Below the pieces are notes generated by a model. That model ran no database searches. It saw only the letters and a list, made by a program, of their open reading frames with translations, and was not told where the DNA came from. Made by a program: the position numbers and the translations under genes. This document shows positions 1 through 64,000 of a stretch of DNA of 64,000 nucleotides, one piece after another (position 1 is the stretch's first letter; every line of letters begins with the position of its first letter). The DNA is taken from positions 124,001 through 188,000 of the forward strand of contig NZ_JASNWF010000022.1 of the NCBI RefSeq assembly GCF_030283205.1, in the 5' to 3' direction. The DNA is from Actinomadura opuntiae. Lineage in GTDB: Bacteria; Actinomycetota; Actinomycetes; Streptosporangiales; Streptosporangiaceae.

Positions 1-1
1 G

Positions 2-235
2 TCGGAGACCAAGTTCGAGAGCCACTGCGGCTGGCCGTCGTTCTACGCGCCGTCCGAATCCGACGCGGTCACCCTGATCGAGGACCGCTCGCTGGGGATG
101 GTCCGCACGGAGGTGCGGTGCGCGACCTGCGACTCCCACCTCGGCCACGTCTTCCACGGGGAGGGCTACGCCACCCCGACCGACGACCGGTACTGCATCA
201 ACTCGGTCTCGCTCACCCTCGAACCCGCCGAATGA
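2..235 (+). CDS. msrB: Peptide-methionine (R)-S-oxide reductase, 3' end only
   Basis: This is the last 77 codons of an MsrB; the start lies outside the window. MsrB reduces free or protein-bound methionine-R-sulfoxide in the cytoplasm, with thioredoxin as electron donor. Visible family signatures are CGWPSFYAP near the left edge, the [13 protein letters not shown] zinc/substrate stretch, and RYCINSVSL near the C-terminus, which carries the catalytic cysteine. The first zinc-binding CxxC pair must lie upstream. The reading frame ends in TGA at 233-235, about 60 bases before the next gene on the same strand. Confidence 0.95.
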
Positions 236-296
236 CCGCAACCGCGGGCATGCGCCGCGCGTCCCATGGACGACGACGCGCCCGCGGGAGGCCAAC

Positions 297-860
297 ATGG
301 GCGAGCACGGCCCCTACGAGATCGCGTTCCTGACCGGCGGCGCCGTCCGGGTCGCGCAGACCGCCCTTCTCGCGCTCCAGGAACGGGGCCGCGTACGCGT
401 ATCGCGGGGCACGCACCGCGTGGAGGCCGTGCTGAGGGACGCGGACGACCCCGTCCAAGCCGCACTGCTCGACCGGATCCCCGGCACCGGAGTCGTGCTG
501 GGGGTGTTGCTGCGGTCCGCGGCCGAGTCGGACGAGGTGGCCGCCGTCGCCGCAGGGCTCGGGAGCGCGGGCCTGGTGCGGGCCGGATTCCGCGGACGCC
601 TCCGCCTCACCCGTGCGGGCAGGGCGGCCCGCGACCGGGCCGTGCGGGACGCCCCGGCGAGCGGTGCCGGGCGGCTCGCCGCGCTGGGCCCGGACGGCGT
701 CGAGGACGCCCGGATGCGCGACATCCTGCGGACCGACGACCCGAAGCCGGTGAAGCTGCCTCGCGACTGGGCGACGAAGGGCGTCAACCGCAACACCGAG
801 AGAAGCGAGCTGCGCGACACCCAGTACGGCGACTTCGGAGGCTCCGGGGGCTCCCTCTAG
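297..860 (+). CDS. TIGR04222-like conserved hypothetical protein
   Basis: A 187-residue protein opening with GPYEIAFLTGGAVRVAQTA, the motif that begins actinobacterial TIGR04222 proteins (Y-E-[IL]-A-x-L-x-G-G followed by a wHTH-like segment, 'ALLALQERGRVRVSRG'). Full TIGR04222 proteins also have C-terminal membrane segments and a low-complexity tail; this one lacks them and ends in a short Gly/Ser tail. A second helix-rich repeat (about residues 75-110, LLRSAAESDEV...AGLVRAGFRGRLRLT) resembles the first, suggesting two winged-helix-like units. The function of the family is unknown. The start was chosen at the ATG just ahead of the motif, preceded by a GGGAGG-type site. Confidence 0.75.
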   Translation: MGEHGPYEIAFLTGGAVRVAQTALLALQERGRVRVSRGTHRVEAVLRDADDPVQAALLDRIPGTGVVLGVLLRSAAESDEVAAVAAGLGSAGLVRAGFRGRLRLTRAGRAARDRAVRDAPASGAGRLAALGPDGVEDARMRDILRTDDPKPVKLPRDWATKGVNRNTERSELRDTQYGDFGGSGGSL

Positions 861-1447
861 GGGGTGTCGGGGACCTCGCAGTCATCGTCGTCGCTCTGCT
901 TGTTGGCGAGGACGACGCTGCCGTTGTCGCTGCTCTTGCCGTGCACGAAGACGCGCGGCTCGTCGTCGCCGCCGTCCTTGAGGTAGCTCGTCGTCCACTC
1001 GCACAGCGAGATCGCGGGCTTGGAGTTCTCGTCGTCCTCGCCGAGGTCGGTGTAGACGCGGACGAACGAGCCGCTGCGCCGGACGTCGGTGACGTGCTTG
1101 ACGATCTCGCCGCCGGGGTCCTTGGAGCGCAGGTACGGCAGGGCCTCGGCGGAGAGCTCGTCGGGGTCGTCGGCCGCGGCGAGCGTCGCGCCGGCGGGCG
1201 AGGGCGCCGGGCGGGAGGTGTGCGCTGCGGCGGCCGCCCGGGGCGCGGTCGCCGGACCGCCGCCGGTCAGCGCGAGCGCGGCGAGCGAGGCCGCGACCGC
1301 CGCCCCGGCGGTGCCCGCACCGGCCGCGACCAGCCGGCGCCGCCCGTGCCGGCCGGCCGCCGCGAGCAACCGGTTCCAGCGGGCGGACAGCTCGGACGGC
1401 GGCTTGGCGTGCCGCCCGCGGGAGGCACCGGCGGGAGTCTCGTTCAC
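857..1447 (-). CDS. Hypothetical single-pass membrane protein
   Basis: Not recognised as a named family. The chain has a basic N-terminal segment, a hydrophobic Ala-rich segment that fits one membrane span, then an extracytoplasmic domain of about 110 residues. That domain has acidic clusters and the stretch SGSFVRVYTDLGEDDENSKPA, with a lone cysteine pair (LCEWTT and DDDCEV) that may form a disulfide. An in-frame ATG exists upstream at 1519, but its codons have relaxed third positions unlike the rest, so the GTG at 1447 (or the GTG at 1456) is preferred. The gene lies downstream of chdC on the same strand and meets the TIGR04222-like gene tail to tail with a 4-base overlap. Confidence 0.6.
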   Translation of the reverse strand: MNETPAGASRGRHAKPPSELSARWNRLLAAAGRHGRRRLVAAGAGTAGAAVAASLAALALTGGGPATAPRAAAAAHTSRPAPSPAGATLAAADDPDELSAEALPYLRSKDPGGEIVKHVTDVRRSGSFVRVYTDLGEDDENSKPAISLCEWTTSYLKDGGDDEPRVFVHGKSSDNGSVVLANKQSDDDDCEVPDTP

Positions 1448-1535
1448 GGGCGGCACTTTACTGCCGTTGCGTCCGGATTCTGGGCGGATCCGAGGGATCT
1501 GTGCGTTCCCGTCGGGCAAGATCCCGGATTCTCCG

Positions 1536-2240
1536 TTACGGAAGGTGGGCGATGAGCTCGGTGAGCGGCTTGCGCCGGCCGGTGTAGAACGGGATCTCCT
1601 CCCGGGTGTGCAGCCGGGCGCGCGCGCCGCGCAGGTGCCGCATCAGGTCGACGATGCGGTGCAGCTCGTCGGCCTCGAACGCGAGCATCCACTCGTAGTC
1701 GCCGAGCGCGAACGCCGACACCGTGTTCGCGCGGACGTCGGGGTAGTCGCGCGCCATCTTGCCGTGCTCGGCGAGCATGGCGCGGCGCTCCTCATCCGGC
1801 AGCAGGTACCACTCGTACGACCGGACGAACGGGTACACGCACACGTAGCCGCGCGGCTCCTCCTCGGCGAGGAACGCCGGGATGTGGCTCTTGTTGAACT
1901 CGGCGGGGCGGTGCAGCGCCATCTGCGACCACACGGGCTCGCTCGCGCGGCCGACGGCGGTGCGGCGGAACCGCGTGTAGACCTCCTGGAGGTCGTCGGA
2001 GCTGGGCGCGTGCCACCAGAACATGTAGTCGGCGTCCGCGCGCAGCCCGGCGACGTCGTAGGAGCCGCGGGTGGTGACGTCCTTCTCGGCCATCTGGTCG
2101 AGCAGGTCCTGGACCTCGGCGGCGTGCTGCTCGCCGAGGGCGCCGGTGTCGCGCACCCGGAACACCGACCACATGGTGTAGCGGATGACGTTATTGAGTT
2201 CGCGTGCCTTCGGCCTGGCCGCCGGCTCCGTGCCTGACAT
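1536..2240 (-). CDS. chdC: Coproheme decarboxylase (HemQ/ChdC)
   Basis: This enzyme makes heme b from coproheme III by two H2O2-dependent oxidative decarboxylations, the last step of the actinobacterial/Firmicute heme route. The 234-residue chain shows the chlorite-dismutase-like fold signatures: [10 protein letters not shown] near the N-terminus, YMFWWHAPS, and [14 protein letters not shown], whose tyrosines sit where the radical-forming Tyr lies in studied Chd[17 protein letters not shown] supplies the probable proximal heme histidine. A strong GAGGAGG site precedes the ATG. That start lies inside the 3' end of hemY (50-base overlap), so the two are probably translationally coupled. Confidence 0.95.
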
Positions 2241-3681
2241 CGTTCGTTCCTCCTCGACTGCGCAGATGGTCCAGCACCCGGTCGGCCGCCGCGGTCGCCG
2301 AGGCGATGCACGCGGGGATCCCGAGGCCGTCGTAGGCCGCGCCCGCGACGGCGAGCCCCGGCTCGCGGGCGACCGCGGCGCGGACCCCGGCCACGCGGTC
2401 GGCGTGGCCCACGTTGTACTGCGGCAGGCCCCCGCCCCAGCGGGTCACCCGGCCGTCGACCGGCAGCTCGGTGACGCCGGTGGTGGCGGCCAGCTCCGCC
2501 ATCGCGACGGCCTTCAGCTCCTCGTCGGGCCGCTGGAGCAGGTGCTCCTCGCCGAACCGTCCGATGGAGCACCGGACGGCGACGACGCCCGGGTCGCGGT
2601 CGCGCAGGTGCGGCCATTTTACCGAGCTGAAGGTGACGGCCTTGACGCCCCGGCCGCCCGCCCCGGTGTCGCTCTCGACGCCGGGGACGAGGTATCCGCT
2701 GCCGTCCGGGGGCTTGGGGAACGCCGAGGCCTGGTAGACGAGGGTGACGATCGCCATGCTCGCGTACTCGATGCCGGCCAGGGCGCGTCCGGCGGCGGGC
2801 ACCTCGTCGCTCAGCAGCCGGGACGCGGGCGCCGCCGGCACCGCGATCACCACGGCGTCGGCGTCGAGGTGCTCGGGGGCGCGCGCCGATCCGATCGTGA
2901 GCCGCCAGCCGTCCGGGCGGCGCCGCAGCTCGCGGACGGTCGCGTTCACCCGGACCGTTCCGCCGGCGGCCTCGATGTCGGCGGCGACCAGCGGCGGCAG
3001 CGTGCCGAGCCCGCCGGGCAGCGTGGCGAACACCGGCCCGGGGTCGGCCGGCGCGGCCTCCCGGATGCCCTGGACGGCGTTGATCAGCGAGCGGTGGGCG
3101 CGCGCGGCGGCGGCGACGGCGGGCAGCGTGGAGTCGAACGACAGGCGCTCGGCGCGGCCGGCGTAGACGCCGCCGAGCAGCGGCTCGACGAGCCGGTCGA
3201 CGACCTCGCGGCCCATCCGCGCGCCGATGTAGTCGGCGACCGACACGTCGTCGCCGCGCGGCGTCTCGGGCATCACCAGGTCGAGGGGCACGCGCGCCAG
3301 CCCCGCCGGGGACAGCACCTGCGAGGCGGCGAGCGCCTTCAGATCGGACGGGACGCCCATCACCTGGCCGGACGGGATCGGCCGCAGCGCGCCGCGGCTG
3401 AGGATCGCCGAGGACGTCGTGCCGGGGTGCACGAGGTCGCCGCCGCGGCCGAGGTCGCGGACCAGGCCGAGGCCCTCGGGGCGGCGGGCCAGCATCGACT
3501 CGGCGCCCTCGTCCACCGGGACGCCGGCGACCTCGCTGACCTGGAGCTTGCCGCCGATCCGCGGGGAGCCCTCCAGCACGGTCACCCGCACGCCGGCGCG
3601 GGCGAGCGCCCGCGCGGCGGTGAGGCCCGCGATGCCGCCCCCGACGACGGCGGCGTGGGCGGCGGGTCGAGACGGGGTCAT
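2191..3681 (-). CDS. hemY: Coproporphyrinogen III / protoporphyrinogen oxidase
   Basis: A flavin-dependent oxidase that in actinobacteria oxidises coproporphyrinogen III to coproporphyrin III (the CgoX role). The N-terminus carries the FAD dinucleotide-binding motif [19 protein letters not shown] (about residues 10-28) followed by [13 protein letters not shown], the flavin amine-oxidase continuation. The C-terminal FAD motif is seen in [20 protein letters not shown]. At 496 residues the length is typical. The ATG at 3681 fits the FAD motif; the frame is open further upstream, but that part has no homology-like features. The final 50 bases overlap the start of chdC. The ferrochelatase that would act between the two is not in the window. 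Confidence 0.93.
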
Positions 3682-3717
3682 GCGTCCAGCCTTCCAGACG
3701 TCGCGCGTGTCCGCGCA

Positions 3718-3771
3718 CCGGGGCGTCCGTTGCCCGGGCGCGTTTCGCCGGACGGGCAACGGACGCCCCGG
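3718..3771. repeat. Long perfect inverted repeat between divergent genes
   Basis: Two 19-base arms (3718-3736 and 3753-3771) are exact reverse complements around a 16-base spacer that can itself pair (GGCG/CGCC). The element lies between the starts of hemY (leftward) and the DUF4349 lipoprotein gene (rightward), so it cannot be an ordinary end-of-gene terminator. It could be an operator, an attenuator in one of the two leaders, or a cruciform. What it does cannot be read from the sequence. Confidence 0.8.
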
Positions 3772-3874
3772 CGCGGCCCGTCCGGGGCGGGCCGTGACCC
3801 GGGCGTGCCCGGGCCGTGGCCGGATGGTGACGCGCCCGCCGGAACGGTGATCTGTACCACTCCGTCCAAGCGTC

Positions 3875-4885
3875 ATGCTGAACGTCAGAAGCGTCAGGCA
3901 GGTCCCGTATGCACTGATCGTCCTCGCGCTGATCGGGGTGCTGGCCGGGACGCTGGCCGCGTGCGGAGGCGGGGGCGGCGGATCGTCCGATTCGGCGGAG
4001 CGGGAGACGGCGCACGGCGCCGCCGCCCCGGCGGCCACGCCGGGCGATCTCAAGGCCCGGCAGAAGCAGCCGTCCGGCCCCGGCAGGGACGCGGGCACGT
4101 CGACGCAGCCGCCGCTGCCGGGCGGCCGCGCGGTCGTCTACACCGCGACGATGCGGATCCGCGCCAAGGACGTGGACGCGTCCGCCGCCAAGGCCAAGCA
4201 GCTGGTGGGCGCGGCGGGCGGTTACGTCGAGCACGAGTCGGGCGCGAGCGACCCGCCCGGCTCGACGATCACGCTGAAGATCCCCTCCGACCGGTACGCG
4301 GGCGTGCTGGACCAGCTGTCGACGCAGCTCGGCACCAAGCTGTCGCTGAGCCAGCAGGCCGACGACGTGACCGGCGAGGTCGCCGACGTCGACAGCCGGG
4401 TCCGGTCCGCGAAGGCCGCGCTGGCCTCGTTCCGCAAGCTGCTGGACAAGGCGACGACGGTCGGCGAGGTCATCGACGTCGAGCAGGAGATCGCCTCCCG
4501 GGAGGCGGACCTGGAGTCGCTGCAGGCGCGCCAGAAGGCGCTCGCCCAGAGCACCCAGTACGCCACGGTGACGGTCACGCTGGAGGCAGCGGCCAAGCCC
4601 GCGCGGCGGCACGAGGACCGCGGCGGCTTCGTCGGCGCGCTCGGCGACGGATGGCACGCCTTCACCGGCTTCCTCGGCGGCGCCGCCGTCGTGCTCGGCT
4701 GGCTGCTGCCGTTCCTGGTCACGGCCGCGATCATCGCCGCGCCGGTGCTCGCCTACCGCAACCGCCGCCGCGTCCGCAGGCCGTCGGAGCGGGAGACCGG
4801 CGAGCCCGCCAAGGAGCCCGCCGCAGTGAGCGCGGGCGGCTCGGAGGGCGAGCGCGCGCCGGACGAGGCGCCGCCCGCCGGGTAG
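3875..4885 (+). CDS. DUF4349 domain lipoprotein
   Basis: A 336-residue predicted lipoprotein. The signal peptide ends in a lipobox-like LAGTLAACG (Cys near residue 32), then a Gly/Ser linker. The central region (about 95-255) matches the DUF4349 pattern: VVYTATMRIRAKDVDASAAKA, GGYVEHESG, a paired-strand segment, then an amphipathic coiled-coil stretch (VDSRVRSAKAALASFRKLL...EADLESLQARQKAL). One transmembrane helix follows at about 270-296, with a basic cytoplasmic tail. In a lipoprotein this would give two membrane anchors. The family's function is unknown; it is exported and probably envelope-associated. It is divergent from hemY and convergent with hemE. Confidence 0.85.
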   Translation: MLNVRSVRQVPYALIVLALIGVLAGTLAACGGGGGGSSDSAERETAHGAAAPAATPGDLKARQKQPSGPGRDAGTSTQPPLPGGRAVVYTATMRIRAKDVDASAAKAKQLVGAAGGYVEHESGASDPPGSTITLKIPSDRYAGVLDQLSTQLGTKLSLSQQADDVTGEVADVDSRVRSAKAALASFRKLLDKATTVGEVIDVEQEIASREADLESLQARQKALAQSTQYATVTVTLEAAAKPARRHEDRGGFVGALGDGWHAFTGFLGGAAVVLGWLLPFLVTAAIIAAPVLAYRNRRRVRRPSERETGEPAKEPAAVSAGGSEGERAPDEAPPAG

Positions 4886-4892
4886 CCGCCGG

Positions 4893-5984
4893 TCAGTGCC
4901 CGGTGCTCGTCTCGTGGACCAGGTCCACGAGGCGGGCCAGCACGTCCGGGTTCGTGGACGGCAGCACGCCGTGGCCGAGGTTGAAGATGTGCCCCTCGGC
5001 CGTCCGGCCCCGGGCCAGCACGTCCAGCGCCCGCCGCTCGACCGTCTCCCACGGCGCGAACAGCACCGCCGGGTCGAGGTTGCCCTGCAGCGCCTTGCCC
5101 GGCTCGACGCGGCGGACCGCCTCGTCCAGCGGGACGCGCCAGTCGACGCCGACCACGTCCGCGCCCGCCTCGCCCATCAGGCCGAGCAGCTCGCCGGTGC
5201 CGACGCCGAAGTGGATGCGCGGGACCCCGAGCGGCTCGATCTCGGCGAAGATCCGGCCGGTGTGCGGCAGCACCGAGGCGCGGTAGTCCTCCGGCGCCAC
5301 CGAGCCGACCCAGGAGTCGAACACCTGGATCGCGCTCGCGCCCGCCTCGATCTGCACCTTCAGGAACGCGATCGTGAGGTCGGCGAGCCGGCCCATGAGC
5401 CGGTCCCACAGCTCGGGCTCGCCGTACATCATCGCCTTGGTGCGCTCCTGGTTCTTGGACGGCCCGCCCTCGATCAGGTACGACGCGAGCGTGAACGGGC
5501 CGCCGGCGAAGCCGATCAGCGGCGTGCCGCCCAGCTCGCCGACCAGCCCCCGGACGGCCTCGGTGACGTAGGGCACGTCGTCGGGCACCAGGGGGCGCAG
5601 CGCGTCCAGGCCGGCGGCGTCCCGGATCGGGTCGGCGATCACCGGGCCGACGCCGGGCTTGATGTCGAGGTCGACGCCGATGGCCTTGAGCGGCACCACG
5701 ATGTCGCTGTAGAAGACCGCCGCGTCGACCCCGTAGCGCCGCACCGGCTGCATCGTGATCTCGACGGTCATGTCGGGCCGGGTGCACGACTCCAGCATCG
5801 GCACGCCCTCGCGGAGCCGCAGATACTCTGGCAGCGACCGGCCCGCCTGGCGCATGAACCACACCGGCGTGCGCGGCACAGGACGGCGGCGGCACGCCAG
5901 CAGGAACGGGCTCTCGGCAAGCGGCCCGGAATTGTCATGCGTTCTCGTGGCGGCGTCGTTGGGGTGGGCGGCGTCTGCGGTCAC
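4893..5984 (-). CDS. hemE: Uroporphyrinogen decarboxylase
   Basis: UroD removes four acetate carboxyls from uroporphyrinogen III, giving coproporphyrinogen III for HemY and ChdC. Diagnostic stretches are [18 protein letters not shown] (the RQAGR substrate-binding motif), DAAVFYSDI with the catalytic aspartate, and [19 protein letters not shown] at 5984 is preferred; the frame continues upstream but its composition looks non-coding, and about 363 residues suits the family. It lies close to hemY/chdC but is separated from them by the oppositely oriented lipoprotein gene, so it has its own promoter. Confidence 0.95.
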
Positions 5985-6142
5985 GTTGTGATGGTCCCAC
6001 GAAAACCCGTACCGGGCGCACCGGGGTGTCACCGGAGTGACGGTGGTGACGCACGAAGTTCCGGACACGCCGAGCGAAGTCCCGCATTCTGTCACCGGCG
6101 CGTGCGAACGTGATGCGTGTCATAGCCGAGGGAGGTTCCCCC

Positions 6143-6379
6143 TTGTACTGCTCCACCTGCGGTGATGAACGTATGTTCGAGCAGCCGCCGTGTCCGGACG
6201 GGCACGGCGCGGAGTGCCCGGAGCGGGTCTGCGTCGACTGCGGCGCGGCCGTCCTGGTCGACCCGCCGCTGACGGCCCCCGGCGCGCCCCCCGGCCGGTC
6301 CGCCGCCGGGTCCGCCGGCGGGACGGAGCCCAGACGCGCCGGCTCGTCGCCGGCCGCATCCACGCGGGCCGTGGCCTGA
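6143..6379 (+). CDS. Small zinc-ribbon protein
   Basis: A 78-residue protein with two CxxC pairs and two further Cys/His groups (LYCSTCGDERMFEQPPC, DGHGAECPERVCVDCG), a typical zinc-ribbon layout. The tail is Pro/Gly/Ala-rich and probably disordered. A TTG start at 6143 is chosen because GAGGGAGG lies seven bases ahead; an in-frame ATG at 6110 has no such site. It is divergent from hemE. Similar short ribbon proteins occur next to hemE in related actinomycetes (family knowledge); the role is unknown. Confidence 0.7.
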   Translation: MYCSTCGDERMFEQPPCPDGHGAECPERVCVDCGAAVLVDPPLTAPGAPPGRSAAGSAGGTEPRRAGSSPAASTRAVA

Positions 6380-6512
6380 GCGCCCCGGCCCCCGAGACGA
6401 AACCCACTGTGCTGTGCCTGCATCCCCCCCGTTCCCTCCCGTCGCGCGCGGCGGCACCCCGTCCCGGCACCACCGACACGAGTCCCGCCCCCGCACCGAG
6501 GCCGGTCCGCCC

Positions 6513-7076
6513 ATGAACCCTCCCGCCTTCCAGCGGGCCCTCGACACGCTGCGCGAGATCCTCGACGGCCCTGGCGTCCGCCCCGAGCTCGATCTGGAGG
6601 ACATGCCCGCCCCGCAGAGCCTCGCCCCGTACGCGGCGGCCATGTCCGGGTCGGTCTACCGCGACGACGACACCGAGGTCGCGATGGGCCGGCTGATCGT
6701 GCTGTACGACCCCGAGGGCGCCAAGGGCTGGACCAACGGGTTCCGCATCGTCGCCTACATCCGCGCCGACCTCGAACCCGACATCGCCGCCGAAGAGCTG
6801 ATCGGCTCGGTCGCCTGGGACTGGCTGCTGGAGGCGCTCGAACCGGCCGGCTACGCGGGCGTGTCCGGGACGATCACCCGGGCGGTGTCGGAGAGCTTCG
6901 GCGACAAGCGCGGCGAGCCGTCCACCACCGAGCTGGAGCTGCGCGCCTCCTGGTCCCCGACCGGCGACGATCTCGCCGGGCACGTGGCGGCCTGGTGCGA
7001 GGTGATGTGCACCACCGCGGGCCTGCCCCCGGCCGGTGTCGCCGCACTGCCGGACCGGCCCGGCGGCAGCTCCTAA
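6513..7076 (+). CDS. DUF3000 domain protein
   Basis: A 187-residue protein matching the actinobacterial DUF3000 family: PAFQRALDTLREILD at the N-terminus, the strand-rich core RLIVLYDPEGAKGWTNGFRIVAYIRADLE, and a C-terminal half with SFGDKRGEPSTTELELRASW. No catalytic motif is recognisable. DUF3000 genes commonly sit directly before an RNase D/HRDC gene in actinomycetes, as here. The ATG at 6513 is followed closely by the conserved N-terminus. Confidence 0.85.
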   Translation: MNPPAFQRALDTLREILDGPGVRPELDLEDMPAPQSLAPYAAAMSGSVYRDDDTEVAMGRLIVLYDPEGAKGWTNGFRIVAYIRADLEPDIAAEELIGSVAWDWLLEALEPAGYAGVSGTITRAVSESFGDKRGEPSTTELELRASWSPTGDDLAGHVAAWCEVMCTTAGLPPAGVAALPDRPGGSS

Positions 7077-7240
7077 CCCGGCGAAGCCGGCCGGGGGGGC
7101 GTGGGGGGTCGTCCCCCCTCGAGAAGCACTGACCCGGCGAAGCCGGCCGGAGGGCGTGGGGGGTCGTCCCCCTCGAGAAGCACTGACCCGGCGAGACCGG
7201 GCGGGGGTGTAGGGGTCGTCCGCCCGCCGGGAGGCGCTGG
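7077..7240. repeat. Three-unit tandem repeat between DUF3000 and RNase D genes
   Basis: Unit 1 (7077-7132) and unit 2 (7133-7186) are almost identical, differing only in the length of G and C runs. Unit 3 (7187 to about 7240) is a degenerate copy. Each unit begins CCCGGCGA and contains a G-run/C-run palindrome (GGGGGGTCGTCCCCCC in unit 1) that can form a hairpin; units 1 and 2 end in CTCGAGAAGCACTGA. The array could terminate the upstream transcript or be an intergenic repeat of the genome. Confidence 0.75.
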
Positions 7241-7261
7241 GAGAGACGTACGGTAGGGGAC

Positions 7262-8809
7262 GTGAGCACAGCGTCCGGAACCGAGGCGGCGGGGGAGAAC
7301 ACGGGAAAAGTGGGAGTGTCCGAAACGCGTGCCACCGGTCCCGACCGGGACTCCGGTGGCGAGAAGGCCGCCGCACGACCGGCGGGCGCAGGGAGAACGG
7401 GCGCGCGGAAGGCGGGCGCCCCGGGCAAGACGGTGCCCGCGGAGACCGGCCCGGCGGCGGAGGAGTCCGGCCCGGCCGGCAGGAACGGCGCCGCGGCGGC
7501 GGGTCCCGCCCCCGGGACGGCGGCCGCCGCGAAGCCCGACAGTGAGATAGCGGACGCCGTGACAGCGGACAGCGTGGCGGCGGACGGCGAGGAGCGGCCC
7601 CCGGCCGTCCCGCTGCTGGAGCCGCGCGAGGGCGTCCCCTCGGTCGTGGTCGACCAGGACGAGCTGGAACGCGTCATCGCCGCGTTCGCCGCCGGCACCG
7701 GCCCGGTCGCCGTCGACGCCGAGCGGGCGTCCGGCTACCGGTACGGGCAGCGCGCCTACCTGATCCAGCTGCGCCGCGCGGGCGCGGGCACCGCGCTGAT
7801 CGACCCGATCGCCTGCCCCGACCTGTCCGCGCTGGACGCGGCGCTCGCCGACGCCGAGATGGTGCTGCACGCCGCCAACCAGGACCTGCCCTGCCTGTCG
7901 GAGGTCGGCCTCGTCCCGAAGCGGCTGTTCGACACCGAGCTGGCCGGGCGGCTGCTCGGCTACCCGCGCGTCGGCCTCGGCTCGATGGTCGAGAACGTGC
8001 TGGGCTTCCTGCTGGAGAAGGGGCACTCGGCCGCCGACTGGTCCACCCGCCCCCTCCCGGAGGACTGGCTGCGCTACGCGGCGCTGGACGTCGAGCTGCT
8101 GGTGGAGCTGCGCGACGCGCTGGAGGCCGAGCTGCGCGAGGCCGGGAAGCTGGAGTGGGCGCTGGAGGAGTTCGAGGCGATCCTGACCACGCCGCCGAAG
8201 CCGCCGCGCGCCGACCCGTGGCGCCGCACGTCCGGGATCCACCGGGTGCGCAACCGGCGCGCGCTGGCGACCGTCCGGGAGGTGTGGGAGGCCCGCGACA
8301 AGATCGCCCGCGAGCGGGACCTGTCCCCCGGCCGGGTGCTGCAGGACGCGGCGATCGTCGAGCTGGCGCTGAACCCCCCGAAGACCCCGGCCGATCTTCA
8401 GGCGCTGCCGACCATGCGGGGCCGCGGCGCCCGCCGGCACCAGTCGGCGTGGCTGCGCGCGGTGTCGCGGGCCCGCGCGGTGCCCGAGCGGCAGCTGCCC
8501 GAGGCGAACCTGCCCGGCGACGGGCCGCCGCCCGCGCACCGCTGGGCCGACCGCGACCCCGAGGCCGCCAAGCGGCTGACCGCCGCCCGCGCCGTCGTCG
8601 CCGCGCTCGCCGACGAGCACTCGATGCCGTCGGAGAACCTGATCCAGCCCGACTTCGTGCGCCGGCTGGCGTGGACGCCGCCGGACGAGCCGTCCGCGTC
8701 GGCGATCGGCGACGCGCTGCGCAAGCTCGGCGCGCGGCGCTGGCAGGTCGAGCTGGCGGCGCAGCCGATCGCGCGCGCGTTCCTCCGGCTGGACTTCCCG
8801 GCGCCGTGA
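7262..8809 (+). CDS. Ribonuclease D-type 3'-5' exonuclease with HRDC domain
   Basis: A 515-residue protein with a long Ala/Gly-rich disordered N-terminus (about 1-120), a DEDDy exonuclease domain and a C-terminal HRDC-like region. Active-site landmarks are VAVDAERASGY (Exo I Asp/Glu), HAANQDLPCL (Exo II Asp) and YAALDVELLVEL (Exo III Tyr/Asp). The HRDC segment begins around RVRNRRALATVREVWEARD. RNase D enzymes trim structured RNA 3' ends. GTG at 7262 is the first start after the repeat array. The long disordered head is unlike the short E. coli enzyme but usual in actinomycetes. Confidence 0.9.
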   Translation: MSTASGTEAAGENTGKVGVSETRATGPDRDSGGEKAAARPAGAGRTGARKAGAPGKTVPAETGPAAEESGPAGRNGAAAAGPAPGTAAAAKPDSEIADAVTADSVAADGEERPPAVPLLEPREGVPSVVVDQDELERVIAAFAAGTGPVAVDAERASGYRYGQRAYLIQLRRAGAGTALIDPIACPDLSALDAALADAEMVLHAANQDLPCLSEVGLVPKRLFDTELAGRLLGYPRVGLGSMVENVLGFLLEKGHSAADWSTRPLPEDWLRYAALDVELLVELRDALEAELREAGKLEWALEEFEAILTTPPKPPRADPWRRTSGIHRVRNRRALATVREVWEARDKIARERDLSPGRVLQDAAIVELALNPPKTPADLQALPTMRGRGARRHQSAWLRAVSRARAVPERQLPEANLPGDGPPPAHRWADRDPEAAKRLTAARAVVAALADEHSMPSENLIQPDFVRRLAWTPPDEPSASAIGDALRKLGARRWQVELAAQPIARAFLRLDFPAP

Positions 8810-8914
8810 CCGTCTTTCCCCGCGCCGTGGCATCCGGGTGGTGAGGCGCGCCCCGGCGCGCGCGGGGTAAGGCGATCGGGTCTTGCGGGGGCCGCCGCGG
8901 AAGCACAGACTGGC

Positions 8915-8933
8915 TTAGGTTAGCTTTGCCTAA
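8915..8933. promoter_or_regulatory. Putative IdeR/DtxR iron box
   Basis: TTAGGTTAGCTTTGCCTAA is a 19-base imperfect palindrome closely matching the DtxR/IdeR consensus (TTAGGTTAGSCTAACCTAA). It lies 30 bases before the FTR1 permease start. By analogy, Fe(II)-loaded repressor bound here would shut off iron uptake when iron is sufficient. Confidence 0.8.
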
Positions 8934-8962
8934 ACCATCTGAGCTTCTGGAGGAGGGCAGCG

Positions 8963-9832
8963 ATGCTCCTGGGCAACTTCCTCATCGGAATGCGCGAGGG
9001 ACTGGAGGCCGCCCTGGTCGTCAGCATCCTCATCGCCTATCTGGTGAAGACCGGCAACCGCCGGGCCCTCGTCCCGGTCTGGACGGGCATCGCGATCGCC
9101 GTCGCGCTCGCCGTCGGGTTCGGCATCGCGCTCACCGCCGCCTCCTCGGAGATGCAGTTCAAGACGCAGGAGCTGTTCGGCGGCATCCTGTCGATCATCG
9201 CGGTCGGCCTGGTCACCTGGATGGTCTTCTGGATGCGCAAGACCGCCCGGTTCATGAAGTCGGAGCTGGAGGGCAAGCTCGAGGGCGCGCTGAACGTCGG
9301 CCCGCTCGCGCTCGCCGCCGTCGCGCTGCTGTCGGTCGGCCGCGAGGGCATCGAGACCGTGCTGTTCCTGTGGACGAACATCCAGAGCTCGTCCGGCGGC
9401 TCCACCCAGCCGATCATCGGCGCGGCCCTCGGCCTGGCCGTGGCGATCGTGCTCGGCTACCTGCTCTACCGCGGCGGCCTCAAGATCAACCTGGGCCGGT
9501 TCTTCACCTGGACGGGCGGCGCGCTGATCGTCGTCGCGGCGGGCGTGTTCGGCTACGGCTTCCACGACCTGCAGGAGGCCGACGTGCTGCCCGGCCTGAA
9601 CTCGGTCGCGGTCGAGCCGCACCTGTTCTTCGACAAGCTCGGCACCCCCGGCGACTGGCTGCAGACCGTCCTGCAGGGCGTCCTGAACGTCACCCCGCAG
9701 ATCACCTGGCTGCAGCTGGTCATGTGGGCGGCGTACCTGGTGCCGGTGATGGCGCTGTTCCTGCGCAGCACCGGGCCGTCCCGCCCGGCCCCGGCCGCGA
9801 AGAAGACCGCCGAGCCGGCGCCGAGCTCCTGA
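8963..9832 (+). CDS. FTR1 family high-affinity iron permease
   Basis: A 289-residue membrane protein with about seven transmembrane segments. It has the two REGxE motifs that define FTR1/EfeU permeases: MREGLEAALVV at the N-terminus and VGREGIETVLFLW in the fourth segment; these glutamates bind and pass ferric iron. A GGAGGAGG site precedes the ATG. No EfeO or EfeB partner lies next to it, so either they are elsewhere or this is a stand-alone importer. The iron box upstream supports an iron-uptake role. Confidence 0.9.
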   Translation: MLLGNFLIGMREGLEAALVVSILIAYLVKTGNRRALVPVWTGIAIAVALAVGFGIALTAASSEMQFKTQELFGGILSIIAVGLVTWMVFWMRKTARFMKSELEGKLEGALNVGPLALAAVALLSVGREGIETVLFLWTNIQSSSGGSTQPIIGAALGLAVAIVLGYLLYRGGLKINLGRFFTWTGGALIVVAAGVFGYGFHDLQEADVLPGLNSVAVEPHLFFDKLGTPGDWLQTVLQGVLNVTPQITWLQLVMWAAYLVPVMALFLRSTGPSRPAPAAKKTAEPAPSS

Positions 9833-9835
9833 CCG

Positions 9836-10198
9836 TCACAGGTCCGGCAGCGGATCGCGGGGCAGGCTGTCGCGGGCGAAGATCTCGCTGTCGGCCGCGT
9901 TGACGACCGGGACGTACTCGTCGTCCACCTCGAACGCGGCGCCGGCGAACTCGAACGACGCGCCGGCGCCGGTCTCCACCGGGCCGATCCGGGTCTCGCG
10001 CGGATAGGCGCCCCAGATGCTCTTGGGGGTGCTGCGGCTCAGCGAGCCGGTGGAGATCACCGCCACCTGGTCGTCGGTGACGACGAAGATGTAGCCCGCC
10101 CCGCCGCCGTAGGCCATCGCGGGGAAGATGTAGCGGATCTCTCCGTCGGCCCCGAGGAACTCGCGGCAGCGCTCGCGCAGCGGACGTGGCACGGGCAT
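9836..10198 (-). CDS. Conserved hypothetical protein, 120 residues
   Basis: A small soluble protein with a strand-rich core (IRYIFPAMAYGGGAGYIFVVTDDQVAVIST), reminiscent of PH-like 'short' domains that read a displayed strand, followed by an acidic segment. No signal peptide or membrane span. The frame stays open far upstream, but ATG 10198 begins the stretch that looks conserved and lies near the head of the leftward unit. It faces the FTR1 gene tail to tail with 3 bases between. Function unknown. Confidence 0.6.
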   Translation of the reverse strand: MPVPRPLRERCREFLGADGEIRYIFPAMAYGGGAGYIFVVTDDQVAVISTGSLSRSTPKSIWGAYPRETRIGPVETGAGASFEFAGAAFEVDDEYVPVVNAADSEIFARDSLPRDPLPDL

Positions 10199-10278
10199 GG
10201 CTGTGCGGGCACCTCCCGGGAGGGACGTCGTCGGTGCCCCCATCATGCACCGGCCCGCCGGATCATGGCCAGGGAGCG

Positions 10279-11469
10279 TCACACCGTGGCCAGCGCCGCC
10301 GTCGGCGACAGCCGCGCCGCCCGCATCGCCGGGTACAGGCCGGCGACGGTCCCGATCAGCAGCGTCGCCGCCAGCGCGCCGGCCGGCGCCCACGCCGGCA
10401 CCACCGGCGGCCAGCCCTTCGCCGCCGCGAACCCGGCGGTCACCGCCGCGCCGAGCAGCACGCCCACCGCCCCGCCGAACGCCGACAGCAGCAGCGACTC
10501 GGCGAGGAACTGGACGCGGACCTGGCCGCGGGTCGCGCCGAGCGAGCGGCGCAGCCCGATCTCGCGGCGCCGCTCCAGCACCGAGATCACCATCGTGTTC
10601 GCCACCCCGACCCCGCCGACCAGCAGCGCCACCGCGCCCAGCCCGAGCAGCAGCCCGGTGAACGCGCCCGCCGCCTCCGCCTTGGCCCGCAACGCGTCCG
10701 ACGGCCGGCTGACCTCGACCTCCTCGGGGTTCTCCGGGTTCACCGTGCGGGCCAGGACGTCGCGGACGCCGTCCACCGACGCGTCCGTGGACCGCTCGTA
10801 GATCGTCGTCGGATGGCCGTCGAAGCCGAGGTAGCGCCGCGCCGCGTCCCAGCCGACCAGCGCGGACCGGTCGATCTCCGGCGCCAGCTCCGCCGGCCGC
10901 AGCACGCCCAGCACGACGAACCACCGCCCGCCGAGGAACACCCGGCCGCCCGTCCGGTCCACACCGAGCCGCCGCGCCGCCTGCGCGCCGAGCACCACGC
11001 CCGGATACCGCTCGGTCGCGGCGTTCAGCCACCGGCCGTCCGCGACGCCGGTGCCGAGCGTCGCGAGCAGGTCCGGCGACGCCGCCTGCACCGCGATGCC
11101 CTGGGTGACCTCCACCGGGATCCGGTCGGTGCGGCGCACCGTCGCGTCCACCGCCCCCGTCGCGCCGACGCCGGTGACCGGCCCGATCCGGCGGACCATC
11201 TCCGGCGCCGTCTCGGGCAGCTCCGCCTGGTCGCCGAACAGCGTCTGGCCGGGTTTGGCGGTCAGCAGGTTCGTGCCGAGCCGGTCCAGCCGCCGCAGCA
11301 GGTCCTCCTTGCTGGAGGAGGAGATCCCGATGACCGCGACCATCGTCGCGATCCCGATCGCGATGCCGAGCGCGGACAGCACCACCCGCGCCGGACGCGC
11401 CCGCAGCCCGCCGAGCCCGACCCGCACCACGTCCCGCGGCCCGAGCCGCGCCGGAGCGAGCCCGCTCAT
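10279..11469 (-). CDS. MacB-like ABC transporter permease
   Basis: A 396-residue permease of the MacB/FtsX type. It has one N-terminal membrane helix (RPARVVLSALGIAIGIATMVAVIG), a large extracytoplasmic domain (about 50-265), and three C-terminal helices starting at FTGLLLGLGAVALLVGGVGVANTM. ERRREIGLRRSLGATRGQV is the conserved cytoplasmic loop that contacts the ATPase. It is the last gene of a four-gene operon with ATG overlapping the ATPase stop by 4 bases. Such systems act as mechanotransmission pumps exporting peptides, lipoproteins or drugs; the substrate here is unknown. Confidence 0.88.
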   Translation of the reverse strand: MSGLAPARLGPRDVVRVGLGGLRARPARVVLSALGIAIGIATMVAVIGISSSSKEDLLRRLDRLGTNLLTAKPGQTLFGDQAELPETAPEMVRRIGPVTGVGATGAVDATVRRTDRIPVEVTQGIAVQAASPDLLATLGTGVADGRWLNAATERYPGVVLGAQAARRLGVDRTGGRVFLGGRWFVVLGVLRPAELAPEIDRSALVGWDAARRYLGFDGHPTTIYERSTDASVDGVRDVLARTVNPENPEEVEVSRPSDALRAKAEAAGAFTGLLLGLGAVALLVGGVGVANTMVISVLERRREIGLRRSLGATRGQVRVQFLAESLLLSAFGGAVGVLLGAAVTAGFAAAKGWPPVVPAWAPAGALAATLLIGTVAGLYPAMRAARLSPTAALATV

Positions 11470-12176
11470 CGGCTCGCCACCCCCGCCCGCTCGTCCGCGA
11501 CGACCCGCCCGTCCCGGACCTTGATCCTTCGCGGCGCGCGGGCCGCGACGTCCAGGTCGTGCGTGATGATCGCGACGGTGGTGCCGGCCCGGTTCAGCTC
11601 GTCCAGCAGCGCCAGCACCCCGGCCCCGGCCGCGGTGTCGAGGTTGCCGGTCGGCTCGTCGGCCAGCAGCAGGTCCGGGCCGCCCGCGACCGCGCGCGCC
11701 ACCGCGACCCGCTGCTGCTCGCCGCCCGACAGCTGGTGGGGGCGATGCGTCGCCCGCCCGGCGAGACCCACCCGCTCCAGCGCCTCGCCCGCCCGCTTCC
11801 TCCGCTCCTTCAGGCCCTTGCCGGTGTAGAGCAGGCCGTCCGCGACGTTGTCGAGCGCGCTGACGCCCGGCGCCAGATGGAACTGCTGGAAGACGAACCC
11901 GATGTGCCGGGCCCGCAGCGCCGACAGCTCCCGGTCGCTCAGTCCGGCCACGTCGTGTCCCGCCACCCTCACCCGGCCGGCCGTCGGACGGTCGAGCGTC
12001 CCGATCATGTGCAGCAGCGTCGACTTCCCCGACCCGGACGGCCCGACGATCGCGACCAGCTCCCCCGCCCCGATCACCAGGTCCACGCCCCGCAGGGCCG
12101 CGACGCTCGCGTACTCCTTCGTCACCCCGGCCAGCTCGACGATGGCGTCGCCGGCCGCGCCGTCTCCGAGCCTCAT
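11466..12176 (-). CDS. MacB-like ABC transporter ATP-binding protein
   Basis: A 236-residue ATPase with Walker A GPSGSGKST, Q-loop FVFQQFHLAPG, ABC signature LSGGEQQRVAVARA, Walker B LLLADEPTGNLD and the switch histidine in IITHDLDV, all intact. The DEPTGNLD form and short length are typical of the LolD/MacB subgroup that drives FtsX-type permeases. The start overlaps the stop of the adaptor gene, and its stop overlaps the permease start, so the unit is translationally coupled. Confidence 0.93.
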   Translation of the reverse strand: MRLGDGAAGDAIVELAGVTKEYASVAALRGVDLVIGAGELVAIVGPSGSGKSTLLHMIGTLDRPTAGRVRVAGHDVAGLSDRELSALRARHIGFVFQQFHLAPGVSALDNVADGLLYTGKGLKERRKRAGEALERVGLAGRATHRPHQLSGGEQQRVAVARAVAGGPDLLLADEPTGNLDTAAGAGVLALLDELNRAGTTVAIITHDLDVAARAPRRIKVRDGRVVADERAGVASR

Positions 12177-13216
12177 CCGGCCGGCACCCCCACCTTGACG
12201 CCCTCGCGGATCCCGTCGCCCTCGACCTCGACCCGCCCGCCGCCGAACGCCCCGGTCTTGACGGGGACGAGGCGCCGCCCCGCATCCACGATCTCCAGCC
12301 CGAAGCCGCCCTCCTTGAGCGCGAGTAGCGCCTCCACCGGCACCGACAGCACGTTCTTGCGCCGCTCGCTCTCCAGCTCCACGCTGACCGGCGCCTCGTC
12401 CAGCCGGCCGGTGCCCTTGCCGCTCAGCGACACGTCGACGTCCACGGTGGTCTTCTGGTCCTGGCCCGACCCGGTCGTCTCGGCGACGCTGCCGACCTTG
12501 CTGACCGTTCCCTTCACGGTCGTCCCACCGGGCAGCTCGACCCGCACCTCCTCCCCTTTTCGCGCCATGTCCTGCTTGTCGGCATCCAGATCGATGTGCA
12601 CGACCCGCCGCGTCCCGGCCACGGTCAGCACCGGCTGCCCCTGCACGGCCCGCTTCCCCTCCGGCGCCTTCACCTCCTTCACCCGCACGGCACCGTCGAG
12701 GAACACCACCTGGCCCGGCGAGACCGTCCCGGTCTGCTCGAGGCCCCGGTCGTCCTGCCACTCCTCGACCGCGGCCTCGGTCGCACCGGTGAACTCGTCG
12801 TCCACGGTCATCCCCCCGTACCCGAGGGCCCGCAGGTTCTCTTCCAACTCCCGGACGTCCTTGCCCGAATCACCGTCCCGCAGGACCCGGTACATCGGCA
12901 CGCCCCCGTACATCAGCGTGACCGGATCGCCCGCGACCGTCAGGAGCGTCCCGCCCCTCCTGACCGTCGCGCCCTGCTGCGGCGCCCACGTCACGACCCC
13001 GGACGTCCCGGCCCACACCTCGCGCTCGTCGTCGTAGGTGAGCCTCCCGTCCACCTTCTCGGTGTCCACGAGATCCCCCCGCGTCACGGCCGCCGTCCCG
13101 AGCGGCACCTGCCGCGGCTCCGCGGCACGCCCGCCACCGGACGTCCAGGCGAGCACTCCCCCACCGGCCGTCACCACGACGACCGCGACCCCGCCCGCCG
13201 CCACGGCGCGCCTCAC
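12173..13216 (-). CDS. Periplasmic-adaptor-like (HlyD/MFP) subunit with peptidoglycan-binding domain
   Basis: A 347-residue protein with an N-terminal membrane anchor (VRRAVAAGGVAVVVVTAGGG). A lipoyl-like half-motif (GVVTWAPQQGATVRRGGTLLTV) follows. A peptidoglycan-binding_1-type helix bundle comes next (VRELEENLRALGYGGMTVDDEFTGATEAAVEEW), then a beta-barrel adaptor region and a C-terminal membrane-proximal domain. This adaptor-plus-PG-binding layout is common in Gram-positive MacAB-like pumps and would anchor the export complex to the wall. GTG at 13216 overlaps the lipoprotein gene stop as GTGA, so it is coupled to it. Confidence 0.85.
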   Translation of the reverse strand: MRRAVAAGGVAVVVVTAGGGVLAWTSGGGRAAEPRQVPLGTAAVTRGDLVDTEKVDGRLTYDDEREVWAGTSGVVTWAPQQGATVRRGGTLLTVAGDPVTLMYGGVPMYRVLRDGDSGKDVRELEENLRALGYGGMTVDDEFTGATEAAVEEWQDDRGLEQTGTVSPGQVVFLDGAVRVKEVKAPEGKRAVQGQPVLTVAGTRRVVHIDLDADKQDMARKGEEVRVELPGGTTVKGTVSKVGSVAETTGSGQDQKTTVDVDVSLSGKGTGRLDEAPVSVELESERRKNVLSVPVEALLALKEGGFGLEIVDAGRRLVPVKTGAFGGGRVEVEGDGIREGVKVGVPAG

Positions 13217-13725
13217 TTCCCCGCCCCGGGAGCGAGGTTCTTGCACGCCTCCCGCGCCTTGTTCACGGTCTCCTGACTCACCTTCCCCGTCGGAATCTGG
13301 ATGGTCCCGTCGGGGGCCGGGTCCTTCATGTCGATCCCGTTCTCGCGCATGCACTGCGCGAACTTCACGTACTGGTCGCGCACCTTCGGATCCTTCAGAT
13401 CGGGCAGCTTCCCGCCCGCCTGCAGCCACGACTGGCACTTCTTCAACGCGGCCTGCAGCTTCTCCTGGCCGCCCCCTTTCCCGATCCGCATCGTCTCGGC
13501 GTGCCCGCTCCCGGGGTCCGGCACGTCCACCCCGTTCTGCCGCATGCACTGCGCGAACTTCAGCTGCGCGTCCTCCGGACTCAGCGACCGACTCGGCGAC
13601 GCCGACGTCCTCGCCTTCGCCGCCGTCCCCCCGGCACTGGCCACCCCGTCCCCATCACCGCCGCCCCCGCACCCGGCGACCCCGAGAACAACGACCCCGG
13701 CCACAACAACCCCAAGACCTCGCAT
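13213..13725 (-). CDS. Lipoprotein with duplicated KFAQCMRxNG motif
   Basis: A 170-residue lipoprotein with a lipobox (GVAGCGGGG, Cys at about 19). It contains two copies of a short module: KFAQCMRQNGVDVPDP (about 55-70) and KFAQCMRENGIDMKDP (about 120-135), each followed by a second cysteine (ALKKCQSW, AREACKNL). The four cysteines could form two disulfides. Genes of this type often head MacB-like operons in actinomycetes; it may be the substrate-binding or accessory part of the pump. It is the first gene of the operon. Confidence 0.75.
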   Translation of the reverse strand: MRGLGVVVAGVVVLGVAGCGGGGDGDGVASAGGTAAKARTSASPSRSLSPEDAQLKFAQCMRQNGVDVPDPGSGHAETMRIGKGGGQEKLQAALKKCQSWLQAGGKLPDLKDPKVRDQYVKFAQCMRENGIDMKDPAPDGTIQIPTGKVSQETVNKAREACKNLAPGAGK

Positions 13726-13790
13726 CGCACACCTCCCAGTCCCGCCGACCCCACGGCCGACACCCCCACCAAACCCACCCGAGGGTTAAA

Positions 13791-13963
13791 CCCGCATTAG
13801 CCGCACTCGCTCTGAGGAGATCGGACCAAGTCTGGGGGCGTCGCCGGACGAGCCTCTCACCAGCAGAAACGTCCGGCGGAGTCGCGGTGAGTCAGAGCAC
13901 GTCGAGCCTCATTGGCTCCCCGCTCTGGCTCCCGTGGCTCCCCCGGACTGAGAGGAGGCGCTC
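13791..13963 (+). repeat. Left copy of a diverged direct repeat flanking the integrated element
   Basis: This leader starts CCCGCATTAG and includes CTCACCAGC, GCGAGTCAGAGCAC-like (here GCGGTGAGTCAGAGCACG) and ATTGGCTCCC blocks. It is recognisably repeated at 30898-31053, and the similarity continues through the two genes that follow each copy (DUF2637 module). Identity is patchy, so the duplication is not recent. ATTGGCTCCC at 13911-13920 recurs just past the integrase stop (30824-30833) and at 31019-31028, making it a candidate att core. Confidence 0.6.
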
Positions 13964-14185
13964 ATGTCCCTACAGATCAACGAAGACACGATGACCGTCG
14001 TCCTGGACGGCGAGGCAATCGCCACCGGCACCCGCACCGACTGCGGATGGCACGTCACCACATGGCCGCGCCCACTCGACCGCAACGCGGCGATCACGGC
14101 CCTGATGCTCGCCGAACGCCTCATCACCCACGGCGAGGAGGACCCGTGCGTGATCGAGTGGCGGAGGGAGCTTGGCCGTGGCTGA
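13964..14185 (+). CDS. Small hypothetical protein preceding the DUF2637 gene
   Basis: A 73-residue soluble protein (MSLQINEDTMTVVLDGEAIATGT...) with two short strands and a helix (ITALMLAERLI). No known domain. A GAGAGGAGG site precedes the ATG. Its stop overlaps the start region of the DUF2637 gene by 8 bases, and a decayed copy of the pair at 31054-31845 keeps the same order, so the two genes belong together. It is likely an accessory part of the integrative element. Confidence 0.7.
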   Translation: MSLQINEDTMTVVLDGEAIATGTRTDCGWHVTTWPRPLDRNAAITALMLAERLITHGEEDPCVIEWRRELGRG

Positions 14186-14783
14186 CCGCCTCATCCGCAT
14201 CACGACCGCGCTCGCCGTGGTGGCGGTAGCCGCCGTGGCAGCCGTGATCTCGTACCGGCACGCTTACGAACTCGTCCACTCCCACGGCGAGTCCGGCCCC
14301 ACAGCCCGCCTCGTCCCCTTCACCGTGGACGGCCTCATCTGGGCCGCGTCCATGGTGATCCTGGACGCAAGCCGCCGGAGGCAACTCGCACCACCGTTGG
14401 CGAAGTGGAGCCTTGCCGTGGGCATTGTGGCGACGGTAGGCGCCAACGTGGCGCACGGCACGTCCCACGGCGCCATAGGCGCAGTAGTCAGCGCATGGCC
14501 GGCACTCGCCCTAGTCGGCTCTTTCGAACTCCTGATGACCCTCACCCGAGCCGCAGCGACCCGCATCGCACCAGCCCAGGACGAGCAACGCACCACCGCG
14601 GAACACCCGACTCCACCATGTACCGAAGCGGTGCAAACCCCGGAACAAGCGGTACTCGCCGAGTACCTCGCCAGCCTGGACGGCCCAGGCCGCCCCCTCT
14701 CCCAGCGCTACCTGGCCGAGAAGCACCACATCGACCGCCGCAAGGTCAAAAAGATCGTCACCGCAACGCACCGTCCCGGCTAG
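14178..14783 (+). CDS. DUF2637 membrane protein with C-terminal HTH-like segment
   Basis: About 201 residues with four predicted membrane helices: ITTALAVVAVAAVAAVISY, LVPFTVDGLIWAASMVI, an AVGIVATVGANVAHG helix and IGAVVSAWPALALVGSFELL. This is the DUF2637 pattern. The cytoplasmic tail ends in LSQRYLAEKHHIDRRKVKKIV, which looks like a helix-turn-helix. Such genes are common in actinomycete conjugative elements and plasmids, where they may assist transfer or spread (inference). GTG at 14178 is preferred over TTG at 14172 because of its spacing to GGAGGGAG. Related remnants: 15655-15765 and 31265-31845. Confidence 0.8.
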   Translation: MADRLIRITTALAVVAVAAVAAVISYRHAYELVHSHGESGPTARLVPFTVDGLIWAASMVILDASRRRQLAPPLAKWSLAVGIVATVGANVAHGTSHGAIGAVVSAWPALALVGSFELLMTLTRAAATRIAPAQDEQRTTAEHPTPPCTEAVQTPEQAVLAEYLASLDGPGRPLSQRYLAEKHHIDRRKVKKIVTATHRPG

Positions 14784-14885
14784 GTCGAGACCTGGGCCTA
14801 CGTGTATCCGCTGAGCCGATAAGGGGAACTCGCCGAGTCGGCGACTTTATGCCCGAGCAGGTGCCATCGGCCGGATCGTCGCGTA

Positions 14886-15175
14886 TCCTGTGATCACCCG
14901 GCAGAGCGAAGCCGGGCGACAGGAGATGCGTCGCCCCAGGGGAGTGAAAATCCTCACCCCCCACCTGGTGGGATGGCGCCAAAAGCACCAGGGCCCATCT
15001 GAGTGGCCCGAAGGCCCGGGCGGGGACAGCCCGTGGCGATCAGCAAGATCAGATCCGACCTCCGTTTCCAGGTGGCGGCGGCCCGGTTCTACCAGGAATT
15101 TCCTATGCCTGGTGGAGCTGAGGTACGCCCTCACCACTCCCCAGGTTCGCTGGCCTAGGAGGAACGGAGTACACG
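14886..15175 (+). other. Gene-free, hairpin-rich region before a small membrane protein
   Basis: The 396 bases between DUF2637 and the next gene show no convincing coding signal. Several hairpins can be drawn. TCCTGT (14886-14891) pairs with ACAGGA (14919-14924) and encloses CCCGGC/GCCGGG (14897-14902 with 14911-14916). CACC/GGTG pairs occur around 14967-14980, and ACCAGG/CCTGGT around 15095-15115. Runs of CCC and GGG recur. It may be a structured leader or small RNA; no known RNA family was recognised. Confidence 0.35.
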
Positions 15176-15179
15176 GGCC

Positions 15180-15392
15180 GTGAACCACAGTGCACAAAGC
15201 ACCTATATCTGGCTGGCTGTCGCAATTGGGGTCATTGCTGGTCTAGTGATCATCATCCTCCTTATGATCGGAGGCAAGGCGGGTGTGATCATCGCTACAG
15301 GCGTAGGCGTGGCCCTCGGGACGACCGCCCTAATTCTCACTCTCATGGCGATCTGTGGGGCGTTCTCCAATGCGCCGCCTCCAAACCCCTGA
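15180..15392 (+). CDS. Small two-helix membrane protein
   Basis: A 70-residue protein made almost wholly of two hydrophobic helices (YIWLAVAIGVIAGLVIIILL and VIIATGVGVALGTTALILTLM) joined by a Gly/Lys turn, with a short polar N-terminus and a Pro-rich C-terminus. Start is GTG at 15180; AGGAGGAACGGAG lies rather far upstream. A strong terminator follows immediately. It is the only intact gene between the DUF2637 gene and a DUF5919 remnant, so it looks like element cargo. Small double-helix proteins of this shape include toxins, holin-like and superinfection-exclusion proteins; the sequence does not choose between them. Confidence 0.6.
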   Translation: MNHSAQSTYIWLAVAIGVIAGLVIIILLMIGGKAGVIIATGVGVALGTTALILTLMAICGAFSNAPPPNP

Positions 15393-15398
15393 GACACC

Positions 15399-15445
15399 CA
15401 TGAGGAGAAGCCCACGCCCGGATGGGGTGTGGGCTTTTCCTCATG
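15399..15445 (+). terminator. Strong bidirectional terminator
   Basis: AAGCCCACGCCC (15408-15419) pairs with GGGTGTGGGCTT across a short GATG-type loop and is followed by a T run. The outer arms CATGAGG and CCTCATG extend the stem. It ends the small membrane protein transcript. On the other strand it overlaps the stop of the DUF5919 remnant. Confidence 0.85.
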
Positions 15446-15653
15446 ACGACACCCGAGCCATGTCCCCCACGCGTTTGAAGCTATCTAGATACGTACTCGC
15501 CATATCACCTTCCTCCGCGCCCGGCAGGTGCAACACCGGTGCGTGGAAGGCGACAATGCCGAAAGCGTGCGGGTTGATCAGAAGAACGTCACCAGCACGG
15601 TAGATCGAGTTGTAGAGCACAGTGTCATGAAGCCGCACCTCTACGCCGTCCAC
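15441..15653 (-). pseudogene. C-terminal remnant of an HTH-DUF5919 regulator
   Basis: The fragment reads DGVEVRLHDTVLYNSIYRAG, then LLINPHAFGI, then HAPVLHL, which align with the last 70 residues of the intact regulators at 22450-23169 and 25561-26307. The N-terminal HTH and the first half of the DUF5919 domain are missing. The break at about 15653 abuts a DUF2637 C-terminal fragment reading in the opposite direction, suggesting that recombination between two related elements deleted everything between. The stop codon lies in the terminator stem. Confidence 0.8.
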
Positions 15654-15654
15654 C

Positions 15655-15765
15655 TGGACGGTGACCCTGGCCGCCCCCTCTCTCAGCGCTACCTAGCCGA
15701 GAAGCACGACATCGACCGCCGCGGAGTCAAACAGATCATCACCGACACAGCACAAACCCACAGGC
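15655..15765 (+). pseudogene. C-terminal remnant of a DUF2637 protein
   Basis: GRPLSQRYLAEKHDIDRRGV and the residues after it match the HTH-like tail of the DUF2637 protein at 14178-14783 at nearly every position. All membrane segments are missing. It is fused at about 15655 to the reverse-strand DUF5919 remnant. It marks the left end of a second element unit, whose cargo (the two nuclease-NTPase genes) follows. Confidence 0.8.
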
Positions 15766-15857
15766 ATGAAACAACGGGGCTCCGGGAACAGCCGCACTAT
15801 GATGCCCCCGGGGTTCTCGCCTCAACTTCTGAGTCATTTAAAACACACGCATGATGT

Positions 15858-18179
15858 TCAACCGTCAATGTCATCGAAAATACTTGCTGACGTTGTTCCA
15901 TCGCTCGGAGAGCGAAGCACCTCAGACCTAAATTTGTGTACACCGTGAGATTTCATCCTATTCAAGTCTACCGCCTTGGCAAATCTATCCGCGATCTCGA
16001 TCTCACCAATATTTCTGAAGGCCGACGAGTATGCATGAAGTGCATCGTCCACACCGAAATCACCAGTGAGACCTTCTTCACCACGCCAAAACACATCGTC
16101 CGCCCAACCCTCCTCGAGCGCTTCTTCCAGACGAGGCAAGAGCAAATTGCGCACTAGCCAGAAAAGGCGTGACCGATCCTCGTCCTTAAGGAGCACATCC
16201 CACTCCCAGCATTCGCTCCGCACCCAGGCAGGATCGATAACTTTTACCGCAAGATCGGCCATGCGACGGATAGCCGCCTCCCGAACCTCATCAGAGATAA
16301 GGCCCGCCCGATGAAACCGAGCCAACACCCTAGGCTCCGGAACGAATTCACAGTACGGCTCGAATACGATTATCCGATCTAGTACCTGTGGATGGACGTT
16401 CAGGAAAGACTCCAGCATCTCATCGCTACAATCCCTCCAAAGATAGAAGAGAGCGTCATGCGTCCAACAGGACCCCCCCGGCCACTTCTCAAACATATTA
16501 GCCAGACGTTGGGAGACTTCATCATAAAGAAAAGCAGGTATCCGCAGTAGCGTACCCGGCCGCTCCTCCTCACCTGGAGTTAGACAATCTGTACGTTCAA
16601 GCAGAACGTTATCATCCATTCCGAAGAGAACATTAATCAGCAGATGGTGCTGTAGCGCCAGCCACGCCGCAAACCCCTCTCTCAAGGTTGGATGTTTGAA
16701 AGACCAGAGGGGTCGACCGTCACTCTGCCAGGCCTGCTTCACGAATGGCCCATCCAAGACCGCCAAGGCTCTATTTACCCCGGCAAGCGTTGAGCCAATC
16801 TGCTCAAGCAAGCTACGGCGAGCGGCATCAAGTTCGATTGGACCGCCAAGAGACCCAGATGACGATACATATATGAGGGTCAAAGCTGCCTGAGCATCCG
16901 CATTCAGTTGACTATAAACCTCACTCAAAAACTGGCCCGGATGAGCCATGAATAGCTCAAGTCCCCGCCGACTCACCTCTAGGTTACGAGTGAACGCCTG
17001 CAGCCCGAGACGTCGAGCGGCTTCTGGACGGAATGGCTCGGTGTCTGCAGCGACTTCAAGGTAGGGCTTCATGGCAGCTCGAACGTCACGAGGTTGATCA
17101 CCGGCTTTTAGGTGATTGTAAACTATCTGCCGACGCTCAGATTTACTAATATTCGCAACGTCAATCACAATCTGTTGTTCTTCGAGCAACGGATAGGCGT
17201 AGGTTTTCAACTGGGGGCGAGCTTCTCTGTAGATATAGTCGCGCGAAGTCAGAATGACCCTCGCGCCGGCATCGATCGCTGCCATGATGGCAGGCATATC
17301 CCGCGACCAGTCACGAGTCAGGTTATCTTCATGGCGAACAACACCAAACGCGTCATCAACCAGAAAGAGTTGTCCTCCCTCATGCGGGTTCCAATGGTTG
17401 ACGATGTCTCGGGATGTTCGCACCCTAACAACGATGCAATCCCATTCGTCAATAGCCCCCATCGCAAGCATAAGTGCATTTACAGACTTGCCAACGGCAG
17501 GCTCACCCAGTAATAGTACGAATCCGTGATTCCGGAGAGCCGTATTTGCTTTTCGAAAGGCGTCGGTGACAACGAACGTTGAAATCTGGCCTGCAGCTGA
17601 GGTCATCAGCATCTTGGCCTGCTCACATGCCCGATCTTCAAGAATCTGAGACAAATCACCCAAACCGTAGACACGAGGCACAAAGGTCCTAAGCGTGCGG
17701 TGTGAGGCAATGGTGTCACAGATCCACTGAGAGTCGAAAATAAACAGGTGCTCTACGCCACATTCTTTTATTCGTTTCCTGATTCGCCCCTCTGATACCC
17801 CGGACACGCGAGCGTTGGTCATAAGGACATATGTTGAGCACATCTCTTGTGTCACCAGCAGTCGAATCTTCTCAAATTCATTTTCTAGTGCGGAAAAAGA
17901 TAGCGTCGAACCTTCACTTTGACTGTGTTTGCATTGAATGACAAATGGTGCTGCCGGAATGTTTTCATTAGGCTCATCGTGTCGCGAATTATCCCATGAA
18001 CCATAAAAGACACCATCACGGCCACCGTCATTCGAGTCGGCAAACGATGCTACCGACTGGCCCCAGACATGGCGGAGAATTGCTACACATAGATCCTGAA
18101 AATCACGCCAGGTCAACGTATGCAGGGCAAAGTAAGGAGAACCCGGAGCGGTCGTTAGACCTGAAGTTGCTGACGCCAC
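15858..18179 (-). CDS. Mrr-like nuclease fused to nSTAND3-type NTPase (candidate defence protein)
   Basis: A 773-residue, comparatively AT-rich gene. Residues 1-175 look like a PD-(D/E)XK restriction-endonuclease domain: WRDFQDLCVAIL, GGRDGVFYG (52-60, metal-binding Asp) and VIQCKH (80-85, the QxK variant catalytic motif). A STAND NTPase of the nSTAND3 type follows: Walker A GEPAVGKS (225-232), Walker B LFLVDDAFG (271-279) and the sensor-like ARVILTSRDY. The C-terminal 400 residues are helical, probably a sensor region. Nuclease-STAND fusions act as anti-phage Avs-type systems (family knowledge); the role here is inferred. The GTG start follows AGAGAGG. It lies 171 bases downstream of a second such gene, apparently co-transcribed. 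Confidence 0.8.
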   Translation of the reverse strand: MASATSGLTTAPGSPYFALHTLTWRDFQDLCVAILRHVWGQSVASFADSNDGGRDGVFYGSWDNSRHDEPNENIPAAPFVIQCKHSQSEGSTLSFSALENEFEKIRLLVTQEMCSTYVLMTNARVSGVSEGRIRKRIKECGVEHLFIFDSQWICDTIASHRTLRTFVPRVYGLGDLSQILEDRACEQAKMLMTSAAGQISTFVVTDAFRKANTALRNHGFVLLLGEPAVGKSVNALMLAMGAIDEWDCIVVRVRTSRDIVNHWNPHEGGQLFLVDDAFGVVRHEDNLTRDWSRDMPAIMAAIDAGARVILTSRDYIYREARPQLKTYAYPLLEEQQIVIDVANISKSERRQIVYNHLKAGDQPRDVRAAMKPYLEVAADTEPFRPEAARRLGLQAFTRNLEVSRRGLELFMAHPGQFLSEVYSQLNADAQAALTLIYVSSSGSLGGPIELDAARRSLLEQIGSTLAGVNRALAVLDGPFVKQAWQSDGRPLWSFKHPTLREGFAAWLALQHHLLINVLFGMDDNVLLERTDCLTPGEEERPGTLLRIPAFLYDEVSQRLANMFEKWPGGSCWTHDALFYLWRDCSDEMLESFLNVHPQVLDRIIVFEPYCEFVPEPRVLARFHRAGLISDEVREAAIRRMADLAVKVIDPAWVRSECWEWDVLLKDEDRSRLFWLVRNLLLPRLEEALEEGWADDVFWRGEEGLTGDFGVDDALHAYSSAFRNIGEIEIADRFAKAVDLNRMKSHGVHKFRSEVLRSPSDGTTSASIFDDIDG

Positions 18180-18350
18180 CTGTTGCCTCTCTGTCTGTAT
18201 ACATGGATTATGTCCTTCAAAGAAGCGCGAGTGGACATTTCGCGCAGTGCCGGCTTAGTTACCTAGCTACGGCGCAGAGTCGACTAACGCACCTGCAAGT
18301 CATATGCGAACCAACAGTTTGGCCGAGTGGTTCTCGTCAAATTCGCCAGC

Positions 18351-21134
18351 TTACACGCTCCAGTTTTTATTTCCTGCTGCTGTATGTTGTCCGAAGAGTT
18401 CCTCCGTAGAGGGAGGCTGCGTAATAGCTGCGGCACGCAGCTCCGTGGAGATGCCACAGGCTCGTGCCCAGCTTCGTATAAACTTCCCGACGGAGAGCAG
18501 CGTACTTTCCGCCCAGTCAGCACCCAAGGCATCACGATGGGCTGCACCGAGTGAGCGCGGCGAAGCACCCGGGTTCCTCTCCAGACACTCAAAAGCCTTA
18601 CGCATGCCCCGCTGTCGTTCAACGATAGGCCGTAGGCGCTTCGGATCAATCTCACCATCTGCCACGAGCTGCAGTTCCGAGAGAACAATACGCTCGCCTG
18701 CGTCTCTTTCGATGACACCGAGCAGAGCCAGATCCCGAACGGCGTTCGCGAATCCATTCTTGGAAGGACGAGCGTGAGCGGAAGGATTGGATAGATGTAG
18801 CAACAGTTGCAATGAAGGGCCTGGATTCGCGCCCGGGAAGGCGCTTCGCACACGTACGGGAACAGTCCCACTTAGAAGTCTTACTGGTGGTTCGTCGTCG
18901 TGATCAACAAGCCGCACCATCCCGTCTCGGCGAAGTCGTACCAGGCCCGCGTATTCCATCCACTGGCAGAACGAGCGTGCGTAGGTGAACCAGCTATCGG
19001 ACTTCGCCTCCACGGTTGGAAACTCGGGTGGCAGCATAGAGGCGAATCTCTGAAGTGGCACGATTTCTTCTTGGTTCAGTAACTCAATGGCGAGCTTGTA
19101 CATTTTATGGCGGCGAAGCGCCTGTCCGACGCGGGCCCTAATGGCGCTCTCCGTGTCTGGAGCGGCCATTATCTCCGCCTCTATTACAACCTGATTCGGC
19201 TCGGAACTAAGAACTCCAAACAGACGCAGTTCACGGGCATAGTTATGCACCACGGTGGCCGTCGTGTTCAATTCTCGAGCGGCATCAGGAACGCTCACGC
19301 TCCCTTGAGCACCAACCACTACCCGAAGAAGGCGTCCCGCACCAAGCGGTGCATATCGGACGACATATGAGTCTTCAAGGGCGACACGGCCAGTGTTGAG
19401 AAAATCACGGAAAGTATCCCAATAGGTGTCGAGCCGATCTCCCACTTGCACAACAAGGCGCTGGTGAAGAAGACTCTCCAGCAGAGCGCTAGAAGCGACA
19501 GAATCCTCCAATTCGGCAATCGCTACTGGAGCACTTTGAGCGATCATACGCAACAGTGACTCCTCGCCAGGACTCAGCCGTGCAAGGTCACTTTCGAAAA
19601 GTCCTTGAACATTGAGGGCTTGTCGTGCAAGCTCGTCCTGGCTAATCCCGCTTCCAACTTCTGTCAGTACATGGCCGGCCAACTTCTTGAATAGCCATGG
19701 CAGCCCTTGGGAATACTCGCGTAGACGCTGACGCAGGTCCCGGTTTAGCTTTTTTCCCAACGACCTTTCGAGACGGCGAAGAAGAGTTTCGACTTCGCGA
19801 GGGCCGAACGGATTAAGAATTGCGACCGACGAAACATCTCTGATTTCATCACGAAAACGGTATGGATGCCCTTCCGTCCAGCCGACTAAATCTGTCTTCC
19901 ATGAGAAGCTGACGGTCAACGGAGCATTGAGTTCGCGTACCAAGAAGGCCAGGTCTCTGAACTCTCGCGTGAGCCCCAGGTCGCGGAAGACATTTTCGAA
20001 TTGATCAAAAGCAATGAAGAGAGGCTTTGCAGGTGTGCTCCATGATGCGCCTTTTAGTGTTTCAACGACACTTTGAAGTGTACTGAAAGCGGCATCGCTT
20101 GGCAGTTCGATAATCTTCCGGTCTACCGCCCTGCGAACGACACGCTCAATTGCGGCCGCGACAAAATCGGACCGTTCGGCCGTCCTAGTGTCGACGACGA
20201 GCGCTACGCCGCCAGCCTTCTCTATTTCTCGTTTCAACTGAAGCGCGAGCGAACTCTTACCCCAGCCCGACTTTGCGTTGATAACGATCGATCCACCGCT
20301 TGCCCGAGTCACGATTCTACCGATAAGGGACTGCGAAAGAGCTTTGCGACCGACAAAGAATTCCGGTGCAGCCGGAAGCTGATATTCGAAGTCGGAGGAA
20401 CTGCCCTGCACTTCAACGATATTCGGGGGCGACGGCACCCGTATTGGGACTACAGCTCTCTGGACACCGATAGACGTCACCGGCAGGCCCTGCGCCAACT
20501 CACGTTCAATCAAGCTGATAATTGGCGATGGAACGCTTCCGTTACGAGACCACACTAGCCATCTAAATGCACGGCGGGTTTCGGGATCCAACTCGCATGC
20601 AGCCATGACAATGCCATGCTCTGTGATGACAACTGTTGGATCGGATTTAATGGACGGACCGTCGTTCCAATTGGGCAGTATTTTGGCCGCTTCGAGCAGT
20701 CTACAGATGTCATACGAGCCTAGATACTGAAATCCTGGGAGTTTAACTCGCGCCGCCTCTGCCTGCTCCTTAGCCTGCGAGGTCAGCCGCGGGATCCCAA
20801 TAAAAAGTCCATGCATACGCTGATCATCAGCGCGAGCAAGCGCAAACTTTCCGAGGAATGACGTCAGGAGTGGAACACGTATATTCGAGCTATAGGATTT
20901 ACATTCACAGATAACCCGTTCGCCCGTAACCGTGTGGCGAGCCTCAACGTCGAGTTCTATACCTTCGCTCGTAACATCGAGGTTTTCTGCCCGTGGCTCG
21001 CCATAGCCCTGTGTTGCAAGCAACTGTGCAATAAACTTCTCGAAAAGATGACCGCGCTTGTTGGATATCTCCCCCGCCGACGGCCCTTCAGCCAGTACAA
21101 CGACAGCAGCGGTGTCCACAGCGATCTGTTCCAT
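18351..21134 (-). CDS. PD-(D/E)XK nuclease fused to P-loop STAND-type NTPase (candidate defence protein)
   Basis: A 927-residue gene with low GC for this genome. Residues 25-160 form an Mrr/restriction-endonuclease-like domain: KRGHLFEKFIAQLLATQGY, GIELDVEAR (58-66, catalytic acids) and VICECKSY (74-81, ExK). An ATPase follows: FFVGRKALSQSLIGRI (GR-type AAA/STAND start), Walker A NAKSGWGKSS (286-295) and Walker B PLFIAFDQFE (371-380). The C-terminal half is helical with winged-helix-like segments. Both nuclease and ATPase sites look intact. It is first in a two-gene unit with the nSTAND3 protein, preceded by an insertion sequence. Alternative: a nuclease regulated by another ATP-driven mechanism. 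Confidence 0.8.
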   Translation of the reverse strand: MEQIAVDTAAVVVLAEGPSAGEISNKRGHLFEKFIAQLLATQGYGEPRAENLDVTSEGIELDVEARHTVTGERVICECKSYSSNIRVPLLTSFLGKFALARADDQRMHGLFIGIPRLTSQAKEQAEAARVKLPGFQYLGSYDICRLLEAAKILPNWNDGPSIKSDPTVVITEHGIVMAACELDPETRRAFRWLVWSRNGSVPSPIISLIERELAQGLPVTSIGVQRAVVPIRVPSPPNIVEVQGSSSDFEYQLPAAPEFFVGRKALSQSLIGRIVTRASGGSIVINAKSGWGKSSLALQLKREIEKAGGVALVVDTRTAERSDFVAAAIERVVRRAVDRKIIELPSDAAFSTLQSVVETLKGASWSTPAKPLFIAFDQFENVFRDLGLTREFRDLAFLVRELNAPLTVSFSWKTDLVGWTEGHPYRFRDEIRDVSSVAILNPFGPREVETLLRRLERSLGKKLNRDLRQRLREYSQGLPWLFKKLAGHVLTEVGSGISQDELARQALNVQGLFESDLARLSPGEESLLRMIAQSAPVAIAELEDSVASSALLESLLHQRLVVQVGDRLDTYWDTFRDFLNTGRVALEDSYVVRYAPLGAGRLLRVVVGAQGSVSVPDAARELNTTATVVHNYARELRLFGVLSSEPNQVVIEAEIMAAPDTESAIRARVGQALRRHKMYKLAIELLNQEEIVPLQRFASMLPPEFPTVEAKSDSWFTYARSFCQWMEYAGLVRLRRDGMVRLVDHDDEPPVRLLSGTVPVRVRSAFPGANPGPSLQLLLHLSNPSAHARPSKNGFANAVRDLALLGVIERDAGERIVLSELQLVADGEIDPKRLRPIVERQRGMRKAFECLERNPGASPRSLGAAHRDALGADWAESTLLSVGKFIRSWARACGISTELRAAAITQPPSTEELFGQHTAAGNKNWSV

Positions 21135-21260
21135 TGCTTAAAGATACCTCAGCAGGCCAGCAGAGGCCGCTGCTTAGATGATTGCACTGCGGCTGCGAAT
21201 TTGGGACTGACCGTATATCGAGTCACCGCACGTATAAAACCGTTGGTCGCTCCTGCAACC

Positions 21261-22314
21261 ACTAACGACCTCGTGCATGGTTGTGGTGGTGGCCGGGTTC
21301 CTGATCGTTGATCATGGTCGGATGGTCCGGTCGGTGGCTCGTGCGGTGGTTGTGGGAATCGTCGGATCACCGGTCTGTCGCCGACAGTGATCGCCGAGTT
21401 GGTGGCGGAGGTCGGGCCCGTGTGGCAGGAGCGGCACCAAGCGGTGCTGGCCGCTCGTCCGCGGAGGCGCGCAGTGGGTGCTGGCGCGAAGTACAAGCTG
21501 CTGTTCGTGGACCGGCTGCTGGCCACGCTGATCCATCTGCGGCACGGGGTGACCCACGATGTGCTGGGCTGCTGGTTCGGCGTCAGCCGATCCACCATCA
21601 CCCGAGCCATCGCCGAGGTCCGGCCGCTGCTGGCCGACCGTGGCTGCACGGTCGAGCCGGGAATCTGGTTGCGCACGCTGGCCGAGGTGATCGAGTACCT
21701 GGGCGCCAGCGGGCAAACCGCGATCATTGATGCCACCGAGGTCAGGGTTCGCCGACCGGCGGCCAAACGGCCGGACCGCAACGTGTTCGTCTCCGGCAAG
21801 AACAAGCAGAACGCAATCAAAGCCATGGTGATCACCGACGCAGACGGTCACCTGCTCTTCTGCGGACAAGCCGAGCCCGGAAGTTGCGCCGACATCACCC
21901 AGGCCCGCCGGTCGGGACTGGTCGAGCTACTGGCCACCGGTCCGCCAGTGCAGATCCTGGCCGACGCCGGCTACCAGGGCCTGGGTGCCGAGACCGCCGG
22001 TCAGGTAGTGACACCGCCGCACCGCAAATTCCGCAAGAACGCCCCGGCCTGGTACGAAGAGCTCCACGCCGCCCAGCGCCACGCCCATTCCGTCCGCCGC
22101 ATCCGGGTCGAACACGGCATCGCCCACCTGAAGAACTGGCGCTCTCTCGCCCGCCATCACGGCCGCCGCGAACACCTCGCCGACATAGCCAAAGCCGCTG
22201 CAGCACTGCTGTCCCATCAACAGGCCGCAACGCACCCGGCCGAACTCCAGGCATAACTTCGGTCGCTCGGCGAATACCCGACACGCCACCACAACCATGC
22301 ACGAGGTCGTTAGT
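21261..22314 (+). mobile_element. IS5-family (IS112-like) insertion sequence
   Basis: Bounded by 29-base perfect inverted repeats at 21261-21289 and 22286-22314, each beginning ACTAACGACCTC from its outer end. It encloses one transposase gene. No clear target duplication is seen next to the repeats (flanks ACC and AGT). The left end is 127 bases from the start of the nuclease-NTPase gene at 21134, so the element lies in or next to the promoter of that unit. Confidence 0.85.
21387..22256 (+). CDS. IS5-family transposase (DDE_Tnp_4 type)
   Basis: A 289-residue transposase with a helix-turn-helix segment (DVLGCWFGVSRSTITRAIAEV) and a DDE catalytic core: TAIIDATEVRVRRP (first Asp), VQILADAGYQG (second Asp) and RVEHGIAHLKNW (Glu). 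These spacings fit the IS5/IS112 group. The GTG start at 21387 may be late, because the family's usual RITGLSPT lead-in is visible in frame upstream without a start codon. All catalytic residues are present, so the element may be active. Confidence 0.88.
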   Translation: MIAELVAEVGPVWQERHQAVLAARPRRRAVGAGAKYKLLFVDRLLATLIHLRHGVTHDVLGCWFGVSRSTITRAIAEVRPLLADRGCTVEPGIWLRTLAEVIEYLGASGQTAIIDATEVRVRRPAAKRPDRNVFVSGKNKQNAIKAMVITDADGHLLFCGQAEPGSCADITQARRSGLVELLATGPPVQILADAGYQGLGAETAGQVVTPPHRKFRKNAPAWYEELHAAQRHAHSVRRIRVEHGIAHLKNWRSLARHHGRREHLADIAKAAAALLSHQQAATHPAELQA

Positions 22315-22449
22315 AGTGGATCTGGCCCTAGGTTCCCGTGGATAGTCAGGAACTGGTTACCCACAGTCCGTGATGGACAAGCGGTGTAGAGGCAGATCGC
22401 AGGCTGCGGCCTTTGCGGGAGCTGTGTCCTCCTGATACGGCGTTGGTAC

Positions 22450-23169
22450 TCACGTCCCGAGCCAGACGCGGTCGAAGCTGTGTTGGTAGGTGGCGGCCAT
22501 GTCGTTGGGCTGGGTGGTGCGGAGGTGGAGCACGGGGGCGTGGGATGCGGGGATGCCGTAGGCGTGGGGGTTGATCAGGAGGTCGTCGTCGGATCGGTAG
22601 ATGGAGTTGTAGAGGACTGTGTCGTGTAGGCGGATCTCTACATTGTCGAGGTCGCGTAGGGGTTCGTAGAGGACTAGGGCGTTGCGGATCTTGGCGGCTA
22701 GGGAGTCGCCTACGCCTTCGTCTGCGCCTCGTTCGGAGATGCGGGGGCCGTCTGGGTTGCCGAGGAGGATGCGGACGGTGACGCCGTCTCGGGCCTTGTC
22801 GGCGATGGTTCGTATGACGCCTTGGTCTTCGGCGAGGAAGAGGCCGGCGTAGGCGAGGATGCCGATCTCGTGGCGTGCGCTGGCGAAGTGGTGTTGCCAG
22901 ACGGCTCGGGGGACGGCCCAGCGGTGCGGGTAGGTGGCGAGGATCTGGGCGCCCGGTGGTTCGGGGAGCGGGCGCGGTGCGGAGAGCTGGGGCCACAGGT
23001 CGTCTGCGGTGTGGTCCAGGAGGGCACAGAGGGTCGCTCGGTGGCGGGGGTAGGGGATGCGGCCGGACAGCCAGCGGTGGACGGTCTTGGGGTCTACGTC
23101 GAGACGCTTGGCCACGTCGTCTTTGGTGAGCTGGGCCTCTTCGAGGGCTCGCCGCAACAGGTCGTTCAC
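22450..23169 (-). CDS. HTH (XRE-like) regulator with DUF5919 domain
   Basis: A 239-residue protein. Residues 1-50 form an XRE-like HTH (LTKDDVAKRLDVDPKTVHRW). Residues 80-239 match DUF5919, a domain with PLD-like overtones: TYPHRWAVPRAVWQHHF, EIGILAYAGLFL, VTVRILLGNPDG, EIRLHDTVLYNSIYR, LLINPHAYG. The duplicated HxKx4D catalytic motif of true phospholipase D is not present, so a sensing role is more likely than catalysis. Its promoter carries a tandem GGGACGTC repeat. It is divergent from the hypothetical gene at 23344. Paralogue at 25561-26307; remnants at 15441-15653 and 34236-34730. Confidence 0.82.
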   Translation of the reverse strand: MNDLLRRALEEAQLTKDDVAKRLDVDPKTVHRWLSGRIPYPRHRATLCALLDHTADDLWPQLSAPRPLPEPPGAQILATYPHRWAVPRAVWQHHFASARHEIGILAYAGLFLAEDQGVIRTIADKARDGVTVRILLGNPDGPRISERGADEGVGDSLAAKIRNALVLYEPLRDLDNVEIRLHDTVLYNSIYRSDDDLLINPHAYGIPASHAPVLHLRTTQPNDMAATYQHSFDRVWLGT

Positions 23170-23208
23170 CGGACCTCCCGAGATGCAAGGTAGGACTGAC
23201 GCTAACAG

Positions 23209-23232
23209 AAGACGTCCCTAGACGTCCCTAGT
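23209..23232. promoter_or_regulatory. Tandem GGGACGTC operator-like repeat
   Basis: On the - strand this reads AGGGACGTCT twice in direct tandem with a 10-base period, so both copies face the same side of the helix. It lies between the divergent DUF5919 regulator gene and the gene at 23344. Related repeats lie at 24457-24476, 26325-26344 and 29610-29630. Confidence 0.6.
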
Positions 23233-23343
23233 TGCCGGTGGAGAGGTCCCGGCCGGCCAACGAGGCTTCTGGACACGCCCGAGGTGCCGCACCTGCGGTT
23301 TCTCAGCGGTCAAGTCCCCAAGCAACCTCGTTGAGGAGGCCCC

Positions 23344-23706
23344 ATGTCCTTCGACCGGCCCCGTGAGACCGATGCCGAGCCGACGTCCTTCTCTGGTCTG
23401 AGCGTGGCCGAGGCGCGGTTGGCCGCGCTCGGCGCTCACCTGCGTGCGCATCGCCTTGTCGTCGAGTTGACCTCGGCGGGACTGGCAGTGCGCAATCCGG
23501 ACGCGCCCGGTTGCTGCGATGAGAACCCCGTCCTGTCCGACAAGATCACGTGTCGGCCCTTCGATCGGGACGGCGGTCACCTCTGGTTCTTCGACTCGTC
23601 GGGGCACCCGATCACCGAAGCCGAGCGCATCGTCGACGCGGTCGTGTGGATCAAGGGCAGGCTCGCCGACCGGGACAGCCTTCCCGCGGTGGAGGGCACG
23701 CTCTGA
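23344..23706 (+). CDS. Conserved hypothetical protein of the integrative element
   Basis: A 120-residue soluble protein with a mixed alpha/beta pattern (VAEARLAALGAHLRAHRLVVELTSAGLAVRN, GHLWFFDSSGHPI). No known catalytic motif; the CC pair in APGCCDENP is unlikely to bind metal alone. A clear GAGGAGG site precedes the ATG. Divergent from the DUF5919 regulator, with the GGGACGTC repeat between. Such genes recur in actinomycete elements beside HTH regulators; function unknown. Confidence 0.65.
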   Translation: MSFDRPRETDAEPTSFSGLSVAEARLAALGAHLRAHRLVVELTSAGLAVRNPDAPGCCDENPVLSDKITCRPFDRDGGHLWFFDSSGHPITEAERIVDAVVWIKGRLADRDSLPAVEGTL

Positions 23707-23945
23707 TGGCGCGGGCTGCTGGACGGCATCGGCGTACCTGCTCGCCGCCACAACCCTCGCGAAGGACCGTCAGCCCTCGTCCGCAGGCGGACGCGGCGGG
23801 GCGGTGGGTTGTTGTCTCCCCTGCGAGCATGCCCACGCACCACCCTGCCTCCCGCCCGCCTACGGCGAGTACCGAAGGCGGTGGCGGGAAGCATCGGCGT
23901 GGGCTTGCTCGGCGCATCCTCGGCGCCTTCGTGGATCTGGGGTGA
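23706..23945 (+). CDS. Doubtful small basic protein
   Basis: An ATG overlapping the stop of the previous gene (TGATG) opens a 79-codon frame rich in Arg, Pro and Ser with no domain. Codon third positions are not strongly GC-biased, and another frame is equally open, so this may be non-coding. If it is not a gene, the 310 bases between 23706 and the GntR gene hold only a terminator hairpin. Confidence 0.25.
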   Translation: MARAAGRHRRTCSPPQPSRRTVSPRPQADAAGRWVVVSPASMPTHHPASRPPTASTEGGGGKHRRGLARRILGAFVDLG

Positions 23946-23960
23946 GAGTCCGAGGTCAGG

Positions 23961-23993
23961 TGAGGCCCAGAGTGGTCGCCGCTCTGGGCCTCA
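23961..23993 (+). terminator. Rho-independent-like hairpin
   Basis: Perfect 12-base arms TGAGGCCCAGAG (23961-23972) and CTCTGGGCCTCA (23982-23993) around a 9-base loop, with no T tract. It lies 23 bases before the GntR start and separates the hypothetical gene(s) from the regulator. Confidence 0.7.
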
Positions 23994-24015
23994 TACGTGT
24001 GTGGTGGGGTGCACG

Positions 24016-24468
24016 GTGACACGTGCCTCGGGTGCCGCGTACCGAAGAATCGCCGAGGTATTGCGGGCGCGTATCGCGGACGGGTCCTATCCCGCTGGCG
24101 GGCGGTTGCCTGGAGAGCATGAGCTGAGCAGAGAGTTCGCCGTGGCCCGTGACACAGTACGGCGTGCGCTGCGGCTGCTCCAGGACGAGGGGCTGATCAG
24201 GGTCGTGACGGGCCTGGGCAGGTTCGTGCCGTCCGTTCCCGCTGACAACGTCGGGCCGACGTACGAGCGCATCGCGGCTGACCTTAGGGGGCTGATCGAG
24301 AGCGGCTCGTTGCCGGTCGGCAGTCGCTTGCCGAGCGAGGCGAGGATCTGCGAGCGCTACGGCGTCGCGCGGTTCACCGCGAGGCGGGCTTTAGAGCGGT
24401 TGGAGGCCGCTGGTCTGGTGGAGTGCGTTCACGGTCGGGGACGGTTCGTCCTGCCAAGACGTCCCTAG
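24016..24468 (+). CDS. GntR-type regulator with two tandem winged-helix domains
   Basis: A 150-residue protein built from two GntR-type winged-helix units with no effector domain. Unit 1 runs from about residue 5 to 75 (IAEVLRARIADGSYPAGGRL, FAVARDTVRRALRLL). Unit 2 runs from about 80 to 148 (IAADLRGLIESGSLPVGSRL, YGVARFTARRALERLEA). The duplication makes one chain resemble a pre-formed dimer. In pSAM2-type AICEs the GntR protein KorSA represses element functions, so a similar role is likely. Start GTG at 24016. A GGGACGTC site overlaps its 3' end and the next promoter. Confidence 0.8.
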   Translation: MTRASGAAYRRIAEVLRARIADGSYPAGGRLPGEHELSREFAVARDTVRRALRLLQDEGLIRVVTGLGRFVPSVPADNVGPTYERIAADLRGLIESGSLPVGSRLPSEARICERYGVARFTARRALERLEAAGLVECVHGRGRFVLPRRP

Positions 24469-24476
24469 ATGGTCCC
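24457..24476. promoter_or_regulatory. GGGACGTC operator-like site upstream of the HD gene
   Basis: AAGACGTCCCTAG lies across the GntR stop codon, followed after two bases by GGTCCC, a half match in the same orientation. On the - strand this reads GGGACC then GGGACGTC at an 11-base period. The HD-domain gene starts about 45 bases downstream. Confidence 0.5.
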
Positions 24477-24521
24477 GCGGCGTCCGTGGATGTCCAGTGA
24501 CCTGCCCGTAGCGTCAGGGAC

Positions 24522-25199
24522 ATGGACAGCACCGCCGAGTGGGCACGCGAAATCGCACGTCATCACCTGGAGAGCGCGTTGCCGCGCCGCTGGGCGCACA
24601 CGCAAGGTGTCGCTCGCCAGGCTAGGACGCTCGCGCCCCTACTCGGCGACCGTGCTGGCCTGCTTGAGGCCGCCGCTTGGCTGCACGACCTCGGGTACGC
24701 GCCTGACCTCGTCGTGACTGGGTTCCATCCCCTCGACGGCGCGCGCTTCCTGCGGGACGCTCACTACGCGGACGAGCATCTGTGTCGGCTCGTGGCTCAT
24801 CACTCATGCGCGGTTGTGGAGGCTCGGGAACGCGGGCTCGTCGACGAGCTGACGAGCGAGTTCGGGACCGAGCCTCCGGAACTGACGGATTCACTCATCT
24901 ACTGCGACATGACCACGAGTCCGGACGGTGAGGAGTTGGCGGTAGAGGATCGGCTTTCGGAGATCCTGTCCCGGTACGGTGACGGCCATCTCGTCACCCG
25001 CTCCATCACCACGTCGTCCCCGCACATCATCGGCGCCGTTCACCGCGTTCGGGACGAGCTGATGTCTGCACCGATGAGCCGGTCAGGTGATGACCGGCTG
25101 TTGCCTATTCTCCAGGTAGTGGCCGATGCGGAGCTTCATCGATCGGTCCATTTGCCTGTCTGCGGCCTTGTCGGCGGGGATCCAGAGGACTTCGCTTGA
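24522..25199 (+). CDS. HD-domain phosphohydrolase-like protein
   Basis: A 225-residue protein with the metal-binding signature of the HD superfamily: RRWAHTQGVARQAR (first His), AAAWLHDLGYAPDL (the HD pair), RLVAHHSCAV (further His) and an Asp-containing YCDMTTSPDG. Family members hydrolyse nucleotides or phosphodiesters; the substrate cannot be told. The last 39 codons lie antisense over the Nudix gene's end (117-base convergent overlap) and may be a read-through extension. ATG at 24522. It belongs to the same element module as GntR and Nudix. Confidence 0.75.
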   Translation: MDSTAEWAREIARHHLESALPRRWAHTQGVARQARTLAPLLGDRAGLLEAAAWLHDLGYAPDLVVTGFHPLDGARFLRDAHYADEHLCRLVAHHSCAVVEARERGLVDELTSEFGTEPPELTDSLIYCDMTTSPDGEELAVEDRLSEILSRYGDGHLVTRSITTSSPHIIGAVHRVRDELMSAPMSRSGDDRLLPILQVVADAELHRSVHLPVCGLVGGDPEDFA

Positions 25200-25559
25200 C
25201 TCGTCGCTTGGGCGGGGTTCGCCGCCTATGGGGCGCGCTGTGAGCAGGATCGAGAACTCCTGGCGGACCTCGTCGTTGCTCGTGTAGTGGATCAGGTGCT
25301 TGGGGTCTGAGTAGATGCCGACGAGGCCGATGATCTCGCAGTCGACGCCGGTCTCTTCTTTGGTTTCGCGGATCGCGGCCTGTGCGACGGATTCGCCCAG
25401 GTCTATCGCGCCTCCCGGTACCGCCCAGTTGTCGTTGTCGGTGCGGCGAATCATGAGGATCTCACCGTTGTCGTTGGCAACGACGACGTTGACGGACGGG
25501 ACGAGGCTGTTGGCCTCGGGGGCGTTGGGGTCGTCGTAGTAGTCGATCCTGCGGCCCAA
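25083..25559 (-). CDS. Nudix hydrolase (Pif-like element protein)
   Basis: A 158-residue Nudix hydrolase with a complete Nudix box: GAIDLGESVAQAAIRETKEE followed by TGVD (G5xE7xREuxEExGu), preceded by VNVVVANDNGEILMIRRTDN. Substrates of the superfamily are nucleoside diphosphates linked to another moiety. In pSAM2 the Nudix protein Pif prevents redundant transfer between donors; a similar role is plausible given the Tra, GntR and integrase context. A TTG start at 25559 next to the stop of the DUF5919 gene suggests coupling. Its 3' end overlaps the HD gene tail to tail. Confidence 0.8.
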   Translation of the reverse strand: MGRRIDYYDDPNAPEANSLVPSVNVVVANDNGEILMIRRTDNDNWAVPGGAIDLGESVAQAAIRETKEETGVDCEIIGLVGIYSDPKHLIHYTSNDEVRQEFSILLTARPIGGEPRPSDESSEVLWIPADKAADRQMDRSMKLRIGHYLENRQQPVIT

Positions 25560-25560
25560 G

Positions 25561-26307
25561 TCAGTCCCCCGGTGGTAGTGGCTTGGCGGCTTCCCAGACG
25601 CGCTCGAAGCTCTCCATGTAGGTCGTGACGACCTCGCCACCGGGGAGCCGGCGAAGATGCCAGAACGGGGCATCTGAGGCGCCTATGCCGTAGACGTGCG
25701 TATTGACGAACATCTGGTCATCGGCGAAGTAGATCGAGTTGTAGAGCACCGTGCCATGCAACCGGAACTCGACGTTCTCCAGGACGCGCAGTTTCTTGTA
25801 CAGCACGATCACGTATTGGATCTTGCTGGCAAGGGTGTCGCCGATGCCCTCGTCCTCGCCACGTTCGGCGACCTGTGGAGATTCCGGGTCTCCGAGGAGG
25901 ATGCGGACGCGAACACCGGCCTTGGCCTTGTCGGCGAGGATGCGTTGAGCGCCGGTGTCCTCGGCGAGGAAGACGCCGCTGTAGACCAGGATACCGATCT
26001 CGTTTTGCGCTTCGGCGAACAGACGTCCCCACGCGTCCCTTGGGACGGCCCAGCGATGCGGATAGAGGGTGACAAGCTCGCTGTCGGACGCCGAGGTGAT
26101 CTGTTCCTTCGTCAGAGCCTCGGGCCACAGGTATGTCTCATCCACGCCGAGACGAGAAGCCACTGCGTAACGGTGTCGCCGGTACGGAGTGCGGTCCTGC
26201 GTGATCCACCGTTCGACGGTCTTGGGATCGACCTCGATCGCCTCGGCGAGCGCGGCGAGGGTCATGCCCCGTTGAAGCAGCGCGGCGCGTAGGCGTTCGT
26301 TGGGCAA
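25561..26307 (-). CDS. Second HTH-DUF5919 regulator
   Basis: A 248-residue paralogue of the protein at 22450-23169. It has an N-terminal HTH (MTLAALAEAIEVDPKTVERW), then DUF5919 (YPHRWAVPRDAWGRLFAEA, EIGILVYSGVFLAEDTG, VRVRILLGDPESPQ, EFRLHGTVLYNSIYFADD). The catalytic-looking His of RLHDTVLY in the paralogue is conserved, but the Asp is Gly here (RLHGTVLY). Together with the Nudix gene just downstream it forms a leftward unit. Its promoter carries a 10-base-phased GGGACG repeat, so auto- or cross-regulation is possible. Confidence 0.82.
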   Translation of the reverse strand: MPNERLRAALLQRGMTLAALAEAIEVDPKTVERWITQDRTPYRRHRYAVASRLGVDETYLWPEALTKEQITSASDSELVTLYPHRWAVPRDAWGRLFAEAQNEIGILVYSGVFLAEDTGAQRILADKAKAGVRVRILLGDPESPQVAERGEDEGIGDTLASKIQYVIVLYKKLRVLENVEFRLHGTVLYNSIYFADDQMFVNTHVYGIGASDAPFWHLRRLPGGEVVTTYMESFERVWEAAKPLPPGD

Positions 26308-26324
26308 GGCACCTGTCCGAATCC

Positions 26325-26344
26325 GGGACGTCCTGGGACGCGGT
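26325..26344. promoter_or_regulatory. Phased GGGACG repeat upstream of the second DUF5919 gene
   Basis: GGGACGTCCTGGGACGCGGT: GGGACG occurs twice with a 10-base period, about 20 bases before the start of the leftward regulator gene and about 150 bases before the rightward transfer cluster. It matches the repeats at 23209 and 29610. Confidence 0.55.
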
Positions 26345-26487
26345 CAACCCTACGAGGACGTCATGAACACGTCCAGTCATGTAGTGATCCCGTCCCACGG
26401 GTCAGGCGCACTCTCTTCTCACACCGCAGCACCGACCGCCCGAACCGTCCCCGCCGGACACGGGCCTTACGAGAGGAGTGGTCGCAA

Positions 26488-26700
26488 ATGATCCTCGTTC
26501 TGGCCTCCATCGTCGCCGTCTTCCTCGCCGGCTCCACCTGCGGAATCTTCGCGATGCTGGTCATCGGCATCCACGCCGAGGAGCGCCGCGCGATGCGGCG
26601 CGATTCCTCGCCGTCCCGCATCGGCAACGCGTCCCGTCGCGTCCTCACCACGCGCACGACGTGCGACGACGCTCCCGAGCGCGTTCCGGCGGGGCGGTGA
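26488..26700 (+). CDS. Small membrane protein, start of transfer cluster
   Basis: A 70-residue protein with one N-terminal membrane helix (ILVLASIVAVFLAGSTCGIFAMLVIG) and a basic Arg/Ser-rich cytoplasmic tail. A GAGAGGAG site precedes the ATG. Short proteins of this shape head the tra clusters of actinomycete elements and are usually listed as spread (Spd-like) or hypothetical genes. The next gene starts 4 bases after its stop, so the cluster is tightly packed. Confidence 0.65.
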   Translation: MILVLASIVAVFLAGSTCGIFAMLVIGIHAEERRAMRRDSSPSRIGNASRRVLTTRTTCDDAPERVPAGR

Positions 26701-26704
26701 CCCG

Positions 26705-26851
26705 ATGCGGATGCCTCGTCTCATCACCGGTCACCGCTGCCCGTGCGGCGCGCGAGTCGACCCCGGCAACCGCAGGTGCCGCAAGTGCCGTGCCCGCGCC
26801 CGCTGGATGCGGCGCGGGCGCGGCCCCGGCCGTCCCGACATGTGGCCGTAG
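26705..26851 (+). CDS. Tiny zinc-ribbon-like protein
   Basis: A 48-residue basic protein with two CxxC-like pairs (HRCPCGARVDPGNRRCRKCR), a mini zinc ribbon, and an Arg-rich tail that could bind nucleic acid. An ATG at 26705 (or 26711) follows the previous stop immediately. Its tight fit between neighbours in the same direction supports it being real. Confidence 0.55.
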   Translation: MRMPRLITGHRCPCGARVDPGNRRCRKCRARARWMRRGRGPGRPDMWP

Positions 26852-26862
26852 GGGGTGAGCGC

Positions 26863-27051
26863 GTGAACGTCTCGATTCCCTTGGTCGCCATCCTCGGCGC
26901 GGTCGTCTGGCTCGCGTGGCGCTACATGGGCCTGCGCGCGTGGCACGTCGCGGTGTGCCTGCTGTTCGGGTTCTTCCTCGCCGCGACCAGCGCCGCCCCG
27001 GACATCCGCCGATTGGTGACCGTCCTCGTCCAGTCCCTCTCTCAGAACTGA
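26863..27051 (+). CDS. Small two-helix membrane protein of the transfer cluster
   Basis: A 62-residue protein with two membrane helices (VSIPLVAILGAVVWLAWRYM and AWHVAVCLLFGFFLAATSAA) and a short polar tail. GTG start at 26863, overlapping a GGGGGTGAG site. Comparable small membrane proteins upstream of FtsK-like Tra genes are thought to help intramycelial spread (Spd proteins); that role is an inference from position. Confidence 0.65.
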   Translation: MNVSIPLVAILGAVVWLAWRYMGLRAWHVAVCLLFGFFLAATSAAPDIRRLVTVLVQSLSQN

Positions 27052-27079
27052 CGTCCCGCTGGAAGGGAGTGATGCCCCA

Positions 27080-27424
27080 GTGCCCGACATCCCTCAGCAC
27101 GTCAAGGTCGACCTTCAGGGGGTCCGTGCCCGCAACCTCGCCGCCCGTGAAATCGTCTCTGCCCTGTCGGAGGCGATGCCGTCCATCGCCGATCTGTGGC
27201 TGCGCATCAATTCCGCGCTCGCCGATTCCCCCGCCCTCGTCTCCGAGGTGTCGCGCCTGAGAGCCGAGCTGGTGAGGCTGCGCCGTGACCGCGCGAACCT
27301 GGCAGCCGCGGGACGCGCCACCCTCAAGGCCGAACGTGACGCCGAACCTGACCCGCTGTACTACCTGCGCGACGAGTTGCGCGCCCAGGGACACCTTCCG
27401 CCGGACGCGTGGGGGCGTTCATGA
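27080..27424 (+). CDS. Coiled-coil hypothetical protein upstream of Tra
   Basis: A 114-residue soluble protein with a heptad-like central part (LVSEVSRLRAELVRLRRDRANLAAAGRATLKAERDA), likely a coiled coil. GTG start at 27080 after GGAAGGGAG. Its stop overlaps the tra start as ATGA, so the two are translationally coupled. It may be an accessory subunit of the transfer ATPase. Confidence 0.65.
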   Translation: MPDIPQHVKVDLQGVRARNLAAREIVSALSEAMPSIADLWLRINSALADSPALVSEVSRLRAELVRLRRDRANLAAAGRATLKAERDAEPDPLYYLRDELRAQGHLPPDAWGRS

Positions 27425-29220
27425 GCCGGACGCGGCAGATGCGGCGGCACGCACAGAAGATGCGCCGCAACGGGCTCCAACCGATGGTCATCATCGACCG
27501 TGAAGACCAGTTCCCCGATATCGCCGCTGTGCTGGTGGCTCGGGCGCTGTGGCGGTACCGGTCCGAACTCGCTCCCCTGTACCTGGTGACCGCGCTCGCC
27601 GTCTCGGGCCTCGTCCTCCATGCGGCTCGCCCGCACTGGTGGCCGTACCTCCTCGTCCTCGCGACGGTGGCCGCGTGGGTGCTGGCGATGTTCAGTGACC
27701 GGTTCGGGCTCGCCCTGCGCGTGGAACGGCTGTACGGCGCGGCCGTGGTCATGGGGGCCGGTGGGTGGCTGGCTGCGGTGACCGCGCTCGGTATCGCATT
27801 CTCGCCGTTGCCCCAGGTGCTCGCCGTGGGTGGCTTCGCGCTTGCCATGCCGTGGTGGGTGCATCGGCGGCGGCGCGCCAAGGTGCGGGTCGATCGGCAG
27901 ATCGCCGCATGGCCTGAGATCGCGCAGTCGATCGGGCTCGCCGGCTCCCGTGCACAGTCCGCCGTGGTGGACGTGTGGGGATGGCGTGCGCGGTTCGCGC
28001 TCGCCCGTGGCCAGACCATCCAGGACGTCACCGCGAAAGTGCCCGCGATCGAATCGGCGCTCGGGACGTTCCGCGGCGCGGTGCGCGTCTTCCCCACACG
28101 CGACGACAAGGCCAACCGGTTCGAACTCCGGGTGCTCAACACCGACCCGCACGCCGATGCGATTCCGTGGCCCGGGCCGTCCGTCTCGTCCATTACCGAG
28201 CCGATCGACCTCGGACCGTTCGAGGACGCGACGAGTGCGCGTGTTCTGCTGCTGCGTCGTCACGGGCTCATTGGAGGCGTGGCCGGCTCGGGAAAGAGCG
28301 GCGGAATCAACGTCCTGATGGGCAACCTCAGCGCGTGCCGCGACGTGGTCATCTGGGCCATCGACCTCAAGCGCGGCATGGAGTTGCAGCCGTGGGCGTC
28401 CTGTATCGATCGGCTCGCCACCACGCCGGAGCAAGCCCGCGCCATGCTGCGCGATGCCGTGACGATTCTTGAGGCGCGCGCCGAGTGGCTCACGGCGAAC
28501 GGGCGGCGCGTCTGGGATCCGACGCCGGAGTTGCCCGCGCTCGTCATCGTCGTGGACGAGTACGCCGAACTCGCCGATGACGCACCGGACGCGGCGAGCG
28601 ACACGGACTCGATCGCGCGCCGTGGGCGTGCGGTTGCCGTGACGCTCATCGCGGCCACGCAGCGCCCCACGCAGAAGGCCATGGGCAAGGGCGCCGTCCG
28701 CTCGCAGATGGACGTCCGGGTGAGTTTCCGCGTCCGCGAGCGCAAAGACGTCGACCTCATCCTTGGGCAAGGGATGCTCAACGCCGGATGGCACGCCCAC
28801 ACCCTCAACGCGCCCGGCAAGTTCCTGCTGTCCGCACCCGAACACGACACGCCCCGACGAGGCCGCGCCTACCTGCTCACAGATGACGCGGTGAGCGAGG
28901 CGGCACAGCGGCATGAGGCTCTACGTCCCGTCCTGGACGAGGTCTCGCGGCGCGCGCTGGACGAGGCCAGTACGCCGCTTCTGCGGCCCGTCTCAGCCGC
29001 CTCCGTACCGTTGAGGCCGTCCAGGGAAGACCGCGCCGAGAGCGTCCTGCGGGAAGCCCTGGACGGCGCGCCGGACGAGGGGCTTCCGATCGCGCACCTA
29101 CTCATGATCACCGAGATGAGCCGGCCCACCCTCTACCGGCGCCTCAACGAGCTGGTGAAGACCGGCCGCGCCGTCCAGGTCGGACGAGGCCGCTACAAGG
29201 CGTCCGACCACACTCCGTGA
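27421..29220 (+). CDS. FtsK/SpoIIIE-like conjugal transfer ATPase (TraB/TraSA type)
   Basis: A 599-residue DNA translocase. The N-terminal part has membrane helices (LYLVTALAVSGLVLHAA, YLLVLATVAAWVLAMF, then a pair around 110-135). A RecA-like motor follows: Walker A GGVAGSGKSGG, Walker B LVIVVDEYAEL, and the FtsK-type ATQRPTQKAMGKGAVRSQMD. The C-terminus is a winged helix (ISHLLMITEMSRPTLYRRL-like; here IAHLLMITEMSRPTLYRRL) that probably recognises the transfer site, as the gamma-like domain does in TraB. Streptomycete Tra proteins of this type move double-stranded DNA between hyphae on their own. This defines the island as a conjugative element. Confidence 0.9.
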   Translation: MSRTRQMRRHAQKMRRNGLQPMVIIDREDQFPDIAAVLVARALWRYRSELAPLYLVTALAVSGLVLHAARPHWWPYLLVLATVAAWVLAMFSDRFGLALRVERLYGAAVVMGAGGWLAAVTALGIAFSPLPQVLAVGGFALAMPWWVHRRRRAKVRVDRQIAAWPEIAQSIGLAGSRAQSAVVDVWGWRARFALARGQTIQDVTAKVPAIESALGTFRGAVRVFPTRDDKANRFELRVLNTDPHADAIPWPGPSVSSITEPIDLGPFEDATSARVLLLRRHGLIGGVAGSGKSGGINVLMGNLSACRDVVIWAIDLKRGMELQPWASCIDRLATTPEQARAMLRDAVTILEARAEWLTANGRRVWDPTPELPALVIVVDEYAELADDAPDAASDTDSIARRGRAVAVTLIAATQRPTQKAMGKGAVRSQMDVRVSFRVRERKDVDLILGQGMLNAGWHAHTLNAPGKFLLSAPEHDTPRRGRAYLLTDDAVSEAAQRHEALRPVLDEVSRRALDEASTPLLRPVSAASVPLRPSREDRAESVLREALDGAPDEGLPIAHLLMITEMSRPTLYRRLNELVKTGRAVQVGRGRYKASDHTP

Positions 29221-29297
29221 TCGTCTCAACGTCTCGTCTCACGCGCGCGCCTGCACGTAAGGAGCCGAAAGACACCCGTGAGACGAGACGGAGACGA
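29221..29297. repeat. Interrupted inverted repeat between tra and xis
   Basis: GTCTCGTCTCACG (29231-29243) and CGTGAGACGAGAC (29277-29289) are perfect complements. The arms extend further with TCGTCTCAAC on the left and GGAGACGA on the right. The unit GTCTC/GAGAC occurs at least three times per arm. Position just after the Tra gene suggests a transfer recognition site (clt) or an operator for xis/int. Confidence 0.7.
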
Positions 29298-29383
29298 CCA
29301 CCGTCCGCAACCAAGGAGATGATCGCCAACCCACATCACGCACGCCCCTGGCACACCGCCTCGGGCGAGAGGAGGTGGTGACC

Positions 29384-29557
29384 GTGCAGGCGTACACCGT
29401 CGAGCAAGTGGCCGAGATCCTCAACATCGGCCGAGACAAGGTCTACTTCCTGATCCGCACCGGCCAACTCCACAGCATCAAGATCGGCAAGCTGCGCCGC
29501 ATCACCGACCGGCACATCGCCGATTTCGTCACCTCCCTCGAAGAGGCCAACCGCTGA
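29384..29557 (+). CDS. xis: Excisionase / small HTH protein
   Basis: A 57-residue MerR-like helix-turn-helix: YTVEQVAEILNIGRDKVYFL then IGKLRRITDRHIADFV. This is the BldC/excisionase shape found directly before actinomycete integrase genes, where it bends DNA and tips recombination toward excision. Of several GTG codons, the one at 29384 is spaced best from GAGAGGAGG. The integrase gene follows after 118 bases, with a GGGACGTC repeat between. Confidence 0.82.
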   Translation: MQAYTVEQVAEILNIGRDKVYFLIRTGQLHSIKIGKLRRITDRHIADFVTSLEEANR

Positions 29558-29609
29558 CAACCGCCGGGAGGTCCGTCCGCGCATGACCGCGAACGGACCT
29601 CCCAACCTA

Positions 29610-29630
29610 GGGACGTCTTGGGACGTCTTG
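29610..29630. promoter_or_regulatory. Tandem GGGACGTCTT operator-like repeat upstream of int
   Basis: GGGACGTCTT occurs twice in direct tandem, 10-base period, 46 bases before the integrase start. Same motif as at 23209, 24457 and 26325. A regulator bound here would control integrase expression. Confidence 0.6.
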
Positions 29631-29675
29631 AGTTATGGTCGGTGGTGACCTCGACCGATACGAGGAGGGATCCGG

Positions 29676-30821
29676 GTGGCGAAGATCCTCATCGGCAAGT
29701 ACGAGGGCACGATCTACGAGGAGGGCGACGGGTACACCGGCGCTCTCGCACTCGGGACCGGCCCCGACGGCAAACGCAAGCGGCTCAAGAGGAAGGGGCG
29801 GACGAAAGCACAGGTCAAAGAGAAGCTCGTCAAGGCCGTCGACGATCTAGAGAAGGGCATCAGGGAGGAGCGGAACCACACAGTCGAGAAGGCCGTGAAC
29901 GCCCTGCTCACCCACCTCGCCAAGCAAGACAAGAGCGAGGCGACAATGAAGACCTATCGCGGTCTCGCCGATCATCACATCATCGGCAGAATCGGCAAGG
30001 TGAAGCTCACCGACCTCACGGCCGACGACGTTGAGGCGTGGCTAGACGACTGCGCCGAGAGCATGACCACGCAGACGCTCAAGATCGTCCATGGTCTTCT
30101 ACGGAGGTCGATCCGGCTCGCAGAGCGGCGCGACAAGGTCGGGCGCAATGTGGCCCTCTTGGTGGACACCCCCAGAGGCAAGCGGCCTTCAAGGCGGTCG
30201 CGCTCGCTCTCCCTGGCACAGGCGACCACCCTTCTCCAGGTAGCACAGGATCCACGGCACCGACTCGGCGCGTACGTCATCCTCGCGATTGTCTCGGGTC
30301 TCCGTACGGAGGAACTCCGAGCGCTCACGTGGGCTGACGTGGATCTCAAAGAGAAGGTCGTCTACGTTCTCCGTTCCGACCGGGACGGGGGTGACACCAA
30401 GACCAAGAAGAGCCGCCGGGGCATCGCCGTGGCGGACATGGCCGTTGACGCGCTCACGGCGCTGCGCAAGCGGCAGGCCGCAGAGAAACTCGCAGCGGGC
30501 GACCTGTGGCAGGGACACAACCTCGTCTTCTGCCGAGAGAACGGGGCGCCCTACACGAGTGACGACGTCCTACGCCGCTTCCAGAGCCTCACACGCACTG
30601 CCGGCCTCGGCTCGAACTGGGTGCCGCGCGAGTTGCGGCACACGTTCGTGTCCATCATGAGTGACCAGGGCGTTGCTCTGGAGAAGATCAGCGACCTTGT
30701 GGGGCACTCCGGCACCCACACCACGCAGACCGTCTACCGGCATGAACTCCGGCCCGTCATCACCACGGGCGCCGAGAAGATGAACGCCATCTTCAACGGA
30801 GACAAGTCCAGGTCAGCCTAG
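29676..30821 (+). CDS. int: Tyrosine-family site-specific integrase
   Basis: A 381-residue phage/AICE-type integrase. N-terminal arm-binding strands (KILIGKYEGTIYEEGDGYTG, about 1-50) are followed by a SAM-like core-binding domain (about 60-150). The catalytic domain has Arg in GLRTEELRALTW, Lys near SRRGIAVAD, HxxR in PRELRHTFVS, His in LVGHSGTHTT, and the nucleophile Tyr in QTVYRHE: a full R-K-H-R-H-Y set. GTG at 29676 follows GAGGAGGGA. It is the last gene of the intact element, next to a candidate att core. Confidence 0.93.
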   Translation: MAKILIGKYEGTIYEEGDGYTGALALGTGPDGKRKRLKRKGRTKAQVKEKLVKAVDDLEKGIREERNHTVEKAVNALLTHLAKQDKSEATMKTYRGLADHHIIGRIGKVKLTDLTADDVEAWLDDCAESMTTQTLKIVHGLLRRSIRLAERRDKVGRNVALLVDTPRGKRPSRRSRSLSLAQATTLLQVAQDPRHRLGAYVILAIVSGLRTEELRALTWADVDLKEKVVYVLRSDRDGGDTKTKKSRRGIAVADMAVDALTALRKRQAAEKLAAGDLWQGHNLVFCRENGAPYTSDDVLRRFQSLTRTAGLGSNWVPRELRHTFVSIMSDQGVALEKISDLVGHSGTHTTQTVYRHELRPVITTGAEKMNAIFNGDKSRSA

Positions 30822-30823
30822 CC

Positions 30824-30833
30824 ATTGGCTCCC
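30824..30833 (+). other. Candidate attachment-site core
   Basis: ATTGGCTCCC lies three bases past the integrase stop codon and recurs in direct orientation at 13911-13920 and 31019-31028. Recombination between 13911 and 30824 would excise a 16.9 kb circle bearing int at its edge. Ten bases is short, and the flanking copies sit in a larger diverged repeat, so this is only a candidate. Confidence 0.35.
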
Positions 30834-30897
30834 GGCCGAACTCCCCTTGACGACATCCGATCCCCTGAGCAGGCACGCAGCAAGATCATCGGGTGCA

Positions 30898-31053
30898 CCC
30901 GCATTAGTCACACCACCAGCGCACAGACCACCCCAAGCCCGAGAAAGACACTGCGCGAATCCCCTCACCAGCCAAAACATCCGACCGAATTGTGGCGAGT
31001 CAGAGCACATCAACCCACATTGGCTCCCGGACAGAGAGAAGGCGATCGATCCC
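30898..31053 (+). repeat. Right copy of the diverged direct repeat
   Basis: Shares CCCGCATTAG, CCTCACCAGC, GCGAGTCAGAGCACAT and CATTGGCTCCC blocks, in the same order, with 13791-13963. It leads into the decayed small-gene/DUF2637 pair at 31054-31845, just as the left copy leads into the intact pair. Confidence 0.6.
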
Positions 31054-31264
31054 ATGTAACTCAAGATCATCGAACAAAATGGCCGTCATCCCGAACGGCA
31101 AGAGCATCGCCACCGCCACCCGCTCAGACCGCGGATGCCACGTCACAGGCCGACCGCGCCCCTCGACCGCAACGCAGCCACCACGGCCCTGATACTCGCC
31201 TAACACGTCACCACCCACGGCGAGGACGACCCGTGCGTGGCAGAGCGGCTAAGGAAGCTGGCCC
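31054..31264 (+). pseudogene. Decayed copy of the small gene preceding DUF2637
   Basis: Base-level similarity to 13964-14185 is clear (for example GCATCGCCACCGCCACCCGC and ACGGCGAGGACGACCCGTGC). But the second codon is TAA, the frame shifts, and CTCGCCTAACAC introduces another stop. Not expressed as a protein. Confidence 0.8.
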
Positions 31265-31845
31265 ATGGTTGCCCCCTCACTCGAATCACAACAGCCCTCG
31301 CCGTCATCACGCTCGCCAGCGTGGCCGCGATCATCCGTACCGCCACGCCTACGAACTCGTCCGCCACCGGCGAGGCAGCCACCACCGCGCACCTCGTCCC
31401 CTCGCAGTGAACCGCCTCATCTAGGCAGCGTCCCTGGCGATCCTGGACGCAAGCTGCAGGAAGCAAGCACCCGCCCTAGCCGAGAAGAGCCTCGCCGTAG
31501 GCCTCATGGCGACAGTAGGCGCCAACCTCGCGCACGGCGCCACTCACAGCGCCGTCCCGCCCTCGTAAGCGCACGGCCTGCATTAAGGGCCCAGCTGCCC
31601 CCGTCGAGATCCTCCTGCTCCTCCCCGCGCCGCAGAGAGCCACACTGCACAACCGGTGGACGGGCAATGCATTGCCTCGGAGGGCCCCGAACCACCAAGC
31701 ATCGAAGTAGAGCAGACCGCAGAACAAGCCGCACTCACCGAGTACCCCGCCAGTTGGACGGCCCACATCGGCTCCTCTCCAGCGCTGCCTGGTCGAGAAG
31801 CATAATGTCGACCGCCGCGAGGTCCAGAGGATCATACGCCCGCAC
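31265..31845 (+). pseudogene. Decayed copy of the DUF2637 gene
   Basis: Matches 14178-14783 along its length: TACGAACTCGTCC, GATCCTGGACGCAAGC, GGCGACAGTAGGCGCCAAC and a GACCGCCGCGAGGTC end equivalent to the HTH-like tail. Several stops and small deletions break the frame. It belongs to a third, degenerate element unit whose cargo is the TPR/methyltransferase cluster. Confidence 0.8.
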
Positions 31846-32081
31846 AACAGAGAAAGCATTCACAGAACAGGAGGCAGTGGACGGGAACCCAACGCGACCA
31901 CGACCTCCTACTTGCCCCCACAAGCCTCCTTTGTAGATCTATGTCAATATCGCTACAACCGTCACATGTTTAACTAGCACAACTTCGCTATCATTGGATA
32001 TATGGACAACAGTACAGCCACTCCCAACTCAAGAAGGAAAGCATCACTGGTCAATACCTCCCTTTTCGGATACTATTCACC

Positions 32082-32990
32082 TTGGCACTCCGCAGGGCAG
32101 CTCCACTGGGGACAATAATTATCTCGCGCAGAACATTCAACACCCGAAGTCTAATAATGATGCTAGCACTAGGCGCTGGAGCTCCCATGGGCCCACAAAG
32201 AGAACAGACGGACTCGTTCGTGCTACTACTCGAACGAGCGGAGTCCGATCTGGTCGACTCTAAAATATCATCCGCCAAGAATTATCTCGATAGGATGCGA
32301 CACCTTAGAACCGACACCTTCGACAGGGATCCCCAGCTTATTTGCCGCTTCCTACGCGCCCTTGCAGTCGTTCACCGCGACACTAATTCTGTCGAGGGGG
32401 CGATCGGCGCTTACGATCAACTACAACTGCTCGCGATACAACTAAAACACAGAGAGTTATTCGGGGAAGCCATAATTGGAAAACTCATGATACTGCTCAA
32501 CAATGACAGGCTTCCCATAGCTCGTCAAATTGTGCGCTCTTACGACGCTTCCCTATCCGAGATCGACTCCCCGGCATTCCAAGCGGAACGCCTGTTCTGG
32601 AAAGCTCGTTTTTTCGAAGAATGCGAGCAGATAGATACCGCTAGGCAGCTGTCACAGAAAGCAATGCTGCCCCTGTCGCGACATGCAGAGCCCGACGACC
32701 TCCGAATAGCACGCCATGCGTTTGCCTCCCGCCTAGCCTTGTGTGGACCATCGCGTGATTGGAGAACAGCGGAAGTTGAATTGGAGCGCGCTGCCGATTT
32801 GGTCACGTCGGATACACCTTTGTTGCGAAAAGGCCAGCTCATTCAAGGGCAGGCTCTTTTTGAATTAGAATGCGGTGATACAGACAGTGCGATCAGCCTG
32901 GCGAAAGCGGCAGAGGAAACATTTTTAGTCGACGGAATCGTAAGTCATCAGTTGCGCCGCCTACACCACAGAATCCGAAAAATCCAGTGA
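32082..32990 (+). CDS. TPR-like helical repeat protein (start uncertain)
   Basis: Up to 302 residues, AT-richer than the core genome. From about residue 40 on it is a regular array of paired helices (SFVLLLERAESDLVDSKISS, RFLRALAVVHRDTNSVEGA, ARQIVRSYDASL, AEVELERAADLV, GDTDSAISLAKAAEETF), the pattern of tetratricopeptide repeats. No DNA-binding or catalytic domain is seen. The TTG at 32082 lacks a good ribosome site; the ATG pair at 32157 is an alternative. Other frames are open just upstream, so a 5' frameshift is possible. Followed at once by two genes in the same direction. Confidence 0.6.
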   Translation: MALRRAAPLGTIIISRRTFNTRSLIMMLALGAGAPMGPQREQTDSFVLLLERAESDLVDSKISSAKNYLDRMRHLRTDTFDRDPQLICRFLRALAVVHRDTNSVEGAIGAYDQLQLLAIQLKHRELFGEAIIGKLMILLNNDRLPIARQIVRSYDASLSEIDSPAFQAERLFWKARFFEECEQIDTARQLSQKAMLPLSRHAEPDDLRIARHAFASRLALCGPSRDWRTAEVELERAADLVTSDTPLLRKGQLIQGQALFELECGDTDSAISLAKAAEETFLVDGIVSHQLRRLHHRIRKIQ

Positions 32991-32998
32991 GGTAGCCG

Positions 32999-33427
32999 TT
33001 GCCGTCTTTCGACATCGAAGTCAAAGACTTGTTCACGATAGCACTGGCCGCAGGGTCGCTTGCCTACACCATTTGGACAGACAGATTCAAATACCGTGGT
33101 CGACCAAACATCTATGTTCGCAGCGATCCCAGCGAGGAGAGCATTGAACTGGTAGTTCAAAACAATAACAGCTTCGGTATTCAGCTTAGATCGGTGCATG
33201 TTTCGAATGTTACGATCTTCAATAGAGACTCTGAGATCGACATTTCAGATCGGGTGCACGGTCGAACACGGTTTCCCTTTATGTTAGTTCCAGGAGAGGA
33301 GGGAGTCATCTCGATCTCCAAGAACGATCTGGGGACTAACAGGGTGATAGTCGTGTCAATATCATCGGGAAGAGTGGGAGCGCTTGGGAGGCCACGTATA
33401 ACTCGGGTCAAATTCCGTCCAACCTAG
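32999..33427 (+). CDS. Hypothetical protein with N-terminal membrane helix
   Basis: A 142-residue protein with a hydrophobic N-terminal helix (LFTIALAAGSLAYTIW) followed by a beta-rich domain (RPNIYVRSDPSEESIELVVQNN...VHVSNVTIF...RPRITRVKF) resembling an immunoglobulin-like sandwich. Start is TTG at 32999, only a few bases from the TPR gene's stop. Not assigned to a family. Sits between the TPR and methyltransferase genes, presumably in one operon. Confidence 0.55.
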   Translation: MPSFDIEVKDLFTIALAAGSLAYTIWTDRFKYRGRPNIYVRSDPSEESIELVVQNNNSFGIQLRSVHVSNVTIFNRDSEIDISDRVHGRTRFPFMLVPGEEGVISISKNDLGTNRVIVVSISSGRVGALGRPRITRVKFRPT

Positions 33428-33434
33428 GAAAGTC

Positions 33435-34214
33435 ATGGGAGACAATTCACTCGACCGCGCCTTAGAAGACGCCGCAGAGAACCTATCGAAGGATTATCGA
33501 GCCTATCTCCGCTACTCTTTTAAGGCATTAGAGGCAATAATGCTCAGACTCAACTCAATGTTGCCCAGCGGTGACATCATCGCCATCGACATCGGCTCGG
33601 GAACTGGAGAGCCGGCTCGGGTACTTTCCACCCTGGATGCACGAATAAAAATCATATCTACCGACATGTCTACTTTTATGCTCAAGGCCCACCCAGCTAG
33701 CAGCACACGGGTAACGGCGCGGGCGGAGTCCCTTCCATTCCGAGACAACTCAGTCCATCTCACTACCACCGTGTGCGCTTTCCACCTTATGGACTCCTTC
33801 CAGAGCCTCACTGAAATGCACCGCGTACTCAGACCGGGGGGCATAGCAGCAATAGTAGCTTCCGAGCCGGAAGATCTACAATCTCAAATTTTTCACCGAT
33901 TCTTTCCGGAGTTCGCAGCACTAGAGGCAGCACGCCATAAATCAATGACCGACATCGCGACACTTGCCGAAACCATCGGCCTGACTTTTACAGATCACTG
34001 CAAGGAACATTTCACGCTACAGTTCAGCTCCTATAAGGAAGTGATCGATATAGTGCGAGATAAACCATTTTTCGGTTTGCAGCAACTAGATGGAGCAACT
34101 TACGAGCACAGCTTACAGAATTTTTCCAGAATGTTAGAACAATCATTCCCATCCGGCCCGGTTTGCAGCCCTTCCGCACTCACCTTAGGAATGTTTCGAA
34201 AACGATCACAATAA
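33435..34214 (+). CDS. Class I SAM-dependent methyltransferase
   Basis: A 259-residue Rossmann-fold methyltransferase. Motif I is IIAIDIGSGTGEPARVL (about residues 50-66), motif II is KIISTDMSTFML, motif III/IV includes ARAESLPFRDNSVHLTTTVCAFHLMD, and post-motif is MHRVLRPGGIAAIVASEPE. This is the methyltransferase-11 (UbiE-like) pattern acting on small molecules or peptides, without DNA-methylase motifs. Low GC for this genome. ATG at 33435, seven bases after the preceding stop. Substrate unknown; the neighbouring TPR and membrane proteins suggest a three-gene cargo unit. Confidence 0.8.
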   Translation: MGDNSLDRALEDAAENLSKDYRAYLRYSFKALEAIMLRLNSMLPSGDIIAIDIGSGTGEPARVLSTLDARIKIISTDMSTFMLKAHPASSTRVTARAESLPFRDNSVHLTTTVCAFHLMDSFQSLTEMHRVLRPGGIAAIVASEPEDLQSQIFHRFFPEFAALEAARHKSMTDIATLAETIGLTFTDHCKEHFTLQFSSYKEVIDIVRDKPFFGLQQLDGATYEHSLQNFSRMLEQSFPSGPVCSPSALTLGMFRKRSQ

Positions 34215-34235
34215 TAAGGGAAGGTCTTATCCTCG

Positions 34236-34730
34236 ATAAGCATCGGTGCATCGCAGGTGCGATACGGGCGCATGGACACCGCGGTGCATAGGGGCGCGCG
34301 TTGATCAGAAGGTTGTCATCGGCGCGGTAGATCGCGTTGTAAGCACGGTGTCATGGAGTCGGATCCCAACGCCGTCCACGTCGCCGGTTGGCCGGTGGTG
34401 GACTAGGGCGTCGCGGATCTTCGCCGCCATTGGCTCGTCTGCGCCCTCGTCACTCCCCCGCTCCGCAACACGCGTCCCTTCCGAGTTCCCAGGCGGGACC
34501 CGCACATGAACACTGCCCTCTGCCCTGACAGTGCGCGCACGGACGATACCCGGGTGGTCGCAAGCGGCGAGTTGATGCCATAGGGCTGCCTCGTTCCTGC
34601 AGACCAATGCGGTAAAGCGTTTACAGTGCCGTGCGTACGGACGCTGCCGCCGTGCCACCGATAAACGGTCTTGGAATCGACACCCATCTGCGCCGCGACG
34701 TCTCGCTCGGTCGTGTGTACGGTATTGGCT
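34236..34730 (-). pseudogene. Decayed HTH-DUF5919 regulator
   Basis: Read leftward, pieces of the family appear in shifting frames: MGVDSKTVYRW (the HTH), a degenerate middle, DEGADEPMAAKIRDALVHHR, and IRLHDTVL. They correspond to LDVDPKTVHRW, DEGVGDSLAAKIRNALVLYE and IRLHDTVLYNSIYR of the intact protein at 22450. Frameshifts and lost codons make it non-functional. It closes the third element unit on the right, facing the methyltransferase gene. Confidence 0.75.
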
Positions 34731-34936
34731 GGCGAGGAGGCACAGGGTACCAAGCCTCGCGGAGCGGTGGCCCTGATGGCGGGCAGCGGGGTGTCCGAGA
34801 TTCCAGGACTCTGCGTGCGGGATGCTGCGGTTTCGACCTGGCTGTGCGCCCTCCATACAGGGATCATGCCCGCTTCTCTGTGGCGTTACCGGGTGGTCGA
34901 CCTGGCCGGGGCCTTGGTGTCTTCCTCTAACCAGGG

Positions 34937-35638
34937 TTAACTGGTGATGGCGGGTGTGGTGGTGATGGTGAGGTCGGTGGTAGTCAGGCAGCCGTCGATC
35001 GGATCGGGGTGGTTCTGGATCACCTTGAGCCGGTGCTTGATCATGCGGGTCAGGTGGTTCAGATCGGCGGCCAGGGAGTTGGCCATGGAGCGTTTCAGCA
35101 GGGACCACACACTCTCGGTCGGGTTGAGTTCGGGAGCGTAGGCCGGCAGGTGGAACACCGTGAGCCAGTCGGTGTGGGCGTCGATGAACGCCCGCATCGC
35201 CGTCGAGTGGTGGATGTTCAGGTTGTCCCAGACCAGCACGATCTTCCCGCCGGGCAGCTGCTGGCGGGCACCGTTCAGCATGTTCTTGTACTCGGTCAGG
35301 GTGAAGGCGGCGCGTTCGCCTTTGCGGCGGCGGTAGTGGTGCAGCCGGTAGATCAGCCGGGACCGCTTACCGGGGCGGTAGCAGACCATCCCGGCGACCG
35401 AGATGCGGGCGCCGTGTTCGCCGCCGCGCACCCTCACCTGCGGCCGGTGTCCCCGGCGGCTCCAGGAGCGTCCTTTGGGCGGCCTGAGCCCCTGACCGGT
35501 CTCATCGAGGAAACAGATCCAGGCGCCCAGGTCTCCGCGGTGGTTCCACCTGCGGCCACACCTGCTCTTTCCATACCTGCACGGCGTGATCGTCACGTTC
35601 GATGGCGCGGCGTCCGGGCACCCGCACCGACCAGCCAT
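34937..35638 (-). CDS. IS630 transposase, catalytic (orfB) part
   Basis: The catalytic region reads AWICFLDETGQGLRPP (first Asp), KIVLVWDNLNIHHS (second Asp) and APELNPTESVWSLLK (Glu), a full DDE_3 triad. It lacks its own convincing start; the usable part begins at about 35545, where the frame is joined to orfA. Relative to orfA it is in the +1 frame, with the crossover around CCGCGGAGACCTGGGC. Related actinomycete IS630 copies show the same split, so the shift may be programmed rather than damage. Confidence 0.8.
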   Translation of the reverse strand: MAGRCGCPDAAPSNVTITPCRYGKSRCGRRWNHRGDLGAWICFLDETGQGLRPPKGRSWSRRGHRPQVRVRGGEHGARISVAGMVCYRPGKRSRLIYRLHHYRRRKGERAAFTLTEYKNMLNGARQQLPGGKIVLVWDNLNIHHSTAMRAFIDAHTDWLTVFHLPAYAPELNPTESVWSLLKRSMANSLAADLNHLTRMIKHRLKVIQNHPDPIDGCLTTTDLTITTTPAITS

Positions 35639-36029
35639 TGCGGCGCAGCAGCAGCGACACCCCGGGCAGGGTGTAGTCGATCCCGAACAGCCGACGGATC
35701 AGCGCGGCCACCCGGCCCAGCGTCCATCGCTGGTCATCGGCATAGCCGTGCGCGGCCGGCCCGCGATTCAACTCAGCCTCCAGCCGCGCGAACGCCACAT
35801 GGTCCAGCCGCGGCCGCCGATGCGGGCCCCTGGACCGCAACGCCTCGGCACCGCCCTCGCGCCAGGTCCGCCGCCATTCCTCCACCTGCCGCAGCCCGAC
35901 TCGCAACTCGGCGGCGATCCACGCGTTGGGCCGCTCCTCACCGAACCACTGCGCCGCCTGCATCCGGACCTGTTCTCGCCGTTGGCGGCCGACGGCGCTC
36001 ATCCCACCGCCCTGGGGGTATCTGGCCAT
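35502..36029 (-). CDS. IS630 transposase, N-terminal HTH (orfA) part
   Basis: A 175-residue frame with the tandem HTH region of IS630 transposases: AWIAAELRVGLRQVEEWRRT (paired/HTH), then RWTLGRVAALIRRLFGIDYT and GVSLLLRRNGWSVRVPGRRA. It continues to VWKEQVWPQVEPP, just before the shift into orfB. Start is ATG at 36029 (MARYPQGGG). Confidence 0.8.
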   Translation of the reverse strand: MARYPQGGGMSAVGRQRREQVRMQAAQWFGEERPNAWIAAELRVGLRQVEEWRRTWREGGAEALRSRGPHRRPRLDHVAFARLEAELNRGPAAHGYADDQRWTLGRVAALIRRLFGIDYTLPGVSLLLRRNGWSVRVPGRRAIERDDHAVQVWKEQVWPQVEPPRRPGRLDLFPR

Positions 36030-36267
36030 GCCACCGGCATACGCCCACACCACCAGCCCGTCCACTCACCCGCCGCCATCACTCATTAACCCTGGTTAGC
36101 GGGTTTCGGGCGGCTGCCTGCGGCGAGGTGTTCATGAACCCCCGGAATGCTCTTCTGGGCGGGGTCTCGGTTCTGGTGGGCGGGTTTTGGTTTGGTGATA
36201 AAGGTGGGGGGCGGGGTTTGGGGTTGGGGTGCATTGCCGGCGGTGGTCGGGCGGGGATAATCCGCTC

Positions 36268-37110
36268 GTGGTCAGCGATGTCGCTCCTCCGTTGAACGAG
36301 GACTTTCGGCTGGTCGAGGGGCTCCGGAGGCAGCGGCCCGGGGCGGTCGGCCATGTCTACAACGTGTACGGGCCCCAACTCGTCGAGTATGCGGAGGGGC
36401 TGCTCGGCGACCGTGGGCGGGCGGTGGAGACCGTCCGGGCGGCGTTGCTCGCGTTGCGGGCGAAGGGGGCGGACGTCCCGGACGCGGGAACGTTCCGGGA
36501 CTGGCTGTACGAGCTGGTGCGGGACGAGTGCCGGGCGCCGGTGCGGGCGGGACGGCGGCGGGTCGTGGTGGTCGGGGCGGCGGCCGCAGCGGTGTTGGTC
36601 GCGGGGATCGTCGTGGTGTTGGAGTCGGGTGGCGACGGGAAGCCCGAGAGGGCGCCGACGGTGGCGGTGGTCAAGCCGACGCCGAGCCTTCCTTCGGCGA
36701 CGGTCTCGCCGGCGCAGCAGAAGGACGAGCGGAAGAAGCGGGACGGCAAGAAGAAGCAGGACGCGCCCGCCGCCGCGAAGCCCAAGAAGCGCGAGCCGGC
36801 TGGGCCTGGGCGGCTGGTGGTGGGCGACGGCGGGTGCCATGGGATCGGTGTCGCGGGGTTGCCGCGGTCGTGTCCGGTGCGGCTGACGGCGGTGGGCGGG
36901 ACGGTGCACTGGGCGGTGACGTCGGTCCGCTCGCGGGGCGGGCGGGTCAGCGCGTCCGGTGGAGGGACGCTCAGCGCCGGCCGGTCCACGACGGTGAACG
37001 TGGTGGTGCGGCCTTCGGTGCTCTGCTATGTCGGCGGGGGTGGCGGCGGGTCGGTGTCCTTCTCGCCGGGCGGAACCGCGACCGTCTCCTACACGTGCTG
37101 GCGCCGCTAG
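36268..37110 (+). CDS. Membrane-anchored protein with sigma-region-2-like N-terminus
   Basis: About 280 residues. The N-terminal 85 (DFRLVEGLRRQRPGAVGHVYNVYGPQLVEYAEGLLGD...FRDWLYELVRDECRAP) resemble sigma-70 region 2 of ECF factors. A membrane helix follows (RRVVVVGAAAAAVLVAGIVVVL), then a Lys/Pro linker and an extracytoplasmic beta-rich domain (from about residue 185) with three cysteines (GDGGCHG, RSCPVRL, VLCYVGG) and a near-terminal TCWRR. No region 4 is present, so it probably does not act as an ordinary sigma factor. Start GTG at 36268. The first core gene right of the island. Confidence 0.6.
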   Translation: MVSDVAPPLNEDFRLVEGLRRQRPGAVGHVYNVYGPQLVEYAEGLLGDRGRAVETVRAALLALRAKGADVPDAGTFRDWLYELVRDECRAPVRAGRRRVVVVGAAAAAVLVAGIVVVLESGGDGKPERAPTVAVVKPTPSLPSATVSPAQQKDERKKRDGKKKQDAPAAAKPKKREPAGPGRLVVGDGGCHGIGVAGLPRSCPVRLTAVGGTVHWAVTSVRSRGGRVSASGGGTLSAGRSTTVNVVVRPSVLCYVGGGGGGSVSFSPGGTATVSYTCWRR

Positions 37111-37124
37111 TAGGATCACGCTCC

Positions 37125-37739
37125 ATGTCGCGAGCGACCTCCCGGGACCCTGATCGGCTGGTCCTGTTCACCGACGCGGTCGTGGCGATCGCCGTGACCC
37201 TCCTGGTGCTGCCGCTGGTCGACGTGGTCCCGGAGACGGTCCGCGCGCACGGGGCGTCCAGCGAGGTGATCACCGACCACAAGGCGCAGATCTACAGCTT
37301 CCTGCTCAGCTTCGTGGTGATCACCCGGTTGTGGCTCGTGCACCACGGGGCGTTCGAGCACATCCGCGGCTACACCCGCCCGCTGATCCTGTGGAACGCG
37401 GGCTGGGTGCTGGCCATCGTCGTGCTGCCGTTCACCACCGAGATGGTCGCCTCCTACTCCGCGCACGACCGCTTCACCACCGCGCTCTACATCGGCAACG
37501 TCCTCGCCGCCGCCGCGTGCCAGACGGTGGTCACGGTGATCTCCTACCGGGACTCCGACGTCGCGTCCGAGGACGATCCGCCGACGATCGGCGCGGTCCG
37601 CGGCGGGCTGTCCACCGTGCTGCTGCTGCTCGTCGCGCTCGTGCTGGCCGCGCTGTTCTCCGACGTCTCCTACTACGGGCTCCTGTTGCTGTTCCTGGAG
37701 CCGCTGGTGAGCAGGGGCTGGCGGCTCATCGGGGTCTGA
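37125..37739 (+). CDS. TMEM175-family (DUF1211) potassium channel-like protein
   Basis: A 204-residue membrane protein whose N-terminus, RLVLFTDAVVAIAVTLLVLPL, fits the TMEM175 selectivity/gate motif (FSDGVFAIAxTLLVL). About six helices follow, including FLLSFVVITRLWLVHHGAF. Bacterial TMEM175 proteins form K+ channels from six-helix units. ATG lies 15 bases after the preceding stop, so the two may be co-transcribed. Its 3' end overlaps the convergent acyl-CoA synthetase by 14 bases. Confidence 0.85.
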   Translation: MSRATSRDPDRLVLFTDAVVAIAVTLLVLPLVDVVPETVRAHGASSEVITDHKAQIYSFLLSFVVITRLWLVHHGAFEHIRGYTRPLILWNAGWVLAIVVLPFTTEMVASYSAHDRFTTALYIGNVLAAAACQTVVTVISYRDSDVASEDDPPTIGAVRGGLSTVLLLLVALVLAALFSDVSYYGLLLLFLEPLVSRGWRLIGV

Positions 37740-39300
37740 CCGCGCCGTCCGTGACGAGGGAGCGGGCCCAGGCGTAGTCGGGTTTGCCGACGGGGGTGCG
37801 GCGCACGGCGTCCACGAAGCGGTAGAGGCGGGGCACCTTGTAGCCGGCGAGGTGGGCGCGGCAGTGCGCGGTGAGGGACTCCTCGTCTGCGGGCGTTCCA
37901 TCGGCCCAGGTCAGGACGGCGGCGACGCGGTGGCCGAACCTCGGGTCGGCGGCGCCGACGACCACGGCGTCCGCAACGGACGGATGGCCGCGCAGAACCG
38001 TCTCGACCTCCTCGGCGAACACCTTCTCGCCGCCGGTGTTGATGACCAGGGAGCCGCGGCCCAGCAGCGTGACGGTGCCGTCGTCCTCGACGCGGGCGTG
38101 GTCGCCCTGCAGCGCCCACCGCCGCCCGTCGGGGTCGTGGACGAAGGTCGCGGCCGTCTTCCGCTCGTCGCCCCAGTAGGCCACCGGAATATGGCCGGTG
38201 CGGGCGACCAGTCCCTCCTCGCCGGACGGGACCGGACGCAGGTCGTCGCCGAGGACCGCGAAGTCGGGGGCGAGCCGGAAGCGGCCGTCGCCTTCGCTGA
38301 CGCCCATCGCTCCGGTCTCGGTGCCGCCGAGGTTGTCGGAGATGTAGACGCCGGGCAGCGCGGCCTCCAACCGCTCCTTGACGCCGGACGACAGCGGCGC
38401 GCCGCCCGATCCAAACCCGAAGATCTCCAGGTCGAGGTGCCGGCCGGTGGCGAGCTCGTCCGCGACGGGACCGGCCATCCCGTTGCCGACCAGCATGAAC
38501 ACCTGGCTGCGTTCGCGGGCGGCGAGTTCCAGCGCGGAGCGGGCGTCGAAGTGCCGGCCGGTCCACAGGATCGCCGTGCCGCCCGTGGTGAGCGCGATCA
38601 GCGTCATCCACTGGCCGCCGCCGTGCATCAGCGGGGCGTGCACCTGAACGCGCATCGGCTCGCGCTCGGCGCATCCGGCCAGTTCCTCCGGGGACGCGAT
38701 GATCGAGCCGCCGCCGTAGGTGCCGCCGCCGAGGGCCGCGAAGAAGATGTCCTCCGATCGCCACAGGACGCCCTTGGGAAGGCCGGTGGTGCCGCCGGTG
38801 TAGAGCAGGTACGGGTCGTCGGACGAGCGCGGCCCGAAGCCCGGGTCCGGGGACGCGGCGGCCAGCGCCTTCTCGTACTCGGCGTCGGCGGACGGACCGG
38901 GCCCGTCGTCGATGGCGACGACGTGCCGCAGCCGCGGCAGCCGGGCGCGGTCGACGCCGCCCAGCAGGGACCGTTCGGCGACCAGCGCGACGCATCCGGA
39001 GTCGCCGAGCAGGTGCGCGAGCTCGTCGGCGACGTACCGGTAGTTGACGTTGACGGGTGCCGCGCGGAGCTTGAAGCAGCCGAGCATCGCCTCGACCCAC
39101 TCGGCCCGGTTGTAGGACAGGATCCCCACATGGTCGCCGGGTTCGACGCCCGCGCCGGCCAGGTGGTGCGCGACCCGGTTCGCGCGCGCGTCCAGCTCCG
39201 CGTAGGTCAGCCGCACCGGTCCCGCGACCAGCGCCGTGCGGTCGGGGCAGGCGCCGGCCACCACCTCGAAGAGGTCCGCGAGGTTGAACGAGCGCGTCAC
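37726..39300 (-). CDS. Acyl-CoA synthetase (AMP-forming, FadD-like)
   Basis: A 524-residue adenylate-forming enzyme: P-loop YLLYTGGTTGLPKGVLW, SDNLGGTETG (A5-type), ALQGDHARVEDDGTVTLLGR (A7/A8 hinge), and VGKPDYAWAR with the catalytic Lys near the C-terminus. It activates a carboxylic acid via acyl-AMP to acyl-CoA. GTG start at 39300 overlaps the deacylase stop by 4 bases (GTGA), so it is translationally coupled to that gene and may activate the fatty acid it releases (inference). Confidence 0.9.
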   Translation of the reverse strand: MTRSFNLADLFEVVAGACPDRTALVAGPVRLTYAELDARANRVAHHLAGAGVEPGDHVGILSYNRAEWVEAMLGCFKLRAAPVNVNYRYVADELAHLLGDSGCVALVAERSLLGGVDRARLPRLRHVVAIDDGPGPSADAEYEKALAAASPDPGFGPRSSDDPYLLYTGGTTGLPKGVLWRSEDIFFAALGGGTYGGGSIIASPEELAGCAEREPMRVQVHAPLMHGGGQWMTLIALTTGGTAILWTGRHFDARSALELAARERSQVFMLVGNGMAGPVADELATGRHLDLEIFGFGSGGAPLSSGVKERLEAALPGVYISDNLGGTETGAMGVSEGDGRFRLAPDFAVLGDDLRPVPSGEEGLVARTGHIPVAYWGDERKTAATFVHDPDGRRWALQGDHARVEDDGTVTLLGRGSLVINTGGEKVFAEEVETVLRGHPSVADAVVVGAADPRFGHRVAAVLTWADGTPADEESLTAHCRAHLAGYKVPRLYRFVDAVRRTPVGKPDYAWARSLVTDGAVRPR

Positions 39301-41015
39301 GAGCGCGCTCCCCGCACCAGCCGTCCCGGCAGCTCGCCGGTGTGCTCGCCGTCGGCGAAGACCTGCGTGCCGGAGACGAACGTGGCGAGGTAGCCGTCGG
39401 CGCGCTGGACGAGGCGCCGCCCGCCCGCGGGCAGGTCGTACAGCATCTCCGGCCGGCGGTTGGCGATGCGGTCGAAGTCGATGAGGTTGAGGTCGGCCTT
39501 CATGCCCTCGGCGATGACGCCGCGGTCGGCCAGCCCGTACAGCCGGGCCGTGTCGCGGGTCATCAGCCGCACGACGTGCTCCAGCGGCAGCTTCTCGCCG
39601 CGCCGCCGGTCGCGCGCCCAGTGGCTCAGCATGGTGGTGGGCAGGGACGCGTCGCAGATGAAGCCGCAGTGCGCGCCGCCGTCGCCGAGGCCGAGCACGG
39701 CCCGCGGATGGGTGAGCATCTCGCGGACGGGGTCGAGGCTGCGTTCGGAGTAGTTCAGCAGCGGCAGCAGCATCAGGTTGCGGCCGTCGTCCTCCAGCAG
39801 CAGGTCGTAGAACAGGTCGAGCGGGTCGCGCCCGGTGGCGGCGGCGCGGGCGGCCACCGAGTCCTGCGGCGCGGGCTCGTAGTCGGGACGGTCGTCGTCC
39901 AGCGGGAACAGCCGGTCCAGGCAGCCGCGGACCATGCCCGCCAGCAGGTTCTCCTCGGCCGGGCGCTCGGCGAGGATCCTCGCCCGGACCTCGGGGTCGC
40001 GCATCCGGGCCACCCGTTCCGGCAGCGGCAGCAGCGACAGCTCGGACACGTACGTCGGGTGGTCGCCGAACGCGTGCAGCGTCTCCAGCCCGATCAGCAT
40101 CCCGAACGGCCGGCCCGCCACCTGCGGGTGCAGCCGCGCGTCGGTGCCGGCCGACAGCTCCATCAGCTCGCGCCACAGGTCGGGCGCGGCGTCGACCTGC
40201 AGCAGCGCGAACGACACCGGCCGGTCGATCGCCTCCGACAGCCGCCGCATCCACCGGACCTCGTCGGGCGGGGAGTTGACGTCCTCGCCGGCGGCGCCGA
40301 CGGGCGCGATCTCGTAGACGCCGGTCCCGAGTTCGCGCAGCGCCTCGCCGATGCCGAACAGCTCGTCCTCGGCGGCGAACGTGCCGGGCACGGGCTCGCC
40401 GTCGATGGCCCGGTGGGCGAGGGTGCGGGAGGTGGAGAAGCCGAGCGCACCCGCGGCGACGCCCTCCTTGACGATCGCCTTCATCGCGGCGATGTCGTCC
40501 GCGGTGGCGGGTTCGTTGCGGGCGCCGCGCTCCCCCATGACGTACGCGCGGACGGCGCCGTGCGGGACCTGCGTGCCGATGTCCATGGTGCGGGACGTCC
40601 GGTCCAGCGCGTCCAGGAACTCCGGGAAGCTCTCCCACTCCCAGGTGATGCCCTCGGCGAGCGCGGAGCCGGGGATGTCCTCGACGCCCTCCATCAGGCC
40701 GATCAGCCAGTCGTGCCGGTCGCGGCGGGCCGGGGCGAACCCGACGCCGCAGTTGCCCATGACGACCGTGGTGACGCCGTGCCAGGACGACGGGGCGAGG
40801 ATCGGGTCCCAGGTGGCCTGCCCGTCGTAGTGGGTGTGGATGTCGACGAAACCGGGGGTGAGCAGGGCGCCGTCGGCGTCGACCGTGCGGCGGGCGGCGC
40901 CGGCCTCGCCGCCGACCGCGGTGATCCGGCCGCCGGTGACGGCGACGTCGGCGTGGTAGGGGGCCGCGCCGGTGCCGTCCACGACCCGGGCGTTCCTGAT
41001 CACCAGATCATCCAT
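39297..41015 (-). CDS. N-acyl-D-amino-acid deacylase-like amidohydrolase
   Basis: A 572-residue amidohydrolase-3 family protein: [17 protein letters not shown] (HxH metal ligands), [16 protein letters not shown] (bridging Cys of D-aminoacylases), a STSRTLAH region, and [19 protein letters not shown] with the catalytic Asp. It would hydrolyse N-acylated D-amino acids or related amides. ATG at 41015 sits about eight bases from GGGAGGAG; a GTG overlapping that site is less likely. First of a two-gene operon with the acyl-CoA synthetase. Confidence 0.87.
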
Positions 41016-41275
41016 CGGGGCCACTCCTCCCGGCGCCGCGGCGCCGAACCGGCGGATCGCTCTGAGACTTATGTCTAGACCAGCGTCTCAACCCGAACAA
41101 GCGATTGGCCGTTTCCTGCCATGGTGACCGCGCCGCGGACCGCCGACAAGGGCGCCGCCCGCCGGCCCGGCGACGACATGACACGGTCTTTGCCCGAAAG
41201 GTCCGTTTCACCGCCGCGCGGCGGGTACGCCGATAAGGAAATACGACACTTCGACCTGGTCAGGGAGGTATCCCC

Positions 41276-41950
41276 ATGACTGGGATGACGGATTCCCCGC
41301 GCACCCGGATGGCCGGGATGCTCAAGACCCCCCGCAGCCGCGGCATGCTCAGCGGACTCCTGCTGATGCTGCTCGGCCTGTGGGGCGGCCTCATCCCGTT
41401 CGTCGGCCCCTACTTCGACTTCGGGTTCGGGTCCGGCGGTGCGTGGGTCTACAACAACGACCGGCTGGTCCTGTCCATCCTCCCGGCGATCGCCGTGATC
41501 CTGGGCGGGCTCATGCTGCTGTTCAGCGCCAACCGTCCGATCGCCCTCCTCGGCTCCTGGCTCGCCATCCTGGGCGGCCTGTGGTTCGTGGTGGGCACCA
41601 CCATCGCACCGCTGTGGAACACGAGCCTGGGCTCGGCCCTCGGCGGGCAGACCCGCCGGATCGCCGAGCAGCTCTCGTTCTTCCAGGGGCTGGGCGCCTT
41701 CACCATCATGCTGGCGTCGATGGCCCTCGGCCGGTTCCTGGTGGTCGGCGTGCGGGAGGCCCGGCGGGCCGACGCCGCGCACGCCGAACGCGACCGCGCC
41801 GCCACCGCGGCCGCCGCCCGGGAACGCACGGCCGGCGGGTCGACCGCCGCTCCGGAATGGGAGCCCCAGGAACGGCAGCGCCAGAACGGCCGGCACCAGC
41901 ACACGGCCGCCGACCGAACCTGGCGTGTGACCCCGCCCTCGCGCCGGTAG
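41276..41950 (+). CDS. Hypothetical four-helix membrane protein
   Basis: A 224-residue protein with helices at about 25-45 (GMLSGLLLMLLGLWGGLIPFVG), 62-82 (LSILPAIAVILGGLMLLF), 87-110 (IALLGSWLAILGGLWFVVG) and 135-155 (AFTIMLASMALGRFLVVG), and a charged, probably disordered tail. GGGAGGTATCCCC precedes the ATG. Not assigned to a known function. Divergent from the deacylase operon; the 260 bases between hold no further gene. Confidence 0.65.
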   Translation: MTGMTDSPRTRMAGMLKTPRSRGMLSGLLLMLLGLWGGLIPFVGPYFDFGFGSGGAWVYNNDRLVLSILPAIAVILGGLMLLFSANRPIALLGSWLAILGGLWFVVGTTIAPLWNTSLGSALGGQTRRIAEQLSFFQGLGAFTIMLASMALGRFLVVGVREARRADAAHAERDRAATAAAARERTAGGSTAAPEWEPQERQRQNGRHQHTAADRTWRVTPPSRR

Positions 41951-41973
41951 GCCGGCCCGGGAGGACGGCGAGG

Positions 41974-42000
41974 CCCGGCGGCGCATCCCGCGCCGCCGGG
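41974..42000 (+). terminator. Hairpin after the membrane protein gene
   Basis: Perfect 11-base arms CCCGGCGGCGC (41974-41984) and GCGCCGCCGGG (41990-42000) around ATCCC, without a T tract. It separates the membrane protein gene from the two-component operon. Confidence 0.75.
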
Positions 42001-42030
42001 GCTTCGCCTTGCCCGCACCTGCGGATTTAT

Positions 42031-42045
42031 CGGGGTTTAACCCCG
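42031..42045. promoter_or_regulatory. Short palindrome in the response-regulator promoter
   Basis: CGGGGTTTAACCCCG, 7-base arms around one base, 19 bases before the response-regulator start. The position suits an operator, possibly for autoregulation. Confidence 0.4.
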
Positions 42046-42064
42046 CCTGAGGCATGCTCGGCGC

Positions 42065-42727
42065 ATGCGTGTGCTGATCGTTGAGGATGAGCGGGTGCTC
42101 GCGGACACGATCGCCGACGGGCTGCGCGAGGAGGCCATGGCGGTGGACGTGGTCTACGACGGCGACGACGCGCTGGAACGGGCGTCCTGCAACGAGTACG
42201 ACGTGGTCGTGCTCGACCGGGACCTGCCGACGGTGCACGGCGACGAGGTGTGCCGCGAGCTGGCGGCCCGCCGCGGCCCGGCCCGGATCCTGATGCTGAC
42301 GGCGGCCGGGGACGTCGAGGACCGGGTCGACGGGCTGACCCTCGGCGCCGACGACTACCTGCCCAAGCCGTTCGTGTTCGGCGAGCTCGTGGCGCGGGTG
42401 CGGGCGCTCGCGCGGCGGTCGGGGACGCCGGTGCCGCCGGTGCTGGAGAGCCGCGGGATCCGGCTCGACCCGCACCGGCGGCGGGTCGCGCGCGACGGCC
42501 GGGAGCTGCGGCTGACGAACAAGGAGTTCGCCGTGCTGGAGGAGCTGCTGCGCGCCGAGGGCGGGGTGGTGAGCGCCGAGCGGCTGCTGGAGCGGGCCTG
42601 GGACGAGAACATCGACCCGTTCAGCAACATCGTGCGGGTGACGATGGCGACGCTGCGCCGCAAGCTCGGCGAGCCCTCGGTGATCGAGACGGTGACGGGG
42701 TCGGGCTACCGGCTGGAGGCGCGGTGA
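42065..42727 (+). CDS. OmpR/PhoB-family response regulator
   Basis: A 220-residue regulator. Receiver domain: acidic pocket VEDE near residue 8, phospho-acceptor Asp in YDVVVLDRDLPT (about 51), and the Lys in YLPKPF. A winged-helix DNA-binding domain follows (LRLTNKEFAVLEELL, then RVTMATLRRKLG and TVTGSGYRLEA). Its stop overlaps the kinase start as GTGA, so the pair is one transcription and translation unit. Confidence 0.93.
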   Translation: MRVLIVEDERVLADTIADGLREEAMAVDVVYDGDDALERASCNEYDVVVLDRDLPTVHGDEVCRELAARRGPARILMLTAAGDVEDRVDGLTLGADDYLPKPFVFGELVARVRALARRSGTPVPPVLESRGIRLDPHRRRVARDGRELRLTNKEFAVLEELLRAEGGVVSAERLLERAWDENIDPFSNIVRVTMATLRRKLGEPSVIETVTGSGYRLEAR

Positions 42728-43929
42728 ACATGCGCGGGATGCTGCGGACGCCGAGGCTGAGCGTCCGGACGCGGCTGACGCTGGTGTACGGGTCGCTGTT
42801 CCTGGTGATGTCGGCGGTGCTGGTCGCGGTGACGTACCTGCTGACGGTGCGGACGCTGGACCAGCGGCTGCCGGCGCGGACCACCGTCGACCCGCAGACG
42901 ATGGCGAAGCTGCGGATGCTGGCGAAGACGCAGGACCTCAACCAGGTCATGGCGCTGAAGGCCGAGGCGGACCGGCAGCTGACGCAGCAGAAGCACAGCG
43001 TGCTCGAGCAGCTGCTGCAGAGCTCGCTGCTGACGATGCTGGTGCTCGGCGTCCTGGCGGTGATGATCGGCTACCTGGTGGCGGGGCGGATGCTGCGCCC
43101 GCTGCACAAGGTGACCGCGACGGCGCGGCGGCTGTCGGAGAGCACCCTGCACGAGCGGATCGCGCTGGACGGGCCGCAGGACGAGATCAAGGACCTGGCC
43201 GACACGTTCGACCGGATGCTGGACCGGCTGAACCGGGCGTTCGACGCGCAGCGCCGGTTCGTCGCGAACGCCTCGCACGAGCTGCGCACGCCGCTGACCA
43301 TCAACCGGACGGTGCTGGAGGTGGCCATCGCCAGCCGCAAGAACCCGCCGGAGACCAAGGCGCTCGCGGACGTGCTGCTCGGCAACACCGAACGGCACGA
43401 GCGGCTGATCGACGGGCTGCTGCTGCTCGCCAGGTCCGAGCGGGAGCCGGCCGATCCCGCGCCGACGGCGCTGCCGGACGTGGTGCGCGGTGCCCTCGGC
43501 GAGCTGGACGGACGGACCGGCGAGGTGGACGTGGAGGCGCGGCTGGCGCCCGCGGAGGTGGCGGGTGATCCGGTGCTGCTGGAGCGCTGCGCGATGAACC
43601 TGCTGGAGAACGCGGTGAAGTACAACGTGCGGGACGGGCGGGTGTGGGTGCGCACCGGCGTCCGGGACGGGCAGGCGTTCCTGCAGGTGGTGAACACGGG
43701 GCGGCCCGTCCCGCTGTACGAGGTGGCGGGCCTCTTCGAGCCGTTCCGGCGGCTGCGGGCCGACCGGGTCGGGTCGGCGGACGGCGCGGGCCTCGGCCTG
43801 TCGATCGTGCGGGCGGTGGTGGGCGCGCACGGCGGGACGATCGAGACGGTCCCGCGGCCGGGCGGCGGGCTGTCGATCACCGTCCGGCTGCCCGTCCTGT
43901 CGCGCGCCGCCGCCCCGGTGCCGGTGTGA
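42724..43929 (+). CDS. Sensor histidine kinase
   Basis: A 401-residue membrane kinase. A first helix (LTLVYGSLFLVMSAVLVAVTYLL), a short extracytoplasmic loop of about 55 residues and a second helix (LTMLVLGVLAVMIGYLVAG) are followed by HAMP, then HisKA with the phospho-His in FVANASHELRTPL. The HATPase domain has N-box NLLENAVKYN, GLFEPFRRL and DGAGLGLSIVRAVV. The loop is too short for a large ligand domain, so it may sense membrane or envelope state. Partner of the upstream response regulator. Confidence 0.92.
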   Translation: MNMRGMLRTPRLSVRTRLTLVYGSLFLVMSAVLVAVTYLLTVRTLDQRLPARTTVDPQTMAKLRMLAKTQDLNQVMALKAEADRQLTQQKHSVLEQLLQSSLLTMLVLGVLAVMIGYLVAGRMLRPLHKVTATARRLSESTLHERIALDGPQDEIKDLADTFDRMLDRLNRAFDAQRRFVANASHELRTPLTINRTVLEVAIASRKNPPETKALADVLLGNTERHERLIDGLLLLARSEREPADPAPTALPDVVRGALGELDGRTGEVDVEARLAPAEVAGDPVLLERCAMNLLENAVKYNVRDGRVWVRTGVRDGQAFLQVVNTGRPVPLYEVAGLFEPFRRLRADRVGSADGAGLGLSIVRAVVGAHGGTIETVPRPGGGLSITVRLPVLSRAAAPVPV

Positions 43930-43964
43930 CCGCCGGCCGGCGCGGCCGCCGGCCCGCGTGACCG

Positions 43965-45788
43965 CTAGCCGGCGTTCTCGGCGGGCAGCGGCCAGGGCGG
44001 CGGCTGCGGCCAGTCGACGCGCCCCTCGGGGCGGGGCCGGTCGGTGCGGGCGGTCAGCCAGCGGTGGACGACCTTGCCGGTGGCGTTGCGGGGCAGCTCG
44101 GGGATGAAGTGCACGTCGCGCGGCACCGCGTACCGGGCGACCTGCGCGTGCACGTAGGCGCGGACGGCTTCGGCGTTGAGCCGGGCGCCGGGCCGCAGCA
44201 CGATGTAGGCGGCGAGGCGCTGGCCCCAGTCGTCGTCCGGGACGCCGATCACCGCGGCCTCGTCGACCTCGGGCAGGCGCATCAGGGCGTCCTCGACGTC
44301 TCCAGGGACGATGTTCTCGCCGCCGGAGACGACCATGCCGTCGGCGCGCCCGTCCACGAACAGCAGGCCGCGGTGGTCGATGTGGCCGAGGTCGCCGGTG
44401 GCGAGCAGCCCGTCGCGGACTTGCATCGGCTCGCCGCCGGTGTACCCCTCGAACAGCAGCTCGTTCGCGGCGAAGATCTCCCCGATGGTGGAGCGGCCGA
44501 CGCGGCGGCCGTCGGCGCCGACGATGGCCAGCGAGGTGTTGCGCGGCGGGCGGCCCGCGGTGCGCGGGTCGAGCCGCAGGTCGCGCGGGGTGGCGATGGA
44601 CACCCAGGACGCCTCGGTGGAGCCGTAGACGTTGTAGAGCTTGTCGCCGAACGCGTCCATGAACCGGGTGGCGAGGTCGCCGGGCAGCGCGGCGCCGCTG
44701 AGGGCGACGATCCGCAGCGAGGACGTGTCGTACAGCTCGCGGGTCCGCGGGGCCAGTTCGAGGATGCGCTGCAGCATGACGGGGACGGCGAACACGACGG
44801 TGTCGCGGTGGGCGGCGATCGAGCCCAGCGTCCGCTCGGGGTCGAAGCGGCGGTGCAGGACGATCGGCGCGCGCAGCGCCCAGGCCATCTGCAGCGCCGC
44901 GTAGCCCCAGGTGTGGAACAGCGGCGCCTCGATGATCATGGTCTGCCGGGTGCGCAGCGGGATCCGCGAGGTCATCGAGGCCAGCGGCCACAGCCCGGGC
45001 CGGGGCGGGCGGCGGGCGCCCTTGGGCCGGCCGGTGGTGCCCGAGCTGAGCATGATCGTCCGGCTCTGGATCTGCGGCGGGCCCGGCGCGGTGTCGGGCG
45101 CGGGCACCGAGCGGATCACCTCGTCGATGCTCGGGCCGGTGTCGGCGGGGCCGGGGTCGGCGCGCGGTGGGGGCGGCACGGTGGCGGGCGGCACGGTGGC
45201 GGGCGGCGCCGCGACGGGCGCGGCGAGGGGCATGTCCCCGCCGGGCGGTCCGGGGCGGCGGTCGGCCCACAGCACGGTGCGGCGCAGCGCGATCGGCACG
45301 TTGGCCAGCAGCGGCGCGAACTCGGCGTCGGCGACGATCAGGGCGGGGCGCAGCTCGCCGAGCACCGCGCGGATCTGGCCCGTTCCGAAGCCGGTGTTGA
45401 GCAGCACGACCTCGGCGCCGCGCCGGCTGCACGCGACGAGCGTCTCGACCATGCCGCGGTGGTTGCGGCACAGCACGCCGACGCGCGGGCGGGGGCCGTG
45501 CAGCGGCAGGCCGATGGCCAGGCGGGTGGTCCGGTCGTCGAGCTCGGCGAAGGTCAGGACGCCCTCGTCGTCGATGAGGGCGGGCCGGGACGGCGAGTGC
45601 GCGGCGGCCGCGGCGAGGACCCCGGCGAGGCTGGTGCCCCAGCGGCGCAGCGCGCCGAGCTGGCGGCCCACGCGGCCGGGGCCGCCGGACAGCAGGAGGC
45701 CGGTGCGCAGCAGGAGGGCGGCGAGGTCGCGGGCGTGCCCGATCCGCCGGCGCAGCCCCGGCCGGTACACGGGCCTCGCATGGGTCAC
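43965..45788 (-). CDS. Acyl-CoA synthetase (AMP-dependent ligase)
   Basis: A 607-residue adenylating enzyme with P-loop IMLSSGTTGRPKGARRP, A5-type YNVYGSTEASWVS, ATGDLGHIDHRGLLFVDGR, the hinge DGMVVSGGENI and catalytic Lys in RNATGKVVHRW. A Pro/Ala-rich insert (about residues 185-215, including the repeated TVPPATVPP) is unusual and probably a flexible loop. The ATP and hinge motifs are intact. GTG at 45788 follows GGAGGAGG by six bases. It is divergent from fadA; TACTnnnnAGTA-type sites in between may regulate both. Confidence 0.88.
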   Translation of the reverse strand: MTHARPVYRPGLRRRIGHARDLAALLLRTGLLLSGGPGRVGRQLGALRRWGTSLAGVLAAAAAHSPSRPALIDDEGVLTFAELDDRTTRLAIGLPLHGPRPRVGVLCRNHRGMVETLVACSRRGAEVVLLNTGFGTGQIRAVLGELRPALIVADAEFAPLLANVPIALRRTVLWADRRPGPPGGDMPLAAPVAAPPATVPPATVPPPPRADPGPADTGPSIDEVIRSVPAPDTAPGPPQIQSRTIMLSSGTTGRPKGARRPPRPGLWPLASMTSRIPLRTRQTMIIEAPLFHTWGYAALQMAWALRAPIVLHRRFDPERTLGSIAAHRDTVVFAVPVMLQRILELAPRTRELYDTSSLRIVALSGAALPGDLATRFMDAFGDKLYNVYGSTEASWVSIATPRDLRLDPRTAGRPPRNTSLAIVGADGRRVGRSTIGEIFAANELLFEGYTGGEPMQVRDGLLATGDLGHIDHRGLLFVDGRADGMVVSGGENIVPGDVEDALMRLPEVDEAAVIGVPDDDWGQRLAAYIVLRPGARLNAEAVRAYVHAQVARYAVPRDVHFIPELPRNATGKVVHRWLTARTDRPRPEGRVDWPQPPPWPLPAENAG

Positions 45789-45865
45789 CGCGCCTCCTCC
45801 GGTGATTTCGGGTCACGTTACCCACGAGTCCCGGCGCCGAACAAGGGCACCGGCGCGTCAGTGGT

Positions 45866-45900
45866 TACTGACGAGTAGCCTTTGTGGTTACCAGTGAGTA
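45866..45900. promoter_or_regulatory. Paired TACT-N4-AGTA operator-like sites
   Basis: TACTGACGAGTA (45866-45877) and TACCAGTGAGTA (45889-45900), 23 bases apart on the same face, lie between the divergent acyl-CoA synthetase gene and fadA. The first is a perfect TACT/AGTA palindrome, the second one base off. TetR-family repressors of fatty-acid degradation use sites of this kind (general knowledge); the actual repressor is not known. Confidence 0.5.
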
Positions 45901-45949
45901 GCATCAACCTGTCCACCACCGACAGCCCCATCCGCAGGGAGGACGACCC

Positions 45950-47152
45950 GTGCCTCGCACCGCACGCGACGTCGTGTTCGTCGACGGCGTACGCACGCCG
46001 TTCGGCAAGGCCGGCCCCAAGGGCCTGTACGCGCAGACCCGCGCCGACGACCTGGTCGTCCGCGCGATCCGCGAGCTGATGCGCCGCAACCCGTCCCTGC
46101 CGCCCGAGCGGGTGGACGAGGTCGCGGTCGCCGCCACCACCCAGACCGGCGACCAGGGCCTGACCATCGGGCGGTCCGCCGCCGTGCTCGCCGGGCTGCC
46201 CAAGAGCGTGCCCGGCTACGCCGTCGACCGGATGTGCGCGGGCGCGATGACCGCCGTGACCACGACCGGCGCCGGCATCGCGTTCGGCTCCTACGACGTC
46301 GTGATCGCGGGCGGCGTCGAGCACATGGGCCGGCACCCGATGGGCGAGGGCGTCGACCCGAACCCGCGGTTCCTCGCCGACCGGCTCGTCGACCCGTCCG
46401 CGCTGGTCATGGGCTCGACCGCGGAGAACCTGCACGACCGGTTCCCGCAGATCACCAAGGAGCGCGCGGACGCCTACGCGGTGCGCAGCCAGCAGAAGGT
46501 CGCCGCCGCCTACGCCGCCGGGAAGATCCAGCCGGACCTGGTCCCGACCGCGATCCGCAGCGCCGAGCAGGGCTGGGGCCTGGCGACCGAGGACGAGCCG
46601 CCGCGCCCCGGCACCACGCTCGACGACCTCGCCAAGCTCAAGACCCCGTTCCGCGTGCACGGCAACGTCACCGCCGGCAACGCCGCGGGCCTCAACGACG
46701 GCGCGACCGCCTGCCTGCTGGCCGCCGAGGACGTCGCCCGCGAGCTGGGCCTCGCGCCGAAGATGCGGCTGGTCGACTTCTCGTTCGCCGGCGTCGAGCC
46801 CGAGGTGATGGGCGTCGGGCCCGTCCCCGCGACCGAGAAGCTGCTCGCCCGCAACTCCCTCACCATGGACGACATCGGCCTCATCGAGATCAACGAGGCG
46901 TTCGCCGTGCAGGTGCTGGCGTTCCTGGAGCACTTCAAGATCGCCGACGACGACGCGCGGGTGAACCCGTGGGGCGGCGCGATCGCGCTCGGCCACCCGC
47001 TCGCCTCGTCCGGCGTGCGGCTGATGAACCAGCTGGCCCGGCTGTTCGAGGAGCGCGCCGACGTCCGCTACGGGCTGACGACGATGTGCGTCGGCATGGG
47101 CATGGGCGGAACCGTGCTCTGGGAGAACGTGAACTGGGAAGGCGCAAAGTGA
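45950..47152 (+). CDS. fadA: Acetyl-CoA acyltransferase (thiolase), beta-oxidation
   Basis: A 400-residue thiolase: nucleophile Cys in VDRMCAGAMTAV, GGVEHMGRHPMG, catalytic His in GGAIALGHPLASSGVR and the second Cys in TTMCVGMGMGGTVL. It cleaves 3-ketoacyl-CoA, releasing acetyl-CoA. First gene of the fadA-fadB operon; the GTG start at 45950 is preceded by an AGGGAGGACG site. The stop overlaps an in-frame GTG of fadB. Confidence 0.95.
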   Translation: MPRTARDVVFVDGVRTPFGKAGPKGLYAQTRADDLVVRAIRELMRRNPSLPPERVDEVAVAATTQTGDQGLTIGRSAAVLAGLPKSVPGYAVDRMCAGAMTAVTTTGAGIAFGSYDVVIAGGVEHMGRHPMGEGVDPNPRFLADRLVDPSALVMGSTAENLHDRFPQITKERADAYAVRSQQKVAAAYAAGKIQPDLVPTAIRSAEQGWGLATEDEPPRPGTTLDDLAKLKTPFRVHGNVTAGNAAGLNDGATACLLAAEDVARELGLAPKMRLVDFSFAGVEPEVMGVGPVPATEKLLARNSLTMDDIGLIEINEAFAVQVLAFLEHFKIADDDARVNPWGGAIALGHPLASSGVRLMNQLARLFEERADVRYGLTTMCVGMGMGGTVLWENVNWEGAK

Positions 47153-47202
47153 GCGACGCAGTCGTTCGGGGGGTCCGGGGGACCGCCCCCGGAGGGAACA
47201 CA

Positions 47203-49290
47203 GTGAGCAACCTCGGAGAAGTATTCGGCGACGAGGTCGTCACGCACGCCTACGTCCGTGACGTCGCGCTCCCCCACGGTGCCGGCACGCTCGCGCTGAT
47301 CACGCTCGACAACGGCCACGACCACACCAAGCCCAACACCTTCGGCCCGAACGGCCTGGCCGAGCTGGACGCCGCGATCGACCGGGTCGCCGGGCGCGAC
47401 GACATCGTCGCCGTCGGCGTCACCGGCAAGCCGTTCATCTTCGCGGTCGGCGCCGACCTCAAGGGCGTCCCGCTGATCACGAGCCACGCGGACGCGCGGG
47501 CCATCGGCAAGCTCGGCCACGACGTGTTCCGGCGGCTCGGCGAGCTGGGCGTCCCGTCGTTCGCCTACTACAACGGCGCGGCGATGGGCGGCGGCGTCGA
47601 GATCGGCCTGCACTGCACCTACCGGACGGTCTCCGCCGGGGTCCCGGCGTTCGCGCTGCCCGAGGCGTTCCTCGGCCTGGTGCCCGGCTGGGGCGGCACG
47701 TACCTGCTGCCGAACCTGATCGGCGCGGAGAAGGCGCTGAAGGTCGTCATCGACAACCCGCTCGCGCAGAACCGGATGCTCAAGGGCCGGCAGGCCTACG
47801 AGCTGGGCATCGCCGACGCGATCTTCGACTCGGCCGACTTCCTGGAGGAGTCGCTGGCCTGGACGGCCCGCGTCCTCAACGGCGAGATCACCGTCACCCG
47901 TCCCGAGGTCGACAAGGGCAAGGCGTGGGACGACGCCGTCGCGATGGCCCGCTGGAACCTCGAGGGCAAGCTGCACGGCGCGGCCCCGTCGTTCACCCGC
48001 GCGCTCGACCTGGTCGCCGCCGCGAAGGACCGGAGCCGCGACGAGGGCTTCGCCGCTGAGGACGAAGCGCTGGCCGACCTCATCATGAGCGACGAGCTGC
48101 GCGCCGGGCTGTACGCGTTCGACCTCACCCAGAAGCGCGCGAAGCGTCCCGCCGGCGCGCCGGACAAGGCGCTGGCCCGCAAGGTCACCAAGGTCGGCGT
48201 CGTCGGCGCGGGCCTGATGGCCTCGCAGCTCGCGCTGCTGTTCGCGCGCCGCCTTGAGGTGCCGGTCGTCATGACCGACCTCGACCAGGAGCGCCTGGAC
48301 AAGGGCGTCGGCTACGCGCACGGCGAGATCGACAAGCTGCTCGGCAAGGGCCGCCTCTCCCCCGACAAGGCCAACCGGCTGAAGGCACTGATCACCGGCT
48401 CGCTGACCAAGGACGCGTTCGCCGACGCCGACTTCGTCATCGAGGCCGTGTTCGAGGAGCTGTCGGTCAAGCAGAAGGTGTTCGCCGAGGTCGAGGAGCA
48501 CGTCTCCGCCGACTGCGTCCTGGCGACCAACACCTCCTCGCTCTCGGTCACCGAGATGGCAGCGAAGCTGGAGCACCCCGAGCGGGTCGTCGGCTTCCAC
48601 TTCTTCAACCCGGTCGCGGTGCTGCCGCTGCTGGAGATCGTCCGGGGCGAGCGGACCGACGACGCGGCGCTCGCCACCGCGTTCGCGGCGGGCAGGGCGC
48701 TGAAGAAGTCGTGCGTGCTGGTCAAGGACGCCCCGGCGTTCGTGGTCAACCGCGTCCTGCTGCGGCTGCTCGCCGAGATCGTGCAGGCGGTGGACGAGGG
48801 CACGCCGATCGAGGTCGCCGAGCGCGCCGCCGCGCCGCTCGGCCTGCCGATGCCGCCGTTCGTGCTGATGGGGCTGGTCGGCCCGGCGATCGCGCTGCAC
48901 GTCAACGAGACCCTGCACGCCGCGTTCCCGGACCGGTTCCCGCTGTCGGACAACCTCGCCAAGCTGGTCGCGGCCGGCAAGAGGGGCGTCTACCTGCCCG
49001 ACTTCTCCCTCGACCCGGAGGTCGTGGAGATCTTCGGCGGCGGGACGCGCCCGTCCACCGAGGAGCAGGTCCTCGACCGGGCGCTCGGCGCGCTCGCCGA
49101 CGAGATCCGCATCATGCTGGACGAGGGCGTCGTCGCGGCGGCCGAGGACATCGACCTGTGCATGATCCTCGGCGCCGGCTGGCCCTTCCACCTCGGCGGC
49201 ATCACCCCGTATCTGGACCGGTCGGGCGTCGCCGAGAAGGCGGCGGGCCGCCGCTTCCTCGCCCCCGGCACCGCCTCCCTGCCGGCCTGA
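47203..49290 (+). CDS. fadB: Fatty acid oxidation multifunctional protein
   Basis: A 695-residue bifunctional enzyme. The N-terminal crotonase domain hydrates enoyl-CoA: GKPFIFAVGADLKG, GAAMGGGVEIGLHC and LPEAFLGLVPGWGGTYLLP provide the oxyanion-hole and catalytic Glu region. The NAD-binding 3-hydroxyacyl-CoA dehydrogenase domain begins at VGVVGAGLMASQLALLFA (with Ala in place of the third Gly of GxGxxG, usual in this subfamily) and contains TNTSSLSVTEMA and VVGFHFFNPVAVLPLLEIV (catalytic His). GTG at 47203 follows GGAGGG. A strong terminator ends the operon. Confidence 0.95.
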   Translation: MSNLGEVFGDEVVTHAYVRDVALPHGAGTLALITLDNGHDHTKPNTFGPNGLAELDAAIDRVAGRDDIVAVGVTGKPFIFAVGADLKGVPLITSHADARAIGKLGHDVFRRLGELGVPSFAYYNGAAMGGGVEIGLHCTYRTVSAGVPAFALPEAFLGLVPGWGGTYLLPNLIGAEKALKVVIDNPLAQNRMLKGRQAYELGIADAIFDSADFLEESLAWTARVLNGEITVTRPEVDKGKAWDDAVAMARWNLEGKLHGAAPSFTRALDLVAAAKDRSRDEGFAAEDEALADLIMSDELRAGLYAFDLTQKRAKRPAGAPDKALARKVTKVGVVGAGLMASQLALLFARRLEVPVVMTDLDQERLDKGVGYAHGEIDKLLGKGRLSPDKANRLKALITGSLTKDAFADADFVIEAVFEELSVKQKVFAEVEEHVSADCVLATNTSSLSVTEMAAKLEHPERVVGFHFFNPVAVLPLLEIVRGERTDDAALATAFAAGRALKKSCVLVKDAPAFVVNRVLLRLLAEIVQAVDEGTPIEVAERAAAPLGLPMPPFVLMGLVGPAIALHVNETLHAAFPDRFPLSDNLAKLVAAGKRGVYLPDFSLDPEVVEIFGGGTRPSTEEQVLDRALGALADEIRIMLDEGVVAAAEDIDLCMILGAGWPFHLGGITPYLDRSGVAEKAAGRRFLAPGTASLPA

Positions 49291-49296
49291 GCCGGG

Positions 49297-49332
49297 TCGT
49301 CCGCCGCCCGCGCCTTCGCGGGCGGCGGACGA
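49297..49332 (+). terminator. Terminator of the fadAB operon
   Basis: A 16-base perfect stem, left arm 49297-49312 and right arm 49317-49332, with a 4-base CCTT loop. It follows fadB by 6 bases. No T tract, as is common in high-GC actinomycetes. Confidence 0.88.
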
Positions 49333-49394
49333 TCATAAGCGGCGCGCATCCGGGCATAGGGGTGTCACAACGACGTGACGCCGAGGAGCCGACG

Positions 49395-50906
49395 ATGAAC
49401 CTGCTGCGCACCAAGTCGGTCGAACAGTCGATCAAGGACACCGAGGAGCCCGGGCACCGGCTGCGCCGCGACCTGTCCGCGCTCGACCTGGTCGTGTTCG
49501 GCATCGGCGTGATCGTCGGGACCGGCATCTTCGTCCTCACCGGGCAGGTCGCCAAGGACAAGGCCGGGCCCGCCGTCGCGATCTCGTTCGTCCTCGCCGC
49601 CGTCGTCTGCGGGCTGGCCGCGCTGTGCTACGCCGAGTTCGCCTCCACCGTCCCGGTCGCGGGCTCGGCCTACACCTTCTCCTACGCCACCCTCGGCGAG
49701 TTCCCGGCCTGGATCATCGGCTGGGACCTCATCCTGGAGCTGGCGCTCGGCGCGGCGGTGGTGTCGGTCGGCTGGTCGGGCTACTTCGCCTCGCTGCTGG
49801 ACAGCGCGGGCCTGCACCTGCCCGCCGCGATCCTCAACCCGCCGGGCAGCCACGGCGGCGTCGTCAACGTCCCGGCGATCGCGCTGGTGCTGGTGGTGAC
49901 GGGCCTGCTCGTCCTCGGGGTGAAGATCTCCTCGCGGGTCAACGCGGTCGTCGTGGTGGTGAAGGTGTCGGTCGTCCTGCTGGTCATCGTGGCCGGCCTC
50001 TTCTTCGTCAAGGGCGAGAACTACCACCCGTTCATCCCGCCCTCGGAGCCGAACCCGTCGGTGAAGGGCGCCGCGGCGCCGCTGATGCAGGTGATCTTCG
50101 GGATCAACCCGGTCAGCTACGGCTGGCTCGGCATCTTCGCCGCGATCGCCATCGTCTTCTTCGCCTACATCGGCTTCGACATCGTCGCGACCGCCGCCGA
50201 GGAGGCCCGCCGGCCGCAGCGCGACCTGCCGATCGGCCTGATCGGCTCCCTCATCATCACCGCGATCCTCTACGCGGCCGTGTCGACCGTCGTCGCCGGG
50301 ATGCAGAACTACAAGAAGCTCTCCGACGCCGCGCCGCTCGCGGACGCCTTCAAGGCCGTCGGGCACTCCGCGTTCGCCACGATCATCGACGTCGGCGCCG
50401 TCGTCGGCCTCATCGCCGTCGTGCTGATCCTGCTGCTCGGGCAGAGCCGGGTGTTCTTCGCGATGAGCCGGGACGGCCTGCTCCCGCCGTGGCTGTCGGT
50501 CATCCACCCGCGGTTCGGCACCCCGTGGCTGTCGACCGTGATCATGGGCGGCATCGTCGCCGTGCTGGCCGGGTTCATCCCGCTGTCCAAGCTCGCCGAG
50601 CTGGTCAACATCGGCACGCTGTTCGCGTTCCTGCTGGTGTCGGTCGGCGTGGTGATCCTGCGCCGCACCCGCCCGGACCTGCCGCGCGCGTTCCGCACCC
50701 CGTTCGTCCCGGTGATCCCGATCCTGTCGGTGCTGGGGTGCCTCTTCGTCATGATCAATCTGCCGCTGGAGACCTGGTACCGGTTCCTGGCCTGGATGGT
50801 GATCGGCGCGGTCATCTACTTCGCCTACGGCCGGACGCACAGCCGCGTCGGCATCGCCGCCGCTCCCGCCCCCGGCGGAACACGGGCCCCGCGCGACCGC
50901 CCGTGA
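49395..50906 (+). CDS. APC-family amino acid permease
   Basis: A 503-residue permease with about 12 membrane helices. The APC signature is seen in VVFGIGVIVGTGIFVLTGQVA (first helix, unwound substrate-binding GxGxG region), then LCYAEFASTVPVAGSAYTFSYATLGE and VFFAYIGFDIVATAAEEARRPQRDLPIGLIGSL. This pattern is typical of cationic amino acid transporters (YhdG-like). The cytoplasmic head and tail are short. ATG at 49395. Substrate not determinable. Confidence 0.9.
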   Translation: MNLLRTKSVEQSIKDTEEPGHRLRRDLSALDLVVFGIGVIVGTGIFVLTGQVAKDKAGPAVAISFVLAAVVCGLAALCYAEFASTVPVAGSAYTFSYATLGEFPAWIIGWDLILELALGAAVVSVGWSGYFASLLDSAGLHLPAAILNPPGSHGGVVNVPAIALVLVVTGLLVLGVKISSRVNAVVVVVKVSVVLLVIVAGLFFVKGENYHPFIPPSEPNPSVKGAAAPLMQVIFGINPVSYGWLGIFAAIAIVFFAYIGFDIVATAAEEARRPQRDLPIGLIGSLIITAILYAAVSTVVAGMQNYKKLSDAAPLADAFKAVGHSAFATIIDVGAVVGLIAVVLILLLGQSRVFFAMSRDGLLPPWLSVIHPRFGTPWLSTVIMGGIVAVLAGFIPLSKLAELVNIGTLFAFLLVSVGVVILRRTRPDLPRAFRTPFVPVIPILSVLGCLFVMINLPLETWYRFLAWMVIGAVIYFAYGRTHSRVGIAAAPAPGGTRAPRDRP

Positions 50907-50953
50907 CCGGTGTCACGGTGTCCTTTTGCCGTGCGGGTCGGCACAATACGCGC

Positions 50954-52303
50954 ATGGCTTCTCCTGTGCTCGTCGCGGTGATCGGCTCGGGCCCCGCCGG
51001 CATCTACGCCGCCGAGGCCCTCGTGAAGCAGACCGACGGGAACGTCCGGGTGGACGTCTTCGACCGGCTGCCGACCCCGTACGGGCTGGTCCGCTACGGC
51101 GTCGCGCCCGACCACACGTCGATCAAGTCGATCGCCAAGTACCTGCAGCGGGTCCTGGAGAACCCGGCCGTGCGGTTCTTCGGCTGCGTCGAGCTCGGCC
51201 GCGACCTCACCCGCGCCGACCTGCTCGACTGCTACGACGCCGTCGTCTACTGCACCGGCGCGATGGTCGACCGGCACATGCGGATCCCCGGCGAGGAGCT
51301 GCCCGGCAGCATCGCCGCGACCGACTTCGTCAACTGGTACTGCGGGCACCCCGACGCCGCCGACCACTCCTTCGACCTGTCGGTCGAGGAGGCCGCCGTC
51401 ATCGGCGTCGGCAACGTCGCCGTCGACGTCGTGCGGATCCTGGCCAAGACCGCCGACGAGCTGCGCTCCACCGACGTCCCCGAGCAGGTCATCGAGGCGC
51501 TGTCCAACAGCCGGGTGAAGCGCGTCCACATGATCGGGCGGCGCGGCCCCGCGCAGGCGAAGTTCACCACCAAGGAGGCCCGCGAGCTCGGCGAGCTGCC
51601 CAACGCCAGCATCCACGTCAGCCCCGCGGACATGGACCTCGACCCCGCCAGCGCCGAACTCGCCGAGAACGACCGGCACGTGCGCGGCAACATCAAGGTG
51701 CTGAACGGCTGGACGGGCGAGCCCGCCCCCGGCCGCGCCCGCCACATCGACGTCCGGTTCTGGCGCGCGCCCGCCGAGATCCTCGGCACCGACCGCGTCG
51801 AGGGCCTGCGGCTGGAGAGGACCGCGCTCGACGAGACCGGACGCGTCGTCGGCACCGGCGAGTTCGAGACGCTGCCCGTCGGCCTGGTGCTGCGCTCGGT
51901 CGGCTACCAGAGCGTCCCGCTGGAGGGCGTCCCGTTCGACGAGCGGTCCTTCACCGTGCCGAACGAGGGCGGCCGCATCCTCGGCGCGGACGGCGCGCCC
52001 GTGCCCCGCGAGTACGTCGCCGGCTGGATCAAGCGCGGCCCGTCCGGTGTCGTCGGCACCAACAAGTCCGACGCCGCCGAGACCGTTCGCAACCTGCTGG
52101 CGGACCTGGAGGGCACCGACTCCGCGCCCAAGCGCACCGTCGAGGAGCTGCTGGAGTCGCGCGGCCTGCCCGTCGTCACCTACGCCGACTGGCTGAACCT
52201 CGACGCCGCCGAGATCGCGCTGGCCCGCAGCCTCGAGCGGGGCGAGCGGGTGAAGCTGGCCCGGTGGGAGGCGATGAGGTCCGCCTGCCGCAGGCCGGGA
52301 TGA
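50954..52303 (+). CDS. fprA: Ferredoxin/adrenodoxin-type NADP reductase
   Basis: A 449-residue flavoprotein of the FprA type. FAD motif VIGSGPAGIYAAEALVKQ at residues 8-25, VDVFDRLPTPYGLVRYGVAPDH (characteristic of adrenodoxin reductase) and NADP motif VIGVGNVAVDVVRILA. GRRGPAQAKFTTKEAREL and the C-terminal AGWIKRGPSGVVGTNKSDA, which closes the FAD site, are all present. It passes electrons from NADPH to ferredoxin and so to P450s or other oxygenases. ATG at 50954. Confidence 0.93.
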   Translation: MASPVLVAVIGSGPAGIYAAEALVKQTDGNVRVDVFDRLPTPYGLVRYGVAPDHTSIKSIAKYLQRVLENPAVRFFGCVELGRDLTRADLLDCYDAVVYCTGAMVDRHMRIPGEELPGSIAATDFVNWYCGHPDAADHSFDLSVEEAAVIGVGNVAVDVVRILAKTADELRSTDVPEQVIEALSNSRVKRVHMIGRRGPAQAKFTTKEARELGELPNASIHVSPADMDLDPASAELAENDRHVRGNIKVLNGWTGEPAPGRARHIDVRFWRAPAEILGTDRVEGLRLERTALDETGRVVGTGEFETLPVGLVLRSVGYQSVPLEGVPFDERSFTVPNEGGRILGADGAPVPREYVAGWIKRGPSGVVGTNKSDAAETVRNLLADLEGTDSAPKRTVEELLESRGLPVVTYADWLNLDAAEIALARSLERGERVKLARWEAMRSACRRPG

Positions 52304-52343
52304 CGGCCGCGGTGGCGGGGCGCGAGAAGCCGCCGGGAAAGTA

Positions 52344-52745
52344 GTGACGAATGCGTGCACGGAGCGCTACCGTGCGCGGGTGACCGTCGGTCCAGAACTG
52401 TACGGGTTCCCCCCACCCGAGACGGTGCCCGACCTCAGGTGGCTCGGACCCGACTACGTCTCCGTGCTCGTGCACGACCTGACGCAGGGGCTGCTGCGCC
52501 AGGACCCCCGTACGTCCGTCATGGGCGTGCGGTGCGAGGGCGAGCCGCGGCTCGCCCCCTCCGTCGACCCGGCGGGCGTCATCCGCGCACACGACGCCTG
52601 CTTCCCGCTCCAGGTCTACGTCCAGGACGGCGCCGGGAGACCCTGGCGGCTGCGGGGCCGGTGGACCTACTCGGGCCGCGATCTCGGCACCCGCGCCGCG
52701 TCCATCACGCACTTCTGGCAGCTGCTGTCCGCCGAGGGCATCTAG
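52344..52745 (+). CDS. Conserved hypothetical protein
   Basis: A 133-residue soluble protein with no recognised domain; VSVLVHDLTQGLLRQDPRTS and PWRLRGRWTYSGRDLG are its most structured parts. GTG at 52344 is taken; a second GTG at 52380 (VTVGPELYGFPPP) is equally possible and leaves a shorter head. Transcribed towards dxs and ends 23 bases from it, tail to tail. Confidence 0.5.
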   Translation: MTNACTERYRARVTVGPELYGFPPPETVPDLRWLGPDYVSVLVHDLTQGLLRQDPRTSVMGVRCEGEPRLAPSVDPAGVIRAHDACFPLQVYVQDGAGRPWRLRGRWTYSGRDLGTRAASITHFWQLLSAEGI

Positions 52746-52767
52746 CCGGCGGCCCCGCCCGGCGCGG

Positions 52768-54678
52768 TCAGTCGGACGTGGCGGGCTCGGGCGCGGCCGT
52801 CGCGGTGACGCGGGCGACGGCCTCGATGATGTCGCGCGCCAGGTCCTGCGGGGTGAGGCCGCAGTCGGCGAGGATCAGGTCGCGCTTGGCGTGGTCCAGG
52901 AACTCCTGCGGGATGCCGAAGGTGCGGACCGGGGTGTCGACGCCCCCGTCGCGCAGCAGCCGGGCCACCGCGTCGCCGACGGCGCCCACGCGGCCGTTGT
53001 CCTCGACCACGGCGACCATGCTGTGCGCGGCGGCCGCGGCCGCCAGGGCCGGGTCGAGGGGCTTGACGAAGCGCGGGTCGACGACGGTGGCGCCGATGCC
53101 CTGCGCGGCCAGCCGCCCGCCGACCTCCACCGCGGCCGTCGCCATCGCGCCGACGGCGACGATGAGCACGTCGGCGCCGTTGGCGCCCGGGTGGCGGGCC
53201 AGCACGTCCATCGAGCCGATGCGGTCGACGGCGTCCAGGTCGGCGGCCACGGCGCCCTTGGGGAAGCGCAGCGCGGTCGGGCCGTCGGAGACCGCCAGGC
53301 ACTCGCGCAGCAGCTCGGCGACGCGGGCGCCGTCGCGCGGGACGGCGATCCGCATGCCGGGCACGAGCTGGAGCAGCGACAGGTCCCACATGCCGTTGTG
53401 GGACGGCCCGTCGTCGCCGGTGACGCCGGCCCGGTCGAGGACGAACGTGACCGCCTGGCCGTGCAGCGCGACGTCCATCAGCACCTGGTCGAACGCCCGG
53501 TTCAGGAAGGTGGCGTAGACCGCGACGACCGGGTGCAGGCCGCCCAGGGCGAGCCCGGCGGCGGACGTCACCGCGTGCTGCTCGGCGATGCCGACGTCGT
53601 AGATGCGGTCCGGGTAGGCGGCGGCGAAGGCGGCGAGCCCGACCGGGTGCAGCATCGCGGCGGTGATCCCCACCACGTCGCGGCGCTCCCCGCCGATCTT
53701 CACCATCTCCTCGCTGAACACGTCGGTCCAGATGCGGCCCTTGGGCTTCTGCACGCCGGTCTCGCGGTCGTACGGGCCCGGCGAGTGGAACTGCTCCTCC
53801 TCGTCGTTCTCCGCGTGCGAGTAGCCGTGGCCCTTGCGGGTGATGCAGTGCACGATCACCGGCCCGCCGAACGCGCGCGCCTTGCGCAGCGCGTGCTCGA
53901 CGGCCTGCTCGTCGTGGCCGTCGATGGGCCCGATGTACTTGAGGCCGAGGTCCTCGAACATGGCCTGCGGCTGCAGGATGTCCTTGAGGCCCTTCTTGAT
54001 CCCGTGCAGCGCCTCGTAGGCGACGTTCCCGACGACGGGCGCCCTCGGAACGGTCCGCTTGACGAGATCGAGCGCCTGCTCGTAGGTCGGGGTGACGCGC
54101 AGGGCGGCAAGATGGCTCGCCAGCCCGCCGATCGTCGGCGAGTAGGAGCGGCCGTTGTCGTTGACGACGATGATGACCTTGCGGTCCTTGCCGTCGGCGA
54201 TGTTGTTGAGGGCCTCCCAGCACATGCCGCCGGTGAGCGCGCCGTCGCCGACGACGGGCACGACCACCCGGTCGCCCTCGCCGCGCAGCTCGAACGCCTT
54301 GGCCAGCCCGTCGGCGTAGGACAGCGCGGTGGAGGCGTGCGAGTTCTCGATCACGTCGTGCTCGGACTCGGCCCGGCTGGGGTAGCCGGAGATGCCGCCG
54401 CGCCGCTTGAGCAGGGAGAAGTCGTGCCGGCCGGTGAGCAGCTTGTGCACGTAGGACTGGTGCCCGGTGTCCCAAAGGATCTTGTCGCGGGGCGAGTCGA
54501 ACACCCGGTGCAGCGCGATGGTGAGCTCGACCACCCCGAGGTTCGGACCGAGGTGGCCGCCGGTCTTGGCGACCGCGTCGATCAGGAAGTCGCGGATCTC
54601 CTCCGCGAGGCTCGACAGGTGCGCGGCGTCCAGTCGTTTGAGGTCGTCGGGACCCTTGATCGACTCCAGCAGGCTCAC
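52768..54678 (-). CDS. dxs: 1-Deoxy-D-xylulose-5-phosphate synthase
   Basis: DXS joins pyruvate and glyceraldehyde-3-phosphate, the first step of the MEP isoprenoid route. It is TPP-dependent: [17 protein letters not shown] is the TPP/Mg motif, and [36 protein letters not shown] and [17 protein letters not shown] are further family blocks. The GTG at 54678 ([13 protein letters not shown]) fits the family's usual SLLES beginning; a TTG nine bases upstream overlaps the ribosome site. 636 residues is typical. Confidence 0.95.
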
Positions 54679-54827
54679 GCGTGTCAACTCCTCCGTCGGG
54701 GACCGGTTCCCCTGGCTCGGGCCGTTCCGAGTTTAATCCCGGTTCGCCCGCGACGCGCCGGAGGGGCACCTGGCCGCCGGGTGTGAAACGCCTGACCCCG
54801 GAGGGGCCGATGGGGTAGGAAAAGAGC

Positions 54828-55406
54828 ATGGCCGTCGAAGAGATCGTACTGCTCAACGCGGATGACGAGGCGGTCGGAACCGCCCCCAAGGCCGCGAGCC
54901 ACCATAGAGACACGCCGTACCACCTGGCCTTTTCCTGCTATGTGGTGGACACGGAGGGTCGCGTTCTGATCACTCGCCGCGCCCTGTCGAAGCGGACCTT
55001 CCCCGGCGTCTGGACGGGCAGCTGCTGCGGCCACCCGGCTCCGGGCGAGGGGCTGCGCGACGCCGTGCTGCGGCGATTGCGGGACGAACTCGGCATCTCG
55101 GGCGTGTCGCTGACATCCGTCCTGCCGGCGTTCCAGTACCGGGCGGTCGCCGAGGACGGCACCCTGGAGAACGAGCGCTGCCCGGTGGTGCGCGCCGACG
55201 TCCCCGCGGGCACGCCCGTCGCGCGCAACCCCGACGAGGTCGAGGACGCCGAATGGTGGAGCTGGCAGCGCTGCCTCGACCTCGCCGCGCGCCCGGACGC
55301 CTCGCCCTGGTACCGCCTGCAGCTCGCCGAGCTTGCCCCGCTGGGCGCGCCGCGCGACTGGCCCGACGCCGGCACCGCGACGCTCCCGCCCGCCCTCGCC
55401 TGGTAG
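54828..55406 (+). CDS. idi: Isopentenyl-diphosphate delta-isomerase, type 1
   Basis: A 192-residue Nudix-fold isomerase interconverting IPP and DMAPP. Catalytic Cys in GVWTGSCCGHPAPGEGLRDA, Nudix-like LRRLRDELGIS and metal/catalytic Glu in DGTLENERCPVV; the WWSWQRCLD segment closes the site. It starts about 150 bases from dxs in the opposite direction, so two isoprenoid steps share one intergenic region. Confidence 0.95.
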   Translation: MAVEEIVLLNADDEAVGTAPKAASHHRDTPYHLAFSCYVVDTEGRVLITRRALSKRTFPGVWTGSCCGHPAPGEGLRDAVLRRLRDELGISGVSLTSVLPAFQYRAVAEDGTLENERCPVVRADVPAGTPVARNPDEVEDAEWWSWQRCLDLAARPDASPWYRLQLAELAPLGAPRDWPDAGTATLPPALAW

Positions 55407-55582
55407 CGGCCGCAGGGGCCGGGCACGCGCCCGCCGCACGCCTGCCGTGCAGCCGCCGTACGCCCGCCGCGCGCCCGGCCCGCGGCCGATAACCGAGAGA
55501 TCACTTTTCGGTCCCCGGTGTTGACCCGGTCACGTCCCGAACGGACGCTTGCTTATCCCGGGGGTAACCGAAGGGACGGACG

Positions 55583-56890
55583 ATGCTAGGACGTGCTCCC
55601 CGGCGTCGCTGGACGGCGTTCGCGGCCGTCGCGATGACGGGTGCTCTCGCCTTGTCGGCGTGCGGCGGTAACGGAAGCAAGGGCAACAACGACAAGTCCC
55701 AGGTCGAGGTCTTCTCCTGGTGGACCGGTCCAGGCGAGGCGGACGGGCTCGCCGCGATGAAGGCCGACTTCGAGAAGAAGAACCCCGGTACCAAGTTCGT
55801 CAACGCGGCGATCGCCGGCGGGTCGGGCACGCAGGCCCAGGCGGTGCTGGCCAGCCGCCTGCAGAACCGCAAGCCGCCGGACTCCTTCCAGGGGCACGCG
55901 GGCGCGGAACTGCTCGACTACATCAAGGCCGGGCAGATCGAGCCGCTGGACTCCTTCTACGACGAGAACAACCTGAAGTCGGTCTACCCGCAGCAGCTCC
56001 TGCAGCAGATCAGCTACAAGGGCCACATCTACTCGGTGCCCGTCAACATCCACCGGTCGAACATGCTCTGGTACAACCCGGGCATCCTGAAGGACGCCGG
56101 CATCGCGGACGCGCCGAAGTCGATCGCCGAGTTCATCGCCGACCTGAAGGCCGTCAAGCAGAAGACCAAGAAGGTGCCGCTGTCGCTCGGCGCCCAGTGG
56201 ACGGCCGACCACCTGCTGGAGAACGTCCTGCTCGGCGACCTCGGCACCGACGCCTACAACGCGCTGTGGAAGCCGGGCGCCGACTGGAGCACCCCCGCGG
56301 TGACGAAGGCGCTGAACGACTACGCCGAGATCATCAAGTACACGACGGTCGAGGCCGCGTCCACCGACTGGCAGGGCGCCGCGAAGGCCGTGGTGGACGG
56401 CAAGGCCGCGTTCAACATCATGGGCGACTGGGCCTACGGCTACTTCGTCAACCCGGCGCCCAACGGGCTGAGCAAGAAGCTCGACACCGACTTCAAGTAC
56501 GCGCCGACGCCCGGCACCGACGGCACCTACCTGTGGCTGTCGGACAGCTTCACCCTGCCGAAGGGCGCGCCGCACCACGCAGGCGCGCTGGCCTGGCTGA
56601 AGGAGGTGTCCAGCCGTGAGGGACAGGACCTGTTCAACCCGAAGAAGGGGTCGGTGCCCGCGCGCAAGGACGCCGACAAGAGCCTGTACAGCACCGGCTA
56701 CCTGAAGTACGCGTTCGAGCAGTGGAACAACCCGGCCACCAAGCTCGCCGGCTCCTTCTGGCACGGCGTCAACGCCAGCAAGAAGCAGCACACCGACATC
56801 GACACGGCGGTCGGCCTGTTCCTGCAGAGCAAGGACGTCGGCAAGCTGCAGTCGCAGCTCGTCGCCGCGGCCAAGAACAGCGGTCAGTGA
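55583..56890 (+). CDS. Sugar ABC transporter substrate-binding lipoprotein
   Basis: A 435-residue extracellular binding protein of the carbohydrate cluster (family 1). Signal peptide with lipobox ALALSACGG, then QVEVFSWWTGPGEADGLAAM, typical of sugar-binding proteins, and GKAAFNIMGDWAYGYF and YLWLSDSFTLPKGAPHHAGA later. It delivers sugar to the two permeases encoded directly downstream. The specific sugar cannot be read from sequence. Confidence 0.93.
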   Translation: MLGRAPRRRWTAFAAVAMTGALALSACGGNGSKGNNDKSQVEVFSWWTGPGEADGLAAMKADFEKKNPGTKFVNAAIAGGSGTQAQAVLASRLQNRKPPDSFQGHAGAELLDYIKAGQIEPLDSFYDENNLKSVYPQQLLQQISYKGHIYSVPVNIHRSNMLWYNPGILKDAGIADAPKSIAEFIADLKAVKQKTKKVPLSLGAQWTADHLLENVLLGDLGTDAYNALWKPGADWSTPAVTKALNDYAEIIKYTTVEAASTDWQGAAKAVVDGKAAFNIMGDWAYGYFVNPAPNGLSKKLDTDFKYAPTPGTDGTYLWLSDSFTLPKGAPHHAGALAWLKEVSSREGQDLFNPKKGSVPARKDADKSLYSTGYLKYAFEQWNNPATKLAGSFWHGVNASKKQHTDIDTAVGLFLQSKDVGKLQSQLVAAAKNSGQ

Positions 56891-57840
56891 CGGCCGAGAC
56901 GCAGGCCGCGGGGTCCCCGGCGCGGCGGCCGCTCAGCGGCCGCCGCCCGGCCCTGCGGCGCAGCCGCAGATGGCTGCCGGGGCTGCTGCTGGTCTCGCCG
57001 TCCATCGTGGCGATCGGCCTGTTCGTCTACGGGCTGATCTTCTGGAACACGCGGGTGGCGGTGAGCGGCAAGCACGACGAGGTGTCGCCGTACGGGTTCG
57101 ACAAGGGCAAGAACTTCGTCGACCTGTGGCACCAGCCGAGCTGGCCGGGCGCGGTGAAGCACGCGCTGCTGTTCACCGCGGTGTTCGTGCTCGGCGCCCT
57201 CGTCCTCGGCGCGTTCCTGGCGTTCCTGATGGACAAGGGGATCCGGGGCGAGGCGTCGTTCCGGGTCGTCTACCTGTTCCCGATGGCGGTGTCGTTCATC
57301 GCCAGCGGCGTGGTGTGGCGGTGGCTGATGAACCCGGCGCCGGCGCAGCGCGCCGTCGGGTTCAACCAGCTGTTCGACAAGCTCCATCTGAGCGGGCTGG
57401 CGAACGACTGGTGGCAGGATCCGAGCTGGGGCATGGCCGCGATGGCGCTCCCCGCGATCTGGCAGATGTCCGGATATGTCATGGCGTTGTACCTGGCCGG
57501 GTTCCGCAGCGTCCCGGAGGAGCTGCGCGAGGCCGCACGCGTCGACGGCGCGTCCGAATGGAAGGTGTACCGGTACGTGGTCTTCCCGCAGCTGCGCCCG
57601 GTGACGCTGTCGGCGCTGATCATCCTCGGGCACATCTCGCTGAAGGTGTTCGACCTGATCATGGCGATCGCCGGCAAGCAGATCATCACCTACGTCCCCG
57701 CCATCGCGACGTACGTGGAGATCTTCGACCGGCACGACCCCGCCAACGGCGCCACCATCGCCACCTACCTGCTGCTCGCGGTGGCGCTGCTGGTGATCCC
57801 GTACCTGGTGTGGTCGGTGCGGACGGAGCGGAACCGATGA
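56887..57840 (+). CDS. Sugar ABC transporter permease (MalF-like)
   Basis: A 317-residue inner-membrane permease with six helices. The EAA loop EELREAARVDGASEWKVYRY binds the ATPase. The basic N-terminus precedes a first helix WLPGLLLVSPSIVAIGLFVYG. GTG overlaps the upstream stop (GTGA), and its stop overlaps the next start (ATGA). Confidence 0.93.
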   Translation: MTAETQAAGSPARRPLSGRRPALRRSRRWLPGLLLVSPSIVAIGLFVYGLIFWNTRVAVSGKHDEVSPYGFDKGKNFVDLWHQPSWPGAVKHALLFTAVFVLGALVLGAFLAFLMDKGIRGEASFRVVYLFPMAVSFIASGVVWRWLMNPAPAQRAVGFNQLFDKLHLSGLANDWWQDPSWGMAAMALPAIWQMSGYVMALYLAGFRSVPEELREAARVDGASEWKVYRYVVFPQLRPVTLSALIILGHISLKVFDLIMAIAGKQIITYVPAIATYVEIFDRHDPANGATIATYLLLAVALLVIPYLVWSVRTERNR

Positions 57841-58703
57841 CCGCGGCGAGCACGGCGCGGCGCCCGGCCGGCGCCGGCGTCGCTGCCCGCACGCTGCGGA
57901 TCGCCCGGCCGGCGGTCCTGCTGGCGTTCGTGATCCTGTTCCTCATCCCGGTGTACGTCCTGCTCGTCACCAGCTTCAAGTCGCTGCAGGAGGCCGACCC
58001 GAGCAGCGCGTGGAGCCTGCCGCACCACTGGAGCACCACCGGCTGGAGCTCGGCGTGGGACGCCCTCAAGCCGGGCCTGGAGAACAGCGTCAAGATCGCG
58101 GTGACCGGCTCGCTGATCTCCGCGGCGCTCGGCTCGCTGAACGGGTACGTGCTGTCGAAGTGGCGCTTCCCCGGCTCCGACGCCGTCTTCACGCTGTTCC
58201 TGTTCGGGATGTTCATCCCGTACCAGGCGGTGATGATCCCGCTGGCGGGGCTGCTGACGAACATGGGCCTCGTCGGGACGATCCGCGGGCTCGTCCTCGC
58301 GCACGTCGTCTACGGCATCCCGATCTGCACGCTGATCTTCCGCAACTACTACGTGACGGTCCCGGACGAGCTGATCGAGGCGGCCCGGGTGGACGGCGCG
58401 GGCATCATCCGCACCTACTGGTCGATCATCGTGCCGGTGTCGGGGCCCGCGTTCGCGGTGACGGTGATCTGGCAGTTCACCTCGATGTGGAACGACTTCC
58501 TGTTCGCCGTCTTCCTCGGCGCGCCCGACAGCTGGCCGGTCACGGTGATGCTGAACAACACCGCCGGGTCCGGCGCGACCGCCGTCCAGTACAACCAGCA
58601 GATGGCCGAGGCGCTGCTGGCGTCGCTGCCGACCCTGCTGGTCTACCTGCTGCTCGGGCGGTTCTTCATGCGCGGGCTGATGGCCGGGGCGCTGAAGGGC
58701 TGA
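57837..58703 (+). CDS. Sugar ABC transporter permease (MalG-like)
   Basis: A 288-residue permease, the second half of the channel: first helix AVLLAFVILFLIPVYVLLVTSFKS, EAA loop DELIEAARVDGAGIIRTYW, and a final FFMRGLMAGALKG common to MalG-type partners. No ATP-binding gene follows; actinomycetes commonly use a shared MsiK-like ATPase encoded elsewhere. A terminator lies directly after the gene. Confidence 0.93.
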   Translation: MTAASTARRPAGAGVAARTLRIARPAVLLAFVILFLIPVYVLLVTSFKSLQEADPSSAWSLPHHWSTTGWSSAWDALKPGLENSVKIAVTGSLISAALGSLNGYVLSKWRFPGSDAVFTLFLFGMFIPYQAVMIPLAGLLTNMGLVGTIRGLVLAHVVYGIPICTLIFRNYYVTVPDELIEAARVDGAGIIRTYWSIIVPVSGPAFAVTVIWQFTSMWNDFLFAVFLGAPDSWPVTVMLNNTAGSGATAVQYNQQMAEALLASLPTLLVYLLLGRFFMRGLMAGALKG

Positions 58704-58706
58704 GAG

Positions 58707-58741
58707 GGGCGGCCGGGACGCCCCGCGGGCACCGGCCGCCC
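58707..58741 (+). terminator. Terminator of the sugar transport operon
   Basis: GGGCGGCCGG (58707-58716) and CCGGCCGCCC (58732-58741) are perfect complements separated by 15 bases, just past the MalG-like gene's stop. Confidence 0.8.
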
Positions 58742-58939
58742 GTCAACCGGTCACCGGTCTCGCGCGTCACATGAGTGATCAAAGGGGATCGCCATGGCCT
58801 CGCACGAGCCGCTCGCCTGCCGCATTGGCAATCGGGCGGAGATGCGCCTAGCCTCTCGGGCATCATCGCGCGGCCTCCCGGCGGCGGCAGTCCCGCCGGG
58901 CCCGCGCGATCACGGTTCGGGCCGACAGGAGGTGACCGC

Positions 58940-59383
58940 GTGCAGGCGCTAAGCGTTCAGCAGCCCTGGGCGTTCGCGATCGCGCGGGGCGGGAAGAGCG
59001 TCTCGAACGAGGGCGCGCCGACCGCCTACCGCGGCCCGCTCCTCGTGCACGCCTCCATGCGGGTCGACCTGAAGGCGTGCGACTCGCCGCTGATCCAGGC
59101 CGCCGGCTGGGACCCGCGCGACCCGCTCGCCGCCATCGGCGCCGTCATCGCCGTCGCCGAGCTCGACGGCGTCTGCTCGGCCGCCGTGCGGGACGGCTCG
59201 TGCGACTGCGGGCCATGGGCCGAGCCGGGGGCCCACCACTGGCACCTCGGCGGCGTCCGCGCCCTCCCCCGCCCGATCGTGGCCCTCGGCCGCAGCCCGG
59301 GCCTGTGGGAGCCGAAGCCGGCGCTCGTCAACGAGATCACCGCGATGTTCGCGACGACCGCCGCGCTCGACCACTCGTCCTGA
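58940..59383 (+). CDS. ASCH-like domain protein
   Basis: A 147-residue protein. VQALSVQQPWAFAIARGGKS at the N-terminus is the hallmark of ASCH-type (PUA-like fold) proteins, with GPLLVHASMR and GAVIAVAELDGV completing the beta-barrel; HHWHLGGVRALPRPI follows. ASCH domains bind RNA or modified nucleosides. The GTG start at 58940 is spaced well from AGGAGG. The upstream 200 bases are non-coding. Confidence 0.75.
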   Translation: MQALSVQQPWAFAIARGGKSVSNEGAPTAYRGPLLVHASMRVDLKACDSPLIQAAGWDPRDPLAAIGAVIAVAELDGVCSAAVRDGSCDCGPWAEPGAHHWHLGGVRALPRPIVALGRSPGLWEPKPALVNEITAMFATTAALDHSS

Positions 59384-59386
59384 CCG

Positions 59387-59950
59387 TCATCCGGCCCGGC
59401 GGGCGTCGGCGGCCTCGCGGAGGCGGGCGAACTCGCCGGCGAGGCGGTCGAGCTGCCAGCTCGCGTTGAGGCCGCTCGGGTTCGGCAGGATCCACAGGCG
59501 CGCCGGGCCGAACGTCTCGTCCTGCGGGCCGATCTTCGTGTCGGGGCGCCCGAACGCGGTGCGGTAGGCGGTGACGCCGCAGACGGCGAGGTAGGCGGGG
59601 CGGTGCCGCTCGACGAGGGCGGTGAGGCGGCGCCCGCCGTCGCGGAGCTCCTCGCCGGTCAGCTCGTCGGCGCGGGCGGTGGCGCGCGGCGCGATGTTGG
59701 TGATGCCGAGGCCGTAGTCGGGGAGCAGGTCCTGCTCGGAGGGGTGCAGCAGCCGGTCGGTGAAGCCGGAGCGGTGCAGCGCGGGCCAGAAGCGGTTGCC
59801 GGGGCGGGCGAAATGGTGGCCGGTGGCGGCGGAGTACAGGCCGGGGTTGATGCCGCTGAACAGCACGCGCAGCGGCGCGCCGTCCGGGGGCAGGACGTCG
59901 GGGATCAGGCGGTCGCGGGCGGCCTCCAGGTCGGCCTTGGTGGGGCGCAT
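59387..59950 (-). CDS. mug: Mug-type G:T/U mismatch DNA glycosylase
   Basis: A 187-residue uracil-DNA-glycosylase superfamily member of the Mug/TDG group: VLFSGINPGLYSAATGHHFA (motif 1, GINPG), RPGNRFWPALHRSGFT and WILPNPSGLNAS (motif 2). It excises uracil or thymine opposite guanine, and ethenocytosine. ATG at 59950 overlaps the stop of the TauE/SafE gene by one base, so the two are probably co-transcribed leftward. Confidence 0.92.
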   Translation of the reverse strand: MRPTKADLEAARDRLIPDVLPPDGAPLRVLFSGINPGLYSAATGHHFARPGNRFWPALHRSGFTDRLLHPSEQDLLPDYGLGITNIAPRATARADELTGEELRDGGRRLTALVERHRPAYLAVCGVTAYRTAFGRPDTKIGPQDETFGPARLWILPNPSGLNASWQLDRLAGEFARLREAADARRAG

Positions 59951-60669
59951 CAGAACAGGTTACGGACGATCAGGATGATCGCGGACGCACCGACGACGAT
60001 GAGCAGCGCCAGCCGGAGCCGTCCGGCGTCCAGGTAGCGGCGCAGCGGGCCGGCGGCGAAGAACCCGGCCAGGACGAACGGCAGCAACTCCGCCCCGGCC
60101 GTGATCTGCCGGGCGGGCAGGCGCCCGGCGACGGCGAGCGTGGCCAGTGACAGCAGCGCGCCGGCGATGAAGAAGACCGCGAGGGTCGCGCGGACGCGGG
60201 GGCCGCTCTCCCGCTGGTACAGCAGCGCGATCGGCGGGCCGCCGATGCCGGACGCGGTGCCGGTGGTGCCGGAGATGACGCCCGCGACGGCAAGAGTGCG
60301 GCGGTTGCGCGGCACGTCGCGGGCCCACGTCGTCACGGCGAGCGCGGCGAGGACGATGACGCCGATCGCGACGCCGAGGACGCGGTCCGGGGCGGCGGCC
60401 ACCAGCCACACGCCGACCGGCGTCCCGACGAGGCGGCCGCCGAACGCCCAGCCGAGCCCCCGCAACTCGGCGTGCCGGACCTCCTGGGCGAGCGTCGCGA
60501 CCGGCAGGGCCAGCGCGGTGACGAGGATCGCGCCCGGCATGAGGTCGGGGAACAGCATCGTCACGATCGGGGTGGCGACCAGGCCGACGCCGAGGCCGAC
60601 GCTGCCCTGCACGATGGAGCCGAGCAGCGCGGCCAGGCCGCCGATCAGCAGGAAGTCGGGTGGGGGCAC
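59950..60669 (-). CDS. TauE/SafE family sulfite/anion exporter-like protein
   Basis: A 239-residue membrane protein with about eight helices in the two-repeat TauE/SafE layout: LIGGLAALLGSIVQGSVGLGVGLVATPI at the start and VAGVISGTTGTASGIGGPPIALLYQ opening the second half, both with the Gly-rich signature of the family. Family members move sulfite, sulfoacetate or other organosulfur anions; direction and substrate are not certain. Confidence 0.88.
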   Translation of the reverse strand: MPPPDFLLIGGLAALLGSIVQGSVGLGVGLVATPIVTMLFPDLMPGAILVTALALPVATLAQEVRHAELRGLGWAFGGRLVGTPVGVWLVAAAPDRVLGVAIGVIVLAALAVTTWARDVPRNRRTLAVAGVISGTTGTASGIGGPPIALLYQRESGPRVRATLAVFFIAGALLSLATLAVAGRLPARQITAGAELLPFVLAGFFAAGPLRRYLDAGRLRLALLIVVGASAIILIVRNLF

Positions 60670-60714
60670 GGGATGGAACGGTACATCCCGACTATTCCGA
60701 CCTGAGACGGGAAA

Positions 60715-61653
60715 TCAGGCGGAGGCGTCCGTGAGGGCGCTGAGCTGGTCGGCGGTGAGGGTCGTGCGCGCCACCCGCAGCAGCGGCTGGAGCTGCTCCA
60801 GCGTGCGGGCGCTCGCGATCGGCGCGGCGACGGTCGGCTGCGCGGCGAGCCAGGCGAGCGCCACCGTCGCGACGGGCGCGCCCTGCTCCTCGGCGACCAG
60901 GTCGAGGGCGGCCAGCACCCGGCGCCCGCGCTCGGTCTTCAAGTACTCCCCCGCCCGGCCGGCGCGCGGGCTGTCCACCTCCGCCCCCGGACGGTACTTG
61001 CCGGTCAGGAACCCCGACGCCAGGCCGTAGTACGGCACGCAGGCCAGCCCGTACCGCTCGGCGAGGTCACGGCGCGGCCCCTCGTAGGTGTCGCGGGACA
61101 CCAGGTTGTAGTGCGGCTGGATCGCCACGTACCGGGCGGTGCCCTCCCGCTCGCCGAACTCCAGCGACGCCCGGAGCCGGTCGGGCTCGATGTTGGACAC
61201 CGCGATGTGGCGGACCTTGCCCGCGCGCACCAGCCCGTCCAGCGCCCCCATGATCTCCTCGACGGGGACGGACGGGTCGTCGAAGTGGGTGTAGTAGAGG
61301 TCGATGCGGTCGGTGCGCAGCCGCCGCAGCGAGTCGTCGGCGGCGGCGCGGATGTTCGCGGGCGCGAGGCCGCGCCGGCCGGGGTGCCGCCCCACCTTCG
61401 TGGCGACCACGACCTCGTCGCGGTTGCGGCGCTCCGCCATCCAGTCGCCGATGATCGTCTCCGACTCGCCGCCCGCGTTGCCGGGCGCGGAGGCCATGTA
61501 GGAGTCGGCGGTGTCGACGAAGTTGCCGCCGGCCGCGGCGTAGGCGCCCAGGATCTCGAAGGAGCGGTCGCGGTCCGCCGTCCAGCCGAACACGTTGCCG
61601 CCGAGCGAGAGCGGGTGGACGTCCAGGTCGCCGATCTTCTTGGTGTCAGCCAT
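60715..61653 (-). CDS. Aldo/keto reductase
   Basis: A 312-residue NADPH-dependent (beta/alpha)8 oxidoreductase. The catalytic tetrad is visible: Asp and Tyr in GNFVDTADSYMAS, Lys in VVVATKVGRH and His in LYYTHFDDP. LSLGGNVFGW at the start and PIASARTLEQLQPLLR (cofactor binding) at the end are further marks. The closest group is the bacterial AKR11/12-like reductases. ATG at 61653 is preferred to an upstream TTG. Confidence 0.92.
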   Translation of the reverse strand: MADTKKIGDLDVHPLSLGGNVFGWTADRDRSFEILGAYAAAGGNFVDTADSYMASAPGNAGGESETIIGDWMAERRNRDEVVVATKVGRHPGRRGLAPANIRAAADDSLRRLRTDRIDLYYTHFDDPSVPVEEIMGALDGLVRAGKVRHIAVSNIEPDRLRASLEFGEREGTARYVAIQPHYNLVSRDTYEGPRRDLAERYGLACVPYYGLASGFLTGKYRPGAEVDSPRAGRAGEYLKTERGRRVLAALDLVAEEQGAPVATVALAWLAAQPTVAAPIASARTLEQLQPLLRVARTTLTADQLSALTDASA

Positions 61654-61712
61654 GCTCCGATCCAATCAAAGGTGCCCGGCTTCGGCTTCGGCCGGCGCCT
61701 CGCCACCGAGCG

Positions 61713-62750
61713 CTAGACCGCCGTCCCGGCGTCCGCGCCCGCGAAATGGCAGGCGGCCGCGTGCGCCGTCCCCTCCCGGACGATCAGCTCCGGCACGTTC
61801 TCCGCGCAGGTCTCCGCGGCCATGTAGCAGCGGGTGCGGAACCGGCATCCGGTCGGCGGCGCCGCCGGCGACGGCACCTCCCCCTCCAGGACGATCTCCC
61901 GGGCGGCGTCGCCCGGACGGTCGCGCACCGAGGGGACCGCCGACAGCAGCGCCCGCGTGTACGGGTGCCGGGGATCGCCGAACACCTGGTCGGCGGGGCC
62001 CTGCTCGACGACGGTGCCGAGGTACATCACCGCGACCTCGTCCGCGATGTGCCGGACGACGTCCAGGTCGTGGGAGATGAACAGGTACGCCACGCCCAGC
62101 TCGGACTGCAGGTCCGCCAGCAGGTTGAGGATCTGCGCGCGGACCGACACGTCCAGCGCCGACACCGCCTCGTCGCACACGATCAGCCGGGGCCGCAGCG
62201 CGAGCGCGCGGGCGATGGCGACGCGCTGGCACTGCCCGCCGGACAGCTCGTGCAGGCGCCGCGCGGCGTGCTCGGGCCGCAGGCCGACCAGCTCCAGCAG
62301 GCGGGCGACCTCGGCGTCCTCGCGGTCGCGCGGCACGATGCCGGGATGGACCCGCCACCCCTCCGCGACGACGGCGGCGACGGTCATCCGGGGGTTCAGC
62401 GAGGTGTAGGGGTCCTGGAACACCATCTGCACGTCGCGGGCCACGCGGCGCCGCCGCCGGCGCGGCATCGATGCCAGGTCCGTCCCGGCGAACTCGATCG
62501 TCCCGGCGAACGCGGGGATCAGCCCCACGATCGCGCGGGCGAGCGTCGACTTGCCGCAGCCGGACTCGCCGACGACGCCGAGCGTCCGGCCCGCCCGGAC
62601 GGTCAGGTCGAGGCCGGCGACGACGGGCACCCGCCGCCGGCCGAATCCGTGCCGGCCGGGCCGGTGGTAGCCGGCCTCCAGGCCGCCGACCCGCAGGACG
62701 ACCTCGGCGTCCCCGGCCGGTGCCGCCGTGTCGTGCGCGGTCGCCGTCAT
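61713..62750 (-). CDS. Oligo/dipeptide ABC transporter ATPase (DppF/OppF-like)
   Basis: A 345-residue ATPase: Walker A GESGCGKST, Q-loop MVFQDPYTSLNPRM, signature ELSGGQCQRVAIARA, Walker B LIVCDEAVSALDVSV, switch FISHDLDVV. The C-terminal extension has GCRFRTRCYMAAETCAENVP, which carries the cysteine cluster that binds an Fe-S cluster in DppD/DppF-type ATPases. ATG overlaps the upstream ATPase stop by 4 bases. Confidence 0.93.
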   Translation of the reverse strand: MTATAHDTAAPAGDAEVVLRVGGLEAGYHRPGRHGFGRRRVPVVAGLDLTVRAGRTLGVVGESGCGKSTLARAIVGLIPAFAGTIEFAGTDLASMPRRRRRRVARDVQMVFQDPYTSLNPRMTVAAVVAEGWRVHPGIVPRDREDAEVARLLELVGLRPEHAARRLHELSGGQCQRVAIARALALRPRLIVCDEAVSALDVSVRAQILNLLADLQSELGVAYLFISHDLDVVRHIADEVAVMYLGTVVEQGPADQVFGDPRHPYTRALLSAVPSVRDRPGDAAREIVLEGEVPSPAAPPTGCRFRTRCYMAAETCAENVPELIVREGTAHAAACHFAGADAGTAV

Positions 62751-63781
62751 CGGTCCTCCTCGTCACTGTGGCTTGCGCTCACCCGGTCGGCGTGGTGGCA
62801 GGCGACGGACCGGCCGCCGCTCTCCGCGAGCGGCGGGTCCTCGGCCCGGCACACGTCCGTCGCGAACGGGCAGCGGGGATGGAAGGCGCAGCCGCCGGGC
62901 GGGCGCCGCGGATCCGGTGGCAGGCCCGGAACGGGGGTCAGCCGGTCGCCGTCCGCGCCGTCCGGCACGGCGCGCAGCAGGCCGAGCGTGTACGGGTGCG
63001 CGGGACGGGTGTAGACGGCGTCCAGCGGCCCCTGCTCCACGATCCGCCCCGCGTACATCACCGCGACCTCGTGGGCCATCCGGGCCACCACGCCGAGGTC
63101 GTGGGAGACCAGCAGCGTCGCGAGCCCCGCCTCCTGCTGGCGGCGGGCCAGCAGGCGCAGGATCTGCGCCTGGACGGTCACGTCGAGGGCGGTGGTGGGC
63201 TCGTCGGCGAGCAGCACGGACGGGCCGAGCGCCAGCGCCATCGCGATCACGGCGCGCTGGCGCATGCCGCCAGAGAACTCGTGCGGATGGTCGCCGTAGC
63301 GCGTCCCGGCGTCGGCGATGCCGACCTCGCGCATCAGCGCGACGGCCCGTTCGCGCGCCTCCCGGCGGCTCGCGCCGAGCCGCCGGCGGAACGGCTCGGC
63401 GATCTGGCCGCCGACGGAGAAGCCGGGGTTGAGCGCGGCCATCGGGTCCTGGAAGACCATCGCGATGCGGCTGCCGCGCGCCTCCCGCCACTGCCGCGCG
63501 GTGAAGCCGGCGGTGTCGTCGCCGCCGAGGACGACGCTCCCGGCGGTGATCTCGGCGCCGGGCGGCAGGAGCCCGATGAGGGCCAGGGACGTGAGGCTCT
63601 TGCCGCTGCCGGACTCGCCGACGAGGGCCAGCACCCGTCCGGGCCGCAGCCGCAGCGTGACGCCCCGGACGACGGGGGTGACGTGCCGGCCGGAACGGAA
63701 CCCGATGTGGACGTCGCGCATCTCCGCGGCGGCGTCCCCGCCGGGCGGGGTGGGGGCGGGATGGACGGCTGACATGGTCAT
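62747..63781 (-). CDS. Oligo/dipeptide ABC transporter ATPase (DppD/OppD-like)
   Basis: A 344-residue ATPase: Walker A GESGSGKSL (with Leu where Thr/Ser is more common after Ser), Q-loop FQDPMAALNP, signature EFSGGMRQRAVIAMA, Walker B VLLADEPTTALDVTV, switch LVSHDLGVV. The C-terminal FHPRCPFATDVCRAEDP is the OppD-type cysteine cluster. ATG at 63781 (MTMSA) follows GAGAGG. The DppC-like permease lies immediately upstream. Confidence 0.93.
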   Translation of the reverse strand: MTMSAVHPAPTPPGGDAAAEMRDVHIGFRSGRHVTPVVRGVTLRLRPGRVLALVGESGSGKSLTSLALIGLLPPGAEITAGSVVLGGDDTAGFTARQWREARGSRIAMVFQDPMAALNPGFSVGGQIAEPFRRRLGASRREARERAVALMREVGIADAGTRYGDHPHEFSGGMRQRAVIAMALALGPSVLLADEPTTALDVTVQAQILRLLARRQQEAGLATLLVSHDLGVVARMAHEVAVMYAGRIVEQGPLDAVYTRPAHPYTLGLLRAVPDGADGDRLTPVPGLPPDPRRPPGGCAFHPRCPFATDVCRAEDPPLAESGGRSVACHHADRVSASHSDEEDR

Positions 63782-63792
63782 GGGGGTGCCTC

Positions 63793-64000
63793 TCAGAGCT
63801 GGGCCCGGGGATCCGTCAGGTCGCGGAAGGCGTCGCCGACGAGGCCGACCCCGGTGACCACGGCGGCCAGCGCGGCCGCGGGCATCGTGGAGATCCACCA
63901 GGCGGAGCCGAGGTAGTCGCGGCCCGCCGAGACGGTCGCGCCCCACGAGGCCTGGTCGGGCGGGATGCCGAGGCCGAGGAAGCTCAGCGACGCCTCGGCG
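63793..64000 (-). CDS. Oligo/dipeptide ABC permease (DppC-like), C-terminal end only
   Basis: Sixty-nine codons are visible before the window edge. ASLSFLGLGIPPDQASWGAT is the conserved motif of the DppC/OppC C-terminal region, followed by a final helix (AAALAAVVTGVGLVGDAFRD) and a DPR-type tail. Stop at 63793-63795, 11 bases before the DppD-like start. The rest, and probably DppB and a binding protein, lie beyond the edge. Confidence 0.9.
   Translation of the reverse strand, partial: AEASLSFLGLGIPPDQASWGATVSAGRDYLGSAWWISTMPAAALAAVVTGVGLVGDAFRDLTDPRAQL

What the first reader, a model, noticed from the sequence alone, without database searches (positions are those of the whole stretch)
15858..21134. 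Two adjacent nuclease-STAND NTPase fusions: a candidate two-gene anti-phage system
Two leftward genes, apparently one unit, each join an N-terminal PD-(D/E)XK/Mrr-like nuclease to a P-loop NTPase with intact Walker motifs. In the 773-aa protein these are GGRDG and IQCKH, then GEPAVGKS and LFLVDD. In the 927-aa protein they are ELDVE and ICECKS, then NAKSGWGKS and LFIAFDQFE. The nuclease cores and NTPase types differ between the two, so they are not simple duplicates. Both are AT-richer than their neighbours and sit in an integrative element. Single nuclease-STAND proteins are known (Avs-type); a pair of different fusions acting together would be unusual. The pairing as one system is my inference.
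Basis: partly seen in the sequence, partly recalled or inferred. Interest (0 to 1): 0.85.

Follow-up and report, generated by a model that had tools for sequence, protein, structure and literature searches.

The report
Two separate STAND nuclease genes, adjacent
Two neighbouring genes on a mobile DNA element each encode a DNA-cutting domain joined to an immune-type molecular switch, but close relatives of each occur without the other, so they look like two separate, probably anti-phage, genes that ended up side by side rather than one new two-part system.

Summary
P1 (15858-18179, -, 773 aa) is an Mrr-type nuclease + nSTAND3 NTPase. P2 (18351-21134, -, 927 aa) is an Mrr-type nuclease + nSTAND1 NTPase, with a C-terminal half that looks like winged helices. 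Active-site and Walker residues are conserved in the relatives aligned, and the two are not duplicates. Both are AT-rich cargo of a ~17.1-kb integrative element flanked by CCGCATTAG repeats; a same-genus genome has the site empty.

The inferred pairing is not supported. A same-genus genome carries P1 at 88% identity and no P2 was found in it. Ten genomic P2 relatives (41-76% identical) have no P1 nearby (0 of 10). None of 12 P1-bearing genomes or records has P2. Of 59 plasmids matching P1 and 14 matching P2, none is shared. DNA shared with P1's closest relative stops at the start codon.

Best reading: two independent single-gene STAND-nuclease effectors, probably anti-phage. P1 is a divergent relative of PADLOC candidate PDC-S73. 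P2 belongs to an actinobacterial mobile-element family with no good PADLOC or NCBIfam match. Defence is inferred, not shown. Interest is moderate to low.

The parts
15858..18179 (-). P1: 773-aa protein. PD-(D/E)XK/Mrr-type nuclease (~20-165), nSTAND3 NTPase (202-358), C-terminal region predicted mainly helical at low confidence, tail S-x-F-x-D-[IV]-D
18351..21134 (-). P2: 927-aa protein. Mrr_cat nuclease (27-132), predicted small beta-rich domain (~167-221), STAND/AAA NTPase (~247-520), C-terminal region that looks like tandem winged helices
18180..18350 (-). 171-bp gap between P2 and P1. DNA shared with the closest P1 relative begins at 18181, 2 bp before the P1 start codon
13792..30907 (.). 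~17.1-kb integrative element that carries both genes; direct repeats CCGCATTAG at 13792 and 30899 are probable att cores
29676..30821 (+). tyrosine integrase of the element
   Evidence: PF00589, 2.7e-24
27409..29220 (+). FtsK/SpoIIIE-type DNA translocase of the element
   Evidence: PF01580, 3.1e-12
21258..22317 (.). insertion sequence (DDE_Tnp_4 transposase 21387-22256) with 32-nt inverted repeats, 123 bp upstream of the P2 start
22450..26307 (.). element genes next to the cargo: HTH with a weak, below-cut-off PLD/DUF5919 match (22450-23169 - and 25561-26307 -), GntR-type (23809-24468 +), HD (24522-25199 +), NUDIX (25083-25673 -)

Best explanation
P1 and P2 are two independent single-gene STAND-nuclease effectors, brought together as cargo of one actinobacterial integrative element. 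Inferred mechanism for each: the protein rests in an inactive state; the C-terminal region (mainly helical in P1, winged-helix-like in P2) recognises a trigger from an invading phage or other mobile element; NTP binding by the STAND module drives assembly; the N-terminal PD-(D/E)XK domains are brought together and cut DNA, destroying the invader or aborting the infected cell. Shown here: the domains, the conserved active-site and Walker residues, purifying selection on P1, mobile-element residence and the separate distribution. Inferred: activation, oligomerisation, DNA as substrate, phage as target.
For: Domains and residues. Nuclease fold: the P1 model matches AF1548 (1y88; Z 10.4, rmsd 2.4, 112 aligned) and MspJI (Z 8.8, rmsd 4.4, 147 aligned) over its N-terminus; the P2 profile also hits 1y88 (E 0.0022). 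NTPase fold: P2 residues 247-581 match the STAND-like ATPase 2qen (Z 15.3, rmsd 7.5, 304 aligned) and 243-583 the NRC4 resistosome (Z 12.8, rmsd 8.0, 284 aligned). Separate lives: 0 of 10 P2 loci with P1 in the flanks; 0 of 12 P1-bearing genomes or records with P2; in 394 class genomes P1-profile matches in 4 and P2-profile matches in 2, both only in the window's genome; no plasmid shared. Selection on P1 against its solo relative: dN 0.067, dS 0.488. Defence-type neighbours of P1 relatives: Abi_C, AbiEi/AbiEii, OLD/AriA-like, SIR2.
Against: No functional data exist for P1 or P2 in anything I saw. P2 relatives show mobile-element genes rather than a clear defence island nearby, so defence is weaker for P2. 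The P1 model is poor (mean pLDDT 49.7), so its NTPase fold rests on sequence and its sensor region is barely tested. The pair is co-oriented with a short gap and no terminator-like site between, so co-expression here is possible. The genome scan for P2 relied on two peptide patterns, so pairs among more distant relatives could be missed. G051 is a draft of about 670 contigs (98% complete), so absence of P2 there is not absolute.
Confidence: 0.68

Rival explanations
1. P1 and P2 work together as a recently assembled two-protein system (for example mixed STAND oligomers, or one triggering the other), specific to this element.
For: Adjacent, co-oriented, 171 bp apart, similar low GC, no terminator-like site between. 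P1 relatives elsewhere have close or overlapping companion genes: OLD/AriA-like, PLD-like by eye, CoiA, AbiE, so a replaceable partner is conceivable.
Against: The same-genus P1 at 88% identity has no P2 found in its genome. The P2 at 76% identity has no P1 found in its genome. No pair was found in any record searched other than the window's genome. The two proteins share no detectable sequence similarity.
Confidence: 0.07
2. The proteins serve the mobile element in competition with other plasmids or elements (exclusion or anti-plasmid restriction) rather than phage defence.
For: Relatives of both are found on plasmids or integrative elements; matches in the phage collection are 1 (P1, partial) and 0 (P2) of 50,697 records. 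Four of 10 P2 loci have genes related to this element's backbone close by.
Against: Defence genes of many kinds ride on such elements (general knowledge), and P1 relatives also lie in 3 viral contigs and beside abortive-infection genes.
Confidence: 0.2
3. Both are degraded or silent passengers with no present function.
For: An insertion sequence lies 123 bp upstream of P2 and may have cut its promoter; relics of a second element lie next door.
Against: Both ORFs are intact with the catalytic residues, and P1 shows purifying selection.
Confidence: 0.05

Closest known systems
PDC-S73 (PADLOC candidate, model PDLC05079)
   Same: P1 matches over nuclease + NTPase (E 5.9e-25, protein 19-360); a P1 relative on a Piscirickettsia plasmid matches nearly full length (protein 2-701, model 4-690 of 752, E 2.8e-41)
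   Different: P1's own C-terminal half does not match the model; no paper in the held library names the candidate. That PDC-S means a single-gene candidate is recalled
Avs/AVAST proteins (effector-STAND-sensor)
   Same: Same plan: N-terminal effector, central STAND, C-terminal sensor. The P1 model has Avs4 (8dgf) among its top structural rows (Z 10.1, but rmsd 22.0 over 215 aligned). Avs5 proteins carry nSTAND3 (PMC12931631, three passages read)
   Different: No Avs-named model appeared among matches of P1 or P2 at E <= 1 in PADLOC; the Avs5 effector is Sir2-like, not a nuclease; P2's C-terminus looks winged-helix rather than repeats
nSTAND1 conflict proteins (Kaur et al. 2021, PMC8195603, passages read)
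   Same: P2's NTPase is above the nSTAND1 cut-off; nSTAND1 is named there, and restriction-endonuclease-fold effectors are listed among the exchangeable effectors of these systems. Mrr-like effectors in related systems are in Kaur et al. 2020 (PMC7159879, passages read)
   Different: No named family for the actinobacterial Mrr-nSTAND1-winged-helix proteins was found in PADLOC (P2 and 3 relatives) or NCBIfam (P2 only)
Two-gene nSTAND2 operon (Kaur et al. 2021)
   Same: A mobile two-gene operon in which both genes encode STAND modules has been predicted before
   Different: There one STAND is eroded and fused to GT4 or HEPN effectors; here both NTPases are intact, both effectors are nucleases, and the pair was not found again

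Membership tests
nSTAND3 (PF20720) | P1 score above the curated cut-off | tested here: met
   132.9 vs 27.2 bits
nSTAND1 (PF20703) | P2 score above the curated cut-off | tested here: met
   35.1 vs 27.1 bits
Mrr_cat / PD-(D/E)XK nuclease (PF04471) | both proteins above cut-off, with the catalytic acid and (E/Q)xK conserved | tested here: met
   22.7 and 40.1 vs 21 bits; residues invariant in 7 of 7 and 11 of 11 rows
PDC-S73 | full-length match to the candidate's model | tested here: inconclusive
   P1 matches only model positions 6-333 of 752; a relative matches 4-690
Avs (AVAST types 1-5) | match to a named Avs model | tested here: inconclusive
   none among matches at E <= 1; that the library holds such models is recalled, not checked
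Avs (AVAST types 1-5) | C-terminal repeat sensor that binds a conserved phage protein | not testable with these tools
   P1 model too weak; ligand binding needs experiment
nSTAND2 two-gene operon | one STAND with eroded NTP-binding motifs fused to GT4/HEPN | tested here: not met
   Walker A and B motifs intact and conserved in both; description from PMC8195603 passages
a new two-gene P1+P2 system | the two genes recur together in independent genomes | tested here: not met
   0 of 10 P2 loci, 0 of 12 P1-bearing genomes or records, no plasmid shared between 59 and 14
anti-phage defence system | lowers phage plating, dependent on nuclease and NTPase residues | not testable with these tools
   needs experiment

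The most novel reading that the evidence does not exclude
In this element two unlike STAND nucleases have recently been joined into a working pair, for instance a mixed oligomer whose two different nuclease domains act on the same DNA, with P1 as a general module that takes different partners in different bacteria (an OLD/AriA-like protein on a Roseibium plasmid and in viral contigs, P2 here).
Probability: 0.06. Interest if true: 0.75.

Novelty: new member of a known kind. Interest (0 to 1): 0.33.

Why it matters
It removes a probable false lead (a two-gene system) and leaves two testable single-gene candidates. The P2 family (nuclease, STAND switch, probable winged helices) has no good match in the defence library used and sits on actinobacterial integrative elements; winged helices in the sensor position would suggest DNA rather than protein sensing. 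The repeated association of P1-type proteins with an OLD/AriA-like gene elsewhere may be a better candidate for a real two-gene unit than the pair in this window.

Tried and rejected
Pairing as one system: tested from both sides and rejected for lack of recurrence. Duplication of one gene into two: rejected. A tRNA att site: rejected, the only tRNA found in the window is at 57811. A prophage origin of the element was not tested (PHROGs was not searched, and only 8 element ORFs besides P1 and P2 went to Pfam). Rfam was not searched.

Structural work: P1 could be folded only with 4 rows, because the rule of that tool admits only the window and loci from certain searches; the model is weak (pLDDT 49.7), so nothing is claimed for its C-terminal half beyond 'mainly helical'. 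P2's nuclease and C-terminal half are barely covered by the fold comparison (the rows span 240-582); the winged-helix reading rests on the predicted helix and strand pattern and weak profile matches to Csa3 (E 0.32-0.34). Searching solved structures with each single protein gave nothing useful, nor did the P1 profile. In the phage collection there was 1 partial P1 match and no P2 match. In viral contigs P1 alone found none, its alignment found 3, and P2 found 1 (L040, not examined further).

Limits of the co-occurrence test: of the 10 P2 loci, 3 are short on one or both sides (L019 2.6 kb upstream, L026 0.4 kb upstream, L027 on a 6-kb contig); one search covers those genomes as wholes. G105, one of the 10, has a distant partial P1-like match (E 2.5e-35, positions 75-482) outside the P2 flanks; I count it as not a P1 orthologue. 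In some searches only 2 first-look candidates per genome were scored. Of the 12 P1-bearing genomes or records, 8 are plasmids or viral contigs, not whole cells, and G088, G349 and G429 carry only distant P1-like matches. Of the plasmid records, 16 of 59 cover at least 80% of P1 and 1 of 14 at least 80% of P2 in one place; many of the 59 match the nuclease part alone. Literature: searches in the held open-access library; apart from passages of three papers I saw listings and starts of abstracts only. These do not show that the families are unpublished.

Full report
WHAT IS THERE. Pfam gives P1 an nSTAND3 NTPase (1.1e-38) after an Mrr_cat nuclease (22.7 bits, cut-off 21), and P2 an Mrr_cat nuclease (4.6e-10) followed by nSTAND1 (1.5e-8) and a sub-threshold AAA_16. 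The key residues are invariant in the relatives aligned: 7 of 7 rows for P1 and 11 of 11 for P2. The two proteins show no significant similarity to each other (best BLASTP E 0.11; hhalign probability 0.9%).

STRUCTURE. P2 was predicted with 11 sequences (mean pLDDT 77.2, pTM 0.42). Its NTPase region matches ORC/Cdc6-type and STAND-like ATPases (1w5t Z 15.6, rmsd 9.0, 311 aligned; 2qen Z 15.3, rmsd 7.5, 304 aligned; NRC4 resistosome Z 12.8, rmsd 8.0, 284 aligned); many AAA+ proteins score nearly as well. The P2 profile hits AF1548 (a PD-(D/E)XK-type protein; that label is recalled) at E 0.0022 over 33-152, and weakly the winged helix of Csa3 at 594-652 (E 0.32-0.34). P1 was predicted with only 4 sequences and is weak overall (mean pLDDT 49.7), but its N-terminus matches AF1548 (Z 10.4, rmsd 2.4, 112 aligned) and MspJI (Z 8.8, rmsd 4.4, 147 aligned), and Avs4 appears among the top rows (Z 10.1, but rmsd 22.0 over 215 residues). 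So the nuclease assignment holds for both, while the P1 NTPase rests on sequence.

THE ELEMENT. In the same-genus genome G015 the window's left flank (up to 13803) and right flank (from 36175) meet directly, so about 22.4 kb is absent there. Inside that stretch the nonamer CCGCATTAG occurs at 13792 and 30899 and nowhere else in the window on either strand. The second copy lies just past the integrase gene (29676-30821), and the empty site contains GCATTAG. I read 13792-30907 as one integrated element of about 17.1 kb, followed by the relic of a second one (30.9-36.2 kb), because several stretches of 13.85-14.47 kb repeat, degenerated, about 17.1 kb further on. Genes of the element that I tested are an integrase, an FtsK-type protein, GntR-type, HD, NUDIX and two HTH genes with a weak, below-cut-off PLD/DUF5919 match. 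An insertion sequence with 32-nt inverted repeats lies 123 bp upstream of P2. P1 and P2 are AT-rich (GC 0.519 and 0.548, against 0.664 for the rest of the element).

DO THE TWO BELONG TOGETHER? From the P1 side: a same-genus genome (G051, a draft of about 670 contigs, 98% complete) has P1 at 88% protein identity, and no P2 was found in it by the single protein or by profile. DNA similarity between the two P1 genes (86.6%) begins 2 bp before the start codon and ends 15 bp after the stop. In G051 the gene has different neighbours, including an Abi_C protein downstream. Twelve genomes or records that carry P1 or P1-like genes were searched with the P2 profile and none has it (4 whole genomes, 5 plasmids, 3 viral contigs); G141, which carries P2, was recovered as the positive control. 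From the P2 side: a pattern-based scan of the species-genome collection returned 10 loci (41-76% identity); none has P1 in the DNA held around it, and searches of those 10 genomes with the P1 profile found no orthologue and one distant partial match, in G105; G051 and a Streptomyces plasmid were recovered as positive controls. In an even sample of 394 genomes of the class, P1-profile matches occur in 4 and P2-profile matches in 2; only the window's own genome has both. On plasmids, 59 records match P1 (16 over at least 80% of it) and 14 match P2 (1 over at least 80%), with no record in common. Within what was searched, the pair is seen once.

WHAT EACH IS. P1 relatives occur on plasmids of Actinobacteria, Proteobacteria and a few other bacteria and in 3 viral contigs. 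Their neighbours vary: AbiEi/AbiEii just upstream in Bradyrhizobium, a SIR2 gene with an ATP-binding neighbour in Piscirickettsia, CoiA and a large AAA_16 protein in Rhizobium, an overlapping OLD-like gene in Roseibium, and a 628-aa gene 49 bp upstream in L041, L042 and L043, of which the L041 copy was scanned and is AriA/OLD-like. P1's best named match is PDC-S73. P1 against its G051 relative has dN 0.067 and dS 0.488, so it is under purifying selection. P2's plasmid relatives are annotated as restriction endonuclease, ATP-binding protein, AAA family ATPase, hypothetical protein, or not at all; no PADLOC model matches P2 or three relatives well (best E 0.0033 for P2 and 0.00028 for a relative), and no NCBIfam model matches P2. 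Four of 10 P2 loci (L019, L020, L023, L024) lie near genes related to this element's own NUDIX, HTH, GntR or FtsK genes, so P2 is repeated cargo of this type of element; a fifth, L022, has only an integrase match.

HOW IT PROBABLY WORKS. By analogy with STAND immune proteins, a C-terminal sensor, an NTP-driven assembly step and an N-terminal nuclease are expected; the architecture and intact motifs fit. The trigger, the assembly and the DNA target are inferred. The defence role is likelier for P1 (defence-type neighbours, PADLOC candidate) than for P2 (mobile-element neighbours).

COMPARISON WITH WHAT IS PUBLISHED. Avs5 proteins carry nSTAND3 with a Sir2-like effector (PMC12931631, three passages read). 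Restriction-endonuclease-fold effectors, Mrr-like ones included, are among those of NTP-dependent conflict systems (PMC7159879, passages read). nSTAND1 and a two-gene operon in which both genes are STANDs (nSTAND2, one eroded) were described by Kaur et al. 2021 (PMC8195603, passages read). The present pair is none of these in detail, but each single protein is of a known kind.

VERDICT.

Noticed in passing
P1 C-terminus, window 15861-15884 (-), and relatives in L006, L011, L012, L016, L017, L018, L041, L042, L043: The tail S-x-F-x-D-[IV]-D closes 10 of 10 P1-family proteins aligned (L042 and L043 are closely alike), although the region before it is poorly conserved; it could be a docking or targeting peptide.
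   Followed up: partly
L041:2684-6926, L042:6053-10295, L043:3650-7892, L017:3905-8247: P1-type genes preceded by an OLD/AriA-like ATPase gene (family scanned for L041 and L017 only), 49 bp upstream in three viral contigs and overlapping on a Roseibium plasmid: a recurring two-gene arrangement.
   Followed up: partly
L006:8117-8986: In Streptomyces sp. NBC_01591 the P1 relative overlaps by 4 bp a 289-aa ORF that looks PLD-like by eye but has no Pfam or PADLOC match.
   Followed up: partly
window 21258-22317: Insertion sequence with 32-nt inverted repeats, 123 bp upstream of P2; it may have replaced the P2 promoter.
   Followed up: no
window 30908-36174: Relic of a second, related element in tandem, with an AT-rich patch at 32-34 kb encoding a 302-aa protein and a probable methyltransferase (named by eye).
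   Followed up: no
window 15569, 22566, 25698, 34296: Four copies of a 46-nt stretch from the 3' part of the HTH/PLD-like genes; two lie in intact genes and two look like remnants: repeated recombination at this site.
   Followed up: no
G000:C12:166537-168024 (L005, L013): A second, distant P1-like gene (24% identity) in the same genome, with one TAG inside the matched stretch.
   Followed up: no
L055, L056, L057: Three other same-genus genomes hold about 3.5, 3.8 and 0.8 kb between the same two flanks; the shortest contains pieces resembling this element's ends and integrase end: an integration hotspot.
   Followed up: partly
L022:3811-9747 and L026:3428-7045: Large ORFs beside P2 relatives look like TrwC-type relaxases by eye; not tested.
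   Followed up: no
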